A stretch of 64,000 bases of DNA. It comes from an uncultured Roseobacter sp. GTDB taxonomy: Bacteria > Pseudomonadota > Alphaproteobacteria > Rhodobacterales > Rhodobacteraceae. The stretch spans positions 377,501 to 441,500 of the forward strand of contig CANKZM010000004.1 in the NCBI GenBank assembly GCA_947488305.1, read 5' to 3'. The notes under the pieces were generated by a model. The model was not told the DNA's origin, did no database searches, and saw only the letters and a list, made by a program, of their open reading frames with translations. A program made the position numbers and the translations under genes. Positions within the stretch are counted from its first letter, which is position 1, and every line of letters starts with the position of its first letter. Shown one piece after another: positions 1 to 64,000 of this stretch.

Positions 1-746
1 TCGACTGGGCCGCCAAGGGCAAGACCGTTTCAGTTCGTATCAACGGGTTGGACACGCATTATATGTACCGCGATGTGGTGGATGTGATGGAGCAGGCGGG
101 CGACAGGGTCCACACGTTGCTGGTGCCAAAAGTCGGTGTCCCGGCTGACCTGTACATGGTTGACGCAATGGTCAATCAGATCGAACAGGGGCGGGGGTTA
201 ACCACACGCGTGGGGCTTGAAGCTCTGATCGAAACCGCGCTGGGCATGGCCAACGTCGACGCAGTCGCTCAGTTTGGTGGCCGATTGGAAGCGCTCCATT
301 TCGGAGTTGCAGACTACGCAGCATCAATGCGCGCCCGTACAACTAATATCGGTGGGTTGAACCCCGACTATCCCGGCGATCAATGGCACGCATCGATTAC
401 CCGCATGGTGATAGCATGCCGGGCTTACGGGTTGCGTGCGATCGATGGCCCCTTTGGCGATTTCAGCGATCCGGAAGGCTACAAGGACGGCGCGAAGCGG
501 GCGGCAGCCTTGGGATGTGAAGGCAAATGGGCCATCCACCCCAGTCAGATCGCCTTGGCCAATGAAGTCTTCAGCCCGCCTGAGACCGAAGTCACCAAGG
601 CCGAGCGGATCATCGAGGAACTCAAAGCCGCCGAGGCCGCAGGCAAAGGTGCCGCGTCTCTTGATGGAAAAATGATCGATGCCGCCAGCGAAAAAATGGC
701 CCGCAACGTCATCGACGTCGCAAAGGCTATCGCCGCCAAGGTTTAG
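1..746 (+). CDS. mcl: Malyl-CoA lyase (HpcH/HpaI aldolase / citrate lyase beta-like family), 5' truncated by window edge
   Basis: Frame open from base 3 ([24 protein letters not shown]...), CitE-like motifs ([29 protein letters not shown]); next to malate-CoA ligase genes. Confidence 0.85.
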
Positions 747-799
747 GTCGGCTCGAACCCCGACCACCTATTCTCACGAACTCATCAGGGAGCATAACA

Positions 800-1975
800 A
801 TGGACATTCACGAATATCAGGCCAAGGAGATACTTGCTCGGTTCGGCGTCCCCGTTCCGCGTGGTGGATTGGCGTGGTCGCCCGAACAGGCGGCTTTCCG
901 TGCACGTGAGATTGGGCCCGCACCCTATGTAGTCAAAGCCCAGATACACTCCGGAGGGCGTGGCGAGGCTGGGGGTGTCAAACTTTGCACAACGGACAGC
1001 GACGTCCGTGCCTATGCCGAAACCCTTTTTGGAAAGACACTTTGCACAAAGCAAACCGGTGAACGTGGCAAAGACATTTATCGCCTGTGGGTCGAAGAAG
1101 CCTCTGACATCGCCCGAGAGCTTTATCTGGGCTTTGTGCTGGACCGGAAATCTGAGCGCATCATGATTGTTGCCTCACAGGAAGGCGGCACGGAGATCGA
1201 GGACCTTGCGGAAGAGCAGCCAGATACGCTGATTCGGATGGTTATCGACCCCGCCGTGGGGCTAGTTGGCTATCAGGCACGGGAGCTGGCGTTTGAGTTG
1301 GGGCTGGAAGGGCCGCAGGTCAATCAAATGGTCGCGGTCTTACAGGCCTGCTATCGCGCCTACAGTGATCTCGACGCCACCATGGTTGAGATCAATCCGC
1401 TGGTGGTGACGGGGGCCGGTGATCTGATTGCGCTGGATGCCAAGATGTCATTTGACACCAACGCGCTCTACCGGCGCCCGGAAGTTGCCGCGCTGCGCGA
1501 TCCCAGTCAGGAAGACCCGCGCGAAGCCATGGCCGCTGATAACGGTCTGGCTTATGTCGGACTTGATGGTGACATCGGCTGCATCATCAATGGTGCGGGC
1601 CTCGCGATGGCCACGATGGATATGTTGAAGCTCTCGGGCGGGGAGCCGGCAAACTTTCTCGACATTGGCGGCGGTGCCAGCCCCGAACGCGTGTGCCAGG
1701 CGTTCCGAACTGTTCTGTCGGACGCAAACGTCAACGTCATCCTCGTGAACATTTTTGCCGGCATCAACCGGTGCGATTGGATCGCGAAAGGGGTGGTGCA
1801 GGCCTATAAGGAAGTTGGTCTGACCATACCGGTTGTCGTCCGCCTTGCGGGCACAAATGTGGAAGCCGGACAGGATATTATCCGCACGTCCGATTTGCCG
1901 ATCACCGTAGCCGACACGCTCGCTGAAGCTGCGGAAGCAGCCGTCGCACACCGTAGCCAGCCCAAAGCTGCTTGA
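800..1975 (+). CDS. mtkA: Malate--CoA ligase subunit beta (succinyl-CoA synthetase beta-like)
   Basis: [25 protein letters not shown]-grasp start; family motifs [20 protein letters not shown]; adjacent to malyl-CoA lyase. Confidence 0.85.
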
Positions 1976-1990
1976 GAAAGGACCAGATCA

Positions 1991-2887
1991 ATGGCCATTT
2001 TGATTGATGAGACCACAAAAGTAATCGTGCAGGGAATTTCCGGCCGTATTGGACAGTTTCATACGCAGGAAATGATCGAGGCAGGCACCAAGGTTGTGGG
2101 CGGGGTTACCCCTAACAAAGGCGGGACAACGGTACTGAACCGCCCGGTGTTCAATACGGTGCGCGAAGCTGTCAAAGCGACGGGCGCGGAAGCAAGCCTT
2201 TTGTTTGTGCCGCCGCCGCATGCTGCCGATGCGATGATGGAAGCTGCGGACGCCGGGATCAAAACGGCTGTATGCGTCACGGATGGTATTCCGGCGCAGG
2301 ACATGATGCGGGTGAAACGCTTCCTGCGGCGGTATCCGAAGGAACGGAAAATGCGCCTGATAGGGCCGAACTGCGCGGGAATTATCAGTCCCGGAAAAGG
2401 CTTTATGGGGATCATGCCGCCGCACATCTACGAAGCCGGGCGCGTCGGCATTGTCGGTCGCTCCGGCACGCTGGGTTATGAGGCCGCAAGCCAGATGCAG
2501 GCGTTGGGGATCGGTGTTTCGACCTCCGTGGGTATCGGAGGCGATCCGGTGAACGGATCGTCTTTCCGTGATATTCTTGAACTCTTCGAAGCGGACCCCG
2601 AGACAGATGCGGTGATGATGATCGGTGAGATTGGCGGCCCGCAAGAGGCCGAGGCAGCTGCATATGTGCGCGAGCACATGTCGAAGCCTGTTGTGGCCTA
2701 TGTCGCTGGACTCTCCGCGCCAAAGGGCCGTCAGATGGGTCATGCGGGCGCGATCATTTCTGCCTTTGGTGAAAGCGCGCAGGAAAAGGTAGAGCTTCTG
2801 TCGTCGGTTGGGATCACAGTTGCACCGAACCCGTCCACCATGGGTGCAACGATGGCAAGTGTTCTGGGGCACAAAGCGGCGGCCTGA
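1991..2887 (+). CDS. mtkB: Malate--CoA ligase subunit alpha (succinyl-CoA synthetase alpha-like)
   Basis: MAILIDETTKVIVQGISGRIGQFHTQEMIEAGTKVVGGVTPNKGG; active-site His region GHAGAI; follows mtkA by about 15 nt. Confidence 0.85.
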   Translation: MAILIDETTKVIVQGISGRIGQFHTQEMIEAGTKVVGGVTPNKGGTTVLNRPVFNTVREAVKATGAEASLLFVPPPHAADAMMEAADAGIKTAVCVTDGIPAQDMMRVKRFLRRYPKERKMRLIGPNCAGIISPGKGFMGIMPPHIYEAGRVGIVGRSGTLGYEAASQMQALGIGVSTSVGIGGDPVNGSSFRDILELFEADPETDAVMMIGEIGGPQEAEAAAYVREHMSKPVVAYVAGLSAPKGRQMGHAGAIISAFGESAQEKVELLSSVGITVAPNPSTMGATMASVLGHKAAA

Positions 2888-2912
2888 ACTGTCAGATCAC
2901 GTTGCCAACAAA

Positions 2913-2938
2913 AAAGGCGCCCGGATTGGGGCGCCTTT
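2913..2938. terminator. Bidirectional intrinsic terminator between convergent mtkB and trxA
   Basis: AAAGGCGCCC-ggattg-GGGCGCCTTT stem flanked by A-run/T-run. Confidence 0.75.
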
Positions 2939-2957
2939 GTCGTGACTTGAGGTCAAG

Positions 2958-3278
2958 TTAGATCGATTCTTCGATCCAGCTTTGCAAGGCAGCCTTTGGT
3001 TTTGCACCCGCCATGTTGGATACGACCTGGCCGTCCTTGAAGATAAAGAGCGCCGGAATTCCCCGCACACCCATTTGAGCAGGTGAGTTTGGATTCTCGT
3101 CCACGTTTACCTTGACGATCTTGACCTTGCCTTCCATTTCCGTGGAAAGCTCCTCCAGCGAGGGGCCGATCTGTTTGCACGGGCCACACCATTCAGCCCA
3201 GAAATCCACCACGACGGGGATGTCGGAATTCTTCACTTCGGCGTCGAACGTATCGTCCGTTACAGCTTGGGTGGCCAT
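2958..3278 (-). CDS. trxA: Thioredoxin
   Basis: 106 aa, [13 protein letters not shown] active site. Confidence 0.97.
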
Positions 3279-3315
3279 CTTGTTCTCCTAGAGACGCGTT
3301 ACCTGAACGGTGAAC

Positions 3316-6300
3316 CTAAGAAGCCGTCGCAGAGTCGTCAAGATATAGAGTGTTTTGTAACGCAGCCATCACGATGTCGTGCGGCAAGAGCATCAAAGAG
3401 GCGGTCTTGGTCCAAAGAATCGCGGTCTCTATCCGGCGGTCCGGGTAGATCTGGGCCAGGGCATGCGCGTAAGCGCCCATTTGGCGCAGAATCCCTTCCG
3501 GGCAGAGCTCTGGCGTCTCGGGCACCGTCTGGTTCGTTTTGAAATCTACCGCCAGAACACGGTCATCCTCAACGATAAGCCGATCAATGACGCCGTGAAG
3601 CCGGGCAGACCCCAGCGCAGCGGAAACTGCGATCTCAGACAACGTGTTGACGCCAAAAAGAGACCGAAGATCCGGTGACAGCAGAATTGCCCTGGCCTCT
3701 TCAAACGCTTGGCTGGAATCCACCTCGTCAGCCAACATAGCCGCAATGTTCGACCAATCAGTTTCCGGAATCGCAGCCATATGCTCAAGGTATCGATGGA
3801 CAAGTGTTCCGTAGGCCTTTGCTGCATCCTCGTCCCTCCCGGCTTCTCCGGCGAGGGCCTTCGCGCCACCCAGATCTGACGGCTGAATGCTTGCGTGTGT
3901 TTCTGGGACCCCCTCAATCGGCGTACCAAAATAAGTCTCTAATACAGGCGAATTTTCTTGCGACCCATCTGGGGTGATCAGAGGTAGCTTGCTCCAGTCA
4001 CCAGATTCCAGACGTTTCACAGCCAATTGGTTTACTTCAGTCAACGCTGCTTGTTCTGCATCCAACGCGCGCTCGACCATCTGATACCAGGAGGAGTCGT
4101 CCTTCGGCAATTCACCCGCAGCAGCCACGATCAGCCATTTCTCTGCCCGTGTCATCGCCACATAAAGTAGCCGCAAGCGCTCTTCGAGATCTGAGGTCTT
4201 TCTCGCCTCATAAGCCTCTGCCATCGGGCCGGGCATTTCATCGGCAGGGGTTTTCCATGCCGGTGTTCCTTCGACCGACAAGATATCATCCATCACGCGC
4301 AGGTCCCGCCTTCCACAATCAGGCAGGATCACAATTGGCGCTTCCAGCCCCTTAGCGCCATGCACCGTCATGACCCGTATCTGATTGGAAGCACTGTCGA
4401 TCTGGCGTTTGATCTCCAGATCATCGGTCTCCATCCAGACAAGGAACCCTGTCAGGCTTGGGATTGCTGTGCGCTCGTAAGCCAGCGCTTGAGAAAGCAA
4501 TGCGTTGATCCCATCCTCCGCTTCGGTCCCTAGTCGCCCCAGCAGGTTCTTGCGCCCCTTGTGGCGGGTCAGAATGCGCTCAATCAAATCAAAGGGTCGC
4601 AGGAAGTCGACGTTATTGCGCAGGTCCCGTAGCACCGCCATTGTTTTGGGAAATTCGTCTACCCGGTTCCTGAGCGTCTCCCAAAGGTATTCTTCGGTCC
4701 GGCGGTGCGCGAGGTCGAAGAGATTTTGTTCGCGCCACCCAAAGAGCGGGGACTTCAAGGCAGAGGCCAATGAAAGATTGTCTTCCGGCACCGCCAGAAA
4801 CGACAGCAAAGCGGCCAGATCACGGACCGCCAGCTCGCCCCCGACCTTGAGCCTGTCCGCGCCCGCGATCTCAAGACCGGCGGTTTTACACGCGCGGATG
4901 ATCTCGGAAAAGAGGGCGCCCCGCCGCTGCACCAGGATCAGAAAGTCGCCTGCCTGCACTGGCCTGCGAAAGAGATTCCTGTCCTTGTCTTCATCCGGGA
5001 CGGTTTGCTTGGTTTCGATCATCCATTTGATTTGTGTGGCGACGCGATTTGCCAGAACAACGTTGTGGTGCTCGGGGCTTGGGATGTCCAATGGCGTGTA
5101 CCAGGGCGTTTCTTCCGGCTCTGGCTCCGGCGTGACAAGCGGCCAGAGGTCCACGCGCCCGGGCAAGGCCTCTTTGAAAGCGATGTGCCGCGCATCCTCA
5201 GAGCTCAAAAACCCCGCGTCCTCACGACCGTCAAACGTACGATCCACCACATCCAGCACAGCGGCGGCAGAGCGGAAAGAAAAACGCAAGGTTCGGGCCT
5301 GAAAGGCACGTTCAGCGGCCGTAAGTTTTTCCTTGAACTCTGTTTGCATTCTGTCGAATTCGCGTGGATCCGCCCCCTGGAACGAGTAGATCGACTGTTT
5401 CTTGTCCCCGACCACAAAGATCGTGCGGTTCTCTTCCCGCGCACCTTGACCGCTAGTGAATTCGGCAGCCAGTTTCCGGATTACGTCCCATTGCGCCGGG
5501 CTGGTGTCCTGCGCTTCATCCACGAGGATATGGTCGATGCCACCGTCGATGCGGAAGAGGACCCATGCGGCGACCTTTTCGTCACTCAGCAGAGCGCGGG
5601 CCCGGTCGATGAGATCATCAAAGTCGAGCCAGCCGCGCAGTGTCTTGGCCTCTTCATACAAGGGGAGGAAGCGCGCAGCGAACTGATGCAGGGCCGCGGT
5701 TTTCTCGGCCGCGAGCAACGCCAGACGAGGTTGACGTGCCGCTTCGACCCGCTGCATGAAGTCGTCTAGCGCTTGTTCAACCTCCACAAGCTGTTTACGG
5801 GCGGACTTGGTCGGGGCAGGGCGTGACGTGCCGCCGGTTTTGGCCAAGAACGCGTTCTGACCTGACGCATAGAGAAAGCAGCTTTCCAACTCCGGGAGGT
5901 CAGAAGCGTCGAGGTCTTGTATTCTAGAAAGACGGTCAGCCAGCTTCTGATCTGTCGTACCTGAATTGCGCAAAACAGGCTCTAACTCAGCCAATATCTC
6001 TCTTTCGGCACCTAGAAAGACGCTGTCCGCGATGCCATCCATCGTCAGATCTGACGGCTGTCCGAACACCTGCAACGCGGCCTCACGATCCAGCGGGGTG
6101 GTGAAACCTTCCCGGTGCCGCACGATTTCGCGGGTCAGCGTATTGAAGTCATCGCCAACGTAGTGGCGCGCCAAATCGGCAATCCGCGCGGCGTCTTCCC
6201 CCTCGGCCATCTGGTCCACGATCTCGGCGCGCAACAGATCTGCGGCACGGTCTTCGATTTCGGTGAACTGTGGGCTCACACGGGCTTCGAGCGGAAACCG

Positions 6301-6699
6301 CCGGAGCAAGGACGCGCAAAAGGAGTGAATGGTCTGAATTTTCAAACCACCGGGCGTTTCGATTGCGCGGGCAAAAAGCGTGCGGGCATCGCGCAGTTTC
6401 GCAGAGTCGAAATCTGAACCGGCGCCCAGCTCAAAGAGCGCTTTCTTCAGCTCATTCTCTTCCAGCATGGCCCATTCGCCTAAACGCTTGAACAGGCGGT
6501 TCTGCATCTCGGACGCGGCGGCCTTGGTGTAGGTCAGGCACAGGATATGCTGCGGCTCCACGCCGTTCAGCAACAGCCGTGCAACGCGGTCGGTCAAGAC
6601 CCGAGTTTTGCCCGATCCGGCATTCGCTGCAAGCCAGGTGGACGCATCGGGCCGCGCCGCTGCTACCTGCGCCGAGGTTGCATCATCATGTAGGGTCAC
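3316..6699 (-). CDS. addA: Double-strand break repair helicase AddA (UvrD-like helicase/nuclease)
   Basis: AANAGSGKTRVLTDRVARLLL Walker A, DEAQDTSPAQ, C-terminal nuclease VLAVDFKTNQ; likely GTG start overlapping addB stop (ORF open to 6738). Confidence 0.93.
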   Translation of the reverse strand: MTLHDDATSAQVAAARPDASTWLAANAGSGKTRVLTDRVARLLLNGVEPQHILCLTYTKAAASEMQNRLFKRLGEWAMLEENELKKALFELGAGSDFDSAKLRDARTLFARAIETPGGLKIQTIHSFCASLLRRFPLEARVSPQFTEIEDRAADLLRAEIVDQMAEGEDAARIADLARHYVGDDFNTLTREIVRHREGFTTPLDREAALQVFGQPSDLTMDGIADSVFLGAEREILAELEPVLRNSGTTDQKLADRLSRIQDLDASDLPELESCFLYASGQNAFLAKTGGTSRPAPTKSARKQLVEVEQALDDFMQRVEAARQPRLALLAAEKTAALHQFAARFLPLYEEAKTLRGWLDFDDLIDRARALLSDEKVAAWVLFRIDGGIDHILVDEAQDTSPAQWDVIRKLAAEFTSGQGAREENRTIFVVGDKKQSIYSFQGADPREFDRMQTEFKEKLTAAERAFQARTLRFSFRSAAAVLDVVDRTFDGREDAGFLSSEDARHIAFKEALPGRVDLWPLVTPEPEPEETPWYTPLDIPSPEHHNVVLANRVATQIKWMIETKQTVPDEDKDRNLFRRPVQAGDFLILVQRRGALFSEIIRACKTAGLEIAGADRLKVGGELAVRDLAALLSFLAVPEDNLSLASALKSPLFGWREQNLFDLAHRRTEEYLWETLRNRVDEFPKTMAVLRDLRNNVDFLRPFDLIERILTRHKGRKNLLGRLGTEAEDGINALLSQALAYERTAIPSLTGFLVWMETDDLEIKRQIDSASNQIRVMTVHGAKGLEAPIVILPDCGRRDLRVMDDILSVEGTPAWKTPADEMPGPMAEAYEARKTSDLEERLRLLYVAMTRAEKWLIVAAAGELPKDDSSWYQMVERALDAEQAALTEVNQLAVKRLESGDWSKLPLITPDGSQENSPVLETYFGTPIEGVPETHASIQPSDLGGAKALAGEAGRDEDAAKAYGTLVHRYLEHMAAIPETDWSNIAAMLADEVDSSQAFEEARAILLSPDLRSLFGVNTLSEIAVSAALGSARLHGVIDRLIVEDDRVLAVDFKTNQTVPETPELCPEGILRQMGAYAHALAQIYPDRRIETAILWTKTASLMLLPHDIVMAALQNTLYLDDSATAS

Positions 6700-9653
6700 G
6701 TCAGATCCTCCGGCACCGGATCGCTGGTGATGTCCCATTCGCCATGTCGCGACAACAGATCATAATCGCTGTCGAAACGGTCTTCCTTCATCATGCGGCG
6801 CGCGGTAAAGCCCTGTTCGGCGTCCTTGTAAGCTTGGATCAATTCGCGGAGCTCGCCGAGAGCCTTGGCGGTGTTTTCTTCAGTCAGAGGGGCTTCCACC
6901 TCAGCCATTTTCGACCCTAACCCAATGAAAATGGCTTGCTCAACCTCCTGTGGTTCAATGTCTTTGAAGGCACCTTCTTCGATCATTGCGGCCTCGATGA
7001 GAAGTTGTTTGTCGAAGCTCTTTTGCTCTTTTTTGCTGGGTACCGCGCCGGTTTTGTAATCATAGAGTAGTATCGCACCATTCTCTTTCTGATCGATCCT
7101 GTCGGCACGACCGACAACGGTGAAATCCAATTCCGGCCAATCTAGCGCGCCTTTGGCTTGCTCCTCAAAGGCGATGGGCGTGGCGATGCTTTGCCGCTCG
7201 GTTTCGCGCGCAATGAACCATGGGGCGATCCGATCAAGGCGGGCAATCCAAAGGGCGCGGGCCGCGGGCCATGGGACATCTCGTTCCAGAATATGTCGGG
7301 CGGTGTCCAACAGCGTTTCGGAACTCAGTTTTTGGGGATCATTGATCGTTTCGCGAACGAAGCTCTCCATCACATCGTGTAAGACAGTACCGCGTGACAA
7401 GGCATCCGGGTTTTGTACCAGAGGGCCGAGCTTGCGCAGTCTGAGGACATGTTTGGCATAAATGGCATAAGGATCGCGTATAAGGTGCTTGATGTCGGTC
7501 ACGGCCAATTGCTTGGGTCTCGCAGTGGCAGGGGGTCTGGGTGAAGGCCGCAAAGCAGGCGGTACATCGTCAACCTTTTCAAAAACCTTTGCTTTTTCGA
7601 CCCATTGCGCACCCCGAGCGCGCATCTTCGCCAACAGGTCTGGGCCATCTTGCGATTTCAGGCCCTCCAGCAGATTGCTGAGCCGGTTGATCCACCTTGA
7701 CGCGACGGTCTCTGCATCATCAGAGCGGATCGCGCGGGTGATCCAAACCTCAGGTGCCGCCACTGCTTGCTGGAAGTCATGGGCTGAAAGCCCGATACGC
7801 CGTTCCGGAAGCAAAAGCCCTGCTTTGTCTCTGAGGTTGCGGTTGAGCCATGGATCAGGGTCCGGCGTTTCGGGCCAGGTCCCATCGTTGAGCCCCGCCA
7901 GTATGACAAGATCGGCCCCCTGAACGCGGGCTTCGAGCGTGCCCCAGATCATGACGCCCGGATGTGGCGCGTCTCGGTCGCGCACCTCACCCTCTGACAG
8001 CAACGCACCTGCAAGACTGGCGTAATCGGCGGCCGACATTGGGTGTCCGTGACCGCTTTGCGCACGCAGGTTTTCCATGGTTTTTAAAGCTTCCTGGCCA
8101 GCCTTCTTCTGCCAAAGCTCACCGCTGTCTGGCGCATCTGGCCCCGCTGCAATGGCTTGGGCCAAAGTAATGTGCCGTTCCACCCATTCCGAAAGCGGCA
8201 AATCGCCGGTTTGCAGGTGTGACGTGAACGTCTGACCGACCCAATGCGCCCATTTTTCGGCCGCTTCTCGCTGATCCGGTGTTTTGACGGCTGACTGCAT
8301 CCGGGTCAGGATCCCGTTTGCATCCGGGTAGGGCAGACCATCCCGGCGGATGCGCAATTCAAGCCGCTGGGTATTCAGTACATGGTTTCCACGGTCGGTG
8401 CTGCTGTGCGTCAGTGGATGTTTCAACAGGGTCAACAAGGCTTCTGCATCCAGCCTGCGGTGAAACAGCGCCGCCACGTGGCGCAGAAACCGGCCCGGCG
8501 GACTGAGGTGAAGCGGTGCACCGGCGGAATCGTCCGGCAGGATATCCCATTGGTCCAACGCTGCTGTAATTTGACGCGTCAACATCCGGTCAGGGGTGAT
8601 CACCGCTGCTTTCTGACCATCTTCCACGGCTTTGCGCAACCGCAACGCGATGGTCAGCGCCTCTGTCCGGGGGTTGGGTGCTTCAACAAGCGTTACCGCA
8701 GTTGTTGCCGCGTCCAGATCGCGAAGGGCAGGGCCTTCCGTTAGCCAGGCATGGGTCACAGGCGCGGGGCGCAACGACAGAGAAATTAGGGCGTTGCGCG
8801 CCGGTTGTGGCGGCGGCTGATGATGCCAGGGCGTGACCTCCGGTCGTGTCACGCCAAGCAATGTCATGAGCTTATGGAACCGATACTGTGGGTGGTCTTG
8901 AGATGCGAGCGCGTCATCAAGATGGGCCCATTCCGCTGCTGGCATGTCGAAATCAAACCCGGGCAGAATCAAGGCCCCCTGCGGCAACCGGGAAATCGCC
9001 TCCATCAGCAAAAGGGTTGTGCCGCGTGACCCGGTGGAGCCTGCCAGGATCACCGGATGTTGCGGCGGGGCCTTGGCCCATCGTTCCGCCAGAGACAGAA
9101 CAAGACTTCGTTGCCGCGCTTCTTTGTCAGGTTCGGTTGACGCCTGCTGTAGGAAAGTATGTGCAATATCGATGAACTTTTGAGCGCGCTGCCAATGTTC
9201 AGATTGATCCGATACGTCCAGGGCACGGATGTCGTCTGCCGTAACACCTTCGCCTTGCATTTCGTCCATAAGGCCCGCGAGGCTGTCTGTTAACGCATAG
9301 AGCGAACTTCGAGGGGCCAGTTCGACCTGCTGGTCGATCAAACGGGCCACCAGCGCGATCAGCTCCAACCGCCGCCGCAACGGGCTGACCGCCGGCGGAA
9401 GGGCGATGGCGGGTTCGAGACCATCCAGCCGGGTGACGAGGTGCAGCCTCGGCAAGAGTCGCGCCGGGCCGTCGTCAAAAAGCTCCTTTAGCCGTCGTTC
9501 CATGCGGGCCGTGTTTACGATGAGATCGACACGCGCCATTGCTTCCGGCGGATGTCCGTGAAGTCGTTCCAGCAGCCCATTCATTAATCCTTTGGGAAAA
9601 TCGACACCGGGTGCGAGGCCGAATACGCGTGGTTTTTCGCTTGCACTAAACAT
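6696..9653 (-). CDS. addB: Double-strand break repair protein AddB
   Basis: Large ORF upstream of addA; PDDREXK-type nuclease C-terminus (GRADRIDQKENGAILLYDYKTG); likely start MFSASEKPRVFGLAPG (ORF open to 9725). Confidence 0.9.
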   Translation of the reverse strand: MFSASEKPRVFGLAPGVDFPKGLMNGLLERLHGHPPEAMARVDLIVNTARMERRLKELFDDGPARLLPRLHLVTRLDGLEPAIALPPAVSPLRRRLELIALVARLIDQQVELAPRSSLYALTDSLAGLMDEMQGEGVTADDIRALDVSDQSEHWQRAQKFIDIAHTFLQQASTEPDKEARQRSLVLSLAERWAKAPPQHPVILAGSTGSRGTTLLLMEAISRLPQGALILPGFDFDMPAAEWAHLDDALASQDHPQYRFHKLMTLLGVTRPEVTPWHHQPPPQPARNALISLSLRPAPVTHAWLTEGPALRDLDAATTAVTLVEAPNPRTEALTIALRLRKAVEDGQKAAVITPDRMLTRQITAALDQWDILPDDSAGAPLHLSPPGRFLRHVAALFHRRLDAEALLTLLKHPLTHSSTDRGNHVLNTQRLELRIRRDGLPYPDANGILTRMQSAVKTPDQREAAEKWAHWVGQTFTSHLQTGDLPLSEWVERHITLAQAIAAGPDAPDSGELWQKKAGQEALKTMENLRAQSGHGHPMSAADYASLAGALLSEGEVRDRDAPHPGVMIWGTLEARVQGADLVILAGLNDGTWPETPDPDPWLNRNLRDKAGLLLPERRIGLSAHDFQQAVAAPEVWITRAIRSDDAETVASRWINRLSNLLEGLKSQDGPDLLAKMRARGAQWVEKAKVFEKVDDVPPALRPSPRPPATARPKQLAVTDIKHLIRDPYAIYAKHVLRLRKLGPLVQNPDALSRGTVLHDVMESFVRETINDPQKLSSETLLDTARHILERDVPWPAARALWIARLDRIAPWFIARETERQSIATPIAFEEQAKGALDWPELDFTVVGRADRIDQKENGAILLYDYKTGAVPSKKEQKSFDKQLLIEAAMIEEGAFKDIEPQEVEQAIFIGLGSKMAEVEAPLTEENTAKALGELRELIQAYKDAEQGFTARRMMKEDRFDSDYDLLSRHGEWDITSDPVPEDLT

Positions 9654-10329
9654 CGGATGTCGCCAGCACGGATTCCGCAAGCGGGATACCTTCGGGATGT
9701 CCCACATCGCACCACTTACCGTCATATTCCACAGCGTAGAGCCGGTTTTTCGCGATCAGGAGGTCCCAAAGTCGGTTGAGGGAAAACGCCGTTTTCGCAA
9801 TTTCACCTAGCCGGTCTGTTTTGATGATTTGCGCGCCGCCATAGACAAGACCATCACCTCGGGCAATGCGTCCAGATGGGTCCAACAGGAAATTCCCAGG
9901 CCCGCCGTGGCCAACTGTGTTTTCCTTTCGCACACAGGTGAGCAGCCCGTCCATCTTGTCTGGGTCCCAGGCAGCGGCCAGTTGATGTAATGGGTTGGCA
10001 CCCCCCCAGATTGCGTCGCTGTTAAGCGTGAAAACAGGGTCAGTGCCTAGCTCTGGAAGGGCGTTGCGCAGCCCTCCGCCCGTATCAAGGATTTCGGGCG
10101 CCTCCACCAGAAGCGTCACATCCCGGTCCTTCAGATATGCCTGCACCATGTCCGCCTTGTAATGCAGATTGACCACGATCTTTGTGGCGGGCAGGTCTTC
10201 TGCCAGAAACAGTGCATGATCCAAAAGAGGTTTCCCGCCCACTTGGATCATCGGTTTGGGCATGTCCTTGGTCAAATGCTTCATGCGGGTTCCGAAACCT
10301 GCCGCAAAGATCATCACCGACCAGCCCAT
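9646..10329 (-). CDS. murU: Nucleotidyltransferase, MurU-like (N-acetylmuramate-1-phosphate uridylyltransferase)
   Basis: MGWSVMIFAAGFGTRMKHLTKDMPKPMIQVGGKPLLDHAL signature; 3' of an AmgK-like kinase. Confidence 0.75.
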   Translation of the reverse strand: MGWSVMIFAAGFGTRMKHLTKDMPKPMIQVGGKPLLDHALFLAEDLPATKIVVNLHYKADMVQAYLKDRDVTLLVEAPEILDTGGGLRNALPELGTDPVFTLNSDAIWGGANPLHQLAAAWDPDKMDGLLTCVRKENTVGHGGPGNFLLDPSGRIARGDGLVYGGAQIIKTDRLGEIAKTAFSLNRLWDLLIAKNRLYAVEYDGKWCDVGHPEGIPLAESVLATSDV

Positions 10330-11327
10330 TTGCCACACTCCTCTTTCAGTCGGACACTTATTTCGGGTGTTGGTGCAGGCAGGTTGTGGGCGACGATTTC
10401 TTTTACCGGGTGCAAGGCAGGATGTTCCAGATTGGTTTGGATGTGACCCCAGACGCGCGGAATGAGGTCGACATAATGGGCTTTGCCATTGCGCATACAA
10501 AGCCGGGAGAAGCCACCCAGGATGCGCATGTTCCGTTGGAAGCCAAAGACGGCGTAGGCCGCGTTGAATGCCGCCGGGTCAAGTTGCCTGTCGGCAATAA
10601 AGGCGGATTTCACTTCCTCTTCCACTGATTTCAACACGTCCCGTCGGGCATCTTGCAGAATTGAAACGAGGTCGTAGGCGCAATGGCCAAGCATGGCATC
10701 CTGAAAATCCAGCAGGCCAACCTGCGCCACGCCAACTCGATCCGGGAGCCAAAGCAGGTTTTCTGCATGAAAATCGCGCTGGATCAGGATATTCAGGTCA
10801 TTATCCAAAGGGGAGATGACAGAATGGAAAGCGTCTGAAAACTCCTGCCGCGCGCTGGTGTTCTCACGTCCTGTCGCGCCAAAAAGATACCAGTCATACG
10901 CAAGAGCGGCGAGCGGCACTGTTGTTTCCGACGCGTAGGGAATGAGATCGGGCGCTTCGGCTTCGTGCAAGACCGAAAGCACTTTTGCTGCAGCATGATA
11001 AAGCGATGCCTCCCGCGTAGGGTCCTCTGCCATCTCGCGGGCGAACAGCCGATCTCCCAAGTCCTCGATCAACAGAAATCCGGCATCGTAGTCGTGGTGT
11101 AAGATCTCGGGCGCACTGAGCCCAAGGCTCTTTAGATAGCGGGCGACCCGCACGAATGGACGGGTATCCTCTCCCTTGTCGGGCGGCGCGTCCATCAGGA
11201 CAGCGGTGGCGCCATCCGGTGCCGTGAGTCTTTCATATCGACGATTGGACGCATCGCCCGCAAGCGGGTTGATTTTTGCGGATTGCCAGCCAGCGTCGGA
11301 AATAAAAGCCTGAGTATCGCGCATCAT
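10314..11327 (-). CDS. amgK: Aminoglycoside phosphotransferase-family kinase, AmgK-like (anomeric MurNAc/GlcNAc kinase)
   Basis: GDASNRRYERL, QRDFHAENLLWL and LLDFQDAMLGHCAYDL kinase motifs; overlaps MurU-like and TsaE genes. Confidence 0.75.
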   Translation of the reverse strand: MMRDTQAFISDAGWQSAKINPLAGDASNRRYERLTAPDGATAVLMDAPPDKGEDTRPFVRVARYLKSLGLSAPEILHHDYDAGFLLIEDLGDRLFAREMAEDPTREASLYHAAAKVLSVLHEAEAPDLIPYASETTVPLAALAYDWYLFGATGRENTSARQEFSDAFHSVISPLDNDLNILIQRDFHAENLLWLPDRVGVAQVGLLDFQDAMLGHCAYDLVSILQDARRDVLKSVEEEVKSAFIADRQLDPAAFNAAYAVFGFQRNMRILGGFSRLCMRNGKAHYVDLIPRVWGHIQTNLEHPALHPVKEIVAHNLPAPTPEISVRLKEECGKWAGR

Positions 11328-11800
11328 GCCTGCCCCCATTTTTTCAGCCGGTCGGACCAGATCGGATCGGCCCAGGTCGCAGTGAGGCGGCGCGATTCCT
11401 CTGCCTCACCGTCTTCGAACGACAGCGAGAGCGCAGAGTTCGGTTTTAGGGGCCCAAGGCGGTCTGGCCATTCAATCAAGCAAATGGCCTGTTCAAAGGC
11501 GTCCGTCAGGCCAAGCTCTTCGATCTCATGGACTGATCCAACGCGATAGAGATCCGCATGCCATAAAGGACCATTTTTGGTGTCATACGTCTGGACCAGG
11601 GTGAATGTAGGCGAGGGGACATCTTCAGGCACAATCAGGATGGACTGGATCAAATGCCGTGCAAAATGGGTTTTGCCAGCGCCAACCGACCCAGACAGCA
11701 GGAGGATATCGCCGGTGGCTAAACGCGGGCCCAACGCCTTTGCCGCCTGCGCAGTGCAGTCGGGAGAAGGGAATTCGAAAGTGGCGCGAAACGTCGGCAT
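11324..11800 (-). CDS. tsaE: tRNA threonylcarbamoyladenosine biosynthesis ATPase TsaE
   Basis: LSGSVGAGKTHFARHLI Walker A, PSPTFTLVQTY, LWHADLYRV. Confidence 0.93.
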   Translation of the reverse strand: MPTFRATFEFPSPDCTAQAAKALGPRLATGDILLLSGSVGAGKTHFARHLIQSILIVPEDVPSPTFTLVQTYDTKNGPLWHADLYRVGSVHEIEELGLTDAFEQAICLIEWPDRLGPLKPNSALSLSFEDGEAEESRRLTATWADPIWSDRLKKWGQA

Positions 11801-11850
11801 ATCCCATGCTTACCCTGCGCATCCGGCGCTGCAAGCAGATATGCCATGGT

Positions 11851-13398
11851 TCAGATGTGTTTGATCTTTGTGCTGGGTACCTTGGACGTGATTGACGGTA
11901 TTTCCGTTTTCACGAACCGTACGATAGTGGCTCCGGTCGCAATTCTGGACACAATGCAGCGCAAGTCATCCCCATCGCTGAGTTGCGTGCTCATTTCCCA
12001 CGACGTTTTTTCACCAAAATCCAGCACAAATTCGTTCAGGCTGGCCCAATCGGCCCCGTCCACACACAACCGCTGCCAATCATTTACACAATCTGCGATC
12101 GTCACATCCGCAAAACTGTTGTCCGGGTCGGCACCCCACATTTCCCGATAAGCGAGGTTGCAAAAGGTCAAAACACCGGTTGACGAGAACACAACGAGGG
12201 CCTCCTCGAAAGTGTCCATCAGGGATTGCCCTAATTCCAATTCGGCACGGAAATTACGTGTCAGTGAGATTTCGGCCGTGATGTCCTCGATCAGAAAGGC
12301 AATTGCTCCATCTGGGTGAGGACGCCCGTTCACGCGATACGTCTGCCCGGTTTCCAGCGTCCATGTCTCCTGATACCGACCGTCTGTTGCAGCGGCGATG
12401 ACGTCGGTAATCTGTTGACGCCAGGACTGATAATTCTTGGGTTCCGGCATCCGGCGGTTTTCGCGGATGCGGTCAAAGAAGGACATGAGCGTCGGCCGCC
12501 CACTCAAAAAGTCAGCTGGTAAATCGGTCAAATCTATCAACGCGGGATTAAACAATGCCAGCTGCCCGTTTCGATCAAAAATCGCGAGGCCGATCGAAAG
12601 CTGCGCAAAAGTCTTGGCCAGCGTTTGAACAAAATTGCGCTGGGCAACTTCTGATTTGACGAGCGCGTTCACATCCACGGCGTGGAAGACGGTAATATCT
12701 CCGACGCTGACGGCGCTCACGTCATACCAGTCCGATTGCCCGCTGCCCGCTGTTTGTGTCGATACCCGTTGACGCTCATTCTTTTCTTCAAAATCCGGCA
12801 GCGACGCAAAAACGGGCGTGGTGTCGTCCGGTTCGGTCTTTCGCAAGCGTTTGTAGAGCGCGCGATAGGCAGAGTTGTGCCAGGTCACGAGCCCTTCTGA
12901 GTCCACCTGCCAAATGGCGTGAGAGGTTGTGTCACTGGCGCGCTTGAGGTTGTCGACTTCGCGTTGCAGAATTTTTATGCGCTCTGACTGAACCGTATTC
13001 TGTTCGCCTTCTTCGAGCATATTGATGCGTGTGAAAGCGCCATCCCGGGTCAACGAAATGGTTGCTGCGTCTTCGGCGTCTCTTGCAGTGATTGTTGTCT
13101 CGCCAGGCGTTGCATCGCCGGGTACTTCGGGCAGGTTGGGGAATCGGTTCATCAACCTTTCCCGGAGCCCCGTCCAATCATCGCGGCCCGGCATCAGTTG
13201 ATACAATCGCGCCGCGGCATCCGAGACGTGATGGAGGTTTTCACCCTCGAACAGGAACGATACCGCACGGTCCGGATCGGTCGTGGTCTGCCCGGTTTCC
13301 GTCATTGTTTGCTTTTGGTTTTTCAATATCCATGCGACGGCAACAACGGTGCTCGCTGTTGCCGCGCCCGCGATGGCGGCGACATCAAAAAAATCCAT
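11851..13398 (-). CDS. divL: PAS-domain protein without a recognisable kinase domain; candidate Rhodobacterales DivL
   Basis: 515 aa, N-terminal TM, several PAS-like segments (IWQVDSEGLVTWHNSAYRALY; GLAIFDRNGQLALFNPALIDLT; ALVVFSSTGVLTFCNLAYREMWG); ends without HATPase motifs; between tsaE and regB. Confidence 0.6.
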   Translation of the reverse strand: MDFFDVAAIAGAATASTVVAVAWILKNQKQTMTETGQTTTDPDRAVSFLFEGENLHHVSDAAARLYQLMPGRDDWTGLRERLMNRFPNLPEVPGDATPGETTITARDAEDAATISLTRDGAFTRINMLEEGEQNTVQSERIKILQREVDNLKRASDTTSHAIWQVDSEGLVTWHNSAYRALYKRLRKTEPDDTTPVFASLPDFEEKNERQRVSTQTAGSGQSDWYDVSAVSVGDITVFHAVDVNALVKSEVAQRNFVQTLAKTFAQLSIGLAIFDRNGQLALFNPALIDLTDLPADFLSGRPTLMSFFDRIRENRRMPEPKNYQSWRQQITDVIAAATDGRYQETWTLETGQTYRVNGRPHPDGAIAFLIEDITAEISLTRNFRAELELGQSLMDTFEEALVVFSSTGVLTFCNLAYREMWGADPDNSFADVTIADCVNDWQRLCVDGADWASLNEFVLDFGEKTSWEMSTQLSDGDDLRCIVSRIATGATIVRFVKTEIPSITSKVPSTKIKHI

Positions 13399-13450
13399 CT
13401 CAAAGGAAACCTTATACCGTTACGACTGCGAAACACTGCTGCAATCACGG

Positions 13451-13466
13451 TTAACGCATGGTTAAC
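13451..13466. promoter_or_regulatory. Candidate CtrA box upstream of the PAS/DivL-like gene
   Basis: TTAA-CGCATGG-TTAAC matches TTAA-N7-TTAAC exactly; about 53 nt upstream of the minus-strand start at 13398. Confidence 0.6.
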
Positions 13467-13487
13467 ACAGCCATCGATGATGTAATT

Positions 13488-14906
13488 TTAGACTGGAATA
13501 CGTTTGTTTTCGCCTTTTGGGACGGGTGTATTGCCAAATACGGCGTCTACTTCGCGCCGCACCCATTTCACTTCAACCACGGCGCCAATCCCATTTGTAG
13601 AGTCTGATATTGGCTTGCTCGTGTCCTCGCGACCGTTGGCAAAGCTCAGCTCGGCACCGGAACGTTCCAAGAGCGTTTTTGCAATGAACAGCCCCAATCC
13701 CATACCTTCATATCCCGGTCGCCGTCCCCGTTCAGAGGAAGACTTGCGGCGCTTCATGAACGGATCGCCAATTCGCCCGATCAGATGCGGCGGAAAGCCG
13801 CGACCGTCATCCATGATCCGCAGCGAGATTGTCTCTTCATCCCAGCTAGCTTCGACCCAAACGTCTTGGCGTGCGAAATCAACCGCGTTTTGAACCAGGT
13901 TGCGAACCCCGTGGATGATCTCTGGCTTGCGCAGGATTGAGGGTTGGAGAATTTCCGGCCCAACCAGCTGGAAGGTGATCTCCTTGCCCCGATCCATATG
14001 CGGCTCGGCAGCTTCTTCCAACACTGCGCGCAGGGGTGCTTGACGCAGATGCAAATCGTCCTTCCCGGCCCGCCCCATGTCGCGCAGGATGTCGCGGCAC
14101 CGGTCAGCCTGTTCGCGGATCAACGCCGCATCCTCCTGCAGATCCCGGCGGTCAGCAAGCTCTTCGAAGAGCTCACCACTGGCCAGTTTGATGGTTGCAA
14201 GTGGTGTTCCCAACTCATGCGCCGCCGCAGCGACAACACCGCCGAGATCGGTCAGCTTCTGCTCGCGGGCGAGCGCCATCTGTGTCGCTGAAAGCGCATC
14301 GGACATGGAATTGATCTCTGACGTTACACGAACGGAATAGGCACTAATAAAGACGATTGCGATGATCAGGGCGATCCAATTTCCGAAAACAAACAGATCC
14401 GGGATCGCCAGAATGAACCCCTGTTCGGTACGCAGCGGATAGTGGAACTGGGTCAACAAAGACACCAGCAAGATCGCGGTACCCCCCAAGACAACAGTAG
14501 ACCGTAACGTCAGCACGGCGGCTGAGATCGTCACGGGCCCAAGCATCAGCAAAGCGAATGGATTGTGGAGACCTCCGGTCAGATAGAGCAGAAAGCTCAG
14601 TTGCAGCAGGTCGAACAATACTGTCAGCATGTTCTGCGTTTCCGTCAGCCTTTTGTTTTCCGGAAACACAAAAATTGCCACGAGATTGGCAATCACGGAG
14701 GCACCGATGGCCAGATAACACAGCCCCAATTCCAGCCTCAGACCATAGAATTGCTGTGCGACTGTAATCGCGATCAATTGGCCAGCGATAGCGAACCAAC
14801 GGAGCAGGATCAGCGAGCGCAACCGTATCCAATTTGCCCGTGTATCGCCGGAAGCTGGTCGCAGATTCAGGTCCGCCAAAAGATCACCGCTTGTTGAGTT
14901 GCACAC
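13488..14906 (-). CDS. regB: Redox sensor histidine kinase RegB/PrrB/ActS
   Basis: N-terminal multi-TM region, HELGTPLATIKLASGEL H-box, GMGLGLFIAKTLLERSGA G-box; divergent from senC and close to regA; likely GTG start 14906. Confidence 0.9.
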   Translation of the reverse strand: MCNSTSGDLLADLNLRPASGDTRANWIRLRSLILLRWFAIAGQLIAITVAQQFYGLRLELGLCYLAIGASVIANLVAIFVFPENKRLTETQNMLTVLFDLLQLSFLLYLTGGLHNPFALLMLGPVTISAAVLTLRSTVVLGGTAILLVSLLTQFHYPLRTEQGFILAIPDLFVFGNWIALIIAIVFISAYSVRVTSEINSMSDALSATQMALAREQKLTDLGGVVAAAAHELGTPLATIKLASGELFEELADRRDLQEDAALIREQADRCRDILRDMGRAGKDDLHLRQAPLRAVLEEAAEPHMDRGKEITFQLVGPEILQPSILRKPEIIHGVRNLVQNAVDFARQDVWVEASWDEETISLRIMDDGRGFPPHLIGRIGDPFMKRRKSSSERGRRPGYEGMGLGLFIAKTLLERSGAELSFANGREDTSKPISDSTNGIGAVVEVKWVRREVDAVFGNTPVPKGENKRIPV

Positions 14907-14970
14907 TTCGTAAAAGACGTTAGGACTGCACGTGGGCAGGATCAAGGTAAGCATTAAGGAGTACGGCAGA

Positions 14971-15594
14971 ATGAATCCCCGTTTGATTGCTTTGTTTTCG
15001 GTCGCAGCGCTCATCGGGCTGATGGGTGGTATCTGGTTCTGGACACAGTCTTCGAAAGGCGATGATCAGTTTGCCCAATGCCGGGCGAGCGCCGTAGCCG
15101 GGGGTGCCGGCGCTCTTGGCGGGCCTTTCGAGCTGGTCAATGCCGACGGAGAGACCGTGACGGACGCGGATGTCATCACCGAGCCATCAATTCTGTACTT
15201 TGGATACACTTTCTGTCCGGATGTCTGTCCTCTGGATGTGAACCGCAACGCTCTGGCAGTTGATGTCCTCGCCGACAGGGGGATGTCCGTCACCCCGGTG
15301 TTTATCTCGATTGATCCAAAACGTGACACGCCAGAGGTTGTCGGCGATTTCTCTGCAAACATGCATGAGCGCATGGTCGGGCTGACGGGGTCCCCTGAAC
15401 AGGTGAAAGCGGCGAGCCAAGCGTATCGGACCTACTATCGTGCGCAAGAGGGGGATGATGACTATTACCTGGTCGATCATTCGACCTTCAGCTATCTGGT
15501 GTTGCCTGAGCACGGGTTTGTCGAATTCTTCCGCCGGGAAATCTCGCCAGAACAAATGGCGGATACTGTGGCCTGCTTCGTCGAAAACGCTTGA
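14971..15594 (+). CDS. senC: SCO1/SenC copper chaperone family protein
   Basis: GYTFCPDVCPLDVNR CxxxC motif, VFISIDPKRDTPE, DHSTFSYLV. Confidence 0.93.
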   Translation: MNPRLIALFSVAALIGLMGGIWFWTQSSKGDDQFAQCRASAVAGGAGALGGPFELVNADGETVTDADVITEPSILYFGYTFCPDVCPLDVNRNALAVDVLADRGMSVTPVFISIDPKRDTPEVVGDFSANMHERMVGLTGSPEQVKAASQAYRTYYRAQEGDDDYYLVDHSTFSYLVLPEHGFVEFFRREISPEQMADTVACFVENA

Positions 15595-15692
15595 GTTTCT
15601 AGACCTTTCCGACCGATTGCCGTTTGACCTGTGGAAATTTGCCCCACATAAATGGTCAGAGCGGTTATCCAGTGTGCGGGGAGAATAGCGAT

Positions 15693-16247
15693 ATGCCGGA
15701 AACAGAGCCTTTGGAAATCGGTGAGGACAAGAGCATCCTGCTGCTGGATGATGATGAGCCTTTTCTGAGACGGTTGGCAAAAGCCATGGAGAAACGCGGG
15801 TTCGAAGTGGAAACCGCGGGTTCTGTCACCGCCGGGCGCGCAATTGCAACCGCTCGCCCACCCGCCTACGCTGTGGTGGATTTGCGGCTGGAAGACGGCA
15901 ATGGTTTGGATGTGGTCGAAGTTCTGCGCGACAAGCGTCCTGACGCGCGTGTGGTCGTTCTCACCGGGTATGGCGCCATTGCCACCGCCGTTGCGGCGGT
16001 CAAGATCGGGGCGGTTGACTACTTATCAAAACCCGCTGACGCGACGGATATCGTGAATGCGTTGCTGACCCGCGGGGATGATTTACCGCCTCCGCCCGAA
16101 AACCCGATGAGCGCTGATCGCGTGCGGTGGGAACATATTCAGCGGGTCTACGAACTATGCGATCGCAACGTCAGTGAGACCGCCCGCCGCCTAAATATGC
16201 ATCGCAGAACGCTGCAACGTATTCTGGCCAAACGTAGTCCACGCTGA
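15693..16247 (+). CDS. regA: Global response regulator RegA/PrrA/ActR
   Basis: ILLLDDDEPFLRRLAKAMEKRGFEV receiver; Fis-type C-terminus SETARRLNMHRRTLQRILAKRSPR. Confidence 0.95.
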   Translation: MPETEPLEIGEDKSILLLDDDEPFLRRLAKAMEKRGFEVETAGSVTAGRAIATARPPAYAVVDLRLEDGNGLDVVEVLRDKRPDARVVVLTGYGAIATAVAAVKIGAVDYLSKPADATDIVNALLTRGDDLPPPPENPMSADRVRWEHIQRVYELCDRNVSETARRLNMHRRTLQRILAKRSPR

Positions 16248-16257
16248 GCAGCTCGAC

Positions 16258-16743
16258 TTAGTCCAGATCAAAGCGTTTGCTCACTTTGGAGACGATCATC
16301 CCGTTTGAGAGACGTTGATCGGGGTGGTGCGCATAGGGCTCAAAACCCCGGCTTTGATAGTAGGCAAGCCCGCCGCCGTTATCTCCTCGGATCGTTGCAT
16401 TGATCCACGTGTATCCGAGGTGTTGCGCGGCCCTGCGGCTGGATTCGAAGAGTTTTGATCCGACACCCAGACCAGTTTGCCCGATCCGGACAAAGGTCGC
16501 TATGTCACAGGCCTCAGGCGGCAGGTCGGGATGCGGTTCAATGGATTGAAAGCCCAGGATTTCGCCGCTGTCGCTTTCTGCTACGTGCCAGACCGACTGA
16601 TCCGGAGCTTTCCGAAACCACATCCTGATCGTATCACCCGTGATCTCTTTGGTGAGCGCCGTTGTGCCGCCTTTTCGAATGATTGCATTCAGCAGATCGG
16701 CCATGTCCCGGGCGTCAAGATCCCCTGCCTTGCGTATGTGCAT
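16258..16743 (-). CDS. GNAT-family N-acetyltransferase
   Basis: GQTGLGVGSKLFESSRRAAQHLGYTWINATIRGDNGGGLAYYQSRGFEPY. Confidence 0.88.
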   Translation of the reverse strand: MHIRKAGDLDARDMADLLNAIIRKGGTTALTKEITGDTIRMWFRKAPDQSVWHVAESDSGEILGFQSIEPHPDLPPEACDIATFVRIGQTGLGVGSKLFESSRRAAQHLGYTWINATIRGDNGGGLAYYQSRGFEPYAHHPDQRLSNGMIVSKVSKRFDLD

Positions 16744-17339
16744 CAGTCCATCGACCCCAACAGTTCGTTGTGCCGTTGCGTAAAGGCCGCACGTGTCTCG
16801 GAAGGGGCACGGAGTGTGATGGTCAGGTCTTGTGTGAGCGCTTTGTCAGGTCTGCCGAAAAACCGGGTGGCTTCCGCTTCTGAAAACCCAGCGATCTGAG
16901 TAGCCTCCATCCAGGCGCTGATCTTATCGGCTTTCTTGATCTGTTTCTTGATCGGGGCAGGCAGTGCCGCAGGCAATCCGAACCGTATGTGAATCGCTGC
17001 CGTTAGACGGACATCCAGTGCCTGGTATCCCGGGCCGACCGCCGCTTTCACCGGGGAGATCATGTCGCCGATGACATATTCCGGTGCGTCATGCAAAAGC
17101 GCTGCCATTTGCCATTTGGCGGGCGATTTTGGTGCTATCCGGCGAAACAGTGTTTCCACCAGCAGGGAATGTTCCGCGACGGAATAGGCGTGTTCACCAA
17201 CTGTTTGACCGTTCCAGCGCGCGACAAAGGCAAGTCCTCGGGCAATGTCCTCAATTTCGACATCCACTGGTGTTGGATCAAGAAGATCGAGCCTGCGCCC
17301 GGATAACATCCGTTGCCACGCCCGTGTAGCCTTTGCCAT
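16743..17339 (-). CDS. HD-domain phosphohydrolase (YfbR-like)
   Basis: GEHAYSVAEHSLLVE...MAALLHDAPEYVIGD; ORF open to 17441, preferred start at 17339 with GGGGGA upstream. Confidence 0.8.
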   Translation of the reverse strand: MAKATRAWQRMLSGRRLDLLDPTPVDVEIEDIARGLAFVARWNGQTVGEHAYSVAEHSLLVETLFRRIAPKSPAKWQMAALLHDAPEYVIGDMISPVKAAVGPGYQALDVRLTAAIHIRFGLPAALPAPIKKQIKKADKISAWMEATQIAGFSEAEATRFFGRPDKALTQDLTITLRAPSETRAAFTQRHNELLGSMD

Positions 17340-17498
17340 GTGATCCCCCAAAATGCCGCTTGCCCCAAGATGTGCCCCGCGCGGTGGTGCAACGCAAGCA
17401 GCTTTGCCACGGTCGGCGCTCAAACCAAGCTGCATTGTCACCCTTGAAGACCAGTGTTATCTGCACCGCAACTCACCAAACACAGGAACTCAGATTCG

Positions 17499-18887
17499 AT
17501 GGCGCAGGACTATATCGTAAAAGACATTTCGCTGGCCGAGTATGGCCGCAAGGAACTGGACATCGCGGAGACCGAGATGCCCGGCTTGATGGCGCTGCGG
17601 GATGAATACGGGGAGAGCAAGCCGCTCGCCGGCGCGCGCATCGTGGGTTCGCTGCACATGACAATCCAGACTGCCGTCCTGATCGAGACGCTGGTGGCGC
17701 TGGGCGCGGATGTGCGCTGGGCCTCCTGCAACATCTTCTCAACGCAAGACCACGCGGCGGCAGCGATTGCGGCGGGCGGCACGCCGGTCTTTGCGATCAA
17801 GGGTCAGACGCTGGAAGAGCATTGGGATTACCTCGACAAGTCGTTCCTGTTTGACGATCTTCCCAACATGATCCTCGACGATGGCGGCGATGCCACGCTG
17901 TATGTCCTGCTGGGCGCGCGCGCCGAAGCAGGCGAAGAGATCATCCCCGTGCCGACGTCGGAAGAGGAAGAGGTGATCAAGAAACAGATCGCCAAACGTA
18001 TGGCGGAAAGCCCCGGTTGGTTCACCAAGGTGCGCGACCAGATCAAAGGCGTTTCCGAAGAGACGACAACCGGCGTAAATCGTCTTTATCAACTGGTGCG
18101 CGACGGGCAGTTGCCTTTCCCAGCGATCAACGTGAACGATTCCGTCACCAAGTCGAAGTTCGACAACAAGTATGGCTGCAAGGAGTCGCTGGTCGACGGC
18201 ATCCGCCGCGCCACGGACACCATGATGGCGGGCAAAGTCGCTGTCGTCATGGGGTATGGCGATGTAGGCAAAGGGTCGGCGGCATCTTTGCGCGGCGCGG
18301 GTGCGCGCGTGAAAGTCACCGAGGTCGACCCGATCTGCGCCCTTCAAGCCGCGATGGATGGTTTCGAAGTCGTCCTGTTGGATGACGTCGTGGATACGGC
18401 AGATATTTTCATCACCACCACCGGCAACAAGGACGTGATCCGCATTGAGCACATGCGCCAGATGAAGGACATGGCCATCGTCGGCAACATCGGTCACTTC
18501 GACAACGAAATCCAGGTCGCTGCACTGAAGAACCACAAGTGGACCAACATCAAGGAACAGGTGGACATGATCGAGATGCCGAACGGTAATCGTCTGATCC
18601 TGCTGTCCGAGGGCCGCTTGCTGAACCTCGGCAATGCCACCGGGCACCCTTCTTTCGTGATGTCCGCGTCCTTCACCAACCAGGTCCTGGCACAGATCGA
18701 GCTTTGGACCCGTGGTGAAGAGTATAAAAACGAAGTCTACATCCTGCCGAAACATCTCGATGAGAAGGTCGCGCGCCTGCATCTTGATCGGATTGGGGTG
18801 AAACTGACGCAACTCGACGCGGAACAGGCATCTTACATTGGTGTAAAACCTGAAGGTCCCTTCAAGCCAGAACACTATCGCTACTGA
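17499..18887 (+). CDS. ahcY: Adenosylhomocysteinase
   Basis: [72 protein letters not shown]; ends [10 protein letters not shown]. Confidence 0.98.
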
Positions 18888-19294
18888 TCGCGGGTTTCGG
18901 ATTCTCCGAAATACTGACTAACAAACAAGCCGTTCGCTGATCGGGATCGACTACGTGATCCCGGTCCGCAGCGCCGTTTTTTACCGATCCATGTAACCTG
19001 AATTGTGAATTTCCGCAGGCGCCTTGGCCTGGGCCAGAGCCTTTAGGATCGGTCCTGGACGTCAAAAATCGGATAGGGCGATATCGGGTTCGGGGTGGAT
19101 TTACCTCTGATTTTCTCCGACTAGAAACCTATGTGAAACGCACCCTAAAGCTCAACCTTTCTCGCTTACCGCATAGGTTGAAGTCTGCCACGGGGAAAAC
19201 GATACGGAAAAACTCCTTTTGTGCGGCGATTTTCGTGATTACTGTGCAAGTTAGGCCAAGTTGCTCGGCCTGAAACACAGAGGGAGATTTAAGT

Positions 19295-19636
19295 ATGGGC
19301 AAAAGAGACGATCTTATTGCGCAGTATGCGGATGATTTGAAAAACAAGTGCGGTGTTGATCCTGACATGGACCTTCTCACAAAAGTGACGATTGGTTGTG
19401 GCCCCGCGATTTATGATGCTGATGCCGCTACGGTTGCTGCAAGCCAGGATTCCGAGCTTGAAACCGTAAAGCAGAATTTCCTCATCAAGAAACTCGGCCT
19501 GCCTGACGGCCCGGACTTGATGGAGGCTATCAACAAAGTCGTCGAAACCTATGGTAAATCCGAGCGGAACAAATATCGTGCCGTGGTTTATTACATGCTG
19601 ACAAAGCACTTCGGCAAAGAATCCGTCTACGGCTAA
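19295..19636 (+). CDS. DUF2853 family protein
   Basis: MGKRDDLIAQYADDLKNKCGVDPDMDLLTKVTIGCGPAIYDADAATVAASQDSELETVKQNFLIKKLGL; strong RBS GAGGGAG. Confidence 0.85.
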   Translation: MGKRDDLIAQYADDLKNKCGVDPDMDLLTKVTIGCGPAIYDADAATVAASQDSELETVKQNFLIKKLGLPDGPDLMEAINKVVETYGKSERNKYRAVVYYMLTKHFGKESVYG

Positions 19637-19654
19637 TTCTCTGGGGAGAATGGA

Positions 19655-19696
19655 AAGAAGCGTTCTCTTAATTGTTAAGGGGGCGTTTCTTTTTTG
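19655..19696 (+). terminator. Intrinsic terminator of the DUF2853 gene
   Basis: 17-position stem AAGAAGCGTTCTCTTAA-ttg-TTAAGGGGGCGTTTCTT (four G.U wobbles) followed by a T-run. Confidence 0.75.
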
Positions 19697-19720
19697 CCTA
19701 CCATTTACCCTATTGAAAGA

Positions 19721-19858
19721 TTGAAATTTTTTGCCGCTTCGGTCATAAACCCAATTGTCGGCCAGTATGGCCAGAACCAGATTTCATATACGTGCGGTGG
19801 ACTTGGGAGCACGTGGGGAAAAGAGGGTTCTGGCTTTTGGTCAGAACCCTTTTTTTGT
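19721..19858 (+). ncRNA. Candidate small RNA transcription unit (promoter, hairpins, intrinsic terminator)
   Basis: TTGAAA-N17-CATAAA (19721-19749); hairpins GGCCA-gta-TGGCC and ACGTGC-N13-GCACGT; terminator GGGTTCTGGC-N-CAGAACCC-T7; no + strand gene downstream. Confidence 0.45.
19825..19857 (+). terminator. Intrinsic terminator (best on + strand)
   Basis: GGGTTCTG-gcttttggt-CAGAACCC followed by TTTTTTT; could also serve the convergent minus-strand gene. Confidence 0.75.
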
Positions 19859-19868
19859 CGGATGATGT

Positions 19869-20264
19869 TCAGAACAGTGTAAGCACTGCTCCGATTACAG
19901 CGCATCCGAATGTGGCATATCCACCATCAATCCAAAGTAGCTGTTTGGGGCGTGCGCTGAAGCCGTAGAATGTCGCGATCCACGGGCTCACCAAAAAGAG
20001 ACCGATGCCGAAACCAGACACGAGGCCTTTTCCAAAGGTATCAATCGCGCTCAGTTCAAAAACGTGACGCATCATACCCGCGACCAAAATCGCGCAGATC
20101 AGGCTCGTGACGTATGGTACCGGGTCTTTTTGATTTGCAGGTTGGCCGTCGTCGCCCACGGGTACGCCGGATGCAGCCATCCATTTCTGGGCCAGCACGG
20201 TGTACCAGACGGCACCAAAGCCAAAGGCAGCAATGCCTGCAACGATCACACTTACAAAGCTCAT
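19869..20264 (-). CDS. DUF1761 domain membrane protein
   Basis: MSFVSVIVAGIAAFGFGAVWYTVLAQKWMAASG; small multi-TM protein. Confidence 0.8.
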   Translation of the reverse strand: MSFVSVIVAGIAAFGFGAVWYTVLAQKWMAASGVPVGDDGQPANQKDPVPYVTSLICAILVAGMMRHVFELSAIDTFGKGLVSGFGIGLFLVSPWIATFYGFSARPKQLLWIDGGYATFGCAVIGAVLTLF

Positions 20265-20315
20265 GGTCTTCCTCCCGTTTTCGAATAAGGAACATCAAGC
20301 CAGAAGTGACGCGGT

Positions 20316-20738
20316 TTATCCAGAAGGGATCCCCGCCATGTCGCATATGATTGCCCATTCGTTTGGGCGTACAGGCTGAACAGACAGCCGCGAGGATTTT
20401 ACCAGCGCCATTTCGCTCAGGCGTTCGTCACTCTTGACCATTTCAAGGGTCACAGGTGTCTGAACCGGACGTACCGCCTTGATATCAACGCATTCCCAGC
20501 GGGCGTCATCCGTGGTGCTGTCAGGATGTGCCTCGGCGATGACTTCAACAACGCCGACAATCGCCTTCTCTTTCTGTGAGTGATAGAAAAACCCCAGATC
20601 GCCAATTTTCATCTCCCGCATGAAATTGCGGGCCTGATAGTTCCTTACACCGTCCCATTCCTCACCTTGATCGCCTTTTGCGACCTGATCGTCCCAGCTC
20701 CAGGTGGAGGGTTCGGACTTGAACAACCAATACGCCAT
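20316..20738 (-). CDS. EVE domain-containing protein
   Basis: MAYWLFKSEPSTWSWDDQVAKGDQGEEWDGVRNYQARNFMREMKIGDLGFFYHS. Confidence 0.92.
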   Translation of the reverse strand: MAYWLFKSEPSTWSWDDQVAKGDQGEEWDGVRNYQARNFMREMKIGDLGFFYHSQKEKAIVGVVEVIAEAHPDSTTDDARWECVDIKAVRPVQTPVTLEMVKSDERLSEMALVKSSRLSVQPVRPNEWAIICDMAGIPSG

Positions 20739-21010
20739 TATCCAATCACCCTGTTCCATGGGATCAGTTCCACCGAGGCGAACAACCCGGCCTTACCATA
20801 GGGGTCCCCGGCGACCCATTCTTCAGCGTCAGCCATTTCAGTGACGTCCAGCACGATCAGTGACCCGCACATCTGTCCGGCATCATCCAGCAACGGGCCC
20901 GCTTGCTGCACGGCAGGGCTGGATTTGAGGTATTCCACATGGGCAGGCCGGTTTTCCTGCCGGATCGGCAGGGCACCGGGTTTATCGCGGGCAATCAGGG
21001 CGACAAGCAT
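20738..21010 (-). CDS. YciI family protein
   Basis: MLVALIARDKPGALPIRQENRPAHVEYL...GSLIVLD...EEWVAGDPYGKAGLFASVELIPW. Confidence 0.88.
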   Translation of the reverse strand: MLVALIARDKPGALPIRQENRPAHVEYLKSSPAVQQAGPLLDDAGQMCGSLIVLDVTEMADAEEWVAGDPYGKAGLFASVELIPWNRVIG

Positions 21011-21011
21011 G

Positions 21012-21974
21012 TTATTCTTCCTTTAGTGAACGAGAGAGCAGCGCGGTCATTGCGTCGCCTACATCCAAGCGTTTTTCGACGAGTGCTGCAACCATCGTTG
21101 AGATCGGGAGATCCAGACCTTCCTGTGCAGAATATTCTGACACTGCAATCGCCGTCGCAGCACCTTCGACTGTCGTGGCAGGGTCGAAGTGCGCGCCTGA
21201 CCCAATGGACAGGCCAAAGCGAAAGTTGCGAGACTGCTTTGACGTACAGGTCAGAACCAGATCGCCAAACCCGGACAGGCCGGAAAGTGTTGCCGGATCC
21301 GCGCCCATATGAGCTGCGAGGCGTTGCATTTCCGCGTTGCCACGCGTCATCAATGCAGCACGCGCGCTCTCACCCAAGCCAGCGCCGATGGCTGCACCAC
21401 ACGCAATGGCAACCACGTTTTTCAGCGCTCCCCCAAGGGATGCACCGACCACATCAGTGCTGCGGTAAAGTCTGAGGGTGCTGGTTGAAAGCTGCTTTTG
21501 CAGGATTTCAGCGGCATTTGAATTTCCACAGGCCAAAGTCAAAGCCGTGGGCAGCCCGTTTGCGATGTCTGTCGCAAAACTCGGACCAGTCAGCAGAGCG
21601 CAGAGGCTTTTGGGGCAAAGAGTCTCAACAATGTCGACAGCGGTGGAACTGGTGCCAAGTTCCATGCCTTTGCAACAGGCCACAAGCGTCAAGCCATCGA
21701 GCGTGGACTGGTGGGTTTTCAGGAATCCGCGCAGCTTTTGCATGGGCACACAGAGCAAGACCAAATCAGCCACTCGCACGGCGTCGATGTCTGACGTGAT
21801 GTTGAGGGTTCCCGGAAGTGTTGCTTCCGGAAGATGCCGTTCGTTCTTGCGGGTGCTGGCCATCTCGATGGCCTGCGCTTCGTTGCGCGCCCAAAGCGTA
21901 ACGGGACCGTTTTCGGACAGCGCGATCGCAAGTGCCGTACCAAAAGCGCCGGCACCAAGGACACAAATGCTCAT
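21012..21974 (-). CDS. gpsA: NAD(P)H-dependent glycerol-3-phosphate dehydrogenase
   Basis: [76 protein letters not shown]. Confidence 0.96.
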
Positions 21975-23056
21975 GCCTTGGCCCCCTTCTTCCCGCTTCC
22001 CAACATCGCCGGGCTATGCTGATCAAGCGGCCAGCGTGGCCGGGCGGAAAGGCTCAGATCGTCTGGCGGATGGCGTTCCATACGTTCCAAAGCGGCATAT
22101 CCGATCATCGCTGCGTTATCAGTGCAGAGTGCCAAAGGGGGGGCGGTGAAGTGTACGCCTGATTGTTCCGAAACAGTCTCTAACTTGGATCTGATTGACA
22201 TATTGGAGGCAACGCCTCCGGCCACACAAAGTGTCGTGGCGCTCGGCGCAAGCAACAACGCTCGACGTGTTTTTTCTGCCATCACATCCACGACGGCAGC
22301 CTGAAAACTGGCGCAAAGATCATGTTGGTCTTTTTCGTATAAGCCACCTTGCGTTTCAATCAGGCTATCACGTGCCCGCAAGACAGCTGTCTTCAACCCG
22401 GAAAAGGAAAGGTCGCAACCGGGCCGGTCAAGCAGCGGGCGGGGCAGGGAAAAGCGGGTTGCGTCGCCGGAGCGCGCGGCCATTTCAACCGACGGTCCAC
22501 CCGGTTGCGGCAAGGCCAGAAGGCGCGCGACCTTGTCAAACGCCTCCCCGGGGGCGTCGTCAATTGTACCGCCGAGCCGTTTGAAATCATCCGGACCTTC
22601 AACACTCAGGAACTGGCAATGCCCGCCCGAAACAAGAAGCATCAAGTAGGGGTATGGAACCGCATCCGTGAGTCTCGGGGTCAGCGCATGTCCTGCCAGA
22701 TGATTGATCCCATAGAGCGGCTTACCGGTCGCCAGCGCCAATCCCTTTGCGCACATGACACCGGAAACGACCCCCCCGATCAAGCCGGGCCCGGCCGTCA
22801 CAGCAATTGCGTCCATGTCTGAGAGACTGAGTCTGGCTTTCTCCAACGCCTCCTCAACACAGTAGTCGAGTATTTCGGCGTGGGCACGGGCTGCGATTTC
22901 AGGCACAACGCCCCCGAAAGCGGCGTGCAGGCTATCCTGGTTCTTGACGACCGACGCCAATACGTCCGCCTTGCCGCTCCCGTTGCGGCGCACGATGGAT
23001 GCAGCCGTATCGTCACAGCTGCTTTCCAATGCCAAGACGGTTTGAGTACGCCCCAC
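21971..23056 (-). CDS. tsaD: tRNA N6-adenosine threonylcarbamoyltransferase TsaD
   Basis: [55 protein letters not shown]; start ambiguous (GTG 23056, ORF open to 23236). Confidence 0.95.
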
Positions 23057-23147
23057 CCTTGTGTCCCCGTTGCAAGATACAGGCATGGCAGGTAACACCG
23101 AAGGCGCGCGCAAACAATGCCGGGAGGCTCCAAGTTCAGTGCAAAAG

Positions 23148-23843
23148 ATGCAATTGCTCCTGACCCGGCCCTTGGGAATGAACGACGATTTCGTCGAGAG
23201 TTTCCCGAAAGATCTTGCCGCCCGTTTGCACTTCATCGATTGCCCCCTGATGCGGATTGTCTCGCTTCAAAGCCAAAGTGGCATCGAAGGGGACGCACGC
23301 GCGATATTCACATCGTCGAATGGGGTCCGTTTTGCGCCGCCGTCCTTGGGGCGATATGCCTATTGTGTTGGCGAACGCACAACCGCAGTGGCGCGCGAAG
23401 CGGGTTGGGAGCCCATTTGTGCAGGGGAGAACGCCGAGGAGCTGATCGAGTACATAGGTGCCCGAAATCCCTCGGTTTCGCTGTATCATTTGTGCGGGGT
23501 GCACCAACGGGGAAATGTGGTCGAGGCGCTGAACGCCAAGGGGTTGAAGGCACAACGAGTGGTGCTCTACGATCAGCAACTTTTGCCTCTGCCGCCTGTG
23601 GTTCTGGAAAGCCTGAAGGGCGAAACCCCGACGATAGTGCCACTTTTTTCACCGCGCGCCGCCGCTCATTTCGCCGCACACGCGCCCAAGAACCCGTTTA
23701 TCAAAGTCGTTGCAATGAGCGATGCCGTGGCGCAGTCGGTGCGGAATAACGCCAGTTTGGAAACAGTTACCGCTGCCCACCCAACGGCCAAGGCTATGCT
23801 GGATGTCATTGAAAACCTTACCCTCACGCATCGCTTGGGTTGA
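23148..23843 (+). CDS. hemD: Uroporphyrinogen-III synthase
   Basis: [20 protein letters not shown]...[13 protein letters not shown]...[12 protein letters not shown]; precedes Mic60-like and HemY-like genes. Confidence 0.85.
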
Positions 23844-23903
23844 GAGGTGGAGCGCTCAAGAGTAAGGTTCCTTAACAGCGCGCGCCGGTGAAGATTCGAA
23901 AAG

Positions 23904-25391
23904 GTGGAAGATTTGGCCAAATCTGGAAAGTCCAACAAGGCAACAAGCAAAGAAAAGCAGAGCGTCGAAAAGCCGGAAGATGCAGAGAAGGTCGTTTCCG
24001 AGGTGGAAACGAAGCTTTCGAATGCCGAGAAAACCGATGATGTATCGCTGGATGATATCGCCGTAGAGACACCTTCACCGGACGACGCGGATACGCCAGA
24101 ACCAGCCGATTCAAAAGAGGCGTCGGACGCTGAGACCGTTGAGGAATTGCTGGAGGATGAGGCGCTCGATTCCGTCGCTGAGGCCGAAGCGGAGATGGAA
24201 CAGGAGCTTTACGGAGAGGCGGATCCCGACACTGAAGACGCAGATGCCGAAAAGCTTGACGCTGACGAGGCCGAGGTTTTGGATGCGGACGAAATTCGCG
24301 ATCCAGATGCAACAGAAGAGAATTCAGAGGCGCAGGAACAGGACGATACCGTTGAGGAACCTGAGCCCGTAGAAACGCAGCCGGTGGCAGAACCGAAGCC
24401 TGCGCCGCAACCGTCCGGCGGCTCCATGTGGCCCAGTGTTTTTGGCGGTGTGATTGCCGCGTTGATCGGCTTTATCGTCGGGCGCGGCGACGTGATTGAC
24501 AATTACCTGCCGTCCGCATTTCAGCGTCCCGACATTGACCTGACGGTTGTGGATGATCTTGCTGCACAAACCGAAGCGCTTTCGGCGCAAGCGGAGGAAC
24601 TGGCGACGCAGACGCAGACGCAAGTATCGCGGATTGAGGCTTTGGAAGCGGTGAGCGCGCAAGCCATTCTGGAGTCAGTTGCGAGCCTCGAAACGGATCT
24701 TGAGACGGTTGCAGCGCGGCTTGAGGCTTTGGAAGCAAGACCCATCGCAGTTGAAACCGTAGAGTCCGAGGACGCCAATGCCGCGTCTGCCGAAGAACTT
24801 GCGGCGCTGCAGACCGCGCTGGAAGAACAAAAAGCGCAGATCGCCGATCTTGTTGAAAGCGCAAAGGCAGCCGAGGCCCGCGCGGCGGAAGAGGCGTCAC
24901 AGATTCTTGCCCGCGCGGCGTTGACGCGGGTTGTGACCGCTGTCGACAGCGGCCAGTCCTTTGCGCCCGCACTGACGGATTTGGAAGAGGTAACCCCGGT
25001 AGAAGTCCCCGCAGCCCTGCGCGAAGCCGCCGAAGCGGGTGTGCCTTCAATGGCATCATTGCAGGATAGCTTTCCCGACGCGGCACGCGCGGGTTTGTCC
25101 GCGGCGCGGGATGAAGTCCCTGAAATCGAAGTTGAGGGAATCACGGGATTCCTGAAGCGTCAATTGAATGCACGCTCGGTGACGCCACGCGAAGGGGCCG
25201 ACCCGGACGCAATTCTGTCTCGGGCGCAAGCTGCCGTTCGTGCGGGCGATCTCGGGACTGCGTTGAGTGAAATGGATGCCTTGCCGGAGGCTGCGCGCTC
25301 AGCGATGGCAGACTGGCTGGACGCAGCAACAGCCCGAAAAGCTGCCCAGGATGCGGCGAACGAATTGGCTGACAGCCTGAACAGCAACTAA
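23904..25391 (+). CDS. Mitofilin/Mic60-like (COG4223-type) inner-membrane protein
   Basis: Long acidic N-terminus, one TM (WPSVFGGVIAALIGFIVGRGDVI), coiled coil, conserved C-terminal helical domain; located between hemD and hemY-like genes. Confidence 0.75.
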   Translation: MEDLAKSGKSNKATSKEKQSVEKPEDAEKVVSEVETKLSNAEKTDDVSLDDIAVETPSPDDADTPEPADSKEASDAETVEELLEDEALDSVAEAEAEMEQELYGEADPDTEDADAEKLDADEAEVLDADEIRDPDATEENSEAQEQDDTVEEPEPVETQPVAEPKPAPQPSGGSMWPSVFGGVIAALIGFIVGRGDVIDNYLPSAFQRPDIDLTVVDDLAAQTEALSAQAEELATQTQTQVSRIEALEAVSAQAILESVASLETDLETVAARLEALEARPIAVETVESEDANAASAEELAALQTALEEQKAQIADLVESAKAAEARAAEEASQILARAALTRVVTAVDSGQSFAPALTDLEEVTPVEVPAALREAAEAGVPSMASLQDSFPDAARAGLSAARDEVPEIEVEGITGFLKRQLNARSVTPREGADPDAILSRAQAAVRAGDLGTALSEMDALPEAARSAMADWLDAATARKAAQDAANELADSLNSN

Positions 25392-25401
25392 GGATTATTT
25401 T

Positions 25402-26907
25402 ATGCTTTGGTCTTTGATAAAGATTCTTCTTTTTGTTGCCGCCGTTGCTGCATTGGCGCTGGGGGCGGGATACCTGCTGGAAAGCGAAGGCGGGGTTCAG
25501 GTTCAGGTCATGGGCAGCGAATACACATTCGGGCCGCTGCAATCTGTAATCGCGATTGTCGTGCTGGTGTTTGCAGTCTGGCTGCTTCTGAAACTGCTTT
25601 CGCTGCTCGTGGCGTGCTGGCGGTTTCTGAATGGGGATGAGACGGCTTTGTCTCGCTACTTCGACCGTAGTCGCGAGCGGAAGGGCTTTCAGGCCCTGTC
25701 CGAAGGGCTCATGGCGTTGGCCAGTGGGGAAGGGCGTGTCGCGATGACCAAGGCCGCCAAGGCCGAAAAATACCTGAATAAGCCGGAATTGACCAACCTG
25801 CTTGTGGCACAAGCTGCCGAAATGGCGGGAGACCGGCGCAAGGCTGAAGAGACTTACAAGAAACTCGTCACGAAGGACGCCACAAGGTTCGTCGGTGTAC
25901 GCGGCATCATGAAGCAAAAGCTGGCTGATGGAGATACCGAAACAGCCCTGAAACTGGCCGAGAAAGCATTTGCGTTAAAGCCCAAGCACGAAGAAACACA
26001 GGATGTTCTACTGCGACTTCAGGCCAAGACGGAGGATTGGTCCGGTGCGCGGCAAACTCTGAATGCCAAGTTGAAATACGGTGCGCTGCCCCGCGATGTG
26101 CATAAACGCCGGGATGCAGTGCTGGCCTTGTCAGAAGCCAAAGATATTTTGTCAGAGGAAAGCTCCATCGAAGTTCAGGAGAAGGCCATTGAGGCGAACA
26201 AGCTGTCGCCTGACCTTATTCCTGCGGCAGTCATGGCGGCTGGCGGGCATGTGGAGCAGGGACGTCCGAAACTTGCGGTTCGCCTTTTGAAAAAAGCATG
26301 GGAAGTGCAGCCGCACCCAGATCTGGCTTCCGCGTTTGCGGCCATCGCCCCGGATGAAACTCCATCCGAGCGGATCAAAAGGTTCATGCATCTGACACGG
26401 CTGAAGCCGGATCATCCGGAAACAAAGATGCTCTTGGCGGAATTGCATATCGCCAATGAAGATTTCCCCGAGGCGCGGCGTGCGCTGGGCGACCTGGCCG
26501 AAAGTAACCCGACGGCTCGATCCGTGACGCTGATGGCGGCCATTGAAAAGGGCGAGGGTGCAGCGGACGCTGTTGTGCGGGGTTGGTTGGCAAAGGCGTT
26601 GACCGTGTCGCGTGGTCCGCAGTGGATTTGCGAAAACTGCCAGCATCTCCATTCTGATTGGGCGCCGTTCTGCGAAAACTGTGAAAGCTTCGACACGCTG
26701 GCGTGGAAAACGCCTCCCATGACTGAAATGGCAATGCCGGGAGGCGTCCAGATGCTGCCGTTGATCGTCGGTGCTCTGGAGGATAAATCCGATTTGCCCG
26801 TGCCGGCAACGGAGCCAGAGATCGAGGATGCGGAGCTGGTAACCGATGAGGAACCAGAAGTCGTGGAAGGCGTCACGCAAGAGGAACAGACGCCCAAAGC
26901 CAGTTGA
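25402..26907 (+). CDS. hemY: HemY-like TPR membrane protein
   Basis: N-terminal two-TM HemY_N region, TPR-like repeats, C-terminal Zn-ribbon CENCQHLHSDWAPFCENC. Confidence 0.85.
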   Translation: MLWSLIKILLFVAAVAALALGAGYLLESEGGVQVQVMGSEYTFGPLQSVIAIVVLVFAVWLLLKLLSLLVACWRFLNGDETALSRYFDRSRERKGFQALSEGLMALASGEGRVAMTKAAKAEKYLNKPELTNLLVAQAAEMAGDRRKAEETYKKLVTKDATRFVGVRGIMKQKLADGDTETALKLAEKAFALKPKHEETQDVLLRLQAKTEDWSGARQTLNAKLKYGALPRDVHKRRDAVLALSEAKDILSEESSIEVQEKAIEANKLSPDLIPAAVMAAGGHVEQGRPKLAVRLLKKAWEVQPHPDLASAFAAIAPDETPSERIKRFMHLTRLKPDHPETKMLLAELHIANEDFPEARRALGDLAESNPTARSVTLMAAIEKGEGAADAVVRGWLAKALTVSRGPQWICENCQHLHSDWAPFCENCESFDTLAWKTPPMTEMAMPGGVQMLPLIVGALEDKSDLPVPATEPEIEDAELVTDEEPEVVEGVTQEEQTPKAS

Positions 26908-26944
26908 TGCGCTGGTTTGTCCCTTGACGTCGGCAGGATGCGGT

Positions 26945-26974
26945 CCCTTATGTGATACATCATCACTCTAAGGG
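26945..26974. promoter_or_regulatory. Nested inverted repeat immediately upstream of copA
   Basis: CCCTTA-t-GTGAT-acatc-ATCAC-tc-TAAGGG; copA GTG start at 26984. Confidence 0.45.
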
Positions 26975-26983
26975 TGTTTCGAA

Positions 26984-29245
26984 GTGTCGAAAACCGTCAC
27001 TTTATCCATTGAAAAAATGCACTGCGGGTCTTGTGTAGGCCGCGTGGACCGTGCGCTCGCAGCCGTCACTGGTGTTGAAGCTGTCGCCGTCAACCTTGCA
27101 ACGGAAACCGCGGTGGTGAGGGGAGACGGCAACGGTCTGATTGACGCTTTGATCGGTGCATCCGAGGCGGCCGGGTTTCCTGCACATCTGGCGCAGGCGG
27201 CAGATTACGACAAACAGGATAAGCGTGACGCGGAAGCTCTTGCCTTAAAGCGGCGCACTTTGCTGGCGGCTGTGATGGCCTTGCCGGTGTTTGTGCTTGA
27301 AATGGGCGGGCACATGATCCCGTCATTTCATCACTTCCTTCACCAGAGTTTCGGCGTGCAGAATCTTTGGGTGCTTCAAGCGGTTCTGACCACCTGCGTG
27401 TTGCTTGGCCCCGGGCGTGAGTTTTACCGGGAGGGACTGCCGGCGCTTTTTCAAGGCAGACCAGATATGAACAGTCTGGTCGCTGTTGGTACGTTAGCGG
27501 CATATATCTACTCCATGACCGTGCTATTGGTGCCGAATGCGCTCCCGGTCGAGGCACGTGCGGTCTACTTTGAAGCTGCGGCGGTGATTGTCGTTTTGAT
27601 CCTTGTGGGGCGTTGGTTGGAGGCCCGCGCCAAAGGAAAAACAGGCGCCGCCATCTCTGCGCTGATCCGACTGCAACCCAAGACCGCCCGGGTCATGCAC
27701 GACGGACAAACCCGCGAAGTTGCCGTCGAAAACCTCGTCCCCGGTGACATGATCGTTTTGCGCCCGGGTGAACGCATGCCGGTAGACGGTGCGGTCACGG
27801 AAGGCACCAGTCATGTCGACGAAAGCATGTTGACCGGCGAACCCATGCCCGTCGTAAAACAGCCGGGCGACCCGGTGACAGGCGGCACGGTGAACGGCAA
27901 TGGCGGTCTGACCGTAAGGGCAACACGGGTCGGGCGGGATACTGTACTGGCAGGGATCGTGCGCATGGTGCAAGACGCGCAGGGTGCCAAACTCCCCATT
28001 CAGGCGCTGGTGGACCGGATTACGCTCTGGTTTGTGCCGCTCGTCCTCGTTGTTGCGGCCATCACAGTTCTGGTCTGGTTGGTATTCGGGCCAGCGCCGG
28101 TGATCTCTTATGCGCTGGTCGCAGGTGTTTCCGTTCTTATCATTGCATGCCCTTGTGCAATGGGTCTTGCGACGCCCACTTCGATCATGGTGGCAACGGG
28201 TCGCGCAGCAGAGCTTGGTGTCCTCTTTCGGAAAGGCGATGCGTTGCAATCGCTGGCTGATGTAGATGTCATTGCCTTTGATAAAACAGGCACCCTGACA
28301 GAGGGCGCGCCCGCATTGCATCAGATTATCCCGACAAATGGGTTCACATCGACCGATGTCTTGCGACTGGTGGCCTCAGTTGAGGCGCGGGCCGAGCATC
28401 CGATTGCGGGCGCGCTTGTTGCGGTCGCACATGCCGAAGGGATAGACCTTTCGCCAGCAACATCTGTCGCCGCCCAAAGTGGCTTGGGTATTGCCGGGGA
28501 GGTAGATGGGCAAGCCGTTCTGGTGGGATCGGGTCGTCTGATGAAGGACAAAGGCATTGATGTATCCGCCTTCGCTGCGGCCACGTCCGAGGCGGCGCTG
28601 GCAGGAGACACGGTGTTCTTTGCCGCCGTTGACGGGAAAGCCGCGGCGTTGATCAGCGTTACGGACCCGGTAAAACCAAATGCGGCAGAATTGATCGCCT
28701 CCTGTCATGCTCAAGGGCTGACCGTGGCGATGATCACTGGAGACAAGGAAGAGACCGCCCAAACAATCGCGACCCATATCGGTATCGATACGGTGGTTGC
28801 CGAAGTTCTACCGGAGGGCAAGGTCGCCGCGATTGACCGGCTGAAGTCGGACTGGGGAAGGGTGGCGTTCGTGGGGGATGGCATTAACGACGGCCCTGCC
28901 TTGGCTGCGGCTGATGTCGGGATTGCAATCGGAACGGGGACAGATGTGGCCATCCAATCCGCAGACGTGGTGTTGATGTCCGGAGATTTGCGAGGCGTTG
29001 GCACGGCTCATCAGGTGTCACAGGCGACGATGCGCAACATCCGGCAGAACCTTTTCTGGGCTTTCAGCTATAATTCAGCGTTGATCCCTGTGGCGGCGGG
29101 TATCCTGTTTGCGCCGTTTGGGCTACTCCTGTCGCCGGTTCTGGCGGCAGCAGCGATGGCGCTGTCCAGTGTGTTTGTTCTGACGAACGCGCTTCGGTTA
29201 AAGGGATTATCCGCACGGCATCATACCGCGTCGGCCAGCTCCTGA
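26984..29245 (+). CDS. copA: Heavy-metal (Cu+-type) translocating P-type ATPase
   Basis: N-terminal MHCGSC metal-binding domain; CPC ([12 protein letters not shown]), [29 protein letters not shown]. Confidence 0.94.
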
Positions 29246-30042
29246 AGGGTTTCGTGTATCTTGTCGGACCCGATCACCGCATGCCGGACAAGCCGGTCGA
29301 ACTGGCGGGCAAATCCCCGGACCTGATCCGGACTGCTGACAACCAGGTAGGCGTCGCCAATGTAGAGGGCAACACGCTGTTGGCCAAAAACGGTGAAGGG
29401 TGCCGAATAGGTCTTGCGACCGTCATAAACATGCAGGCGAAGGGCGGGGTAGTTCTCGTTGCAGATGCGCGCCATGTGTAAAAGCTGGTTGCGACAATCC
29501 CTTCGGGATGCGCCCCGCCAAAGACCCGTCCGTTCAGACAGATCCTGCAAGGTCTGCAACGGCATGGCGACTTCCACATCGATCGTGTTCAAAGAGATGC
29601 GTTCCAATACGTTTTCGGCACCTGCTCCGCGCGCATCGTGCACATCTTCGGCATCGGACGGCGACAGGCTGATGATATCCGGTATCGTCGAGGGCACAGT
29701 GCGCAATTTGTAGCCCTGGGCTTCATTGCGCCATTGGTCCAGAGGCGTTGACCCGTCTGCCTGCACCTCTTTTTCGATTTGCACGCTTTCGGTCACTTCC
29801 TGTCGACCTTCAGGGGCGTTTTCCAGACAAAGCAACCAATCGACAGAAACGCCGCTGACGGAGGCGATCCGCCGAAGGGTTTCTGCGCGCGGCATACGGT
29901 CCGTTTCCGGACTGAGGAACTGGCTGAGTGCAGATCGGTCAATACCAGTGGATTTCATGAAGTGGCCCCGGCCCTCCCCATGGGAGGCCACAACCTGTCG
30001 CAAGCGCTCTTTGAACAAAAGAGAGAGATCACGCTTATCCAT
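29221..30042 (-). CDS. Helix-turn-helix (XRE-like) regulator with uncharacterised C-terminal domain
   Basis: [67 protein letters not shown] open to 30096. Confidence 0.8.
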
Positions 30043-30202
30043 GCAACCAACGATATCGGATTGTAGTGGAAATGCGACATAATTTTGGAAAAGCAACGTA
30101 AGTCATGCAAAAGTTGCAGATTCACGCGCTTGCCTGATCCTCAAAGATCACAAGACTGTGAATGCTGCCAGTTTTTGACACGAGGATAGAAGGAAGTCTC
30201 GA

Positions 30203-31165
30203 TTGAAGGGTCACGAGAAGAAGACGCGCGGGTTCACGGGATGGCCGACGCTGGGGATCTGCTTTTTGTGTTATGTGGGAGTGGGGCTATCAACCGCTTT
30301 CGCGCTGGATCTTGGACCCCTTTTGGCGATCATTATTTTGACGCTGGCTTTGACACTTTATTCCTCGTTCAACCACGAAGTGCTGCACGGCCACCCATTC
30401 CAAAATGATGTCGCCAATTCCCTGCTGGTTTTTCCGGCTTTGGGTCTGCTGATCCCCTACTTCCGGTTCCGCGATACGCATCTCGCGCATCACCATGATC
30501 CTTCCTTGACCGACCCTTACGACGACCCTGAAACGAACTTCGTCGACCCCGCAGTATGGGCGCAGTGGTCCGCGATCCGTCGCAGGATCTATTGTTTGAA
30601 CAACACGTTACTGGGGCGCATCTCCATTGGTCCGGTCATCGGGCTTGCGGCGTTTTACACCAGTGATCTCAAGGCGATACGGACGGGTGATCGCCAGGTG
30701 ATAAACGCTTACCTGTTTCACGCCGCCGGGCTTGCGCCCGTCTTGTTGTGGCTATTCTGGGTTAGTGAGATGCCTTTCTGGCAGTATATTATTGCGGTTT
30801 ACTTCAGCCACTCGGTCCTCAAAATCCGCACATTCCTTGAGCATCGAGCCCATGAGAAAGCGCGCTGTCGCAGTGTGATTATCGAAGATCGTGGTCTGTT
30901 GTCGTTCCTGTTTCTCAAGAACAACCTTCATTCGGTTCACCACGCGTCACCCGGTTTGCCGTGGTACCAACTGGAAGGCCATTACACCGCCCGGCGGGAT
31001 CAGTTTCTGGCAAGAAATGAAGGCTACGCATATCGTTCTTATGCAGAAGTCGCCCGATTGTTTCTATTGAGCACTAAAGATCCCGTGCCCCATGTCCTGT
31101 GGCCACAAACCCCCATTGAAACGGGCGAACCACACCAGGTCATTGGCGAAAGCAGGGTTTCCTGA
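30203..31165 (+). CDS. Fatty acid desaturase family protein
   Basis: Histidine boxes HEVLHGH, HLAHHHD, HSVHH; multi-TM. Confidence 0.9.
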   Translation: MKGHEKKTRGFTGWPTLGICFLCYVGVGLSTAFALDLGPLLAIIILTLALTLYSSFNHEVLHGHPFQNDVANSLLVFPALGLLIPYFRFRDTHLAHHHDPSLTDPYDDPETNFVDPAVWAQWSAIRRRIYCLNNTLLGRISIGPVIGLAAFYTSDLKAIRTGDRQVINAYLFHAAGLAPVLLWLFWVSEMPFWQYIIAVYFSHSVLKIRTFLEHRAHEKARCRSVIIEDRGLLSFLFLKNNLHSVHHASPGLPWYQLEGHYTARRDQFLARNEGYAYRSYAEVARLFLLSTKDPVPHVLWPQTPIETGEPHQVIGESRVS

Positions 31166-31232
31166 TCTCTGGACGCTTGCAACTTAGGGCCGCTTGGCGC
31201 TTTGATGGCGCAAAGCACTTAAGGAGGCCAAG

Positions 31233-32039
31233 ATGTACCACGCGCCTGAAGCGCCTGTTCTGTTGGAAACCACGGACGGCATTGCAACGGTAACGTTGAA
31301 CCGTCCCCGCGCCATGAACGCATTGTCCGAAGACATGTTGAGTGCCCTGCAAGAGGTCTGGGACGGTCTGAAAGACAATCGCGATGTGAAAGCTGTCATC
31401 TTGCGCGGTGCAGGTGATCATTTTTGTGCTGGTCACAACCTCAAGGAAATGACGGCAAGGCGGTCAGATACCGATGGTGGTGCGGGGTACTTCAATGACC
31501 TTTTTGCCACCTGCTCCAAGATGATGTTGTCGATTGTGAACCTGCCGCAACCGGTGATCGCGGAAGTTCAGGGGATTGCCACGGCGGCAGGCTGTCAGCT
31601 TGTCGCGACTTGCGATCTGGCCGTGGCGGCGGAGGACGCGCGTTTTGCTACCTCGGGGGTCAATATCGGGCTGTTTTGCTCCACGCCGATGGTCGCGCTT
31701 TCCCGCAATGTGAACCGGAAACAGGCGATGGAGATGCTCTTGCTAGGTGATTTCCTGCCTGCACAAAGGGCGGCGGAGATCGGCCTGATCAATCGCGCCG
31801 TCCCAAGGGACAATTTGGCTGATGCCGCCCGTTCGATGGCAGCCACGATCGTCGGGAAAGCACCTGTTGCGATCAAGATTGGCAAGGAGGCATTCTACAA
31901 ACAAGCGGAGATGAACCTGGCCGATGCCTATGCATACACGGGTGCGGCCATGGCCGAAAACATGATGGCGCGCGATACCAAAGCTGGTATCGACGCATTC
32001 ATCAACAAGCAACCTATGCCGGATTGGACCGGAGACTAA
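31233..32039 (+). CDS. Enoyl-CoA hydratase/isomerase family protein
   Basis: VTLNRPRAMNALSEDML; GAGDHFCAGHNLKEM; GIATAAGCQLVATCDLAVAAEDARF. Confidence 0.93.
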   Translation: MYHAPEAPVLLETTDGIATVTLNRPRAMNALSEDMLSALQEVWDGLKDNRDVKAVILRGAGDHFCAGHNLKEMTARRSDTDGGAGYFNDLFATCSKMMLSIVNLPQPVIAEVQGIATAAGCQLVATCDLAVAAEDARFATSGVNIGLFCSTPMVALSRNVNRKQAMEMLLLGDFLPAQRAAEIGLINRAVPRDNLADAARSMAATIVGKAPVAIKIGKEAFYKQAEMNLADAYAYTGAAMAENMMARDTKAGIDAFINKQPMPDWTGD

Positions 32040-32060
32040 CCTTTGATCAAGGGATTGGGT

Positions 32061-33173
32061 CTACCCGACCTTGAAGCCCCAGAAATCGGTCCGGTCCGCC
32101 ATGAAATACCCCGCATGCGCGCGCATGATCCCTTGTAGTTCAACAGTATCGCCAGCGTTGAGGACGGCCATGGTCTGAAGGTTTAGTGTTGTCCTCTCGG
32201 ATACATGTGACGCGGTGTTCTCCGCCTGCGACCCGGGTATGACCGTGGCGCCATTGACGACCAGCTGCGCGCCCATTCGAGCGGCTGTGCTGCTGTCTTG
32301 TTTGAAGGTCAGAAGCGCGCCCAGAAAATAGGTTCCATCAACCGGTGCGGTGAATTCATTGGTCCCGGCGTCAAAGCTGCCCTGATCGTTGTATGCAAGA
32401 TCGTTGATCGCGATTCGGGTCCAGGTATCCACGGCACCGAAGTTGTCGAAATTTGTTGTGCCCTTGAAGCGGGGCAGGCGCGGTTGATCGACCACACCTG
32501 TGGCGCTGTTCACGATCAGTCCATCAAGGAAGTTTGCGCCATCGGCAGATGTGGCGAGGCGCAAATCATCTGATCCAAAAATGCCAAACAGCCCGCGTGT
32601 CTGAAAGTCCCGCTGGAAAACGAAGCCAGTATCGTCGCCTGTTGTTTCCTTGTTCAGGGTGACCATCATGTCGCCGGTCCCACCATCTGCGGCATAAAGG
32701 GCGGTCCAGAGGGCAGCGTTGATCTTGGCCGAAAACGGTGTGCCAGGGAGAGTTGTCATGCCCAGGCCAAAAGTCTCGATCTCTTCCAGTTCGGGGCTTT
32801 CCAGATCAACCCATTCCGCCCCGTCATAGACAACCATGGCATCGCGGTTGATGACATAGGCCCGCCAGCCTGCGCGGGGTACGAAAAAGCGCCAAGTGTC
32901 GGTCTCGAACAGGGCAACTTCGCTGTCATGGTCTGCCCAGTCACCTGTTGCGCTGGCATCCACAATATAGCGTGTGCCTTCCAAGGGTGCGGCGGGCGGT
33001 GTCGTGAGATCGTCGGCCGCAACGCCAAGCTGCGTCACAACGTCAAGGATACGCAGGGCTTCGTTATGGGTGACGTGTTTTTGTGCCTGACTGGGCTGGA
33101 TGAAAGGCAAAGACAAGCTGCTGGAGATATCGGCCATTGGAATTCCCACGTGAAAGGTTTGATCGCGGGACAT
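32061..33173 (-). CDS. DUF2793 domain protein with C1q/TNF-like C-terminal segment
   Basis: SSSLSLPFIQPSQAQKHVTHNEALRILDVV; GWRAYVINRDAMVVYDGAEW; C-term FTAPVDGTYFLGALLTFKQ...GDTVELQGIMRAHAGYFMADRTDFWGFKVG; likely start MADISSS (about 33137). Confidence 0.8.
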   Translation of the reverse strand: MSRDQTFHVGIPMADISSSLSLPFIQPSQAQKHVTHNEALRILDVVTQLGVAADDLTTPPAAPLEGTRYIVDASATGDWADHDSEVALFETDTWRFFVPRAGWRAYVINRDAMVVYDGAEWVDLESPELEEIETFGLGMTTLPGTPFSAKINAALWTALYAADGGTGDMMVTLNKETTGDDTGFVFQRDFQTRGLFGIFGSDDLRLATSADGANFLDGLIVNSATGVVDQPRLPRFKGTTNFDNFGAVDTWTRIAINDLAYNDQGSFDAGTNEFTAPVDGTYFLGALLTFKQDSSTAARMGAQLVVNGATVIPGSQAENTASHVSERTTLNLQTMAVLNAGDTVELQGIMRAHAGYFMADRTDFWGFKVG

Positions 33174-33262
33174 CCTTCAGCAAAAGGTTTGCGACCCTCT
33201 TAGAGGGCCGCGCGTGAGAGTAAGCAGCGGTTAACCAATCACTCTCACACTGGAAACGTTTA

Positions 33263-33964
33263 CTAGACTGAACGGGTGATCCCGCCGTCGACACGTATGT
33301 TCTGGCCGGTGATGTAGGCCCCACCGTCCGAGGCCAGAAAAGCCACGACACTGGCAATCTCCCCCAATGAATTCCCGTAGCGGCCCATCGGCACCATTGA
33401 TTTGAACTCCTCTTTCTCAGGCAAGCTGTCGATAAAGCCGGGCAGGACGTTATTCATTCGAATGTTTTCAGCTGCATATTTATCCGCAAAAAGCTTGCTG
33501 AAGGCGGCAAGACCTGCGCGCATCACACCGGATGTCGGGAAGACAGGGTTGGGTTCAAAGGCTGCAAATGTCGAGATATTGATGATCGCACCGCCGCCTT
33601 GTTTTTGCATGATTGGCGTGACCAGACGCGTGGGCCGAACAACGTTGAGGAAGTAAACCTCCATGCCCTCGTGCCAGTCCTCATCGGTCAACTCCAATAC
33701 CGGTGCACGGGGCCCATGGCCCGCTGAGTTGACCAGAACATCCACGCGCCCCCATTCAGACATCGCCGCGTCAACGAGGCGTTGCAGATCGTCAACTGAC
33801 TTGTTTGTGCCGGTGATGCCGATGCCACCTAGCTCCTTTGCGAGGGCTTCCCCCTTGCCTGAAGACGACAGAATTCCAACTTTGAAACCATCTGCTGCAA
33901 GGGCTCGTGCGCTGTCTGCGCCCATGCCGGAACCCCCCGCTGTAATCAGCGCTACTTTAGTCAT
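33263..33964 (-). CDS. SDR family oxidoreductase
   Basis: ALITAGGSGMGADSARALAADGFKVGIL; DVLVNSAGHG; AYITGQNIRVDGGITRSV. Confidence 0.92.
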   Translation of the reverse strand: MTKVALITAGGSGMGADSARALAADGFKVGILSSSGKGEALAKELGGIGITGTNKSVDDLQRLVDAAMSEWGRVDVLVNSAGHGPRAPVLELTDEDWHEGMEVYFLNVVRPTRLVTPIMQKQGGGAIINISTFAAFEPNPVFPTSGVMRAGLAAFSKLFADKYAAENIRMNNVLPGFIDSLPEKEEFKSMVPMGRYGNSLGEIASVVAFLASDGGAYITGQNIRVDGGITRSV

Positions 33965-34001
33965 TTTGATCTCCTTGGTGAGTTTAGGTGTCTGGTGATG
34001 T

Positions 34002-35711
34002 TCAGGGCAATTCGCCCTTCGCGACTGCCTTTAATGTTCTGCTGATCCCATCTTGCGTCAGGCCATAAGTGTTCTGGGCCGTCTCGGCAGAGATGTAACC
34101 CTGTGCAAGATCCTGCAATACAAGGTCTTTTGGGCGTTCGGACGGTGCGCCATAACCAGCGCCACCAGGGAAGGCCATGACCACCTTGCGCCCGTGGGGC
34201 ACAAACTGTTTCCCTTTGACCCGCATTGCGGTGCCATCGTCCTGAACAATTGTTGTCGGTGCGCCCGGGTCCCCGCCGCGACGCCCGCGGGCAGGATGTT
34301 GGCCACGATCAAACATGGCCTGAAAGTCGAACTCGTGTCCCTCGATCGCGCCAACTTCCATATGTTGGCCTAGCCCGCCACGTGTCTTTCCGGCGCCACC
34401 GCTGTCGGGTCGCAGCTCCTTGCGCCAGATGATGACAGGCCCCGCATGTTCGGTGGCTTCAATAGGCATGGTCATCACACCGGAGGGAAACGCGGTGGCG
34501 TTCAACCCGTCATGGTCAGGACGTGCGCCCGAGCCGCCGGAGTTGAAGGTAAGAACTTCGGATCGGCGCGCGTCCGCAGGCGCTGCGGCATCTGTGCGAG
34601 GACGCAGGCTCACCTGAAAATTGCACAGGCATCCGGCACCTTCTGCTGGCACAAGGCCCGGCATGATCTTGTCAAACGCGTCGTAAACCGTATCGGGAAC
34701 AAAATGGCCGACGATGTGGCGCAGCGCTACCGGGGCGGGATGCAAGGCATTAACGATTGTGTTTTCGGGCGCGGTTACCTCGAAAGGTGCTAGCGACGCT
34801 GCGTTGTTCGGGATCTCGGGCGCGATGGCGACCTTGAGCGCATAACAGGCATAGGCTTTTGTGTAGACCAGCGGGCAGTTGATACCTTTCTTGTCGAGGG
34901 CCGAGGTCCCGGAAAAATCTGTGACGATGCGATCACCTTTCACCGAAACCCGCACCTTGAGCGTGATGGGCACATCGAACCCGTCAATTGTCATTTCACC
35001 GGTCGCCTCCGATTGTGGGAGCGCCGCGATCCGTTCGATGGTGGCTAGACGCGAATTTTCAAGAATGAATTCTGCCACCGTGTCGAGATTGGAGAGATCG
35101 AACTCATCCATCATGTCAATCAGGCGGCGGTGACCGATCTCATTGCAACCTGCCAGTGCGTAGATGTCACCGATCAACTGGTCAGGTTCGCGCACGTTTC
35201 CTCGGATGATGCGCACCAGTGTTTCATCAACGATACCGCCATCAGCAAATTTCATGATCGGGATGTAAAGACCTTCCTCATAGACGCTATGCGCGTCTGC
35301 GCCAAACCCCCGACCACCGATATCGACAACATGGGCCGTGCAGGCAAAGAACCCGACCAACACGCCGCGCTTGAAGGAAGGCGTGACCATCGTGATGTCA
35401 TGCAGATGGCCGGTGCCTTCCCAGGGGTCATTGGTGATATAGACATCCCCCTCCACCATGTTCTGCCGACCAATGCGACGGATGAAATGGGCGACAGCAT
35501 CCGCCATTGCGTTCACATGGCCGGGTGTACCGGTCACGGCCTGCGCCAGCATGTTTCCATGAGTGTCATAGACTCCGGCGGACAAATCGCCTGCCTCACG
35601 CACGGAGGTGGAAAACGCCGTCCGCACCAGTGCCTGCGCCTGCTCCTCCACGACGGAAATCAGACGGTTCCACATGACCTGATAAGCAACCTTGGAGTGA
35701 ACCTGCGTCAT
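34002..35711 (-). CDS. hyuB: Hydantoinase B/oxoprolinase family protein
   Basis: ISVVEEQAQALVRTAFSTSVREAGDLSAGVYDTHGNMLAQA; VYITNDPWEGTGHLHDITMV. Confidence 0.93.
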   Translation of the reverse strand: MTQVHSKVAYQVMWNRLISVVEEQAQALVRTAFSTSVREAGDLSAGVYDTHGNMLAQAVTGTPGHVNAMADAVAHFIRRIGRQNMVEGDVYITNDPWEGTGHLHDITMVTPSFKRGVLVGFFACTAHVVDIGGRGFGADAHSVYEEGLYIPIMKFADGGIVDETLVRIIRGNVREPDQLIGDIYALAGCNEIGHRRLIDMMDEFDLSNLDTVAEFILENSRLATIERIAALPQSEATGEMTIDGFDVPITLKVRVSVKGDRIVTDFSGTSALDKKGINCPLVYTKAYACYALKVAIAPEIPNNAASLAPFEVTAPENTIVNALHPAPVALRHIVGHFVPDTVYDAFDKIMPGLVPAEGAGCLCNFQVSLRPRTDAAAPADARRSEVLTFNSGGSGARPDHDGLNATAFPSGVMTMPIEATEHAGPVIIWRKELRPDSGGAGKTRGGLGQHMEVGAIEGHEFDFQAMFDRGQHPARGRRGGDPGAPTTIVQDDGTAMRVKGKQFVPHGRKVVMAFPGGAGYGAPSERPKDLVLQDLAQGYISAETAQNTYGLTQDGISRTLKAVAKGELP

Positions 35712-37795
35712 GACTGCGCTCCTCTTATCACGATGTCTATGCAGCCGTCAGGCTGCCGGATCGCATCCCTTCTGCCGGGCACGATGATTGTCGTTTCCGC
35801 CTCGGTTATGGCGGTTGGGCCGATTGCGCACTGCCCCGTCGTCATGTCATCGCGCAGAACAACCCGCGCATTTTCAAACTGACCCGTCGCCGGATCAAAG
35901 ATATCACGTGTCCCAGCTGTCTTGGCTTCGTGGTCGCCATCGGTTGGATTTACCGTGTCGACCTTTTCGGAAGGTGTGGTCGCATTCACAGCCCAGACGG
36001 TGATTTCGATGTCCATGCCAGCGACGGGTCTGCCAAATAGCTTGGTGTATTCTGCCTCGAAAGCGGTTTTGAAAATATGTTGATCGGGCTGCATCGCCTG
36101 TTCTTGAGACAATGAGATTGGTATTTCCCAGCCCTGGCCCGAATACCGCATATAGACTTTGAATTCGGACAAGATCTGGCTTTCCGCATCGCAGGTGCGT
36201 ACGAAACCGGTCGCTTCTGCCTGCAGGGTGGTCAGCAACGCCTTGATCGCGTCCGGATCAAAGTCGCTGAGCTTCATGAAAACAGAGCGGTTTGCCTCAA
36301 AACTGAACGGTGCGCGTAGGAACCCGATGGCGGACCCGACACCCGCGCCGGGCGGTACGAGCAACCGCTCAATCCCCAGCTTTTCGCAAAGTCGGCCTGC
36401 ATGCAGGGGTGCTGCGCCACCAAAGGCGATCATCGTATAGCCGCTAAGGTCTTCGCCGTTTTCGACCGCATGAACCCGTGCTGCGTTGGCCATATTTTCG
36501 TCTACGACTTCCGCGACGCCAAACGCTGCTTCGACTTCGTCCATATCCAAAGCCGTGCCGACGTGGTTCTTGAGCGCTGCTTTCGATTGATCGGGTTCGA
36601 GTGGGATCGTTCCCCCGGCGAAATTGTCCGGATCGAGTTTGCCGAGCAACAGATCGGCATCCGTCACGCCGGGGCGCGAACCCCCACGACCATAACACGC
36701 AGGCCCAGGCTCGGATCCGGCACTTTCGGGCCCGACCCGGATCTGGCGCATCGCATCCACATGGGCGAGCGAGCCGCCACCTGCGCCTATTTCCACCATA
36801 TCGATCACCGGGATGGAGATCGGCATGCCCGACCCCTTCTTGAAGCGATAGGTACGGGCCACTTCGAAAACCCGTGACGTTTTGGGCGTTTGGTCCTTGA
36901 TCAGGCAAATCTTGGCGGTCGTCCCGCCCATGTCGAATGACAGCACCTTATCGAGGCCGTACCGCGCCGCGATATGTGCAGCGAAAACTGCGCCACCGGC
37001 AGGGCCACTTTCCACCAATCGCACCGGGAATTCAGCAGCGTTCTGAATGGAAATGATCCCGCCGCCGGAATGCATGAGGAAGATGCGGCATGCTGCACCC
37101 TCACCCTTGAGGCGATCCTCCAGTCGACCCAGATAGGACGCCATGAGCGGTTTGATATAGGCATTGGCGACGACAGTATTGAACCGCTCGTATTCGCGCA
37201 TCTGGGGGGACACTTCAGAAGAGATTGAGACGGAAACCTGCGGCACCCTTTCGGCCAAAACCTCCCGGATCAATTCTTCATGGGCTGGGGCAAGATAAGA
37301 GTGAATAAGACCCACAGCGACGCTTTCGACGCCCATGTCCGCGATCTGATCGACAACGGCCTCTACCGCGGACCGTTCCAGCGGGATCATGACCTCGCCG
37401 CGCGCGTTGACCCGCTCCGGGACGGTCAGGCGCACCTGACGCGGCAACAAGGGCTCGGGCAATTTCAGGTTCAGATCATATTGCTCGAAACGGCTTTCTG
37501 TACGCATCTCGATGACATCGCGAAAGCCTTCCGTCGTAATCAACGCCGTCTTTGCGCCGCGACGTTCGATCAATGCGTTGGTGGCCAGAGTTGTGCCATG
37601 GATGATCTGGTCAATTTGCGACGGTGTTATGCCTGCTTTGGCGCAGACTTGATGCATGCCATCAATGATTGCGTCTTCGGGGGCGGCATAAGTGGTCAGC
37701 ACCTTGGTGGAGAACTGCTCTCCCGCCATTTCCAGCACAACGTCTGTGAAAGTCCCGCCAATATCGACGCCCAGACGTACCGAGTTTGTCTTCAT
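35708..37795 (-). CDS. hyuA: Hydantoinase A/oxoprolinase family protein
   Basis: VRLGVDIGGTFTDVVLEMAG; LIHGTTLATNALIERRGAKTALITTEGFRDV; SFDMGGTTAKICLI; overlaps hyuB. Confidence 0.94.
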   Translation of the reverse strand: MKTNSVRLGVDIGGTFTDVVLEMAGEQFSTKVLTTYAAPEDAIIDGMHQVCAKAGITPSQIDQIIHGTTLATNALIERRGAKTALITTEGFRDVIEMRTESRFEQYDLNLKLPEPLLPRQVRLTVPERVNARGEVMIPLERSAVEAVVDQIADMGVESVAVGLIHSYLAPAHEELIREVLAERVPQVSVSISSEVSPQMREYERFNTVVANAYIKPLMASYLGRLEDRLKGEGAACRIFLMHSGGGIISIQNAAEFPVRLVESGPAGGAVFAAHIAARYGLDKVLSFDMGGTTAKICLIKDQTPKTSRVFEVARTYRFKKGSGMPISIPVIDMVEIGAGGGSLAHVDAMRQIRVGPESAGSEPGPACYGRGGSRPGVTDADLLLGKLDPDNFAGGTIPLEPDQSKAALKNHVGTALDMDEVEAAFGVAEVVDENMANAARVHAVENGEDLSGYTMIAFGGAAPLHAGRLCEKLGIERLLVPPGAGVGSAIGFLRAPFSFEANRSVFMKLSDFDPDAIKALLTTLQAEATGFVRTCDAESQILSEFKVYMRYSGQGWEIPISLSQEQAMQPDQHIFKTAFEAEYTKLFGRPVAGMDIEITVWAVNATTPSEKVDTVNPTDGDHEAKTAGTRDIFDPATGQFENARVVLRDDMTTGQCAIGPTAITEAETTIIVPGRRDAIRQPDGCIDIVIRGAQS

Positions 37796-37897
37796 GGTCC
37801 AGTTTCCCTTGCACCGGTTGCAGCCTCGCAAAAACCAGATGCCAGTAGCGCGAGGAGAAAAGCAAATTACTTAATTTTTTGGAGCGATAAGAAATTT

Positions 37898-38800
37898 TTA
37901 TTCAATGGACGCGCTTGCATTAACAGCAAGCTCCGCGGCCCTTTCCACAAAAAGTGCTGCGCGAGAAGGCGTATATCGGGCGTGGAACGTCAACGGAGCA
38001 GGCAGCCAATCGCAATTCACCTGCTGCAAGGTGCCGGAGTTCAATTCAGCGCGAAGAAGAGCTTTTGGCAGCAAAGCCACGCCCATCCCTTCCGTCACCA
38101 TTGGAACGCAGGCAGACAACGCACTGGAATGCACGATCTGTCCGGTCGGCAGAGAGTTCTCCTTGGCCAGTTTGTGAAGGGAGGCAGCGGCGGATGTGTT
38201 CCGGGCGTGTGTCATGACTGGAAAGTCGAACAGTGTTGATATCTGAGGGTTGGGTCCCAGCCTTTGGGCGATTTCCGGTTTAGCGACCCAGACGTATGCA
38301 GCTTCTCCCAAAGCTTTGTAGCCACGTGCCCGCCCTGTGTACGCCGCGTTGTGAATTGCCAGATCCAGGCGGTTCTCCTCCAAACCTCTTTCAATTCGAT
38401 CAGACAGATCGACATCTAATTCGACCCTAACATTGGGAAATTCGGCTTTGATATCCCGCAAAAGAAGGTTGAGCCAGGTGCAAGCAACGAGTTCCGTCAC
38501 CCCAAGCCTCAGCCGCTCTTCGATCAGTTCCTGCCGACCAGCCTCACGCAGAAGCCCTTCTGCAGACCACAGCACTTCCCGTGTTTTCTGGAGCAGCTCT
38601 GCACCTTTGGGTGTGATCTGAACGGATCCTGCATCGCGAAGCAAAAGGACTGTCGACAGAGTTTTTTCCAATGCGGAAATGCGGGCGGAGATATTTGGTT
38701 GGGTGGTTCCGAGAGCCTCCGCCGCCGCCCGGAAAGAGCCCGTGTCAACGACAAAGGCAAAAGCCTCGAGCTGTTTGAGTGTTATCCGACTTTTTATCAT
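37898..38800 (-). CDS. LysR-family transcriptional regulator
   Basis: ITLKQLEAFAFVVDTGSFRAAAEALGTTQPNISARISALEKTLSTVLLLRD. Confidence 0.94.
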   Translation of the reverse strand: MIKSRITLKQLEAFAFVVDTGSFRAAAEALGTTQPNISARISALEKTLSTVLLLRDAGSVQITPKGAELLQKTREVLWSAEGLLREAGRQELIEERLRLGVTELVACTWLNLLLRDIKAEFPNVRVELDVDLSDRIERGLEENRLDLAIHNAAYTGRARGYKALGEAAYVWVAKPEIAQRLGPNPQISTLFDFPVMTHARNTSAAASLHKLAKENSLPTGQIVHSSALSACVPMVTEGMGVALLPKALLRAELNSGTLQQVNCDWLPAPLTFHARYTPSRAALFVERAAELAVNASASIE

Positions 38801-38819
38801 ATGAGCGTATATGATAAAT
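38794..38819. promoter_or_regulatory. Perfect 10-bp inverted repeat overlapping the LysR start codon
   Basis: TTTATCATAT-gagcgt-ATATGATAAA (position +/-1). Confidence 0.6.
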
Positions 38820-38847
38820 GAAATTGATCGCCGGTGACAGTAGCTTG

Positions 38848-38876
38848 TACCGCCGGATTGTCAGACCGGCGGTACT
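38848..38876. terminator. Strong hairpin between the Mo-hydroxylase gene end and LysR
   Basis: GTACCGCCGG-attgtcaga-CCGGCGGTAC perfect 10-bp stem, 3' of the gene ending at 38884; only a short T-tract. Confidence 0.45.
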
Positions 38877-38883
38877 TTCTGGA

Positions 38884-41046
38884 TCATGCGAACGAAATAC
38901 CGTCATTCACCATTGGTAAGACGGCGACAATCTGTCCGGCACCAGCAATTGCATTTGCCAATGCGGGTGCAGATGGCGGTGTGCCTGGCTCCCCGATACC
39001 TGTCGGTGGTTCAGCGGACGGCATGATATGCGTCTCTATAGCGCCAATATCACCAATCCTCAGCGGTTCGTAATCCGGGAAATTGAACTGATCAACCACA
39101 CCACCGGTCAGAGTGATCTCATCGCGCATTGCAGCCCCAAGCCCGTAGCCGACGCCCCCTTCGATCTGTGCTTTGATGACATCCGGGTTGACCGCTATGC
39201 CGCAATCGACGGCGCAGGTCACCTTTTCAATCTGGACATCCTCTGCCCCACCGCCCGATATTTCAATCACTTCGGCCACAAAGCTACCGAAGGATTTATG
39301 GACTGCGACTCCTTGGGTGCGCCCGGCAGTTGGGTTACCCCAATTCGCCTTTTCGGCTGCCAGTTTCAGAACGGCAGCTTTGCGTTGCTGGTCTTTCGAG
39401 TCTCCCAGATGTGCAAGCCGGAACTCAACCGCGTCACGGCCAACGGCGCGCGCCGCCATATCCATCATCACTTCCATCGCGTAGGCAGTGTGCGTGTGCC
39501 CGACCGATCGCCACCAGAGGGTGCTTGTGGCTTTCTTTGTATCCGTCAGGCCGACATGGAAACCTGGGATATCATATGGCGTATCCGACACGCCCTCGAC
39601 AGAGGAATGATCGACCCCATCACGCACCGAAAAGCCTTCAAAAGCAGTACCTTTCATGATCGATTGCCCTGCGATCCTGTGATCCCAGGCAACGATATTG
39701 CCGTCGTCGGAGAGTCCCACGCGCACTTTATGTCCAAACGCCGGGCGGTAATACCCACCGCGCATATCGTCTTCGCGGCTCCAGACAAGTTTGACCGGGC
39801 GACTTCGATCCGTGATGACAAAAGCCAGGGCGGCTTCGACCTGATAATCCGCCGTCGGTGTCGCGCGGCGACCAAAGGAACCGCCTGCCAGCATCGTCTT
39901 GATGCGAACCTTTTCCATTGGCAGTTCAAAGATCTGGGACAGCGCCATATGAGGTCCTGTCGGGAATTGTGCGCCGTCATGAAGCGTGATGCCGCCATCT
40001 TCATTGGCCTCAATTGTGCAATTCAATGGCTCCATCGGGGCATGGGCAAGTAGTGGAAAATAGAAGGTTTGCTCAATCACCTTGTCTGCTTTGTCCATTG
40101 GCGCAGGGTCGTTCTTGAGCACGTTGAATTCAGCGTCTGCTTCCAGCGCTGCCATGATCTCTTCCTTGATCTGCGCGCTGCTTCGAGTTTCGGCCTGCGA
40201 CAGATCCCACTCTACCGTCAAGGCTTCGCGCGCCTGTATCGCGGCCCAGGTATTTTCCGCATAAACCGCGACCGCTGCATTGTTCGGCAATGTCGCCGCG
40301 CGAATGAAACCTTTGACAGTTTGCGCCTCAGTATCGTCAAAGCTGGCGACAAGCCCACCGCTCTGTGGCGGACGTGCCAGCATCGCAATCATCTGGTTAG
40401 GCAAATGCACGTCCATCGCGAACATGGCCTGGCCGTTTCCCTTGATCTCGCTGTCGAGACGGCGCACGTCCGGGTTTCCGATCAGACGCCATTGATCCGG
40501 CGATTTCAATTGTGGTTCGGCGGGGGCCTCCAAAGCTGCGGCCCTTGCGACGAACTCCCCCAAAGGTGCTGATTGGTCGTTGCCGATGATCACCCCATCC
40601 ACAATGTCCAGTGCGCTCGCCTCGGCCCCCCATGCTTCTGCGGCGGCTGCTTTTAACAACTCACGGGCCGCCGCCCCAGCAGAACGGTATTGTAGAAACG
40701 AATTGGCCATTGCGGTGGAGCCACCAGTGCCCTGAAACTGACCAAATGCGAGGTTTGCATAGAGTTCCGGGTTGGAAGGCGCGAATTCGTAGTCGATCTG
40801 CTCCATGCCGACACCGATTTCTTCCGCGATCAAGGTCGAAAGACCCGTTGCGGGCCCCTGACCTTTTTCAAAGTGTTTTATCACCGCCACAACGCGGCCA
40901 TCTTCGGAAATTTTGACGAATGGATTGATTTGCGTCGTGCCATCAGCGGCGGCAAAGGCGCCCTTGGCATTCAGGCCAACGACTAGCAATGCTCCGGTTG
41001 CAGCTGCTGCTTTGAGGAACCCACGACGAGACGTTGAAACTGTCAT
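38884..41046 (-). CDS. Xanthine dehydrogenase-family molybdopterin-binding subunit (isoquinoline 1-oxidoreductase beta-like)
   Basis: Tat-type signal TSRRGFLKAAAATGALLVVG; GGSFGRRATPTADYQVEAALAFVITDRSRPVKLVWSREDDM; GIGEPGTPPSAPALANAI. Confidence 0.92.
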   Translation of the reverse strand: MTVSTSRRGFLKAAAATGALLVVGLNAKGAFAAADGTTQINPFVKISEDGRVVAVIKHFEKGQGPATGLSTLIAEEIGVGMEQIDYEFAPSNPELYANLAFGQFQGTGGSTAMANSFLQYRSAGAAARELLKAAAAEAWGAEASALDIVDGVIIGNDQSAPLGEFVARAAALEAPAEPQLKSPDQWRLIGNPDVRRLDSEIKGNGQAMFAMDVHLPNQMIAMLARPPQSGGLVASFDDTEAQTVKGFIRAATLPNNAAVAVYAENTWAAIQAREALTVEWDLSQAETRSSAQIKEEIMAALEADAEFNVLKNDPAPMDKADKVIEQTFYFPLLAHAPMEPLNCTIEANEDGGITLHDGAQFPTGPHMALSQIFELPMEKVRIKTMLAGGSFGRRATPTADYQVEAALAFVITDRSRPVKLVWSREDDMRGGYYRPAFGHKVRVGLSDDGNIVAWDHRIAGQSIMKGTAFEGFSVRDGVDHSSVEGVSDTPYDIPGFHVGLTDTKKATSTLWWRSVGHTHTAYAMEVMMDMAARAVGRDAVEFRLAHLGDSKDQQRKAAVLKLAAEKANWGNPTAGRTQGVAVHKSFGSFVAEVIEISGGGAEDVQIEKVTCAVDCGIAVNPDVIKAQIEGGVGYGLGAAMRDEITLTGGVVDQFNFPDYEPLRIGDIGAIETHIMPSAEPPTGIGEPGTPPSAPALANAIAGAGQIVAVLPMVNDGISFA

Positions 41047-41049
41047 GTC

Positions 41050-41514
41050 TTAACCCTCCATGATTTCTGATGCGCGCTGAATGCCGGCGCGGATACGTTG
41101 ATATGTGGCGCAACGACAAGCGTTACCGTTCATGTAGTCGTGAATATCTTCGACCGACGGTTTTGGGTTTTCGCTCAGCAAGCCAACCGCGGACATAATC
41201 TGACCGGATTGGCAGTATCCGCATTGCACCACATCAAGCTCTTTCCACGCCTGTTGTACGGCGGCACCAATATCCGTCTCCCCGATCGCCTCGATCGTGG
41301 TAACCTCCGCACCCTCAAGGTCTTCGATGTAGGTCTGACAGGATCGGACCGGCGCGCCATCTACATGCACGGTGCACGAGCCACAAGATGCAACCCCGCA
41401 GCCAAACTTTGTGCCAGTCATCTTCAGTTCATCCCGGATAACCCATAGCAACGGGGTGCCGGGTTCGGCGTCGACGGAATGCTCAACACCATTCAGCTTC
41501 AGGGTAAGGCTCAT
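41050..41514 (-). CDS. (2Fe-2S)-binding subunit of molybdenum hydroxylase (IorA-like)
   Basis: FGCGVASCGSCTVHVDGAPVRSC and QCGYCQSGQIMSA...NACRCATYQRIRAGI. Confidence 0.95.
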   Translation of the reverse strand: MSLTLKLNGVEHSVDAEPGTPLLWVIRDELKMTGTKFGCGVASCGSCTVHVDGAPVRSCQTYIEDLEGAEVTTIEAIGETDIGAAVQQAWKELDVVQCGYCQSGQIMSAVGLLSENPKPSVEDIHDYMNGNACRCATYQRIRAGIQRASEIMEG

Positions 41515-41550
41515 CTGGACCTCCTTGTGGATCTGGACGCTAGTTCTTTG

Positions 41551-41608
41551 GTAAACTGGATAGTTTACACTAGGCGAGAATTTGACACGAGTAAACCCAG
41601 TAGTTTAC
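41551..41608. promoter_or_regulatory. Two tandem palindromic operators between Mo-hydroxylase and TetR genes
   Basis: GTAAACT-ggat-AGTTTAC (41551-41568) and GTAAAC-ccagta-GTTTAC (41591-41608), centres 40 bp apart. Confidence 0.7.
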
Positions 41609-41637
41609 CTCTGGGTGAAATAGTGTGCGAAGAGCAA

Positions 41638-42246
41638 ATGACTATCAGAAATTCGAACACGCCCTCGCAGGCGAAACGGAACCAGATTCTGCATGCGGCC
41701 GAGCTTGAGTTTCAGGAACATGGGTTTGCGATAACCAATATGGACCAAATCTCGTCTCGAGCCGGTGTCTCAAAGCGTACAGTCTATAAGCACTTTGAAA
41801 GTAAAGAGAAACTCTTCAAGGAGTTGATTCGGGGGCATTGGGGAAAATTCGCAAAAAGTCTCGAAGTGACCTATGAGAAAGGTCGAGACATTCGCGAACA
41901 GCTCATTGATTTGGGGCAGGCTGAGGGGCGTCTGTTGACGTCGCCCGACGTGATGGCAACGACAAGAATGGTGATGAGCGAAGTGTTGCGCAGCCCGGAG
42001 CTTGTGGAAGAAAACCAGGAAAAAACGGATTTCAAGGCATCATTTGAACAGATGCTTCGCGCGGCGGATGCAGACGGGCAGCTTTCGATCGAGGATCCCC
42101 GCCAGGCTGCGGAAGAATTCATCTCACTGATCAAGGGAAAGGCCTTTTGGCCAGTCGTGTTTGGCGCGCCAGTGGTTACACCGGACGAAATGTCGGAGCT
42201 GATAGAAAGCAGCGTAGAAATGATGATGCGCCGTTACGCTCCTTGA
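41638..42246 (+). CDS. TetR/AcrR family transcriptional regulator
   Basis: RNQILHAAELEFQEHGFAITNMDQISSRAGVSKRTVYKHFESKEKLFKELI; ORF open to 41479. Confidence 0.93.
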   Translation: MTIRNSNTPSQAKRNQILHAAELEFQEHGFAITNMDQISSRAGVSKRTVYKHFESKEKLFKELIRGHWGKFAKSLEVTYEKGRDIREQLIDLGQAEGRLLTSPDVMATTRMVMSEVLRSPELVEENQEKTDFKASFEQMLRAADADGQLSIEDPRQAAEEFISLIKGKAFWPVVFGAPVVTPDEMSELIESSVEMMMRRYAP

Positions 42247-42394
42247 GCCGTCAGGCCTAACATAGATCTCCGCGTCGGCATGTTCGCCAGTGTTGCTGGG
42301 CGAGGTACATTTTAGCCGAGCACAGGTGCAAAAACCGCACCTGCAAACCGCCATCCCCAGAATCCGTGACCTTCAGTGCCTTTCAACAATAAGT

Positions 42395-43126
42395 TCAAAA
42401 GTAGCTGCGTACCAGGCTGGAGGCGATCAGATTCCAACCGTCCGCCAAAACAAAAAATGCCAATTTGAATGGCAATGAGACAATTGCTGGCGGGACCATC
42501 ATCATGCCCATGGACATAAGTACCGCGGCGACCACCAGATCAATTATCAGGAACGGCAAGAAAATCAGAAAACCGATTTGGAACGCGCGGGCAATCTCAG
42601 AAAGAAGGAAACTGGGCACGAGGATAGAAAGCGGCGCGTCGGGAGTAGGTGCTGCATCTACTGTCTCGGAACGGAGTTCGGCCAGAGCGAAAAAAGTCTC
42701 AGGATCCAGACGTGCAGCCATGAAGATCCTGAAAGGATCAAGCGTTCGCGTAAAAGCAGCTTCAGCATCAATCTGGTTTTCGGTGAACGGCTGAATACCT
42801 GTCGTCCATGCCTGAGTGAAGACTGGCTCCATAATGAAGTAGGTCAGGAACAACGCTAAGCTGACGATTAGCATGTTTGGCGGTGATTGCTGGAGCCCAA
42901 TTGCCTGCCTCAAGATGGACAGAACAGTGACGAGAAACGGGAAACAAGTCACCATGATGGCCAAGCCCGGAGCGAGACTCAAAACGGTAATCAACAGAAA
43001 GAGCTGAATCGTTCGCGCACCGAGTGAGCCGTCCTCACCCAATGAGATCGAAAAATCCTGAGCAATAGCGCCGCTTGGCAACGCCAGGAACAAGAGCGCG
43101 GCAATAAGCCAGCATGCGCGATGCAT
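42395..43126 (-). CDS. fliP: Flagellar export apparatus protein FliP
   Basis: LAPGLAIMVTCFPFLVTVLSILRQAIGLQQSPPNMLIVSLALFLTYFIMEPV; LIDLVVAAVLMSMGMMMVPP. Confidence 0.95.
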   Translation of the reverse strand: MHRACWLIAALLFLALPSGAIAQDFSISLGEDGSLGARTIQLFLLITVLSLAPGLAIMVTCFPFLVTVLSILRQAIGLQQSPPNMLIVSLALFLTYFIMEPVFTQAWTTGIQPFTENQIDAEAAFTRTLDPFRIFMAARLDPETFFALAELRSETVDAAPTPDAPLSILVPSFLLSEIARAFQIGFLIFLPFLIIDLVVAAVLMSMGMMMVPPAIVSLPFKLAFFVLADGWNLIASSLVRSYF

Positions 43127-43130
43127 TTCG

Positions 43131-43424
43131 TCAGGCGCCCGGCTGTAAATCGATGACCTCTGTCAGCCGAACAACGAGCTGGCCATCATGATCTCCCTCT
43201 TTCTCTTCCAGCATGCCGCGTGCGATCAGCCTATCGCCAATATAAAGATCAACCGGATCATCAACAGATTTGTCCAAGGTCAGCACTGCGTTTTCGCCCA
43301 AGGTGACCAGGTCGCGGATCAAGGGACGCGCTTTACCCACCGAGATTGTGATTTCGATAGGCACAGAGGTGAATGGGTTTTTTGGATCCAAACCGGTGCC
43401 GGATGTCGTTTCAGGGTTATCCAT
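43131..43424 (-). CDS. fliN: Flagellar motor switch protein FliN
   Basis: SVPIEITISVGKARPLIRDLVTLGENAVLTLDKSVDDPVDLYIGDRLIARGML; ORF open to 43448. Confidence 0.92.
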   Translation of the reverse strand: MDNPETTSGTGLDPKNPFTSVPIEITISVGKARPLIRDLVTLGENAVLTLDKSVDDPVDLYIGDRLIARGMLEEKEGDHDGQLVVRLTEVIDLQPGA

Positions 43425-44016
43425 TGGCTTGCTCCTGCCCGGATTCATGGAAGAAAGCAGTCATCGCTTTCGAAACTTCGGCTACCAGATTATCCAGATC
43501 CACTTGGCGTTCGTCCTCCCCGACCCGAACAAAGGCCTGCCCGTCGCCAAGTGAGTCTTCACCGACAATTTTGAAGGGCTCTTGCAACTTTGACCCAACA
43601 ATCGTCTTGACCGTTTCGACGTTTTTCGGACTGACGACAATCTCGACCGGTTTACCCATTTGCGTCGTCAGAAGTTTCTGAACCTGCTCGAAAATATGTG
43701 CCCCAAGTGCCGTTTTTACGATTTCAGGAAGTAGTTTTTCGACGATCTGGCGCATCGTCGGCTCCAGTGAGACTGTCAGTTTCGACAATGCTTCCTGATA
43801 GGTAAATGACATATCCAGCAAATTCTGACCGAATTCAGCGGTCAGTTTGTCTTTCTCCTCAGCCTTCGCTTTGGTCGCATCGTCCCACCCGGCTTGGTAT
43901 CCCGCTTCAAAGGCTTGTAGCTTTTGGTCCTCTAAGGCTTCGGAAGTATTGTCTGAGTCGGTGCTGCCAGATCTTTTGCCGCCACCAAAGTTTCGATACC
44001 TGTGCGATACAGACAC
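43417..44016 (-). CDS. fliH: FliH-like flagellar assembly protein
   Basis: Position between fliF and fliN; AGYQAGWDDATKAKAEEKDK...LEPTMRQIVEKLLPEIVKTALG. Confidence 0.7.
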   Translation of the reverse strand: MSVSHRYRNFGGGKRSGSTDSDNTSEALEDQKLQAFEAGYQAGWDDATKAKAEEKDKLTAEFGQNLLDMSFTYQEALSKLTVSLEPTMRQIVEKLLPEIVKTALGAHIFEQVQKLLTTQMGKPVEIVVSPKNVETVKTIVGSKLQEPFKIVGEDSLGDGQAFVRVGEDERQVDLDNLVAEVSKAMTAFFHESGQEQANG

Positions 44017-45689
44017 TATGCACTCTCCTCTTTGTCTTCTTCCAGCCAGCTCCGGAGTATCTCTACGGTCTCTTCCTGCCGCTCTCCGATCATCGACCTG
44101 AGCCGTTCAACCGGATCCTGATCAGAGGGCACTGCTATTCCGATGTCCGGAAGGGCAACACCGTCGTTGTCAAACCCCGAAATCACGGGCAGGTCGGGCA
44201 GATCGGAGGTATCTCCTTCAACCTCACCCGCGAGGCTTCCCTGACCGGAGGTAGTGCCGTCGGCAGCGGGCAAGGCCGCCACGGCATTTTGGTCAGTCAA
44301 GACGGGTTTGGTGAGCAAAGGACGAACAACAAAAAGGCCCAAAATTAACGTTACCAACGCAAGAACGGCCATTTGAATCGCAGACATCAAGTCGATGTGC
44401 ATGCCGCTCCAAAAGGAGTTTGTCACTTCCGTGCCTTGGGGTGAAACACTTTGCAGTCCCATAGACTTGATCGTGATGATGTCACCTCGCCCTTCGTCAA
44501 AGCCGACAGCGGATGCCACCAGATCTTTCAAGGCATTCAATTCGCCTTCTTCGCGAGGGGCGAATGTCTCTTGTCCGCTTTCATCAATCAAAGTTGCTTC
44601 GTTTACCAGGACTGCGACTGTCACACGTTTGATCGAGCCTGGAACGCGTACGATTTCCCGTTCTGTCTCTGAAACCTCGTAATTGACCCGCTCCCGCGAT
44701 TCGCTGTTTTCGGACGAGCTGTTTTCGCCGCCATTGCCGTCTTCATCAGGTAGGTTTGACGCGACGGTAACGTCGCCGCCCCCTGCCTCGGATGATGACG
44801 TACTCCGCTCTTCGGTATCGGTACTGATTGCCACCCGGCTTTCAGGATCGAATATGCGCTCCCGAATCGCCTCGCTCTCATTCACGGTGTCCACGCTTAC
44901 TTCGACAACGGAGTTTCCGAACCCAACGCGGGCGTCCAAAAGCCGCTCGACCCGCGCTTTCAGAACTTCGGCCTTGTCTTCCCCGCCAACTGTCGGCGCT
45001 ACCTCGTCCGTGGTGCTGACAAGCGAACCATTAGCATCAATTACGGCGACATCTTCGGATGCGAGCCCCGCAACGGCTGAGGATACGAGAAACTGGATGG
45101 CCTTGGCCTGCTGTGGGGTCATTGCAGCGCCGGTCGGCGAAACCGCCACGGATGCTTTGGGTGTCACGCCGCGTTGAAACGGATTCGATCCTGTACTTGC
45201 AATGTGCACCCGCGCCATTGAGATGTGAGGGCTGGAGACGATTGTACGCGCCAGTTCACCTTCCTTTGCCCGCCAGTACGCCGCATCGAACATCTGTGAT
45301 GTCGTGCCAAACCCGTTCAGAGAATCAAGCAGTTCATAGCCCCGGCTCGAATTTGCCGGTAGTCCCTCACTGGCCAGCGTCATGCGAAGTTGATCTCGCT
45401 CGTTCGAATCGACAAAGATTGAGCCGCCTCGGACTTCGAAGGCCGCACCTCTTTGTTCCAAGGCCCGGACGACGTCGCCGGCGGCACCGTTTTCAAGACC
45501 TGCATAGAGTAGGGTCATGCTGGGCGCTGTTGCCATCCGGGACATCGCGAGGATGCCGAAGAACATGGCGCCGGTCGCCAAAACGACAATTACCTGCCGT
45601 CGCAAGGGTAACATTGTCCATGCTTTTACAATTTGCTGCAAAACTGCCTCCGTCGAGCTGAACCTTCTGTTCAACGTTGGCAACAGCAA
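44016..45689 (-). CDS. fliF: Flagellar MS-ring protein FliF
   Basis: MTLLYAGLENGAAGDVVRALEQRGAAFEVRGGSIFV; ARVHIASTGSNPFQRGVTPKASVAVSPTGAAMTPQQAKAIQFLVSSAV. Confidence 0.96.
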   Translation of the reverse strand: MLLPTLNRRFSSTEAVLQQIVKAWTMLPLRRQVIVVLATGAMFFGILAMSRMATAPSMTLLYAGLENGAAGDVVRALEQRGAAFEVRGGSIFVDSNERDQLRMTLASEGLPANSSRGYELLDSLNGFGTTSQMFDAAYWRAKEGELARTIVSSPHISMARVHIASTGSNPFQRGVTPKASVAVSPTGAAMTPQQAKAIQFLVSSAVAGLASEDVAVIDANGSLVSTTDEVAPTVGGEDKAEVLKARVERLLDARVGFGNSVVEVSVDTVNESEAIRERIFDPESRVAISTDTEERSTSSSEAGGGDVTVASNLPDEDGNGGENSSSENSESRERVNYEVSETEREIVRVPGSIKRVTVAVLVNEATLIDESGQETFAPREEGELNALKDLVASAVGFDEGRGDIITIKSMGLQSVSPQGTEVTNSFWSGMHIDLMSAIQMAVLALVTLILGLFVVRPLLTKPVLTDQNAVAALPAADGTTSGQGSLAGEVEGDTSDLPDLPVISGFDNDGVALPDIGIAVPSDQDPVERLRSMIGERQEETVEILRSWLEEDKEESA

Positions 45690-45702
45690 TGAACCATCTG
45701 CC

Positions 45703-45717
45703 TTAACAATCGGTTAG
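45703..45717. promoter_or_regulatory. CtrA-like site in the fliF/fliL divergent promoter region
   Basis: TTAA-CAATCGG-TTAG, imperfect match to TTAA-N7-TTAAC. Confidence 0.4.
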
Positions 45718-45763
45718 TGCAAATGGGTCTATAACAAGTTTCGTAAACATCGATGGGTTGATT

Positions 45764-46258
45764 ATGGCAGACGCGACAGTTCAGGAAGCTGAGGAAAGTC
45801 CAAAATCCAGCAAAATGCCTCTAATCATTGGGCTGGTTCTTGCTCTGGTCGGGGGCGGGGGTGGCTTCTTTGCCACCAGTCAGGGACTGATCCTGGCGCC
45901 CGAATCGGAAAAAAAGGAAGAGGCCAGCGAAAAGCCCGCGACAGACGGCAAGTTCGACAAAATTGCCTTTGTTCCGATGGATCCTCTGACGATCTCCATG
46001 CCGTTGAGCAGTCGTTACAACCATTTGCGCTTTCGCGGAGAGTTAGAAGTCGCGAAGGACTATGCGCAGGAAGTCGAGACGGTCTTGCCGCGAATCGTGG
46101 ATGTTTTGAACAGCTATCTCAGGGCTCTGGAAATCTCGGACATAGAACAGGCCGCGTCGCTGGCACGATTACGGTCTCAAATGCTGCGCAGGGTCCAGAT
46201 TGTTGCGGGCCCTGGACGCATCAACGACCTACTCATCATGGAATTTGTACTGAATTAA
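45764..46258 (+). CDS. fliL: FliL family protein (copy 1)
   Basis: N-terminal TM, PLSSRYNHLRFRGELEVAKDYAQEVETVLPRIVDVLNSYLRAL...RRVQIV..RINDLLIMEFVLN. Confidence 0.85.
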   Translation: MADATVQEAEESPKSSKMPLIIGLVLALVGGGGGFFATSQGLILAPESEKKEEASEKPATDGKFDKIAFVPMDPLTISMPLSSRYNHLRFRGELEVAKDYAQEVETVLPRIVDVLNSYLRALEISDIEQAASLARLRSQMLRRVQIVAGPGRINDLLIMEFVLN

Positions 46259-46268
46259 GGAGTGCGAC

Positions 46269-46652
46269 ATGGATTTGATCGCTGACATTCTGCTTGCTGC
46301 AGGCGCCATTGGTGCAGGTATCTACTGTTTCATCCTCGGCCGTCGCCTCAACAGATTCAACGACCTGGAAAAGGGAGTTGGCGGTGCGGTGGCTGTTCTT
46401 TCGGCGCAGGTCGATGACCTGACAAAGACTCTGTCTTCCGCCCAGGCAACGGCCGCCTCTTCTGCAGCTACCTTGACTGAGTTGACGGAACGGGCAGAGG
46501 CAATGTCGCAGCGCCTCGAACTTCAGATGGCGTCGTTACACGATATTCCGCCAGCGCAACCAAAGCCGACCGCTCAACCATCCCCCGCCCCAGCGCAGCC
46601 AACATCTGGTGAACCGATGTTCGTACGCCACCGTGCAGCGGAGGTTCAGTAA
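46269..46652 (+). CDS. DUF6468-like membrane/coiled-coil protein in the flagellar cluster
   Basis: MDLIADILLAAGAIGAGIYCFILGRRLNRFNDLEKGVGGAVAVLSAQVDDL; between fliL and motE-like genes. Confidence 0.65.
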   Translation: MDLIADILLAAGAIGAGIYCFILGRRLNRFNDLEKGVGGAVAVLSAQVDDLTKTLSSAQATAASSAATLTELTERAEAMSQRLELQMASLHDIPPAQPKPTAQPSPAPAQPTSGEPMFVRHRAAEVQ

Positions 46653-47249
46653 ATGAAATTCCGGCTCTCGCCCCGCCGCAATGGTCGGGGGTCATTGTTC
46701 CTGATTTGCTGCCTACTGCTTGGATCTGCTGCAATTCGTGTGGGCGGCGAAGCTGGCAAGGCAGTCGCGACCGAGAACCCGTTTCCGGTGGCCGCCGAGG
46801 CGAGCGCACCAAAGGATGATGCGGGTCCCAAGCTCGACAAAGAAGAAATGTCCGAAATGCTTGTCGCCTTCAAAAGACGTGAAGAGCGCATTGAGCGGAT
46901 GGAGCGGGAGATTCAAATCCGGCAAAAAGCGTTGCGTGTGGCGGACGAGGAAATTGAGAAAAGGCTGAAGGTACTCGAAGACGCGGAGGAGTCATTACGC
47001 TCTTTGCTGGCGATCGCGGATACCGCGGCGGAAGAAGACATCACCACGCTTACGTCGGTTTATGAAAACATGAAGCCTAAAGACGCAGCAGCTCTGTTTG
47101 AAGAGATGGAACCAGCCTTCGCTGCGGGCTTTCTTGGTCGTATGCGGCCTGATTCAGCGGCGGGAATCATGGCGGGTTTGTCGCCCCAAAAAGCCTACTC
47201 GATTAGCGTAATTCTAGCAGGTCGGAATGCGGATGCGCCGAAAGGCTAG
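46653..47249 (+). CDS. MotE-like periplasmic chaperone (MgtE N-domain fold)
   Basis: Signal/TM, coiled coil, LTSVYENMKPKDAAALFEEMEPAFAAGFLGRMRPDSAAGIMAGLSPQKAYSIS. Confidence 0.8.
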   Translation: MKFRLSPRRNGRGSLFLICCLLLGSAAIRVGGEAGKAVATENPFPVAAEASAPKDDAGPKLDKEEMSEMLVAFKRREERIERMEREIQIRQKALRVADEEIEKRLKVLEDAEESLRSLLAIADTAAEEDITTLTSVYENMKPKDAAALFEEMEPAFAAGFLGRMRPDSAAGIMAGLSPQKAYSISVILAGRNADAPKG

Positions 47250-47314
47250 TTGGCGTGAAGCTTTTTTAACCTCCTTTTGGCATCATCGAACCGTATAGGT
47301 TTTTGGGGACGAGT

Positions 47315-48184
47315 ATGATCGGAATCATCGGCATTATTACTGTTTTTGCTATGGTATTCGGCGGCTATCTTGCTGCCGGGGGCAAGATGGGCATTATCAT
47401 CAAGGCTTTGCCCTTCGAGATGACCATGATTGGCGGCGCAGCAGTTGGCGCTTTTCTGATCAGTAACGACTTTTCTGCGGTCAAACACACGTTGAAGGAC
47501 ATGGGTCGTGTCTTCAAAGGGCCGAAATGGTCGCACAATGACTATCGCGACCTGCTTTGCCTGCTGTTTGAATTGATACGTCTGGCACGTCAAAATCCAG
47601 TGGCTATCGAAGAGCACATAGAAGCGCCGGAAGACTCCTCGATCTTCTCAAAGTACGAGAAAATTCTGAAGGATAAAGAGGCCATCGCACTTATTTGCGA
47701 CACACTGCGGTCTGCATCAATGAATTACGACGACCCGCATCAGGTTGAAGAAGTGCTCGAAAAGCGCATGGAAGCAAACATGCATCACGCCATGCATTCG
47801 AGCCACGCGCTTCAGACTGTCGCAGATGGATTGCCTGCTTTGGGGATTGTTGCGGCTGTTTTGGGCATTATCAAAACGATGGGGTCGATTGATCAGCCGC
47901 CAGAGGTGCTCGGTAAACTGATCGGTGGTGCCCTCGTCGGTACATTTCTGGGCGTCTTTCTGGCGTATGGATTTGTGGGTCCGTTTGCGGCGAAAGTAAA
48001 AAGCGTCACCGAAGAAGACGGACACTTCTATCAGCTGATTCGAGAAGTTCTTGTTGCAAACCTGCATGCTCATGCGACCAACATTTGTATCGAAGTGGGG
48101 CGGCAGAACACTCCGTCACACCATCGCCCGAGCTTTGCGGAGTTGGAAGAAGCTCTGAAGGCAGTGAAGCAGGGTGCTGCATGA
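47315..48184 (+). CDS. motA: Flagellar motor stator protein MotA
   Basis: MIGIIGIITVFAMVFGGYLAAGGKMGIIIKALPFEMTMIGGAAVGAFLI; ALGIVAAVLGIIKTMGSIDQPPEVLGKLIGGALVGTFLGVFLAYGFVGP. Confidence 0.95.
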   Translation: MIGIIGIITVFAMVFGGYLAAGGKMGIIIKALPFEMTMIGGAAVGAFLISNDFSAVKHTLKDMGRVFKGPKWSHNDYRDLLCLLFELIRLARQNPVAIEEHIEAPEDSSIFSKYEKILKDKEAIALICDTLRSASMNYDDPHQVEEVLEKRMEANMHHAMHSSHALQTVADGLPALGIVAAVLGIIKTMGSIDQPPEVLGKLIGGALVGTFLGVFLAYGFVGPFAAKVKSVTEEDGHFYQLIREVLVANLHAHATNICIEVGRQNTPSHHRPSFAELEEALKAVKQGAA

Positions 48185-50445
48185 AAAGGCTGGCTGCAGC
48201 GACCCTTATGGCTGCTGCGATTGGTTCCACGCCTGTTAGGGCTGAGCCGATCGTTGTTCGGTCAGGCGAGCATGAGACTTTTACCCGGATTGTTCTGCCG
48301 CTTCCGGACGGCGCAGTGTGGCAATTGCAAAACGAGCCGGGGAATAGCCAGCTTATTTTCGAAAACTACGATGATGGTTTTGATCTGAGCGTGGCTTTCG
48401 AGATCATCCCAAGAACACGGCTGACAGCATTGTTGGCACAGGATTCTCTCCTCGAACTTCAACTTGCGTGTGATTGTCCCGTCACAGCTTTTGTCGAGCA
48501 AGATGAGTTTCTGGTGATCGACATCTCGGATGGTGCCGAGCTGCCAGTTGCTGAACCGCTACCTGCTGAACCACCTCGTGAGGTGGCCACGACTTCGCCC
48601 CCGGTTTCCGAATTTTCCTATGGGCAACTCTTGTGGAGACGAGAGGGCGCCGAACCGGATGTGCAGGTACCCGCTGACCAAGCGGTCGCCGATAGTCCAG
48701 TGAAACCCTTGCACGAAGGCCAGATTTCTGAGCCCGATCTTGTCCTTGAGACGCAAACACGCTTGCTTGAAGCATTTGCAGATGCAGCATCTCGGGGGGT
48801 GTTGGATCCCGTCCAGCCCATTCAAGATGCTGATCCAGAACCGGAAATCGTCGAGCCAGAATTGGAAATCTTTGATTCATCTGCACAATTGCCCGATGCA
48901 GCCCTTTCTGCGGCAGGCAACATTCGCGTTACCAACAGTAAAGATGTCCCGCAAGACAACGCCATTGCCGACATTGCGCTGTCCGGCGCAATTTGTCTTG
49001 ATCCAAAACGCGTTGACGTTGGGAGTTGGAGCTCAGAGCAACCATTCAACAGCCAATTAGGTATTTTGCACCGAGAAATATACGACGAGATTGGTAGAGT
49101 GAGGACAAAAAAAGTTGTCGAACTGACGAAATTTTACCTCCACTACGGATTTGGTGCGGAAGCGCGGCAAACCTTGGCGCTGGTTCCTGACTTGATGCTT
49201 CGCTTTCCCGAACTGATCGATCTTGCAAGTATATTGGAATATGGTTTCGCGAAGAACCCGCGGAGTTTGCACCAATTTGCTGATTGTAACTCGGATGTAT
49301 CTCTCTGGGGCTTTTTGGCGGCTCAGGATTTTCCAAAAGACAACGCAGTTGACACGATGGCCGTGTTGAGGGCGTTACAGAATCTACCCTCTCATCTGCG
49401 CTACGTATTTGGCCCGATAGTCAGCGAGAAACTGCTGGAACGGGGCGAAGTGGAAAGCGCCAATCTGGCCTTACGGAGCTTTGGCAGCCTTTTGGAAAAT
49501 GAAGGCAAACCTCCGAAAATCGCGGTAGCAGAAGCAAAACTTTTGACAGGGGCAGATAAAGAAGCTCAAGCGGTTCTGGACGAAATAATCAAAGAAGACA
49601 CACCAGATGCGCCTGATGCGCTTATCAAGCTAATTCAAAAGCTTGTTGACGACGATCAACCGATTCCTGCTGACATCGCGCTCTTGGCCGAATCGTATTC
49701 ATTTGAGCTTCAGAACACAGAGTTGCGAGATTCCATGCTCCGGGCTTCAGTGTTGGCATCAACGCAATCCGGGCAATTCGATAAGTCTTTTGCAGCATTG
49801 GAAAAGCAAGAATACTCTTTTGATGAGGGAACTCGACGTGAACTGGCGAGTCATCTATTCACAAAAATTTCCACGGAAACGAACGACGCAGACTTCGTGA
49901 GTGTGTATTTCAATCGCTTCTTGCCGTTGAAGCAATTTGTAAACGATGATGTGCAGCTCGCTTTGGCGCAGCGCTTGTTGGAAATGGGATTCACCGACGA
50001 AGCTGACCAAGTGTCAAAAAGCGTCTCAAACGATTTTACTTCTGACGAATTGCGCGTCTTGCGCGCGCGGGTCCTGCTGCAACAACGGCAATATCAAGAT
50101 AGCCTGTCGGAGCTCGAAGGACTTGAAGGCGCCAATACTGCAGAATTGAGAGCAGAAATTTTGGAGCGACTAGGCGAGAACGAAGAAGCTGCCCGGTTAT
50201 TCGATTCTGCAGATTTGCCTGAACGGGCGGCCTCCAGTCTTTGGCTCGCAAACAATTGGTCTGATTTGGTAGACGAAAATACGCCGGTATTTGGCGCTAT
50301 TTCTGAAATTACAAATGATGAACCAGCGCCGATTTCCGTCAATGACCGCATGCTCGCAAATGCGGTAGCAGCACTGTCAAAAAGTGCTGAAGTTCGTGAT
50401 GCGCTTGAGCAGGCTCTTCAAGTGCTAGAAGTGACTGAGGAATAA
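48181..50445 (+). CDS. Exported alpha-helical repeat protein of unknown function (flagellar cluster)
   Basis: Signal peptide MKRLAAATLMAAAIGSTPVRA; start overlaps motA stop; C-terminal two-thirds TPR-like. Confidence 0.7.
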   Translation: MKRLAAATLMAAAIGSTPVRAEPIVVRSGEHETFTRIVLPLPDGAVWQLQNEPGNSQLIFENYDDGFDLSVAFEIIPRTRLTALLAQDSLLELQLACDCPVTAFVEQDEFLVIDISDGAELPVAEPLPAEPPREVATTSPPVSEFSYGQLLWRREGAEPDVQVPADQAVADSPVKPLHEGQISEPDLVLETQTRLLEAFADAASRGVLDPVQPIQDADPEPEIVEPELEIFDSSAQLPDAALSAAGNIRVTNSKDVPQDNAIADIALSGAICLDPKRVDVGSWSSEQPFNSQLGILHREIYDEIGRVRTKKVVELTKFYLHYGFGAEARQTLALVPDLMLRFPELIDLASILEYGFAKNPRSLHQFADCNSDVSLWGFLAAQDFPKDNAVDTMAVLRALQNLPSHLRYVFGPIVSEKLLERGEVESANLALRSFGSLLENEGKPPKIAVAEAKLLTGADKEAQAVLDEIIKEDTPDAPDALIKLIQKLVDDDQPIPADIALLAESYSFELQNTELRDSMLRASVLASTQSGQFDKSFAALEKQEYSFDEGTRRELASHLFTKISTETNDADFVSVYFNRFLPLKQFVNDDVQLALAQRLLEMGFTDEADQVSKSVSNDFTSDELRVLRARVLLQQRQYQDSLSELEGLEGANTAELRAEILERLGENEEAARLFDSADLPERAASSLWLANNWSDLVDENTPVFGAISEITNDEPAPISVNDRMLANAVAALSKSAEVRDALEQALQVLEVTEE

Positions 50446-50521
50446 TCAAAACGCGAACACGATAGGTGTTTGGTTACTCTTAATAAACCAAGTTTGGATA
50501 TCCGTTGTACGCCTACAGAAT

Positions 50522-51250
50522 GTGGTTGGAGCGGAGAAAAAAATGCAGTTTTGCGGATCTGTGGCTGGAATACTTTCCTTGCTAATCACTTTCTCCGCGA
50601 CTGCGGCTTTCGCCAACAACGGCCATATCAAGAATGCGCGCGTCTGTGATGAGGCGATTATCTTAGCCTCCCAAGAATTCGATGTGCCGAAAACCGTCCT
50701 GAAAGCCGTTGCACGAACCGAGAGCGGGATAACTGTCGATGGGTCTTTTGTCGCTTGGCCCTGGACAATCAACATTGAAGGTAGAGGTTTGAGGTTTTCG
50801 TCCAAATCTGAAGCAGTGAACTACTTTCTAGACAGCTATTCGAGTGGCGCGCGCAACATTGATTTGGGCTGCTTCCAGGTAAACCACAGGTGGCATGGCG
50901 ACCGTTTTGGTTCGATTGACGATATGCTTAACCCAAAATCAAACACCCGATACGCGGCAAAATTCCTGAAAGAACTCTATTTCGAATTCGGGAATTGGAC
51001 AGCGGCGGTTGGAGCTTTTCACTCTCGCACAGCAAAATTCTCGGAAAAATACCTCGCCCGGTACATGCCCATTTATCGCGATTTGTCGGGTGAAAAAACA
51101 ACGAATACTCCGATCCTTCGCACGGTTGAAAGACAGAACCAGTTTCCGTTACTGCAAGGCACATCTCAAAGCCGTTCGAAGGGTTCTTTGTTTCCATTGG
51201 CGGCGGGGTCGGGCAGGGGTTTACTAAGTTCGCCCGGCGCGCGGGGTTGA
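50522..51250 (+). CDS. Lytic transglycosylase (SLT-like) in the flagellar cluster
   Basis: CDEAIILASQEFDVPKTVLKAVARTESG...DLGCFQVNHRWHGDRFGSIDDMLNPKSNTRYAAKFLKELY; likely start near 50543 (MQFCGS). Confidence 0.85.
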   Translation: MVGAEKKMQFCGSVAGILSLLITFSATAAFANNGHIKNARVCDEAIILASQEFDVPKTVLKAVARTESGITVDGSFVAWPWTINIEGRGLRFSSKSEAVNYFLDSYSSGARNIDLGCFQVNHRWHGDRFGSIDDMLNPKSNTRYAAKFLKELYFEFGNWTAAVGAFHSRTAKFSEKYLARYMPIYRDLSGEKTTNTPILRTVERQNQFPLLQGTSQSRSKGSLFPLAAGSGRGLLSSPGARG

Positions 51251-51251
51251 T

Positions 51252-53336
51252 ATGGAAAACCTATCCGTAAAGGCTCTATTCAACCCGACGATCCTGCTGG
51301 CCGTTGCTCTCATGGCTGTCATTGTAATGATGATCCTGCCGATGCCAGCATGGGTACTGGACATTGGCTTGGCAGCATCATTTGCGTTAGCGATCCTGAT
51401 TTTCACAATAACCCTGTTCATTGAGAAACCACTCGACTTTTCTGCTTTCCCAACAATTCTGCTCGCTTCTCTAATGCTGCGTTTGTCACTGAACGTATCT
51501 TCAACAAAACTAATCATTGGTCAGGGTCACACAGGAACTGACGCGGCAGGTGACGTAATTGAAGGTTTCGCTCAGTTCATAATGGGCGGGAGCGTCTTTC
51601 TGGGTTTGGTGGTCTTTTGCGTTCTATTGATCGTGAATTTCATGGTGATCACCAAAGGTGCCGCAAGAATGGCCGAAGTGGGTGCCCGGTTTGCTTTGGA
51701 CGGCATGCCCGGCAAGCAATTGGCCATCGACAGCGACATGTCGGCTGGTGCTATTTCACATCTGGAAGCGAAAGAGCGGCGAGAGCGGGAACAACAGGAA
51801 ACCACGTTCTTTGGCTCGCTTGATGGCGCATCCAAATTCGTGAAAGGCGATGCGATCGCAGGGTTGCTAATTACTCTGTTAAACTTGGTGGCCGGCTTGA
51901 TCATGGGCATAGCTATTCACGGCATGCCGATCGGACAGGCGTTTGAAACTTATGCAATTCTGACTGTTGGTGACGGGCTTGTGTCGCAGATACCAGCCGT
52001 CATCATTTCGATTGCTTCGGCGCTATTGCTTGCCCGGGGAGGGGCCCAAGGCGCGACCGATCTTGCAGTTTTCGGACAACTTGGCAAACATCCCGCAGCC
52101 CTCGCTACGGTTGCAGTGCTGATGGCACTGTTCGCGTTGTTTCCGGGATTGCCCTTTGCGCCCTTTATTTTCGGAAGTGCTGCGCTGGGGGGCACTGCAT
52201 TCTACCTGTACAAAAAAGCAAAACTACCGCCATTGATCGACCCGAGCGAGACTGAGGAGGAAGTTCTACCCAAAGAAAAGGCGCTCGGTGACATCTTGGA
52301 GATCGACGACATTCACGTGGAATTCGCGCCCGATCTCGTGAACATGGTATTGGATCCCGGCACCGGTCTTGATGCCCGTATCTCCAACATGCGAACTCAT
52401 GTGGCTTCTGTATATGGTTTGATTTTGCCAGAGATACGATTGACCGATAACGCGGCTCTGCCTGCCGGAACGTATCTTCTGAAAATTCAAGGCGTCGAAC
52501 AGGCCCGCGCCGCATTGAACCCTGACCAGATTCTGGCCCTGATTCCTGAAAATCCGATGAGCCTACCAAGCGGAACGGATACAAGTGAGCCCGTTTATGG
52601 TGCACCAGCACGTTGGATCAATACTAGGGATCAGGAACAGGCGGCCTTGGACGGTCTCACCCTAGTGACCCCAGCGGAAATCCTCGCAACTCATTTGCTG
52701 GAAACTGTAAAGCGCAACTTCAGCCGGCTCCTGACGCTCAAGGCTTTGCGACGATTGCTGAACGAAATGACCAATATCTCAAATCCGGCACGGGCCGAAG
52801 CCAATCGAAAACTTCTGGATGAGATGATCCCCGACAAGGTGCCGATTGATTCTCTTCACGCGGTACTTAGGCTCCTGCTTGACGAGCAAGTTTCCATCCG
52901 CAACCTTCCGCTCATCCTGGAAGCCACTGCGGAGGCGCGGGCGTTTAATCCGCAGCCTGAAGCTATTTGTGAACATGTCCGGCAACGATTGGGTTTCCAA
53001 CTGGTCGCAGAGATGCGCCGGGATGACGGTACCTTGCCATTGATTCAGCTTGCGCCTGAATGGGAGGACACTTTCAATACGTATCAAGTCGAAGCGGATC
53101 GCGGGCTTGATATCGCTTTGCCACCCGATCTCTTCAATCACCTTGCTGACAGTGTTTCTGAAAAGCTGCAGGACGCAAATCAGAACGGCATTAACGCGGC
53201 ACTTGTCACCAATACGCGCAGACGACGGTTTTTGCGAACAGTGATGCGGGCGAAGGGCATTAACAATCCTGTATTGTCGTTTGAGGAGATCGGACTTGAT
53301 GCAAGACCTTCACTGGTAGGGGTTGTTGCCGCGTGA
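51252..53336 (+). CDS. flhA: Flagellar export protein FlhA
   Basis: FSAFPTILLASLMLRLSLNVSSTKLIIGQGHTG; ARFALDGMPGKQLAIDSDMSAG. Confidence 0.97.
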   Translation: MENLSVKALFNPTILLAVALMAVIVMMILPMPAWVLDIGLAASFALAILIFTITLFIEKPLDFSAFPTILLASLMLRLSLNVSSTKLIIGQGHTGTDAAGDVIEGFAQFIMGGSVFLGLVVFCVLLIVNFMVITKGAARMAEVGARFALDGMPGKQLAIDSDMSAGAISHLEAKERREREQQETTFFGSLDGASKFVKGDAIAGLLITLLNLVAGLIMGIAIHGMPIGQAFETYAILTVGDGLVSQIPAVIISIASALLLARGGAQGATDLAVFGQLGKHPAALATVAVLMALFALFPGLPFAPFIFGSAALGGTAFYLYKKAKLPPLIDPSETEEEVLPKEKALGDILEIDDIHVEFAPDLVNMVLDPGTGLDARISNMRTHVASVYGLILPEIRLTDNAALPAGTYLLKIQGVEQARAALNPDQILALIPENPMSLPSGTDTSEPVYGAPARWINTRDQEQAALDGLTLVTPAEILATHLLETVKRNFSRLLTLKALRRLLNEMTNISNPARAEANRKLLDEMIPDKVPIDSLHAVLRLLLDEQVSIRNLPLILEATAEARAFNPQPEAICEHVRQRLGFQLVAEMRRDDGTLPLIQLAPEWEDTFNTYQVEADRGLDIALPPDLFNHLADSVSEKLQDANQNGINAALVTNTRRRRFLRTVMRAKGINNPVLSFEEIGLDARPSLVGVVAA

Positions 53337-54103
53337 GTTCATTGGGCGACCTCATACCTTTTGTAAACCTGGCGTTATGGCAGGGTTTCATCGTCTTCTT
53401 ACGCGTAGCAGCGATCACGTCGCTTTTGCCCGCCTTTGGTGAGCAGTCCATCCCGACCCGCGTCAAACTTGTTGTGGCGCTGGCGTTCACAGCGATTGTT
53501 GCCCCCGCGGTGCCCATCTCCATACCAGATCCCGTTTTTGACAGCATGGTACTACTGGTATTCACCGAGATCCTATCAGGTCTGGCAATGGGGATCGGGT
53601 TGCGGCTCTTTATACTTGCTTTGCATACTGCAGGTTCAATCGCGGCGCAATCAACGTCTCTTTCGCAGGTGCTTGGCGGTGCGTCGGTCGATCCGTTGCC
53701 GGCAATGGGCTACATCTTGATTGTCGCCGGGTTGGCCTTGGCAGCCATGGCGGGACTACATGTTAAAGCAGCGCAACTTATTATAATATCGTACGAATTC
53801 CTGCCTGCCGGCCGGTTTGTTCAAGCCACTCAAGTTACGGACTGGGGTGTGCGGCAAGTGGCGCAGGCGTTTTCGCTGGCGTTTACGCTTGCAGCACCAT
53901 TCGTGATCTTGTCCGTCCTATATAATTTTGCACTTGGCGCAATCAACAGAGCGATGCCGCAATTGATGGTGGCCTTTGTTGGTGCGCCGGTGATTACGCT
54001 CGGTGGTCTTGCGTTGTTGTTCGTGGCTGCACCTTTCATGTTGACGGTATGGCTGGAAGCCATGGACACATTTATGGCCGATCCCTTTGGTGTCGCGCGA
54101 TGA
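53333..54103 (+). CDS. fliR: Flagellar export protein FliR
   Basis: Multi-TM, LVVALAFTAIVAP, SLSQVLGGASVDPLPAMG; 4-nt overlap with flhA. Confidence 0.93.
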   Translation: MSSLGDLIPFVNLALWQGFIVFLRVAAITSLLPAFGEQSIPTRVKLVVALAFTAIVAPAVPISIPDPVFDSMVLLVFTEILSGLAMGIGLRLFILALHTAGSIAAQSTSLSQVLGGASVDPLPAMGYILIVAGLALAAMAGLHVKAAQLIIISYEFLPAGRFVQATQVTDWGVRQVAQAFSLAFTLAAPFVILSVLYNFALGAINRAMPQLMVAFVGAPVITLGGLALLFVAAPFMLTVWLEAMDTFMADPFGVAR

Positions 54104-55188
54104 GTGGGCAGGACGACTCGTCGGACAAGTCATATGAGGCGACGCCTCAAAAGCTTCTCGAAGCGCGGAAAAAGGGAGAAATTGCGCGTTCAAACGAACT
54201 GCTTACTGCAGCCTCATATACAGGCCTGTTCGTTGCGTTCACCGTTGCCGGATATTCTGGCCTGACTTACCTGGGCTCCAGTATGAGCGTCATCATCGGT
54301 CAATCGGCTCAAATCGCGCCACTCTTCTTTGGAGGCGCTGCGGCAACGCCGGCCCAGGGAATTCTGGAAGCAGTCGCTTGGTCAACCTTACCGATCTTTA
54401 CCTTTCCGGCGATCGCTGTGCTCTTGGCGTTGTTTGCAACCCGCGGGATCGTCTTTGCACCCGTCAAGATACAGCCCAAGCTTAACAAGATATCAGTGAT
54501 AGCGAATGCCAAAAACAAATACGGCCGAAATGGGTTATTTCAGTTTCTTCTAAGTTTTTTGAAGCTGATCATTTACTCTTTATGCCTTGTCTTCTTTTTG
54601 TATGCGCGCCTCGAAGAGATGGTTGCCGCGCTCCAAACCAATCCTCAAACCACTGTTGTTCTGCTTGCGGAAATCTGTCTGGACTTCCTGATCGTGGTCG
54701 TGATCGTTTCCGCTGTTATCGGCGGCATTGACGCCGTTTGGCAGCATTTTGAGCATCAGAGAAAAAACATGATGTCTCGAAAAGAGATAATGGACGAGAC
54801 CAAAAACTCCGAGGGTGACCCCTACATGAAACAAGAGCGGCGTCAGCGTGCCCAAGCACTTGCAAACACGCAAATGGCCGCTGAAGTTGCTACCGCTGAC
54901 GTAATTATCGTGAATCCGACGCATTATTCCGTTGCGCTCAAGTGGGATCGTAGGCCTGGTCAGGCGCCAGAATGTGTGGCGAAAGGCGTTGACGAAGTGG
55001 CGTTGCGTATCCGAGAAATCGCTGCAGAGAATGATATCCCCATCCGTAGTGATCCGCCGACGGCCAGAGCGTTGCACGCGACAACTGAAATCGGCGATCA
55101 GATCTCGCCTGAACACTACAAGGCCGTCGCGGCCGCCATTCGATTTGCCGAAGCCATACGGCAGAAGGCGAAAGGGCGTGGGTTTTGA
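54100..55188 (+). CDS. flhB: Flagellar export switch protein FlhB
   Basis: EATPQKLLEARKKGEIARSNEL; autocleavage NPTH in VIIVNPTHYSVALKWD; ATGA overlap with fliR. Confidence 0.97.
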   Translation: MSGQDDSSDKSYEATPQKLLEARKKGEIARSNELLTAASYTGLFVAFTVAGYSGLTYLGSSMSVIIGQSAQIAPLFFGGAAATPAQGILEAVAWSTLPIFTFPAIAVLLALFATRGIVFAPVKIQPKLNKISVIANAKNKYGRNGLFQFLLSFLKLIIYSLCLVFFLYARLEEMVAALQTNPQTTVVLLAEICLDFLIVVVIVSAVIGGIDAVWQHFEHQRKNMMSRKEIMDETKNSEGDPYMKQERRQRAQALANTQMAAEVATADVIIVNPTHYSVALKWDRRPGQAPECVAKGVDEVALRIREIAAENDIPIRSDPPTARALHATTEIGDQISPEHYKAVAAAIRFAEAIRQKAKGRGF

Positions 55189-55625
55189 AAACCAAGACGC
55201 TCAAAGAACTTGAGCAGGTGCTCGATCTCAGGTTTCGGAGAAAGCAGATGGGGTATGCGAAGATCATTTCGCAAGAATCGCGTGTGCGCGAACAACTTCG
55301 CAAGCTGGACGATCAAGCCAAGGACGCAGAGCGATCCCAGGACCATAATCTTCAGGCGATTGGTGCCGATGTAATCTGGAAGTCGTGGCTGGAGCGCACA
55401 AAACGCACGCTCAACATGGAGCTGGCACAGATCATGGTCCAGAAGGAAGCTCTGAGGGCCGGCGTCAAACGGGAATATGGAAAATTGCTGGTTGGCAGAG
55501 AGATGCTGGAGGATCAGGTTTTGGAACAATCAACCTCACGGAAAAAGCAGATGCTCACCGATGCAATTGAAAGCCACGTTAATCAGGCATGCTGGGGTTG
55601 TCGGCCTAAAGAGCCACGAAACTGA
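55185..55625 (+). CDS. Coiled-coil protein of the flagellar cluster (FliJ-like candidate)
   Basis: 146 aa, highly charged helical; TTG start overlapping flhB stop. Confidence 0.6.
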   Translation: MKTKTLKELEQVLDLRFRRKQMGYAKIISQESRVREQLRKLDDQAKDAERSQDHNLQAIGADVIWKSWLERTKRTLNMELAQIMVQKEALRAGVKREYGKLLVGREMLEDQVLEQSTSRKKQMLTDAIESHVNQACWGCRPKEPRN

Positions 55626-55648
55626 AAGTCGACTGGTGGTCAGTGAGC

Positions 55649-56149
55649 CTAGTAGTCTTGCCTGGCGATTTCGAAGATCAAAACGTCGCTAATCAGATCA
55701 GAGCCAAAGTTCTCCCGAGCGGCGTTTGTGAGGTTCAGGCGAACAGAATCAAGATTGTCGGTGTTGAGAAATGCGCCTCTGAAGCCGCCGATCGCGGCAT
55801 GATCGAACAATACCCTCAAAAAGACGTCACGGATTTTAGGTTCCAGATCGTAGACTTCCTGACTTTGACCAACAGGCGCCTCGACGCTCAGCGTCATCAC
55901 CACCATCGATGAGACACGATCTTCTTCAACAATCGGTACGACAAACTGGTTGCTCAGTTTTAGGTATTCCTTGCCGTCAATCGGGAGGCCATCTTCCTTT
56001 TTTTCCTCCTTTTTTTCAGCGCTTTCCTTTTCCTCAACCTTTTCTTCGGTCAACTCTTTTGGAGCAGGCTCAGGCCGGAGAAACACTCCGGCCCCGACAC
56101 CTGCGCCCGTTCCAATTAAGAGCATTATTATTGGCAAGATCTTTTTCAT
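55649..56149 (-). CDS. FliL family protein (copy 2)
   Basis: MKKILPIIMLLIGTGAGVGAGVFL TM; KEYLKLSNQFVVPIVEEDRVSSMVVMTLSVEAP...LEPKIRDVFLRVLFDHAA. Confidence 0.8.
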   Translation of the reverse strand: MKKILPIIMLLIGTGAGVGAGVFLRPEPAPKELTEEKVEEKESAEKKEEKKEDGLPIDGKEYLKLSNQFVVPIVEEDRVSSMVVMTLSVEAPVGQSQEVYDLEPKIRDVFLRVLFDHAAIGGFRGAFLNTDNLDSVRLNLTNAARENFGSDLISDVLIFEIARQDY

Positions 56150-56158
56150 ATTGGTGCC

Positions 56159-56890
56159 TCAATAGGGGAGAATGACGTCCAGGATCTGTTGGCCAATGCG
56201 AGGTTGCTGTACATCCGTGATCTGGCCACGACCCCCATATGAGACGCGCGCGGTGGCGATCTTGTCGTAGGTGATCTCGTTTTGGCGCGAGATGTCTTCC
56301 GGTCTGACATATCCGGACACCAACAGCTCACGCATTTCAAAATTGACGCGCAGTTCCTGACTGCCGGAAATGGACAGAACACCGTTTGGGAGCACATCCA
56401 CCACGGTTGCTGCGACCCTTAGCGTCAGCTTTTCGTTTCGCTTAACAGACCCATCGCCCGAGGACGCGCTGGACGAGTTGATATTCACTGCATTTCCGAG
56501 TGTTGCACCCTCCGGCAAACGCTCATTAACGCGTTGCGGCAGGCCGAATAGCTCGGGCACGCCAAGGCTCTCGGATGCTGATCGAGAACGATCTGAGGCG
56601 TTTGAAATTTCTGCCTCTTCGTCAATTTCGATGACAACAGTGAGAATATCACCTTGTTGGATGGCGCGCCGGTCACCCAGCAAAGACTGGCGGGCGCCGG
56701 ACCAAAGCGAGGCTGCCTCCGTTGGTGTTTCGGGATCAACCCGAAGCGGTAACCCTGGGGAGAGCATTGCACTATGCTCTTTAGTCGCCGTCGCGGAGGT
56801 GAAAGTCGGTGGTTTGCCAATGTGGTCAAAGCGTGCGCAACCGGAAAGGCCGACCGCAACAAAGAGTATTCCAAGAGCAGGATTCTTCAT
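56159..56890 (-). CDS. flgH: Flagellar L-ring protein FlgH
   Basis: Lipobox LSGCARFDHIG; LWSGARQSLLGDRRAIQQGDILTVVIEIDEEAEISNAS; GVLSISGSQELRVNFEMRELLVSGYVRPEDIS. Confidence 0.95.
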   Translation of the reverse strand: MKNPALGILFVAVGLSGCARFDHIGKPPTFTSATATKEHSAMLSPGLPLRVDPETPTEAASLWSGARQSLLGDRRAIQQGDILTVVIEIDEEAEISNASDRSRSASESLGVPELFGLPQRVNERLPEGATLGNAVNINSSSASSGDGSVKRNEKLTLRVAATVVDVLPNGVLSISGSQELRVNFEMRELLVSGYVRPEDISRQNEITYDKIATARVSYGGRGQITDVQQPRIGQQILDVILPY

Positions 56891-56899
56891 ATCATTTTC

Positions 56900-57322
56900 C
56901 TAGTTATAAACGCGGACAGAGCCGTCTTCCTGGACCTGACCAAACAAAGTCGCGCGAGAGTCCAGATTCATGATGCGGATTCGATCCCCGATGCCTCCGC
57001 GTTGCAGCGAGCGGCCTTCGGTCATGATGATCAGCCCGGAAGTTTCGTAGATCAGCGGCACGATTTGATTTCTATCCACCAAAGCGGGCGGGCCAACGTC
57101 ATCAAAGAGAATCGGCCTGCCGGCATAGAGCGTTGTCCTCGCCTCCTGACCAACGACATCCAACACACGCGTGAAGGCGTTCGGGTTCTGGACAGATTTC
57201 AACGTTACGTCTGTCTCAGAAATCGTGGCAGTGGCTCGGATGGTCCGCGTTGGAACAACAGAGTCTGCCCAGACGGAGGAGGCCATGACGCATAGTATGA
57301 TCAGACTAAAGAACTGTTTCAT
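56900..57322 (-). CDS. flgA: Flagellar P-ring assembly chaperone FlgA
   Basis: Signal peptide; GQEARTTLYAGRPILFDDVGPPALVDRNQIVPLIYETSGLIIMTEGRSLQRGGIGDRIRIMNLDSR. Confidence 0.93.
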   Translation of the reverse strand: MKQFFSLIILCVMASSVWADSVVPTRTIRATATISETDVTLKSVQNPNAFTRVLDVVGQEARTTLYAGRPILFDDVGPPALVDRNQIVPLIYETSGLIIMTEGRSLQRGGIGDRIRIMNLDSRATLFGQVQEDGSVRVYN

Positions 57323-58104
57323 CGGATCTGCGTCGTCGCGCCCATCATCTGGTCAGCAGCGGAAATTACCTTTGCATTCATCTCATAACCGCGCTGCGCT
57401 TCGATCAATTCGGTGATTTCGCGAACGGCGTCGACAGAACTGTCTTCAAGGTAGCCTTGGCGAACGGTGCCAAGCCCATCTTCGCCGGGGGTCGTCACCA
57501 ATGCCGCACCTGATGCCTCTGTTTCTGCAAAGAGATTGCCACCAAGAGCTTCAAGACCTTTTGGATTGGTAAAGCCAACGAGGTTGAATTGACCTAGCAA
57601 TTGCGCATCTGGCGTGTCTGAGAAATATGCAAAGACCTCGCCCGCGCCGTTGATGGAAATACTTCGGGCATCGTCCGGGATGACAATTTCCGGTTCCACC
57701 GGGAAGCCGTCCGAGGTCACGATCAACCCTTCTCCATCCCGTTTCAAACCACCATCGCGGGTGTAAGCGGAAAGGCCGCTGGGAAGCGTGATTTCGAGAT
57801 AGCCGTTGCCTTCGATCGCAATGTCGAGGTCGCCTCCTGTGGCGCTTAACGAACCTTGTTGCAGTTGCACCGAAACGGCGGACGGGCGGACACCCAAGCC
57901 CAACTGCACGCCTGTTGGCAAAACAGTCCCGTCGGTTGCGTTGATTGTGCCAGGCCTGCTTAATTGCTGGTAATGCAGGTCCGCGAACTCAGCGCGCCTG
58001 GCATTGTATCCAGTTGTGCTCATATTCGAGAGGTTGTTCGAGATGGTCTCCACACGCAGTTGCTGTGCGCTCATACCTGTGGCAGCGATTTTTAGGGCAC
58101 GCAT
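57319..58104 (-). CDS. flgG: Flagellar distal rod protein FlgG
   Basis: MRALKIAATGMSAQQLRVETISNNLSNMSTTGYNARRAEFADLHYQQ; C-term EITELIEAQRGYEMNAKVISAADQM. Confidence 0.97.
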   Translation of the reverse strand: MRALKIAATGMSAQQLRVETISNNLSNMSTTGYNARRAEFADLHYQQLSRPGTINATDGTVLPTGVQLGLGVRPSAVSVQLQQGSLSATGGDLDIAIEGNGYLEITLPSGLSAYTRDGGLKRDGEGLIVTSDGFPVEPEIVIPDDARSISINGAGEVFAYFSDTPDAQLLGQFNLVGFTNPKGLEALGGNLFAETEASGAALVTTPGEDGLGTVRQGYLEDSSVDAVREITELIEAQRGYEMNAKVISAADQMMGATTQIR

Positions 58105-58131
58105 GTCAAATTTCCTCGTTTTTACTAATTA

Positions 58132-58845
58132 CTATTGAGACAGGGCGCGCATGGCTTGCCGCACCCGTTCATCTTCTGCTTCCAGAAAGCTGGCGCCCAA
58201 TTCATATGCGCGCTGCACTTCGATCATTCGGGTCAGTTGCAACACAGGGTTCACATTTGAATTCTCGATGAACCGCTGCAAAACACGCGCCTGGTCTGCG
58301 GGTTCGTACCCGTCATCCGCGCGAAACATCACCCCATCTTCCCGTACGAGCTGCTGTGGATCTACCGGCTGAACAACACCCATTTGACCCACAGGATTTC
58401 CTTCGCTGGAAATTGTACCATCAGCCGACACAGCAATGTCAGAGGCGCCCGGTGGGATAAAAACCGGAGCACCACCCGGGTCAAGGACCTGAAACCCGTC
58501 AGGTGTTACAAGATCGCCGTCGGCATTTGGAGTAAAGGATCCAGCACGGGTAAGCCGTTCGCCCTGTGGTGTTTGAACAAGGAAAAAACCGTCGCCTTCA
58601 ATCGCAAAATCGAATTGCCCCCCTGTCTGCGTCAAAGCGCCTTGCGCAAATGAAGTCTTGCGCGCGTCCGCCTGACCCATCGACAGGCTTGCCGCATTGT
58701 CCACAGACTTCACATATTCGGAGAAGATCACGCCTTCCTGCCGAAACCCGGACGTTGCAGCGTTTGCGATATTGTTCGCGACAACCCGCATCTCACGCAT
58801 GAGACCAGATTGTCGTGTGATTGTCGTGTAACCGGCATTTTCCAT
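58132..58845 (-). CDS. flgF: Flagellar proximal rod protein FlgF
   Basis: YTTITRQSGLMREMRVVANNIANAATSGFRQEGVIFSEYV. Confidence 0.94.
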   Translation of the reverse strand: MENAGYTTITRQSGLMREMRVVANNIANAATSGFRQEGVIFSEYVKSVDNAASLSMGQADARKTSFAQGALTQTGGQFDFAIEGDGFFLVQTPQGERLTRAGSFTPNADGDLVTPDGFQVLDPGGAPVFIPPGASDIAVSADGTISSEGNPVGQMGVVQPVDPQQLVREDGVMFRADDGYEPADQARVLQRFIENSNVNPVLQLTRMIEVQRAYELGASFLEAEDERVRQAMRALSQ

Positions 58846-58847
58846 TG

Positions 58848-59117
58848 TTACCCTCCAATAATCAGCGGGATGATCTGGTCATGAAAAAAGGAGACCAGCG
58901 TTTGCGTCATGAAGCCCATCGACAGCCAGAAAACGAGCACGATGGCTGCTAGTTTTGGCACAAATGTCAGGGTCATTTCCTGAATGGAGGTCAGAGCCTG
59001 AACCAGACCAATCGAAACACCCGTCACCAAGGCGGCCGTCAGGATCGGAATGGAAATCAGTACTGCGATCCACAGCCCGTGCCTTAAGGTGTCAAAGAAA
59101 ACGATTTGGTCAGCCAT
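58848..59117 (-). CDS. fliQ: Flagellar export protein FliQ
   Basis: 89 aa, two TM, TGVSIGLVQALTSIQEMTLTFVPKLAAIVLV. Confidence 0.95.
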   Translation of the reverse strand: MADQIVFFDTLRHGLWIAVLISIPILTAALVTGVSIGLVQALTSIQEMTLTFVPKLAAIVLVFWLSMGFMTQTLVSFFHDQIIPLIIGG

Positions 59118-59118
59118 G

Positions 59119-59445
59119 TCAGACCGGCATCCGCAGGATTTCCTGGTAAGCCTCGACGACTTTATTTCGAACCGAGACGGCAGCCTCTACTGCCAGTTCG
59201 GTTTGTGCCAATGCCTGAACAAGTGCATGCGGATCTGCATCGCCGATCATCGCTGCTTTTGACGCTTTTTCGCTTTCCGCGAGTGTCGTCGCAAAGTCTT
59301 TGGCGACTTGCCCCAAAGATTCCGAAACCGACGTGAATTCTGGCTCAGGCTCTGTTGCGGGGCGCGCATGTTGATAGCTTTGGATCGCGGTTGACGTACG
59401 CGGATTGTTAAAGCTCTGAGCGGTGGAAACGGCTTTCATATCCAT
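59119..59445 (-). CDS. fliE: Flagellar hook-basal body protein FliE
   Basis: ALVQALAQTELAVEAAVSVRNKVVEAYQEILRMPV. Confidence 0.93.
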   Translation of the reverse strand: MDMKAVSTAQSFNNPRTSTAIQSYQHARPATEPEPEFTSVSESLGQVAKDFATTLAESEKASKAAMIGDADPHALVQALAQTELAVEAAVSVRNKVVEAYQEILRMPV

Positions 59446-59493
59446 TCTGGATCTCCTTTACTTGCGTTCAGCTTCGCCAAACGCTGGTACCTT

Positions 59494-59886
59494 CTACTTC
59501 TTCAGCAATTCCATCAGGCCGCTGGACATTTTTCTCGTTTGTTCAAAGACCTTGAGGTTTGCTTCGTAACTGCGCTGTGCTTCGCGGGCGTCACTAAGCT
59601 CAATCAAGAGATCGACATTGGACCCGTCGAAGTATCCATCAGTATCGGCCATCGGATGAGACGGATCGTACACGCGTTCGAGTGTCGATTGATCCAATCG
59701 AACTCTGCTGGTTTCAACGCCTGAAACGCCGCGCCCGGTATTGAAGTCGGTTTCAAACGACACCAGTTTTCGCCGGTATCCCGGGGTGTCCGCGTTTGAA
59801 ATGTTTTCGGCCAGATGCCGCAGACGTGTCGCCTGGGCTTTCAGGCCGCTGGTTGTCACGCTCAGGGATTTGGAAAACTCGCTCAT
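59494..59886 (-). CDS. flgC: Flagellar rod protein FlgC
   Basis: SLSVTTSGLKAQATRLRHLAENISNADTPGYRRK; DAREAQRSYEANLKVFEQTRKM. Confidence 0.95.
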   Translation of the reverse strand: MSEFSKSLSVTTSGLKAQATRLRHLAENISNADTPGYRRKLVSFETDFNTGRGVSGVETSRVRLDQSTLERVYDPSHPMADTDGYFDGSNVDLLIELSDAREAQRSYEANLKVFEQTRKMSSGLMELLKK

Positions 59887-59901
59887 TCAAAACTCCATCT
59901 T

Positions 59902-60300
59902 TTACGTGCGGCTCAGCGACGTGCGCAGAATGTTCATGGATGATTTGTAGATTGCCAGCGCGCGATCATGCTGGCGCTTGGCATCCAGTGACTTCAACAT
60001 CTCGTTCTCTAACGAGACGGTGTTTCCGTTGGGCGTGCCAACCCCGTTGGGGTCGATGATCGGTTCTGGCATCTGATCCGAAGCCGTGCCGTTCAGATGC
60101 GTTTGTCTTGTCGATTTCTGAGAATGCCAGCCAATGGAACTCGAATCATTCCTATAGGTGCTCGCAAAAGGAATAATGTCCCGTGCCTTGTACTCAGGCG
60201 TATCTGAGTTTGCCACATTCTGTGCTGTCACGGCTTGCTTTTGGCCAGCATGGACAGCCATCGCGTGTGACATCTTAAAGACTTCCAAATTTCCAAACAT
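59902..60300 (-). CDS. flgB: Flagellar rod protein FlgB
   Basis: MFGNLEVFKMSHAMAVHAGQKQAVTAQNVANSDTPEYKARDIIPF; ORF open to 60330. Confidence 0.93.
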   Translation of the reverse strand: MFGNLEVFKMSHAMAVHAGQKQAVTAQNVANSDTPEYKARDIIPFASTYRNDSSSIGWHSQKSTRQTHLNGTASDQMPEPIIDPNGVGTPNGNTVSLENEMLKSLDAKRQHDRALAIYKSSMNILRTSLSRT

Positions 60301-60381
60301 CCGGGATTCTCCCTCATGTGATTTCATCAAGGCTTAACTCTGATTCCTTTAGAAAGAGTGTGCAGAAACCGAAGGATTGAC

Positions 60382-61758
60382 ATGAACAAGCCCATTCCCT
60401 TTGACGGCCTTACCGCTCAGATCGCCGAATTGAACCCAGTGCGCTCTATAGGGCGCGTCAGCCGCGTCGAAGGAGGCGTCATACATATTTCAGGTCTGGC
60501 GGGAAAAGCGCGGATAGGTGACCTAGTAATTGTATACAGATTAGGTGAACCCCTTTCGGGAGAGGTTCTGCAGCTGGATGGAAATACATTGGTCATTCTG
60601 CCCGATCAGGATGCTGAGGGCGTGGCCCTCAATGACCGGGCCGCGCTGCTCGACGCGCGGGGCATTGCGCCGTCAGACGGCTGGATCGGCCGTGTTATTG
60701 ATCCATTCGGACACCCGTTGGATGGAAAGCCTCTATTACGCGGCGCGCTGGCAAGAAGCTTGCGGGCAAGCCCACCTGAGCCGGCAAAGCGCCGCCCAAT
60801 GGGCGACAGGCTTGATACTGGTATGGCGATCCTGAACACGATGCTGCCAGTTGTCAGAGGTCAGCGGATCGGTTTGTTTGCCGGTTCCGGCGTCGGCAAA
60901 TCGAGCCTGCTTGGCCATCTTGCAAAGAACATGAGCGCTGACATCGTTGTCATTGCCCTCATAGGGGAACGTGGTCGAGAACTTCGGCACTTTATTGATG
61001 ACGTGCTCGGCGAAGAGGGGCTAAAGCGCGCGGTGGTGGTGAGTGCTACGTCTGACCAGTCGCCATTGATCCGAAGACGGTGCGCCTGGGCAGCAATGTC
61101 AGTGGCTGAGCATTTTCGAGATCAAGGAAAATCTGTTCTGCTGTTGGCCGATTCGATCACTAGGTTTGCCGAAGCGCATCGTGAGGTTGCGGTTGCTTCC
61201 GGCGAAGCACCGGTTTTGCGGGGTTACCCTCCTTCGACGGCGCACCTGATTATGTCTCTATGTGAGCGTGCTGGTCCGGGCGAAGAGGACCAAGGAGACA
61301 TCACAGGCATCTTTAGCGTCCTCGTGGCCGGCTCCGATATGGAAGAACCTGTCGCCGACATATTGCGTGGTGTGCTGGACGGACATGTGGTGCTGGACCG
61401 CGAGATTGCCGAACGGGGAAGGTACCCTGCAATCGATGTTTTGAAATCGGTATCCAGAAGCCTGCCAGGTGCTGCCAGCGAAACCGAAAACCAGTTGATA
61501 TCGGCTGCGCGTCGGTATCTCTCGATCTATGAGCAAAACGTCATGATGATTAGATCTGGTCTTTATGCGCAAGGATCGGATGCCGATATCGATATCGCAG
61601 TCCAACTCTGGCCCGAGCTTGATGGTTTTCTCTCGAAAACAGAAACAATGGGTCTGGAAAACAGCTTCAAGCAATTGGAGTTGCTGATGAAAAGGAACAA
61701 GGTATTGGTATCCGACGGGAATATGCCTGCTAAGGGCCGGCCAAAGCCAGCGGCATGA
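60382..61758 (+). CDS. fliI: Flagellum-specific ATPase FliI
   Basis: GLFAGSGVGKSSLLGHLAKN Walker A, LIGERGRELRHFIDDVLG, VLLLADSITRFAEAHREVAV. Confidence 0.97.
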   Translation: MNKPIPFDGLTAQIAELNPVRSIGRVSRVEGGVIHISGLAGKARIGDLVIVYRLGEPLSGEVLQLDGNTLVILPDQDAEGVALNDRAALLDARGIAPSDGWIGRVIDPFGHPLDGKPLLRGALARSLRASPPEPAKRRPMGDRLDTGMAILNTMLPVVRGQRIGLFAGSGVGKSSLLGHLAKNMSADIVVIALIGERGRELRHFIDDVLGEEGLKRAVVVSATSDQSPLIRRRCAWAAMSVAEHFRDQGKSVLLLADSITRFAEAHREVAVASGEAPVLRGYPPSTAHLIMSLCERAGPGEEDQGDITGIFSVLVAGSDMEEPVADILRGVLDGHVVLDREIAERGRYPAIDVLKSVSRSLPGAASETENQLISAARRYLSIYEQNVMMIRSGLYAQGSDADIDIAVQLWPELDGFLSKTETMGLENSFKQLELLMKRNKVLVSDGNMPAKGRPKPAA

Positions 61759-61964
61759 AGAGCTTTTGCGCCGAGCGGGATAGTCGATTTGAAGGTTCCG
61801 GCCTACACCGTCGACGGAATTGTTGGTTTGCGTGAGATAGAATGACTTACGTCATAAAGGCTTTTGACCGACACCCAAAGAGGTTGCTCTCCTCCTCAGG
61901 GAATCGCCCCAGTAGCCCGATGCAGACGCAACGATCAGCCTGCACAAAAAATATGATTTGGTCT

Positions 61965-62369
61965 TCAGTGCGGACGAGCGGCTAGCAACCGGTCTTCTCG
62001 AGGGATGAGTGCACGAAGCGCTTTCAGGGCCCGATAGTGTTGCTGCTCCACAAGGCCTTTCGTTGCTTCGGCCAAAACATTTCTGCTGTCCGGGTCCGTA
62101 AAGACCTGGCTGAGCTCTTCGATTTGGCGAAGGAGGGGCAAGTGAGCGTCATCCGGGCTCTTATCCCCTGATAAAACCAGTTGCATGGCAAAACACGCTC
62201 TGCGGACTGGTGTTTTTGCGTCTTCAGGATGGATGGCGTCCCTCAGCCGAAGAATATTGGCATCCGGAGTCATTATTGCGAGCCTGCTGCGTCGATCACC
62301 GTTTTCGATGACAACCCCATTGATCAGTACACGTTCCTTCGGGCTTAGTTTTAGTACAAGGCCGCTCAT
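61965..62369 (-). CDS. flbT: Flagellar biosynthesis repressor FlbT
   Basis: LVLKLSPKERVLINGVVIENGDRRSRLAIMTPDANILRLRDAIHPEDA; downstream of flaF. Confidence 0.95.
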   Translation of the reverse strand: MSGLVLKLSPKERVLINGVVIENGDRRSRLAIMTPDANILRLRDAIHPEDAKTPVRRACFAMQLVLSGDKSPDDAHLPLLRQIEELSQVFTDPDSRNVLAEATKGLVEQQHYRALKALRALIPREDRLLAARPH

Positions 62370-62737
62370 TGACTGGATACCTCTTGTTTTAGACCCTTCA
62401 GGATTGCAGCATTTATTTCGAGCAATGGCACAGCATTTTCGCGCTTCTGCATTACTTTTGCAGAGTGTTGTCGCGTGAATTCAGAAAGATAAAGAATCCG
62501 CGCCTTAAGATCTTTTGGAAGCTGATTGTCAGGGTGGGCAACATCAGCCGCAAGCGTTGTCCACAGCTTGTTATTCTCGTGCAGTGCTTCCGCCAGTCCA
62601 GGAAAATCATCTGATTGCATCGCCCGCTTCATTCGGTGGGAAATTCTTGCAATGACTTCATATTCTGCGCTGCGGGGGGTCTTGATTGGCGCCTGAGTCG
62701 GCGCATATGCGCGTTGAGCCTGTGCGTATGCGTTCAC
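62366..62737 (-). CDS. flaF: Flagellar biosynthesis regulator FlaF
   Basis: MNAYAQAQRAYAPTQAPIKTPRSAEYEVIARISHRMKRA; HENNKLWTTLAADVAHPDNQLPKDLKARILYLSEFTRQHS; overlaps flbT. Confidence 0.95.
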   Translation of the reverse strand: MNAYAQAQRAYAPTQAPIKTPRSAEYEVIARISHRMKRAMQSDDFPGLAEALHENNKLWTTLAADVAHPDNQLPKDLKARILYLSEFTRQHSAKVMQKRENAVPLLEINAAILKGLKQEVSSQ

Positions 62738-62773
62738 GGTGCAACCTTTATAAACTTGAATACAACAACGGTA

Positions 62774-62801
62774 CTGAAGGCGCGGCGAGCCGCGCCTTCA
62801 G
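62774..62801 (-). terminator. Hairpin 3' of flagellin gene
   Basis: Perfect 12-bp stem CTGAAGGCGCGG-cgag-CCGCGCCTTCAG 9 nt after the flagellin stop; no clean U-tract. Confidence 0.55.
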
Positions 62802-62809
62802 AGTTAGTA

Positions 62810-64000
62810 TTACCGGAAGAGCGACAGGATTGTCTGTGGTGCCTGGTTGGCAATCGACAAAGCCTGCACGCCAAGCTGCTGCTGCGTTTGCAGCGCCTGC
62901 AGTTTAGCGGAAGCGGCTTCCATGTCCGCATCCACCAGCGCGCCGATGCCGGACGTCAAGCCATCCGTCAGCTTGCTGATGAACTCAGATTGTGTCTCAA
63001 TCTGACCACCACTTGACCCCAAGGATGCTGCCGTATCGATCGAGGTCTGGATCAAACCTTCGATAGCAGCCAACGCGTCATCCGCACCTTCGTTTGTGCT
63101 CACGTCAATCGCTTCCAGCATGGAAAGGGAGCCAGCGCGTGTCGTTGCACCTTCAGTGAGATCGGAGTTCCGGATGTTTACCTGGAACGCAATCGTATCG
63201 GTCGCATCGGTGATACCGTTCGCAGATGTACCCGTCAAAGACCCGTCACCGTCGTCGACGATGTTGAAGTCATCAGCGTCAAGACCGTTTTCAACACGCC
63301 AAACATCGAAGGCAGCTTTCAGACCAGCGGCCACTTCCACAGCCGTGTCACCTTCTTGAGCGACATAAGCAATGTCAGCGGTATTGCCGTCGTCGCCATC
63401 GTTGGTTGTGTAGTCAGCTGGCGTGAAGTTGCTTGCATCTGCGTCAGTACCTGTAAGTTGAAGTACAAAGACAGTTCCAGCGGTTTGGTCAACGGACGTG
63501 CCCGCAACATCGATGACTGCACCAGCACCGTCGGTTGCGTCAACCGTTGCGGCTACAGCACCACCGTTTGCCGAACCAGCAACGTAAGTCGTTGCGGATT
63601 CCAGATAGGATGCCTTGTCTGTACCCAGGTTGACGCGATCAACGCTGATCTCGCCCGCTGTAACCGATCCGTCACCGGCGCGATCAAGAGAAGACAAGAT
63701 GTTTGACGTCTGATCAGTCGTTTCGATACCATCGTCATTCAGCAGGTTGAGACCGTTGAATTGCGCAGCGCTTACGATAGAGCCGATCTGATCTGTCAGA
63801 GCTTCAATATCAGTTTGGATTTTCGCGCGATCAACGTTCTCTTCCTGAGCGTTAACGATTTTACCTTTGATCTCAGTCAGCAGGTCAGTGATCGTTTCCG
63901 CGCCATTCAGGGCAACGCCGACAGTTGCCTGACCCAATGACAGCGAGTCGGAGATGGCTTTAAAACCCTCAACGTCCGAAGACATAACTTTCGAGATGGC
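62810..64000 (-). CDS. fliC: Flagellin, N-terminus truncated by window edge
   Basis: Frame open to window end (AISKVMSSDVEGFKAISDSLSLGQATVGVALNGAETITDLLTEIKGKIV); C-term AASAKLQALQTQQQLGVQALSIANQAPQTILSLFR. Confidence 0.95.
   Translation of the reverse strand, partial: AISKVMSSDVEGFKAISDSLSLGQATVGVALNGAETITDLLTEIKGKIVNAQEENVDRAKIQTDIEALTDQIGSIVSAAQFNGLNLLNDDGIETTDQTSNILSSLDRAGDGSVTAGEISVDRVNLGTDKASYLESATTYVAGSANGGAVAATVDATDGAGAVIDVAGTSVDQTAGTVFVLQLTGTDADASNFTPADYTTNDGDDGNTADIAYVAQEGDTAVEVAAGLKAAFDVWRVENGLDADDFNIVDDGDGSLTGTSANGITDATDTIAFQVNIRNSDLTEGATTRAGSLSMLEAIDVSTNEGADDALAAIEGLIQTSIDTAASLGSSGGQIETQSEFISKLTDGLTSGIGALVDADMEAASAKLQALQTQQQLGVQALSIANQAPQTILSLFR

Follow-up and report, generated by a model that had tools for sequence, protein, structure and literature searches.

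DivL of Caulobacter crescentus is a protein of 769 amino acids with an N-terminal membrane segment and PAS domains, which acts on the CckA-ChpT-CtrA relay and retains DHp and CA domains for sensing of phosphorylated DivK (DivK~P). Its hallmark is a tyrosine (Tyr550) at the phospho-acceptor position (PMC4211667). Brilli et al. (2010) reported DivL to be devoid of its kinase domain in those Rhodobacterales that do not possess DivJ-PleC-DivK, predicted that both cckA and divL are controlled by CtrA and remarked on the resulting feedback (PMC2877005). Vega-Baray et al. describe short DivL as a feature common in this order (PMC9430884). In Dinoroseobacter shibae, the divL promoter contains a CtrA site, and divL expression is lower in ctrA, cckA and chpT mutants (PMC4046655, 2014); in this organism, ctrA and cckA are inferred to be under CtrA control and chpT is not (PMC7232146). 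In Rhodobacter capsulatus, the kinase activity of CckA is reported to be enhanced by DivL (PMC9143464, citing earlier work). Short DivL and its predicted control by CtrA are thus already published, and the prediction of 2010 is backed by the D. shibae expression data.

Our present results describe a divL locus of this kind. In the window, that is, the whole analysed stretch of 64,000 nucleotides, divL occupies positions 11851-13398 of the minus strand; it starts with ATG and encodes 515 amino acids. The gene for the redox-sensing histidine kinase RegB (13488-15014, minus strand; NCBIfam NF045988, E=2.5e-231) is located directly upstream in the same direction, just as the preliminary description had stated for Rhodobacter. 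As regB precedes divL on the same strand, the 89-nt gap between them represents the upstream region of divL. On the other side, tsaE (11324-11800, minus strand; TIGR00150 and Pfam TsaE) follows 50 nt 3' of divL, and the genes divL, tsaE, amgK, murU and addB all run in one direction with short gaps.

The gap between regB and divL contains a CtrA box with the core GTTAAC-N5-GTTAAC (13450-13466, minus strand). The exact TTAA-N7-TTAAC noticed there in the preliminary description, TTAACGCATGGTTAAC at 13451-13466, was recovered by motif scan, and its sequence on the divL strand is GTTAACCATGCGTTAACC. Because the box is nearly palindromic, it matches exactly on both strands, and with one count per strand it is the single exact site of the whole window. 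It begins 22 nt past the regB stop codon and lies 51 nt ahead of the divL ATG. Judged by the presence of this exact motif in its promoter region, divL belongs to the predicted CtrA regulon. A consensus scan revealed no sigma-70-type promoter at the box, and no terminator was found in the regB-divL gap.

The protein begins with a hydrophobic helix, the predicted membrane anchor (residues about 4-25, positions 13324-13389; helix 3-33 in the AlphaFold2 model), followed in the model by four PAS-like folds connected by long helices. The first fold (residues 46-129, 13012-13263) is degenerate, being apparent from the order of strands and helices and undetected by Pfam, while the second (residues 161-242, 12673-12918) is accompanied by a weak match to the sensor region of the NCBIfam CckA model (E=0.005, under cut-off). 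The third (residues 269-372, 12283-12594) is the best-conserved portion of the protein in the family alignment and corresponds to the Pfam PAS_7 match at 265-377 (E=2.5e-17). The fourth (residues 400-498, 11905-12201), seen also in the alignment with long DivL and matched by PAS_8 at 391-443, is the final domain before the stop codon. All four folds are encoded on the minus strand. The mean pLDDT of the model is 78.6, and the pTM of only 0.35 makes its domain arrangement unreliable. HisKA and HATPase domains were absent from the protein in a Pfam scan that detected both in the neighbouring RegB, so by Pfam the protein does not have the domain pair of a histidine kinase; PAS domains without this pair, as found by Pfam and AlphaFold2 alike, constitute the architecture of short DivL. 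The predicted N-terminal membrane segment, the PAS segments and the lack of kinase motifs noted in the preliminary description were in this way borne out.

A divL homologue is present in 269 of 298 genomes of the family. When a profile built from 18 family members was run over the class, genomes outside the family mostly yielded one strong match each, to proteins mostly 800-950 amino acids in length (E 1e-48 to 1e-62, down to 5e-62). The PAS region of these long homologues aligns with much of the window protein, and all ten tested contain HisKA and HATPase_c. At the position of the phospho-acceptor histidine, 20 of 22 long homologues have tyrosine in the motif SY[EQ]LR (SYELR, SYQLR), one has phenylalanine and the remaining one gave no match to the simple pattern; two open frames initially taken as long DivL, L229 and L233, lay on the wrong strand and were excluded from this count. 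According to the alignment, the pseudokinase of long DivL is preceded by a PAS domain, and the window protein terminates at the final strand of this domain. The gene tsaE is found 3' of long-form divL as well, in several genomes.

Gene order leads to the same assignment. The order regB-divL-tsaE is common to the window and a genome named R. capsulatus SP108 (L146), whose box is also exact, CTTAACGGCACATTAACC. Genome G035, which we take to be D. shibae, again has this order and an exact box. R. capsulatus DivL (rcc00042) shares with the window protein the short, PAS-only form; it belongs, however, to another genus, and identity is moderate (39% between the window protein and L065, the homologue carrying the R. 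capsulatus primer sites). The published R. capsulatus divL qPCR primers (PMC9143464) fall within the same ORF family in relatives, and in one relative genome the forward primer matches exactly and the reverse one with one mismatch. DivL of D. shibae (Dshi_3433) is an ortholog in the same gene order with a CtrA site in its promoter (PMC4046655), but its box overlaps the regB stop codon instead of starting 22 nt after it. Compared with C. crescentus DivL, the window protein is without both DHp and CA. Taken together, R. capsulatus synteny, divL primer sites and profile homology to long DivL with a tyrosine pseudokinase uphold the earlier assignment, and homology supports the view that the window gene is the short divL of Rhodobacterales.

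Conservation of the box was followed at regB-divL junctions sampled from about 100 genomes of the family, nearly all of different genera (about one per genus), a sample skewed toward genomes with higher-scoring divL matches. Directly upstream of divL, regB is present in 101 of 102 sampled loci. The sole locus where regB was not found upstream (L046, G005:C3:127436-128857) nonetheless has an exact box before divL. In the region from -60 to +260 relative to the regB stop codon (320 nt), 85 of 101 genomes have the exact box and 97 have a box with no more than one mismatch, and dinucleotide-shuffled versions of the same regions contain an exact box in 0.04%. The N7 spacer of the 85 exact sites is almost unconstrained, and the flanks are kept (a C following TTAAC, then A/T, T, T). 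Of 78 named genomes in a separate set, which is rich in Rhodobacter and Paracoccus, 50 had an exact box and 76 had one with at most one mismatch. By sequence comparison, then, the box upstream of divL is conserved in position across most of the family, and the box did not prove to be missing from close relatives, the outcome named in advance as fatal to the proposal. Long-form divL of other families has an exact box upstream in only 2 of 22 cases, a contrast that is indicative because gene starts were called mechanically and a single search window was used.

The source genome also encodes the rest of the relay. CtrA is present (NF045991, E=5.4e-129, passing the cut-off) and is 72% identical to a C. 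crescentus CtrA receiver sequence. ChpT passes the cut-off of PF10090, and a CckA homologue matches the Brucella model with E=7.8e-157, under the strict cut-off of that model. An exact CtrA box lies 49 nt upstream of cckA (G000:C1:791503-791519) and a box with one mismatch roughly 70 nt before ctrA (region of G000:C1:696206), with no CtrA box found at chpT. The same pattern, with inferred CtrA control of cckA and ctrA and not of chpT, has been described for D. shibae (PMC7232146). A close DivK was not found in the genome, as the top hit for C. crescentus DivK is only 33% identical; other single-domain receivers exist besides it. By this best match the genome shares the absence of DivK typical for the short-DivL group.

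Several other readings of the locus have to be weighed against this evidence. The exact CtrA word is no commoner in the genome than its reversed control pattern (27 and 33 strand-wise matches, respectively), and for this reason the word alone is weak evidence. A chance match is already refuted by the fixed position of the box, kept in 85 of 101 genomes, and we regard its probability as negligible. The difference is illustrated by the gap between rpsT and dnaA, where an exact box overlapped by a one-mismatch box lies about 520 nt before dnaA (G000:C4:487327-487354; L272:1528-1555) and the exact box is absent from all 27 other genera compared. This site was dropped as a second cell-cycle target for want of conservation; through it, CtrA may act on dnaA or the origin region in this lineage alone. 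That the ORF encodes an unrelated PAS protein is suggested by nothing beyond the lack of a curated family name and the generic character of its Pfam and NCBIfam matches. A search of PDB sequences with the family profile returned no matches, and Foldseek of the model retrieved only generic multi-PAS proteins (PpsR, FixL, DosP), which is uninformative on function. Given the strong profile matches to tyrosine-pseudokinase proteins in other families, the tsaE neighbourhood common to several long forms and a locus identical in layout to that of R. capsulatus, this explanation is highly improbable.

The remaining two alternatives concern the use of the box. It might serve mainly the downstream genes tsaE, amgK, murU and addB, or repress readthrough from regB, with divL merely the first gene passed; the co-directional arrangement with short gaps and the lack of a detected terminator between regB and divL would fit. 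The box nevertheless stands directly before divL in most genomes of the family, and in D. shibae expression of divL itself falls in ctrA, cckA and chpT mutants (PMC4046655), which leaves this reading unlikely. Another regulator with similar half-sites, for example a Crp/Fnr-type factor, could use the site as well, for the TTAAC half-site is common to the Dnr/Fnr site and the CtrA motif, and FnrL binding has been suggested beside R. capsulatus divL (PMC7232146). Such use is very unlikely to be the main explanation, as the full CtrA motif is conserved together with its flanks and the same genome has further boxes, exact or nearly so, ahead of cckA and ctrA.

We therefore propose, on the basis of the 85 genomes in which the box is kept, CtrA feedback on divL as the best reading of the locus. 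Gene identity, loss of the kinase domain, synteny, conservation of the box and the presence of the relay genes with their boxes come from the present analysis; the proposed circuit adds to them two regulatory steps. Phosphorylated CtrA (CtrA~P) would bind the box 51 nt upstream of divL and activate the gene, DivL would by means of its PAS domains shift CckA toward the kinase state, and CckA and then ChpT would phosphorylate CtrA, thereby closing a positive loop in addition to the control that CtrA would exert over cckA and its own gene. We hold it very probable that short DivL promotes CckA kinase activity through PAS and that CtrA~P activates divL in this manner. Binding of CtrA at divL of the window, and activation instead of repression, are both inferred. 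The step from CtrA to divL is most likely correct in the light of box conservation and the D. shibae expression data (PMC4046655), and so is the step from DivL to CckA in the light of the R. capsulatus reports (PMC9143464). Short DivL has retained the sensor half of the DivL pseudo-histidine kinase, whereas the DHp/CA half, the reader of DivK~P in Caulobacter, has been lost. Since the DHp that reads DivK~P is missing, any signal into short DivL should come via its PAS domains. Readthrough from regB could be an alternative source of divL expression. In R. capsulatus, one dataset from an sqrR deletion shows an increased divL transcript, and FnrL has been suggested to bind near divL (PMC9143464, PMC7232146); in view of these reports, the main input into divL may be other than CtrA.

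Other parts of the window touch on processes associated with CtrA. Flagellar genes, mentioned in the preliminary description, were found at 51252-63985 and encode FlhA, FliR and FlhB family proteins, a rod protein of the FlgF/G type, an export ATPase and flagellin. No exact CtrA box is located near them, nor anywhere in the window besides the one at divL. The accompanying remark on gene transfer agents (GTA) finds a counterpart here only through a gene encoding a DUF2793 protein of 370 amino acids whose end is C1q-like (32061-33173, minus strand); DUF2793 is the tail-fibre family of GTA (PMC10883770). The start of this gene is preceded at 47 nt by a CtrA box with one mismatch (33220-33235), such sites being common by chance in the window. 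In locus L019, a gene for a LuxR-type autoinducer-binding regulator (ORF 1625-2407, plus strand) is preceded at about 110 nt by an exact CtrA box (L019:1501-1516). CtrA boxes have been reported at quorum-sensing genes of some Roseobacters (PMC4046655).

The locus is an ordinary, well-supported case of short DivL with a CtrA box, both described earlier for the group. What is new is the breadth over which the box is conserved, about 100 genomes compared with far fewer behind the original prediction, together with the contrast to the long form. The frequency of the exact box at short and long divL (85/101 versus 2/22) supports the published link of CtrA control with loss of the DivK input, and the contrast makes the order of these events testable on a tree. 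A further and rather doubtful idea is that, after loss of DivK and of the pseudokinase, control of DivL passed from DivK~P to transcription by CtrA and to signals sensed by PAS domains, with the fixed pairing of regB and divL letting redox conditions into the CtrA relay. If this were true, the positive DivL loop would act on flagella and gene transfer agents as a switch gated by redox state.
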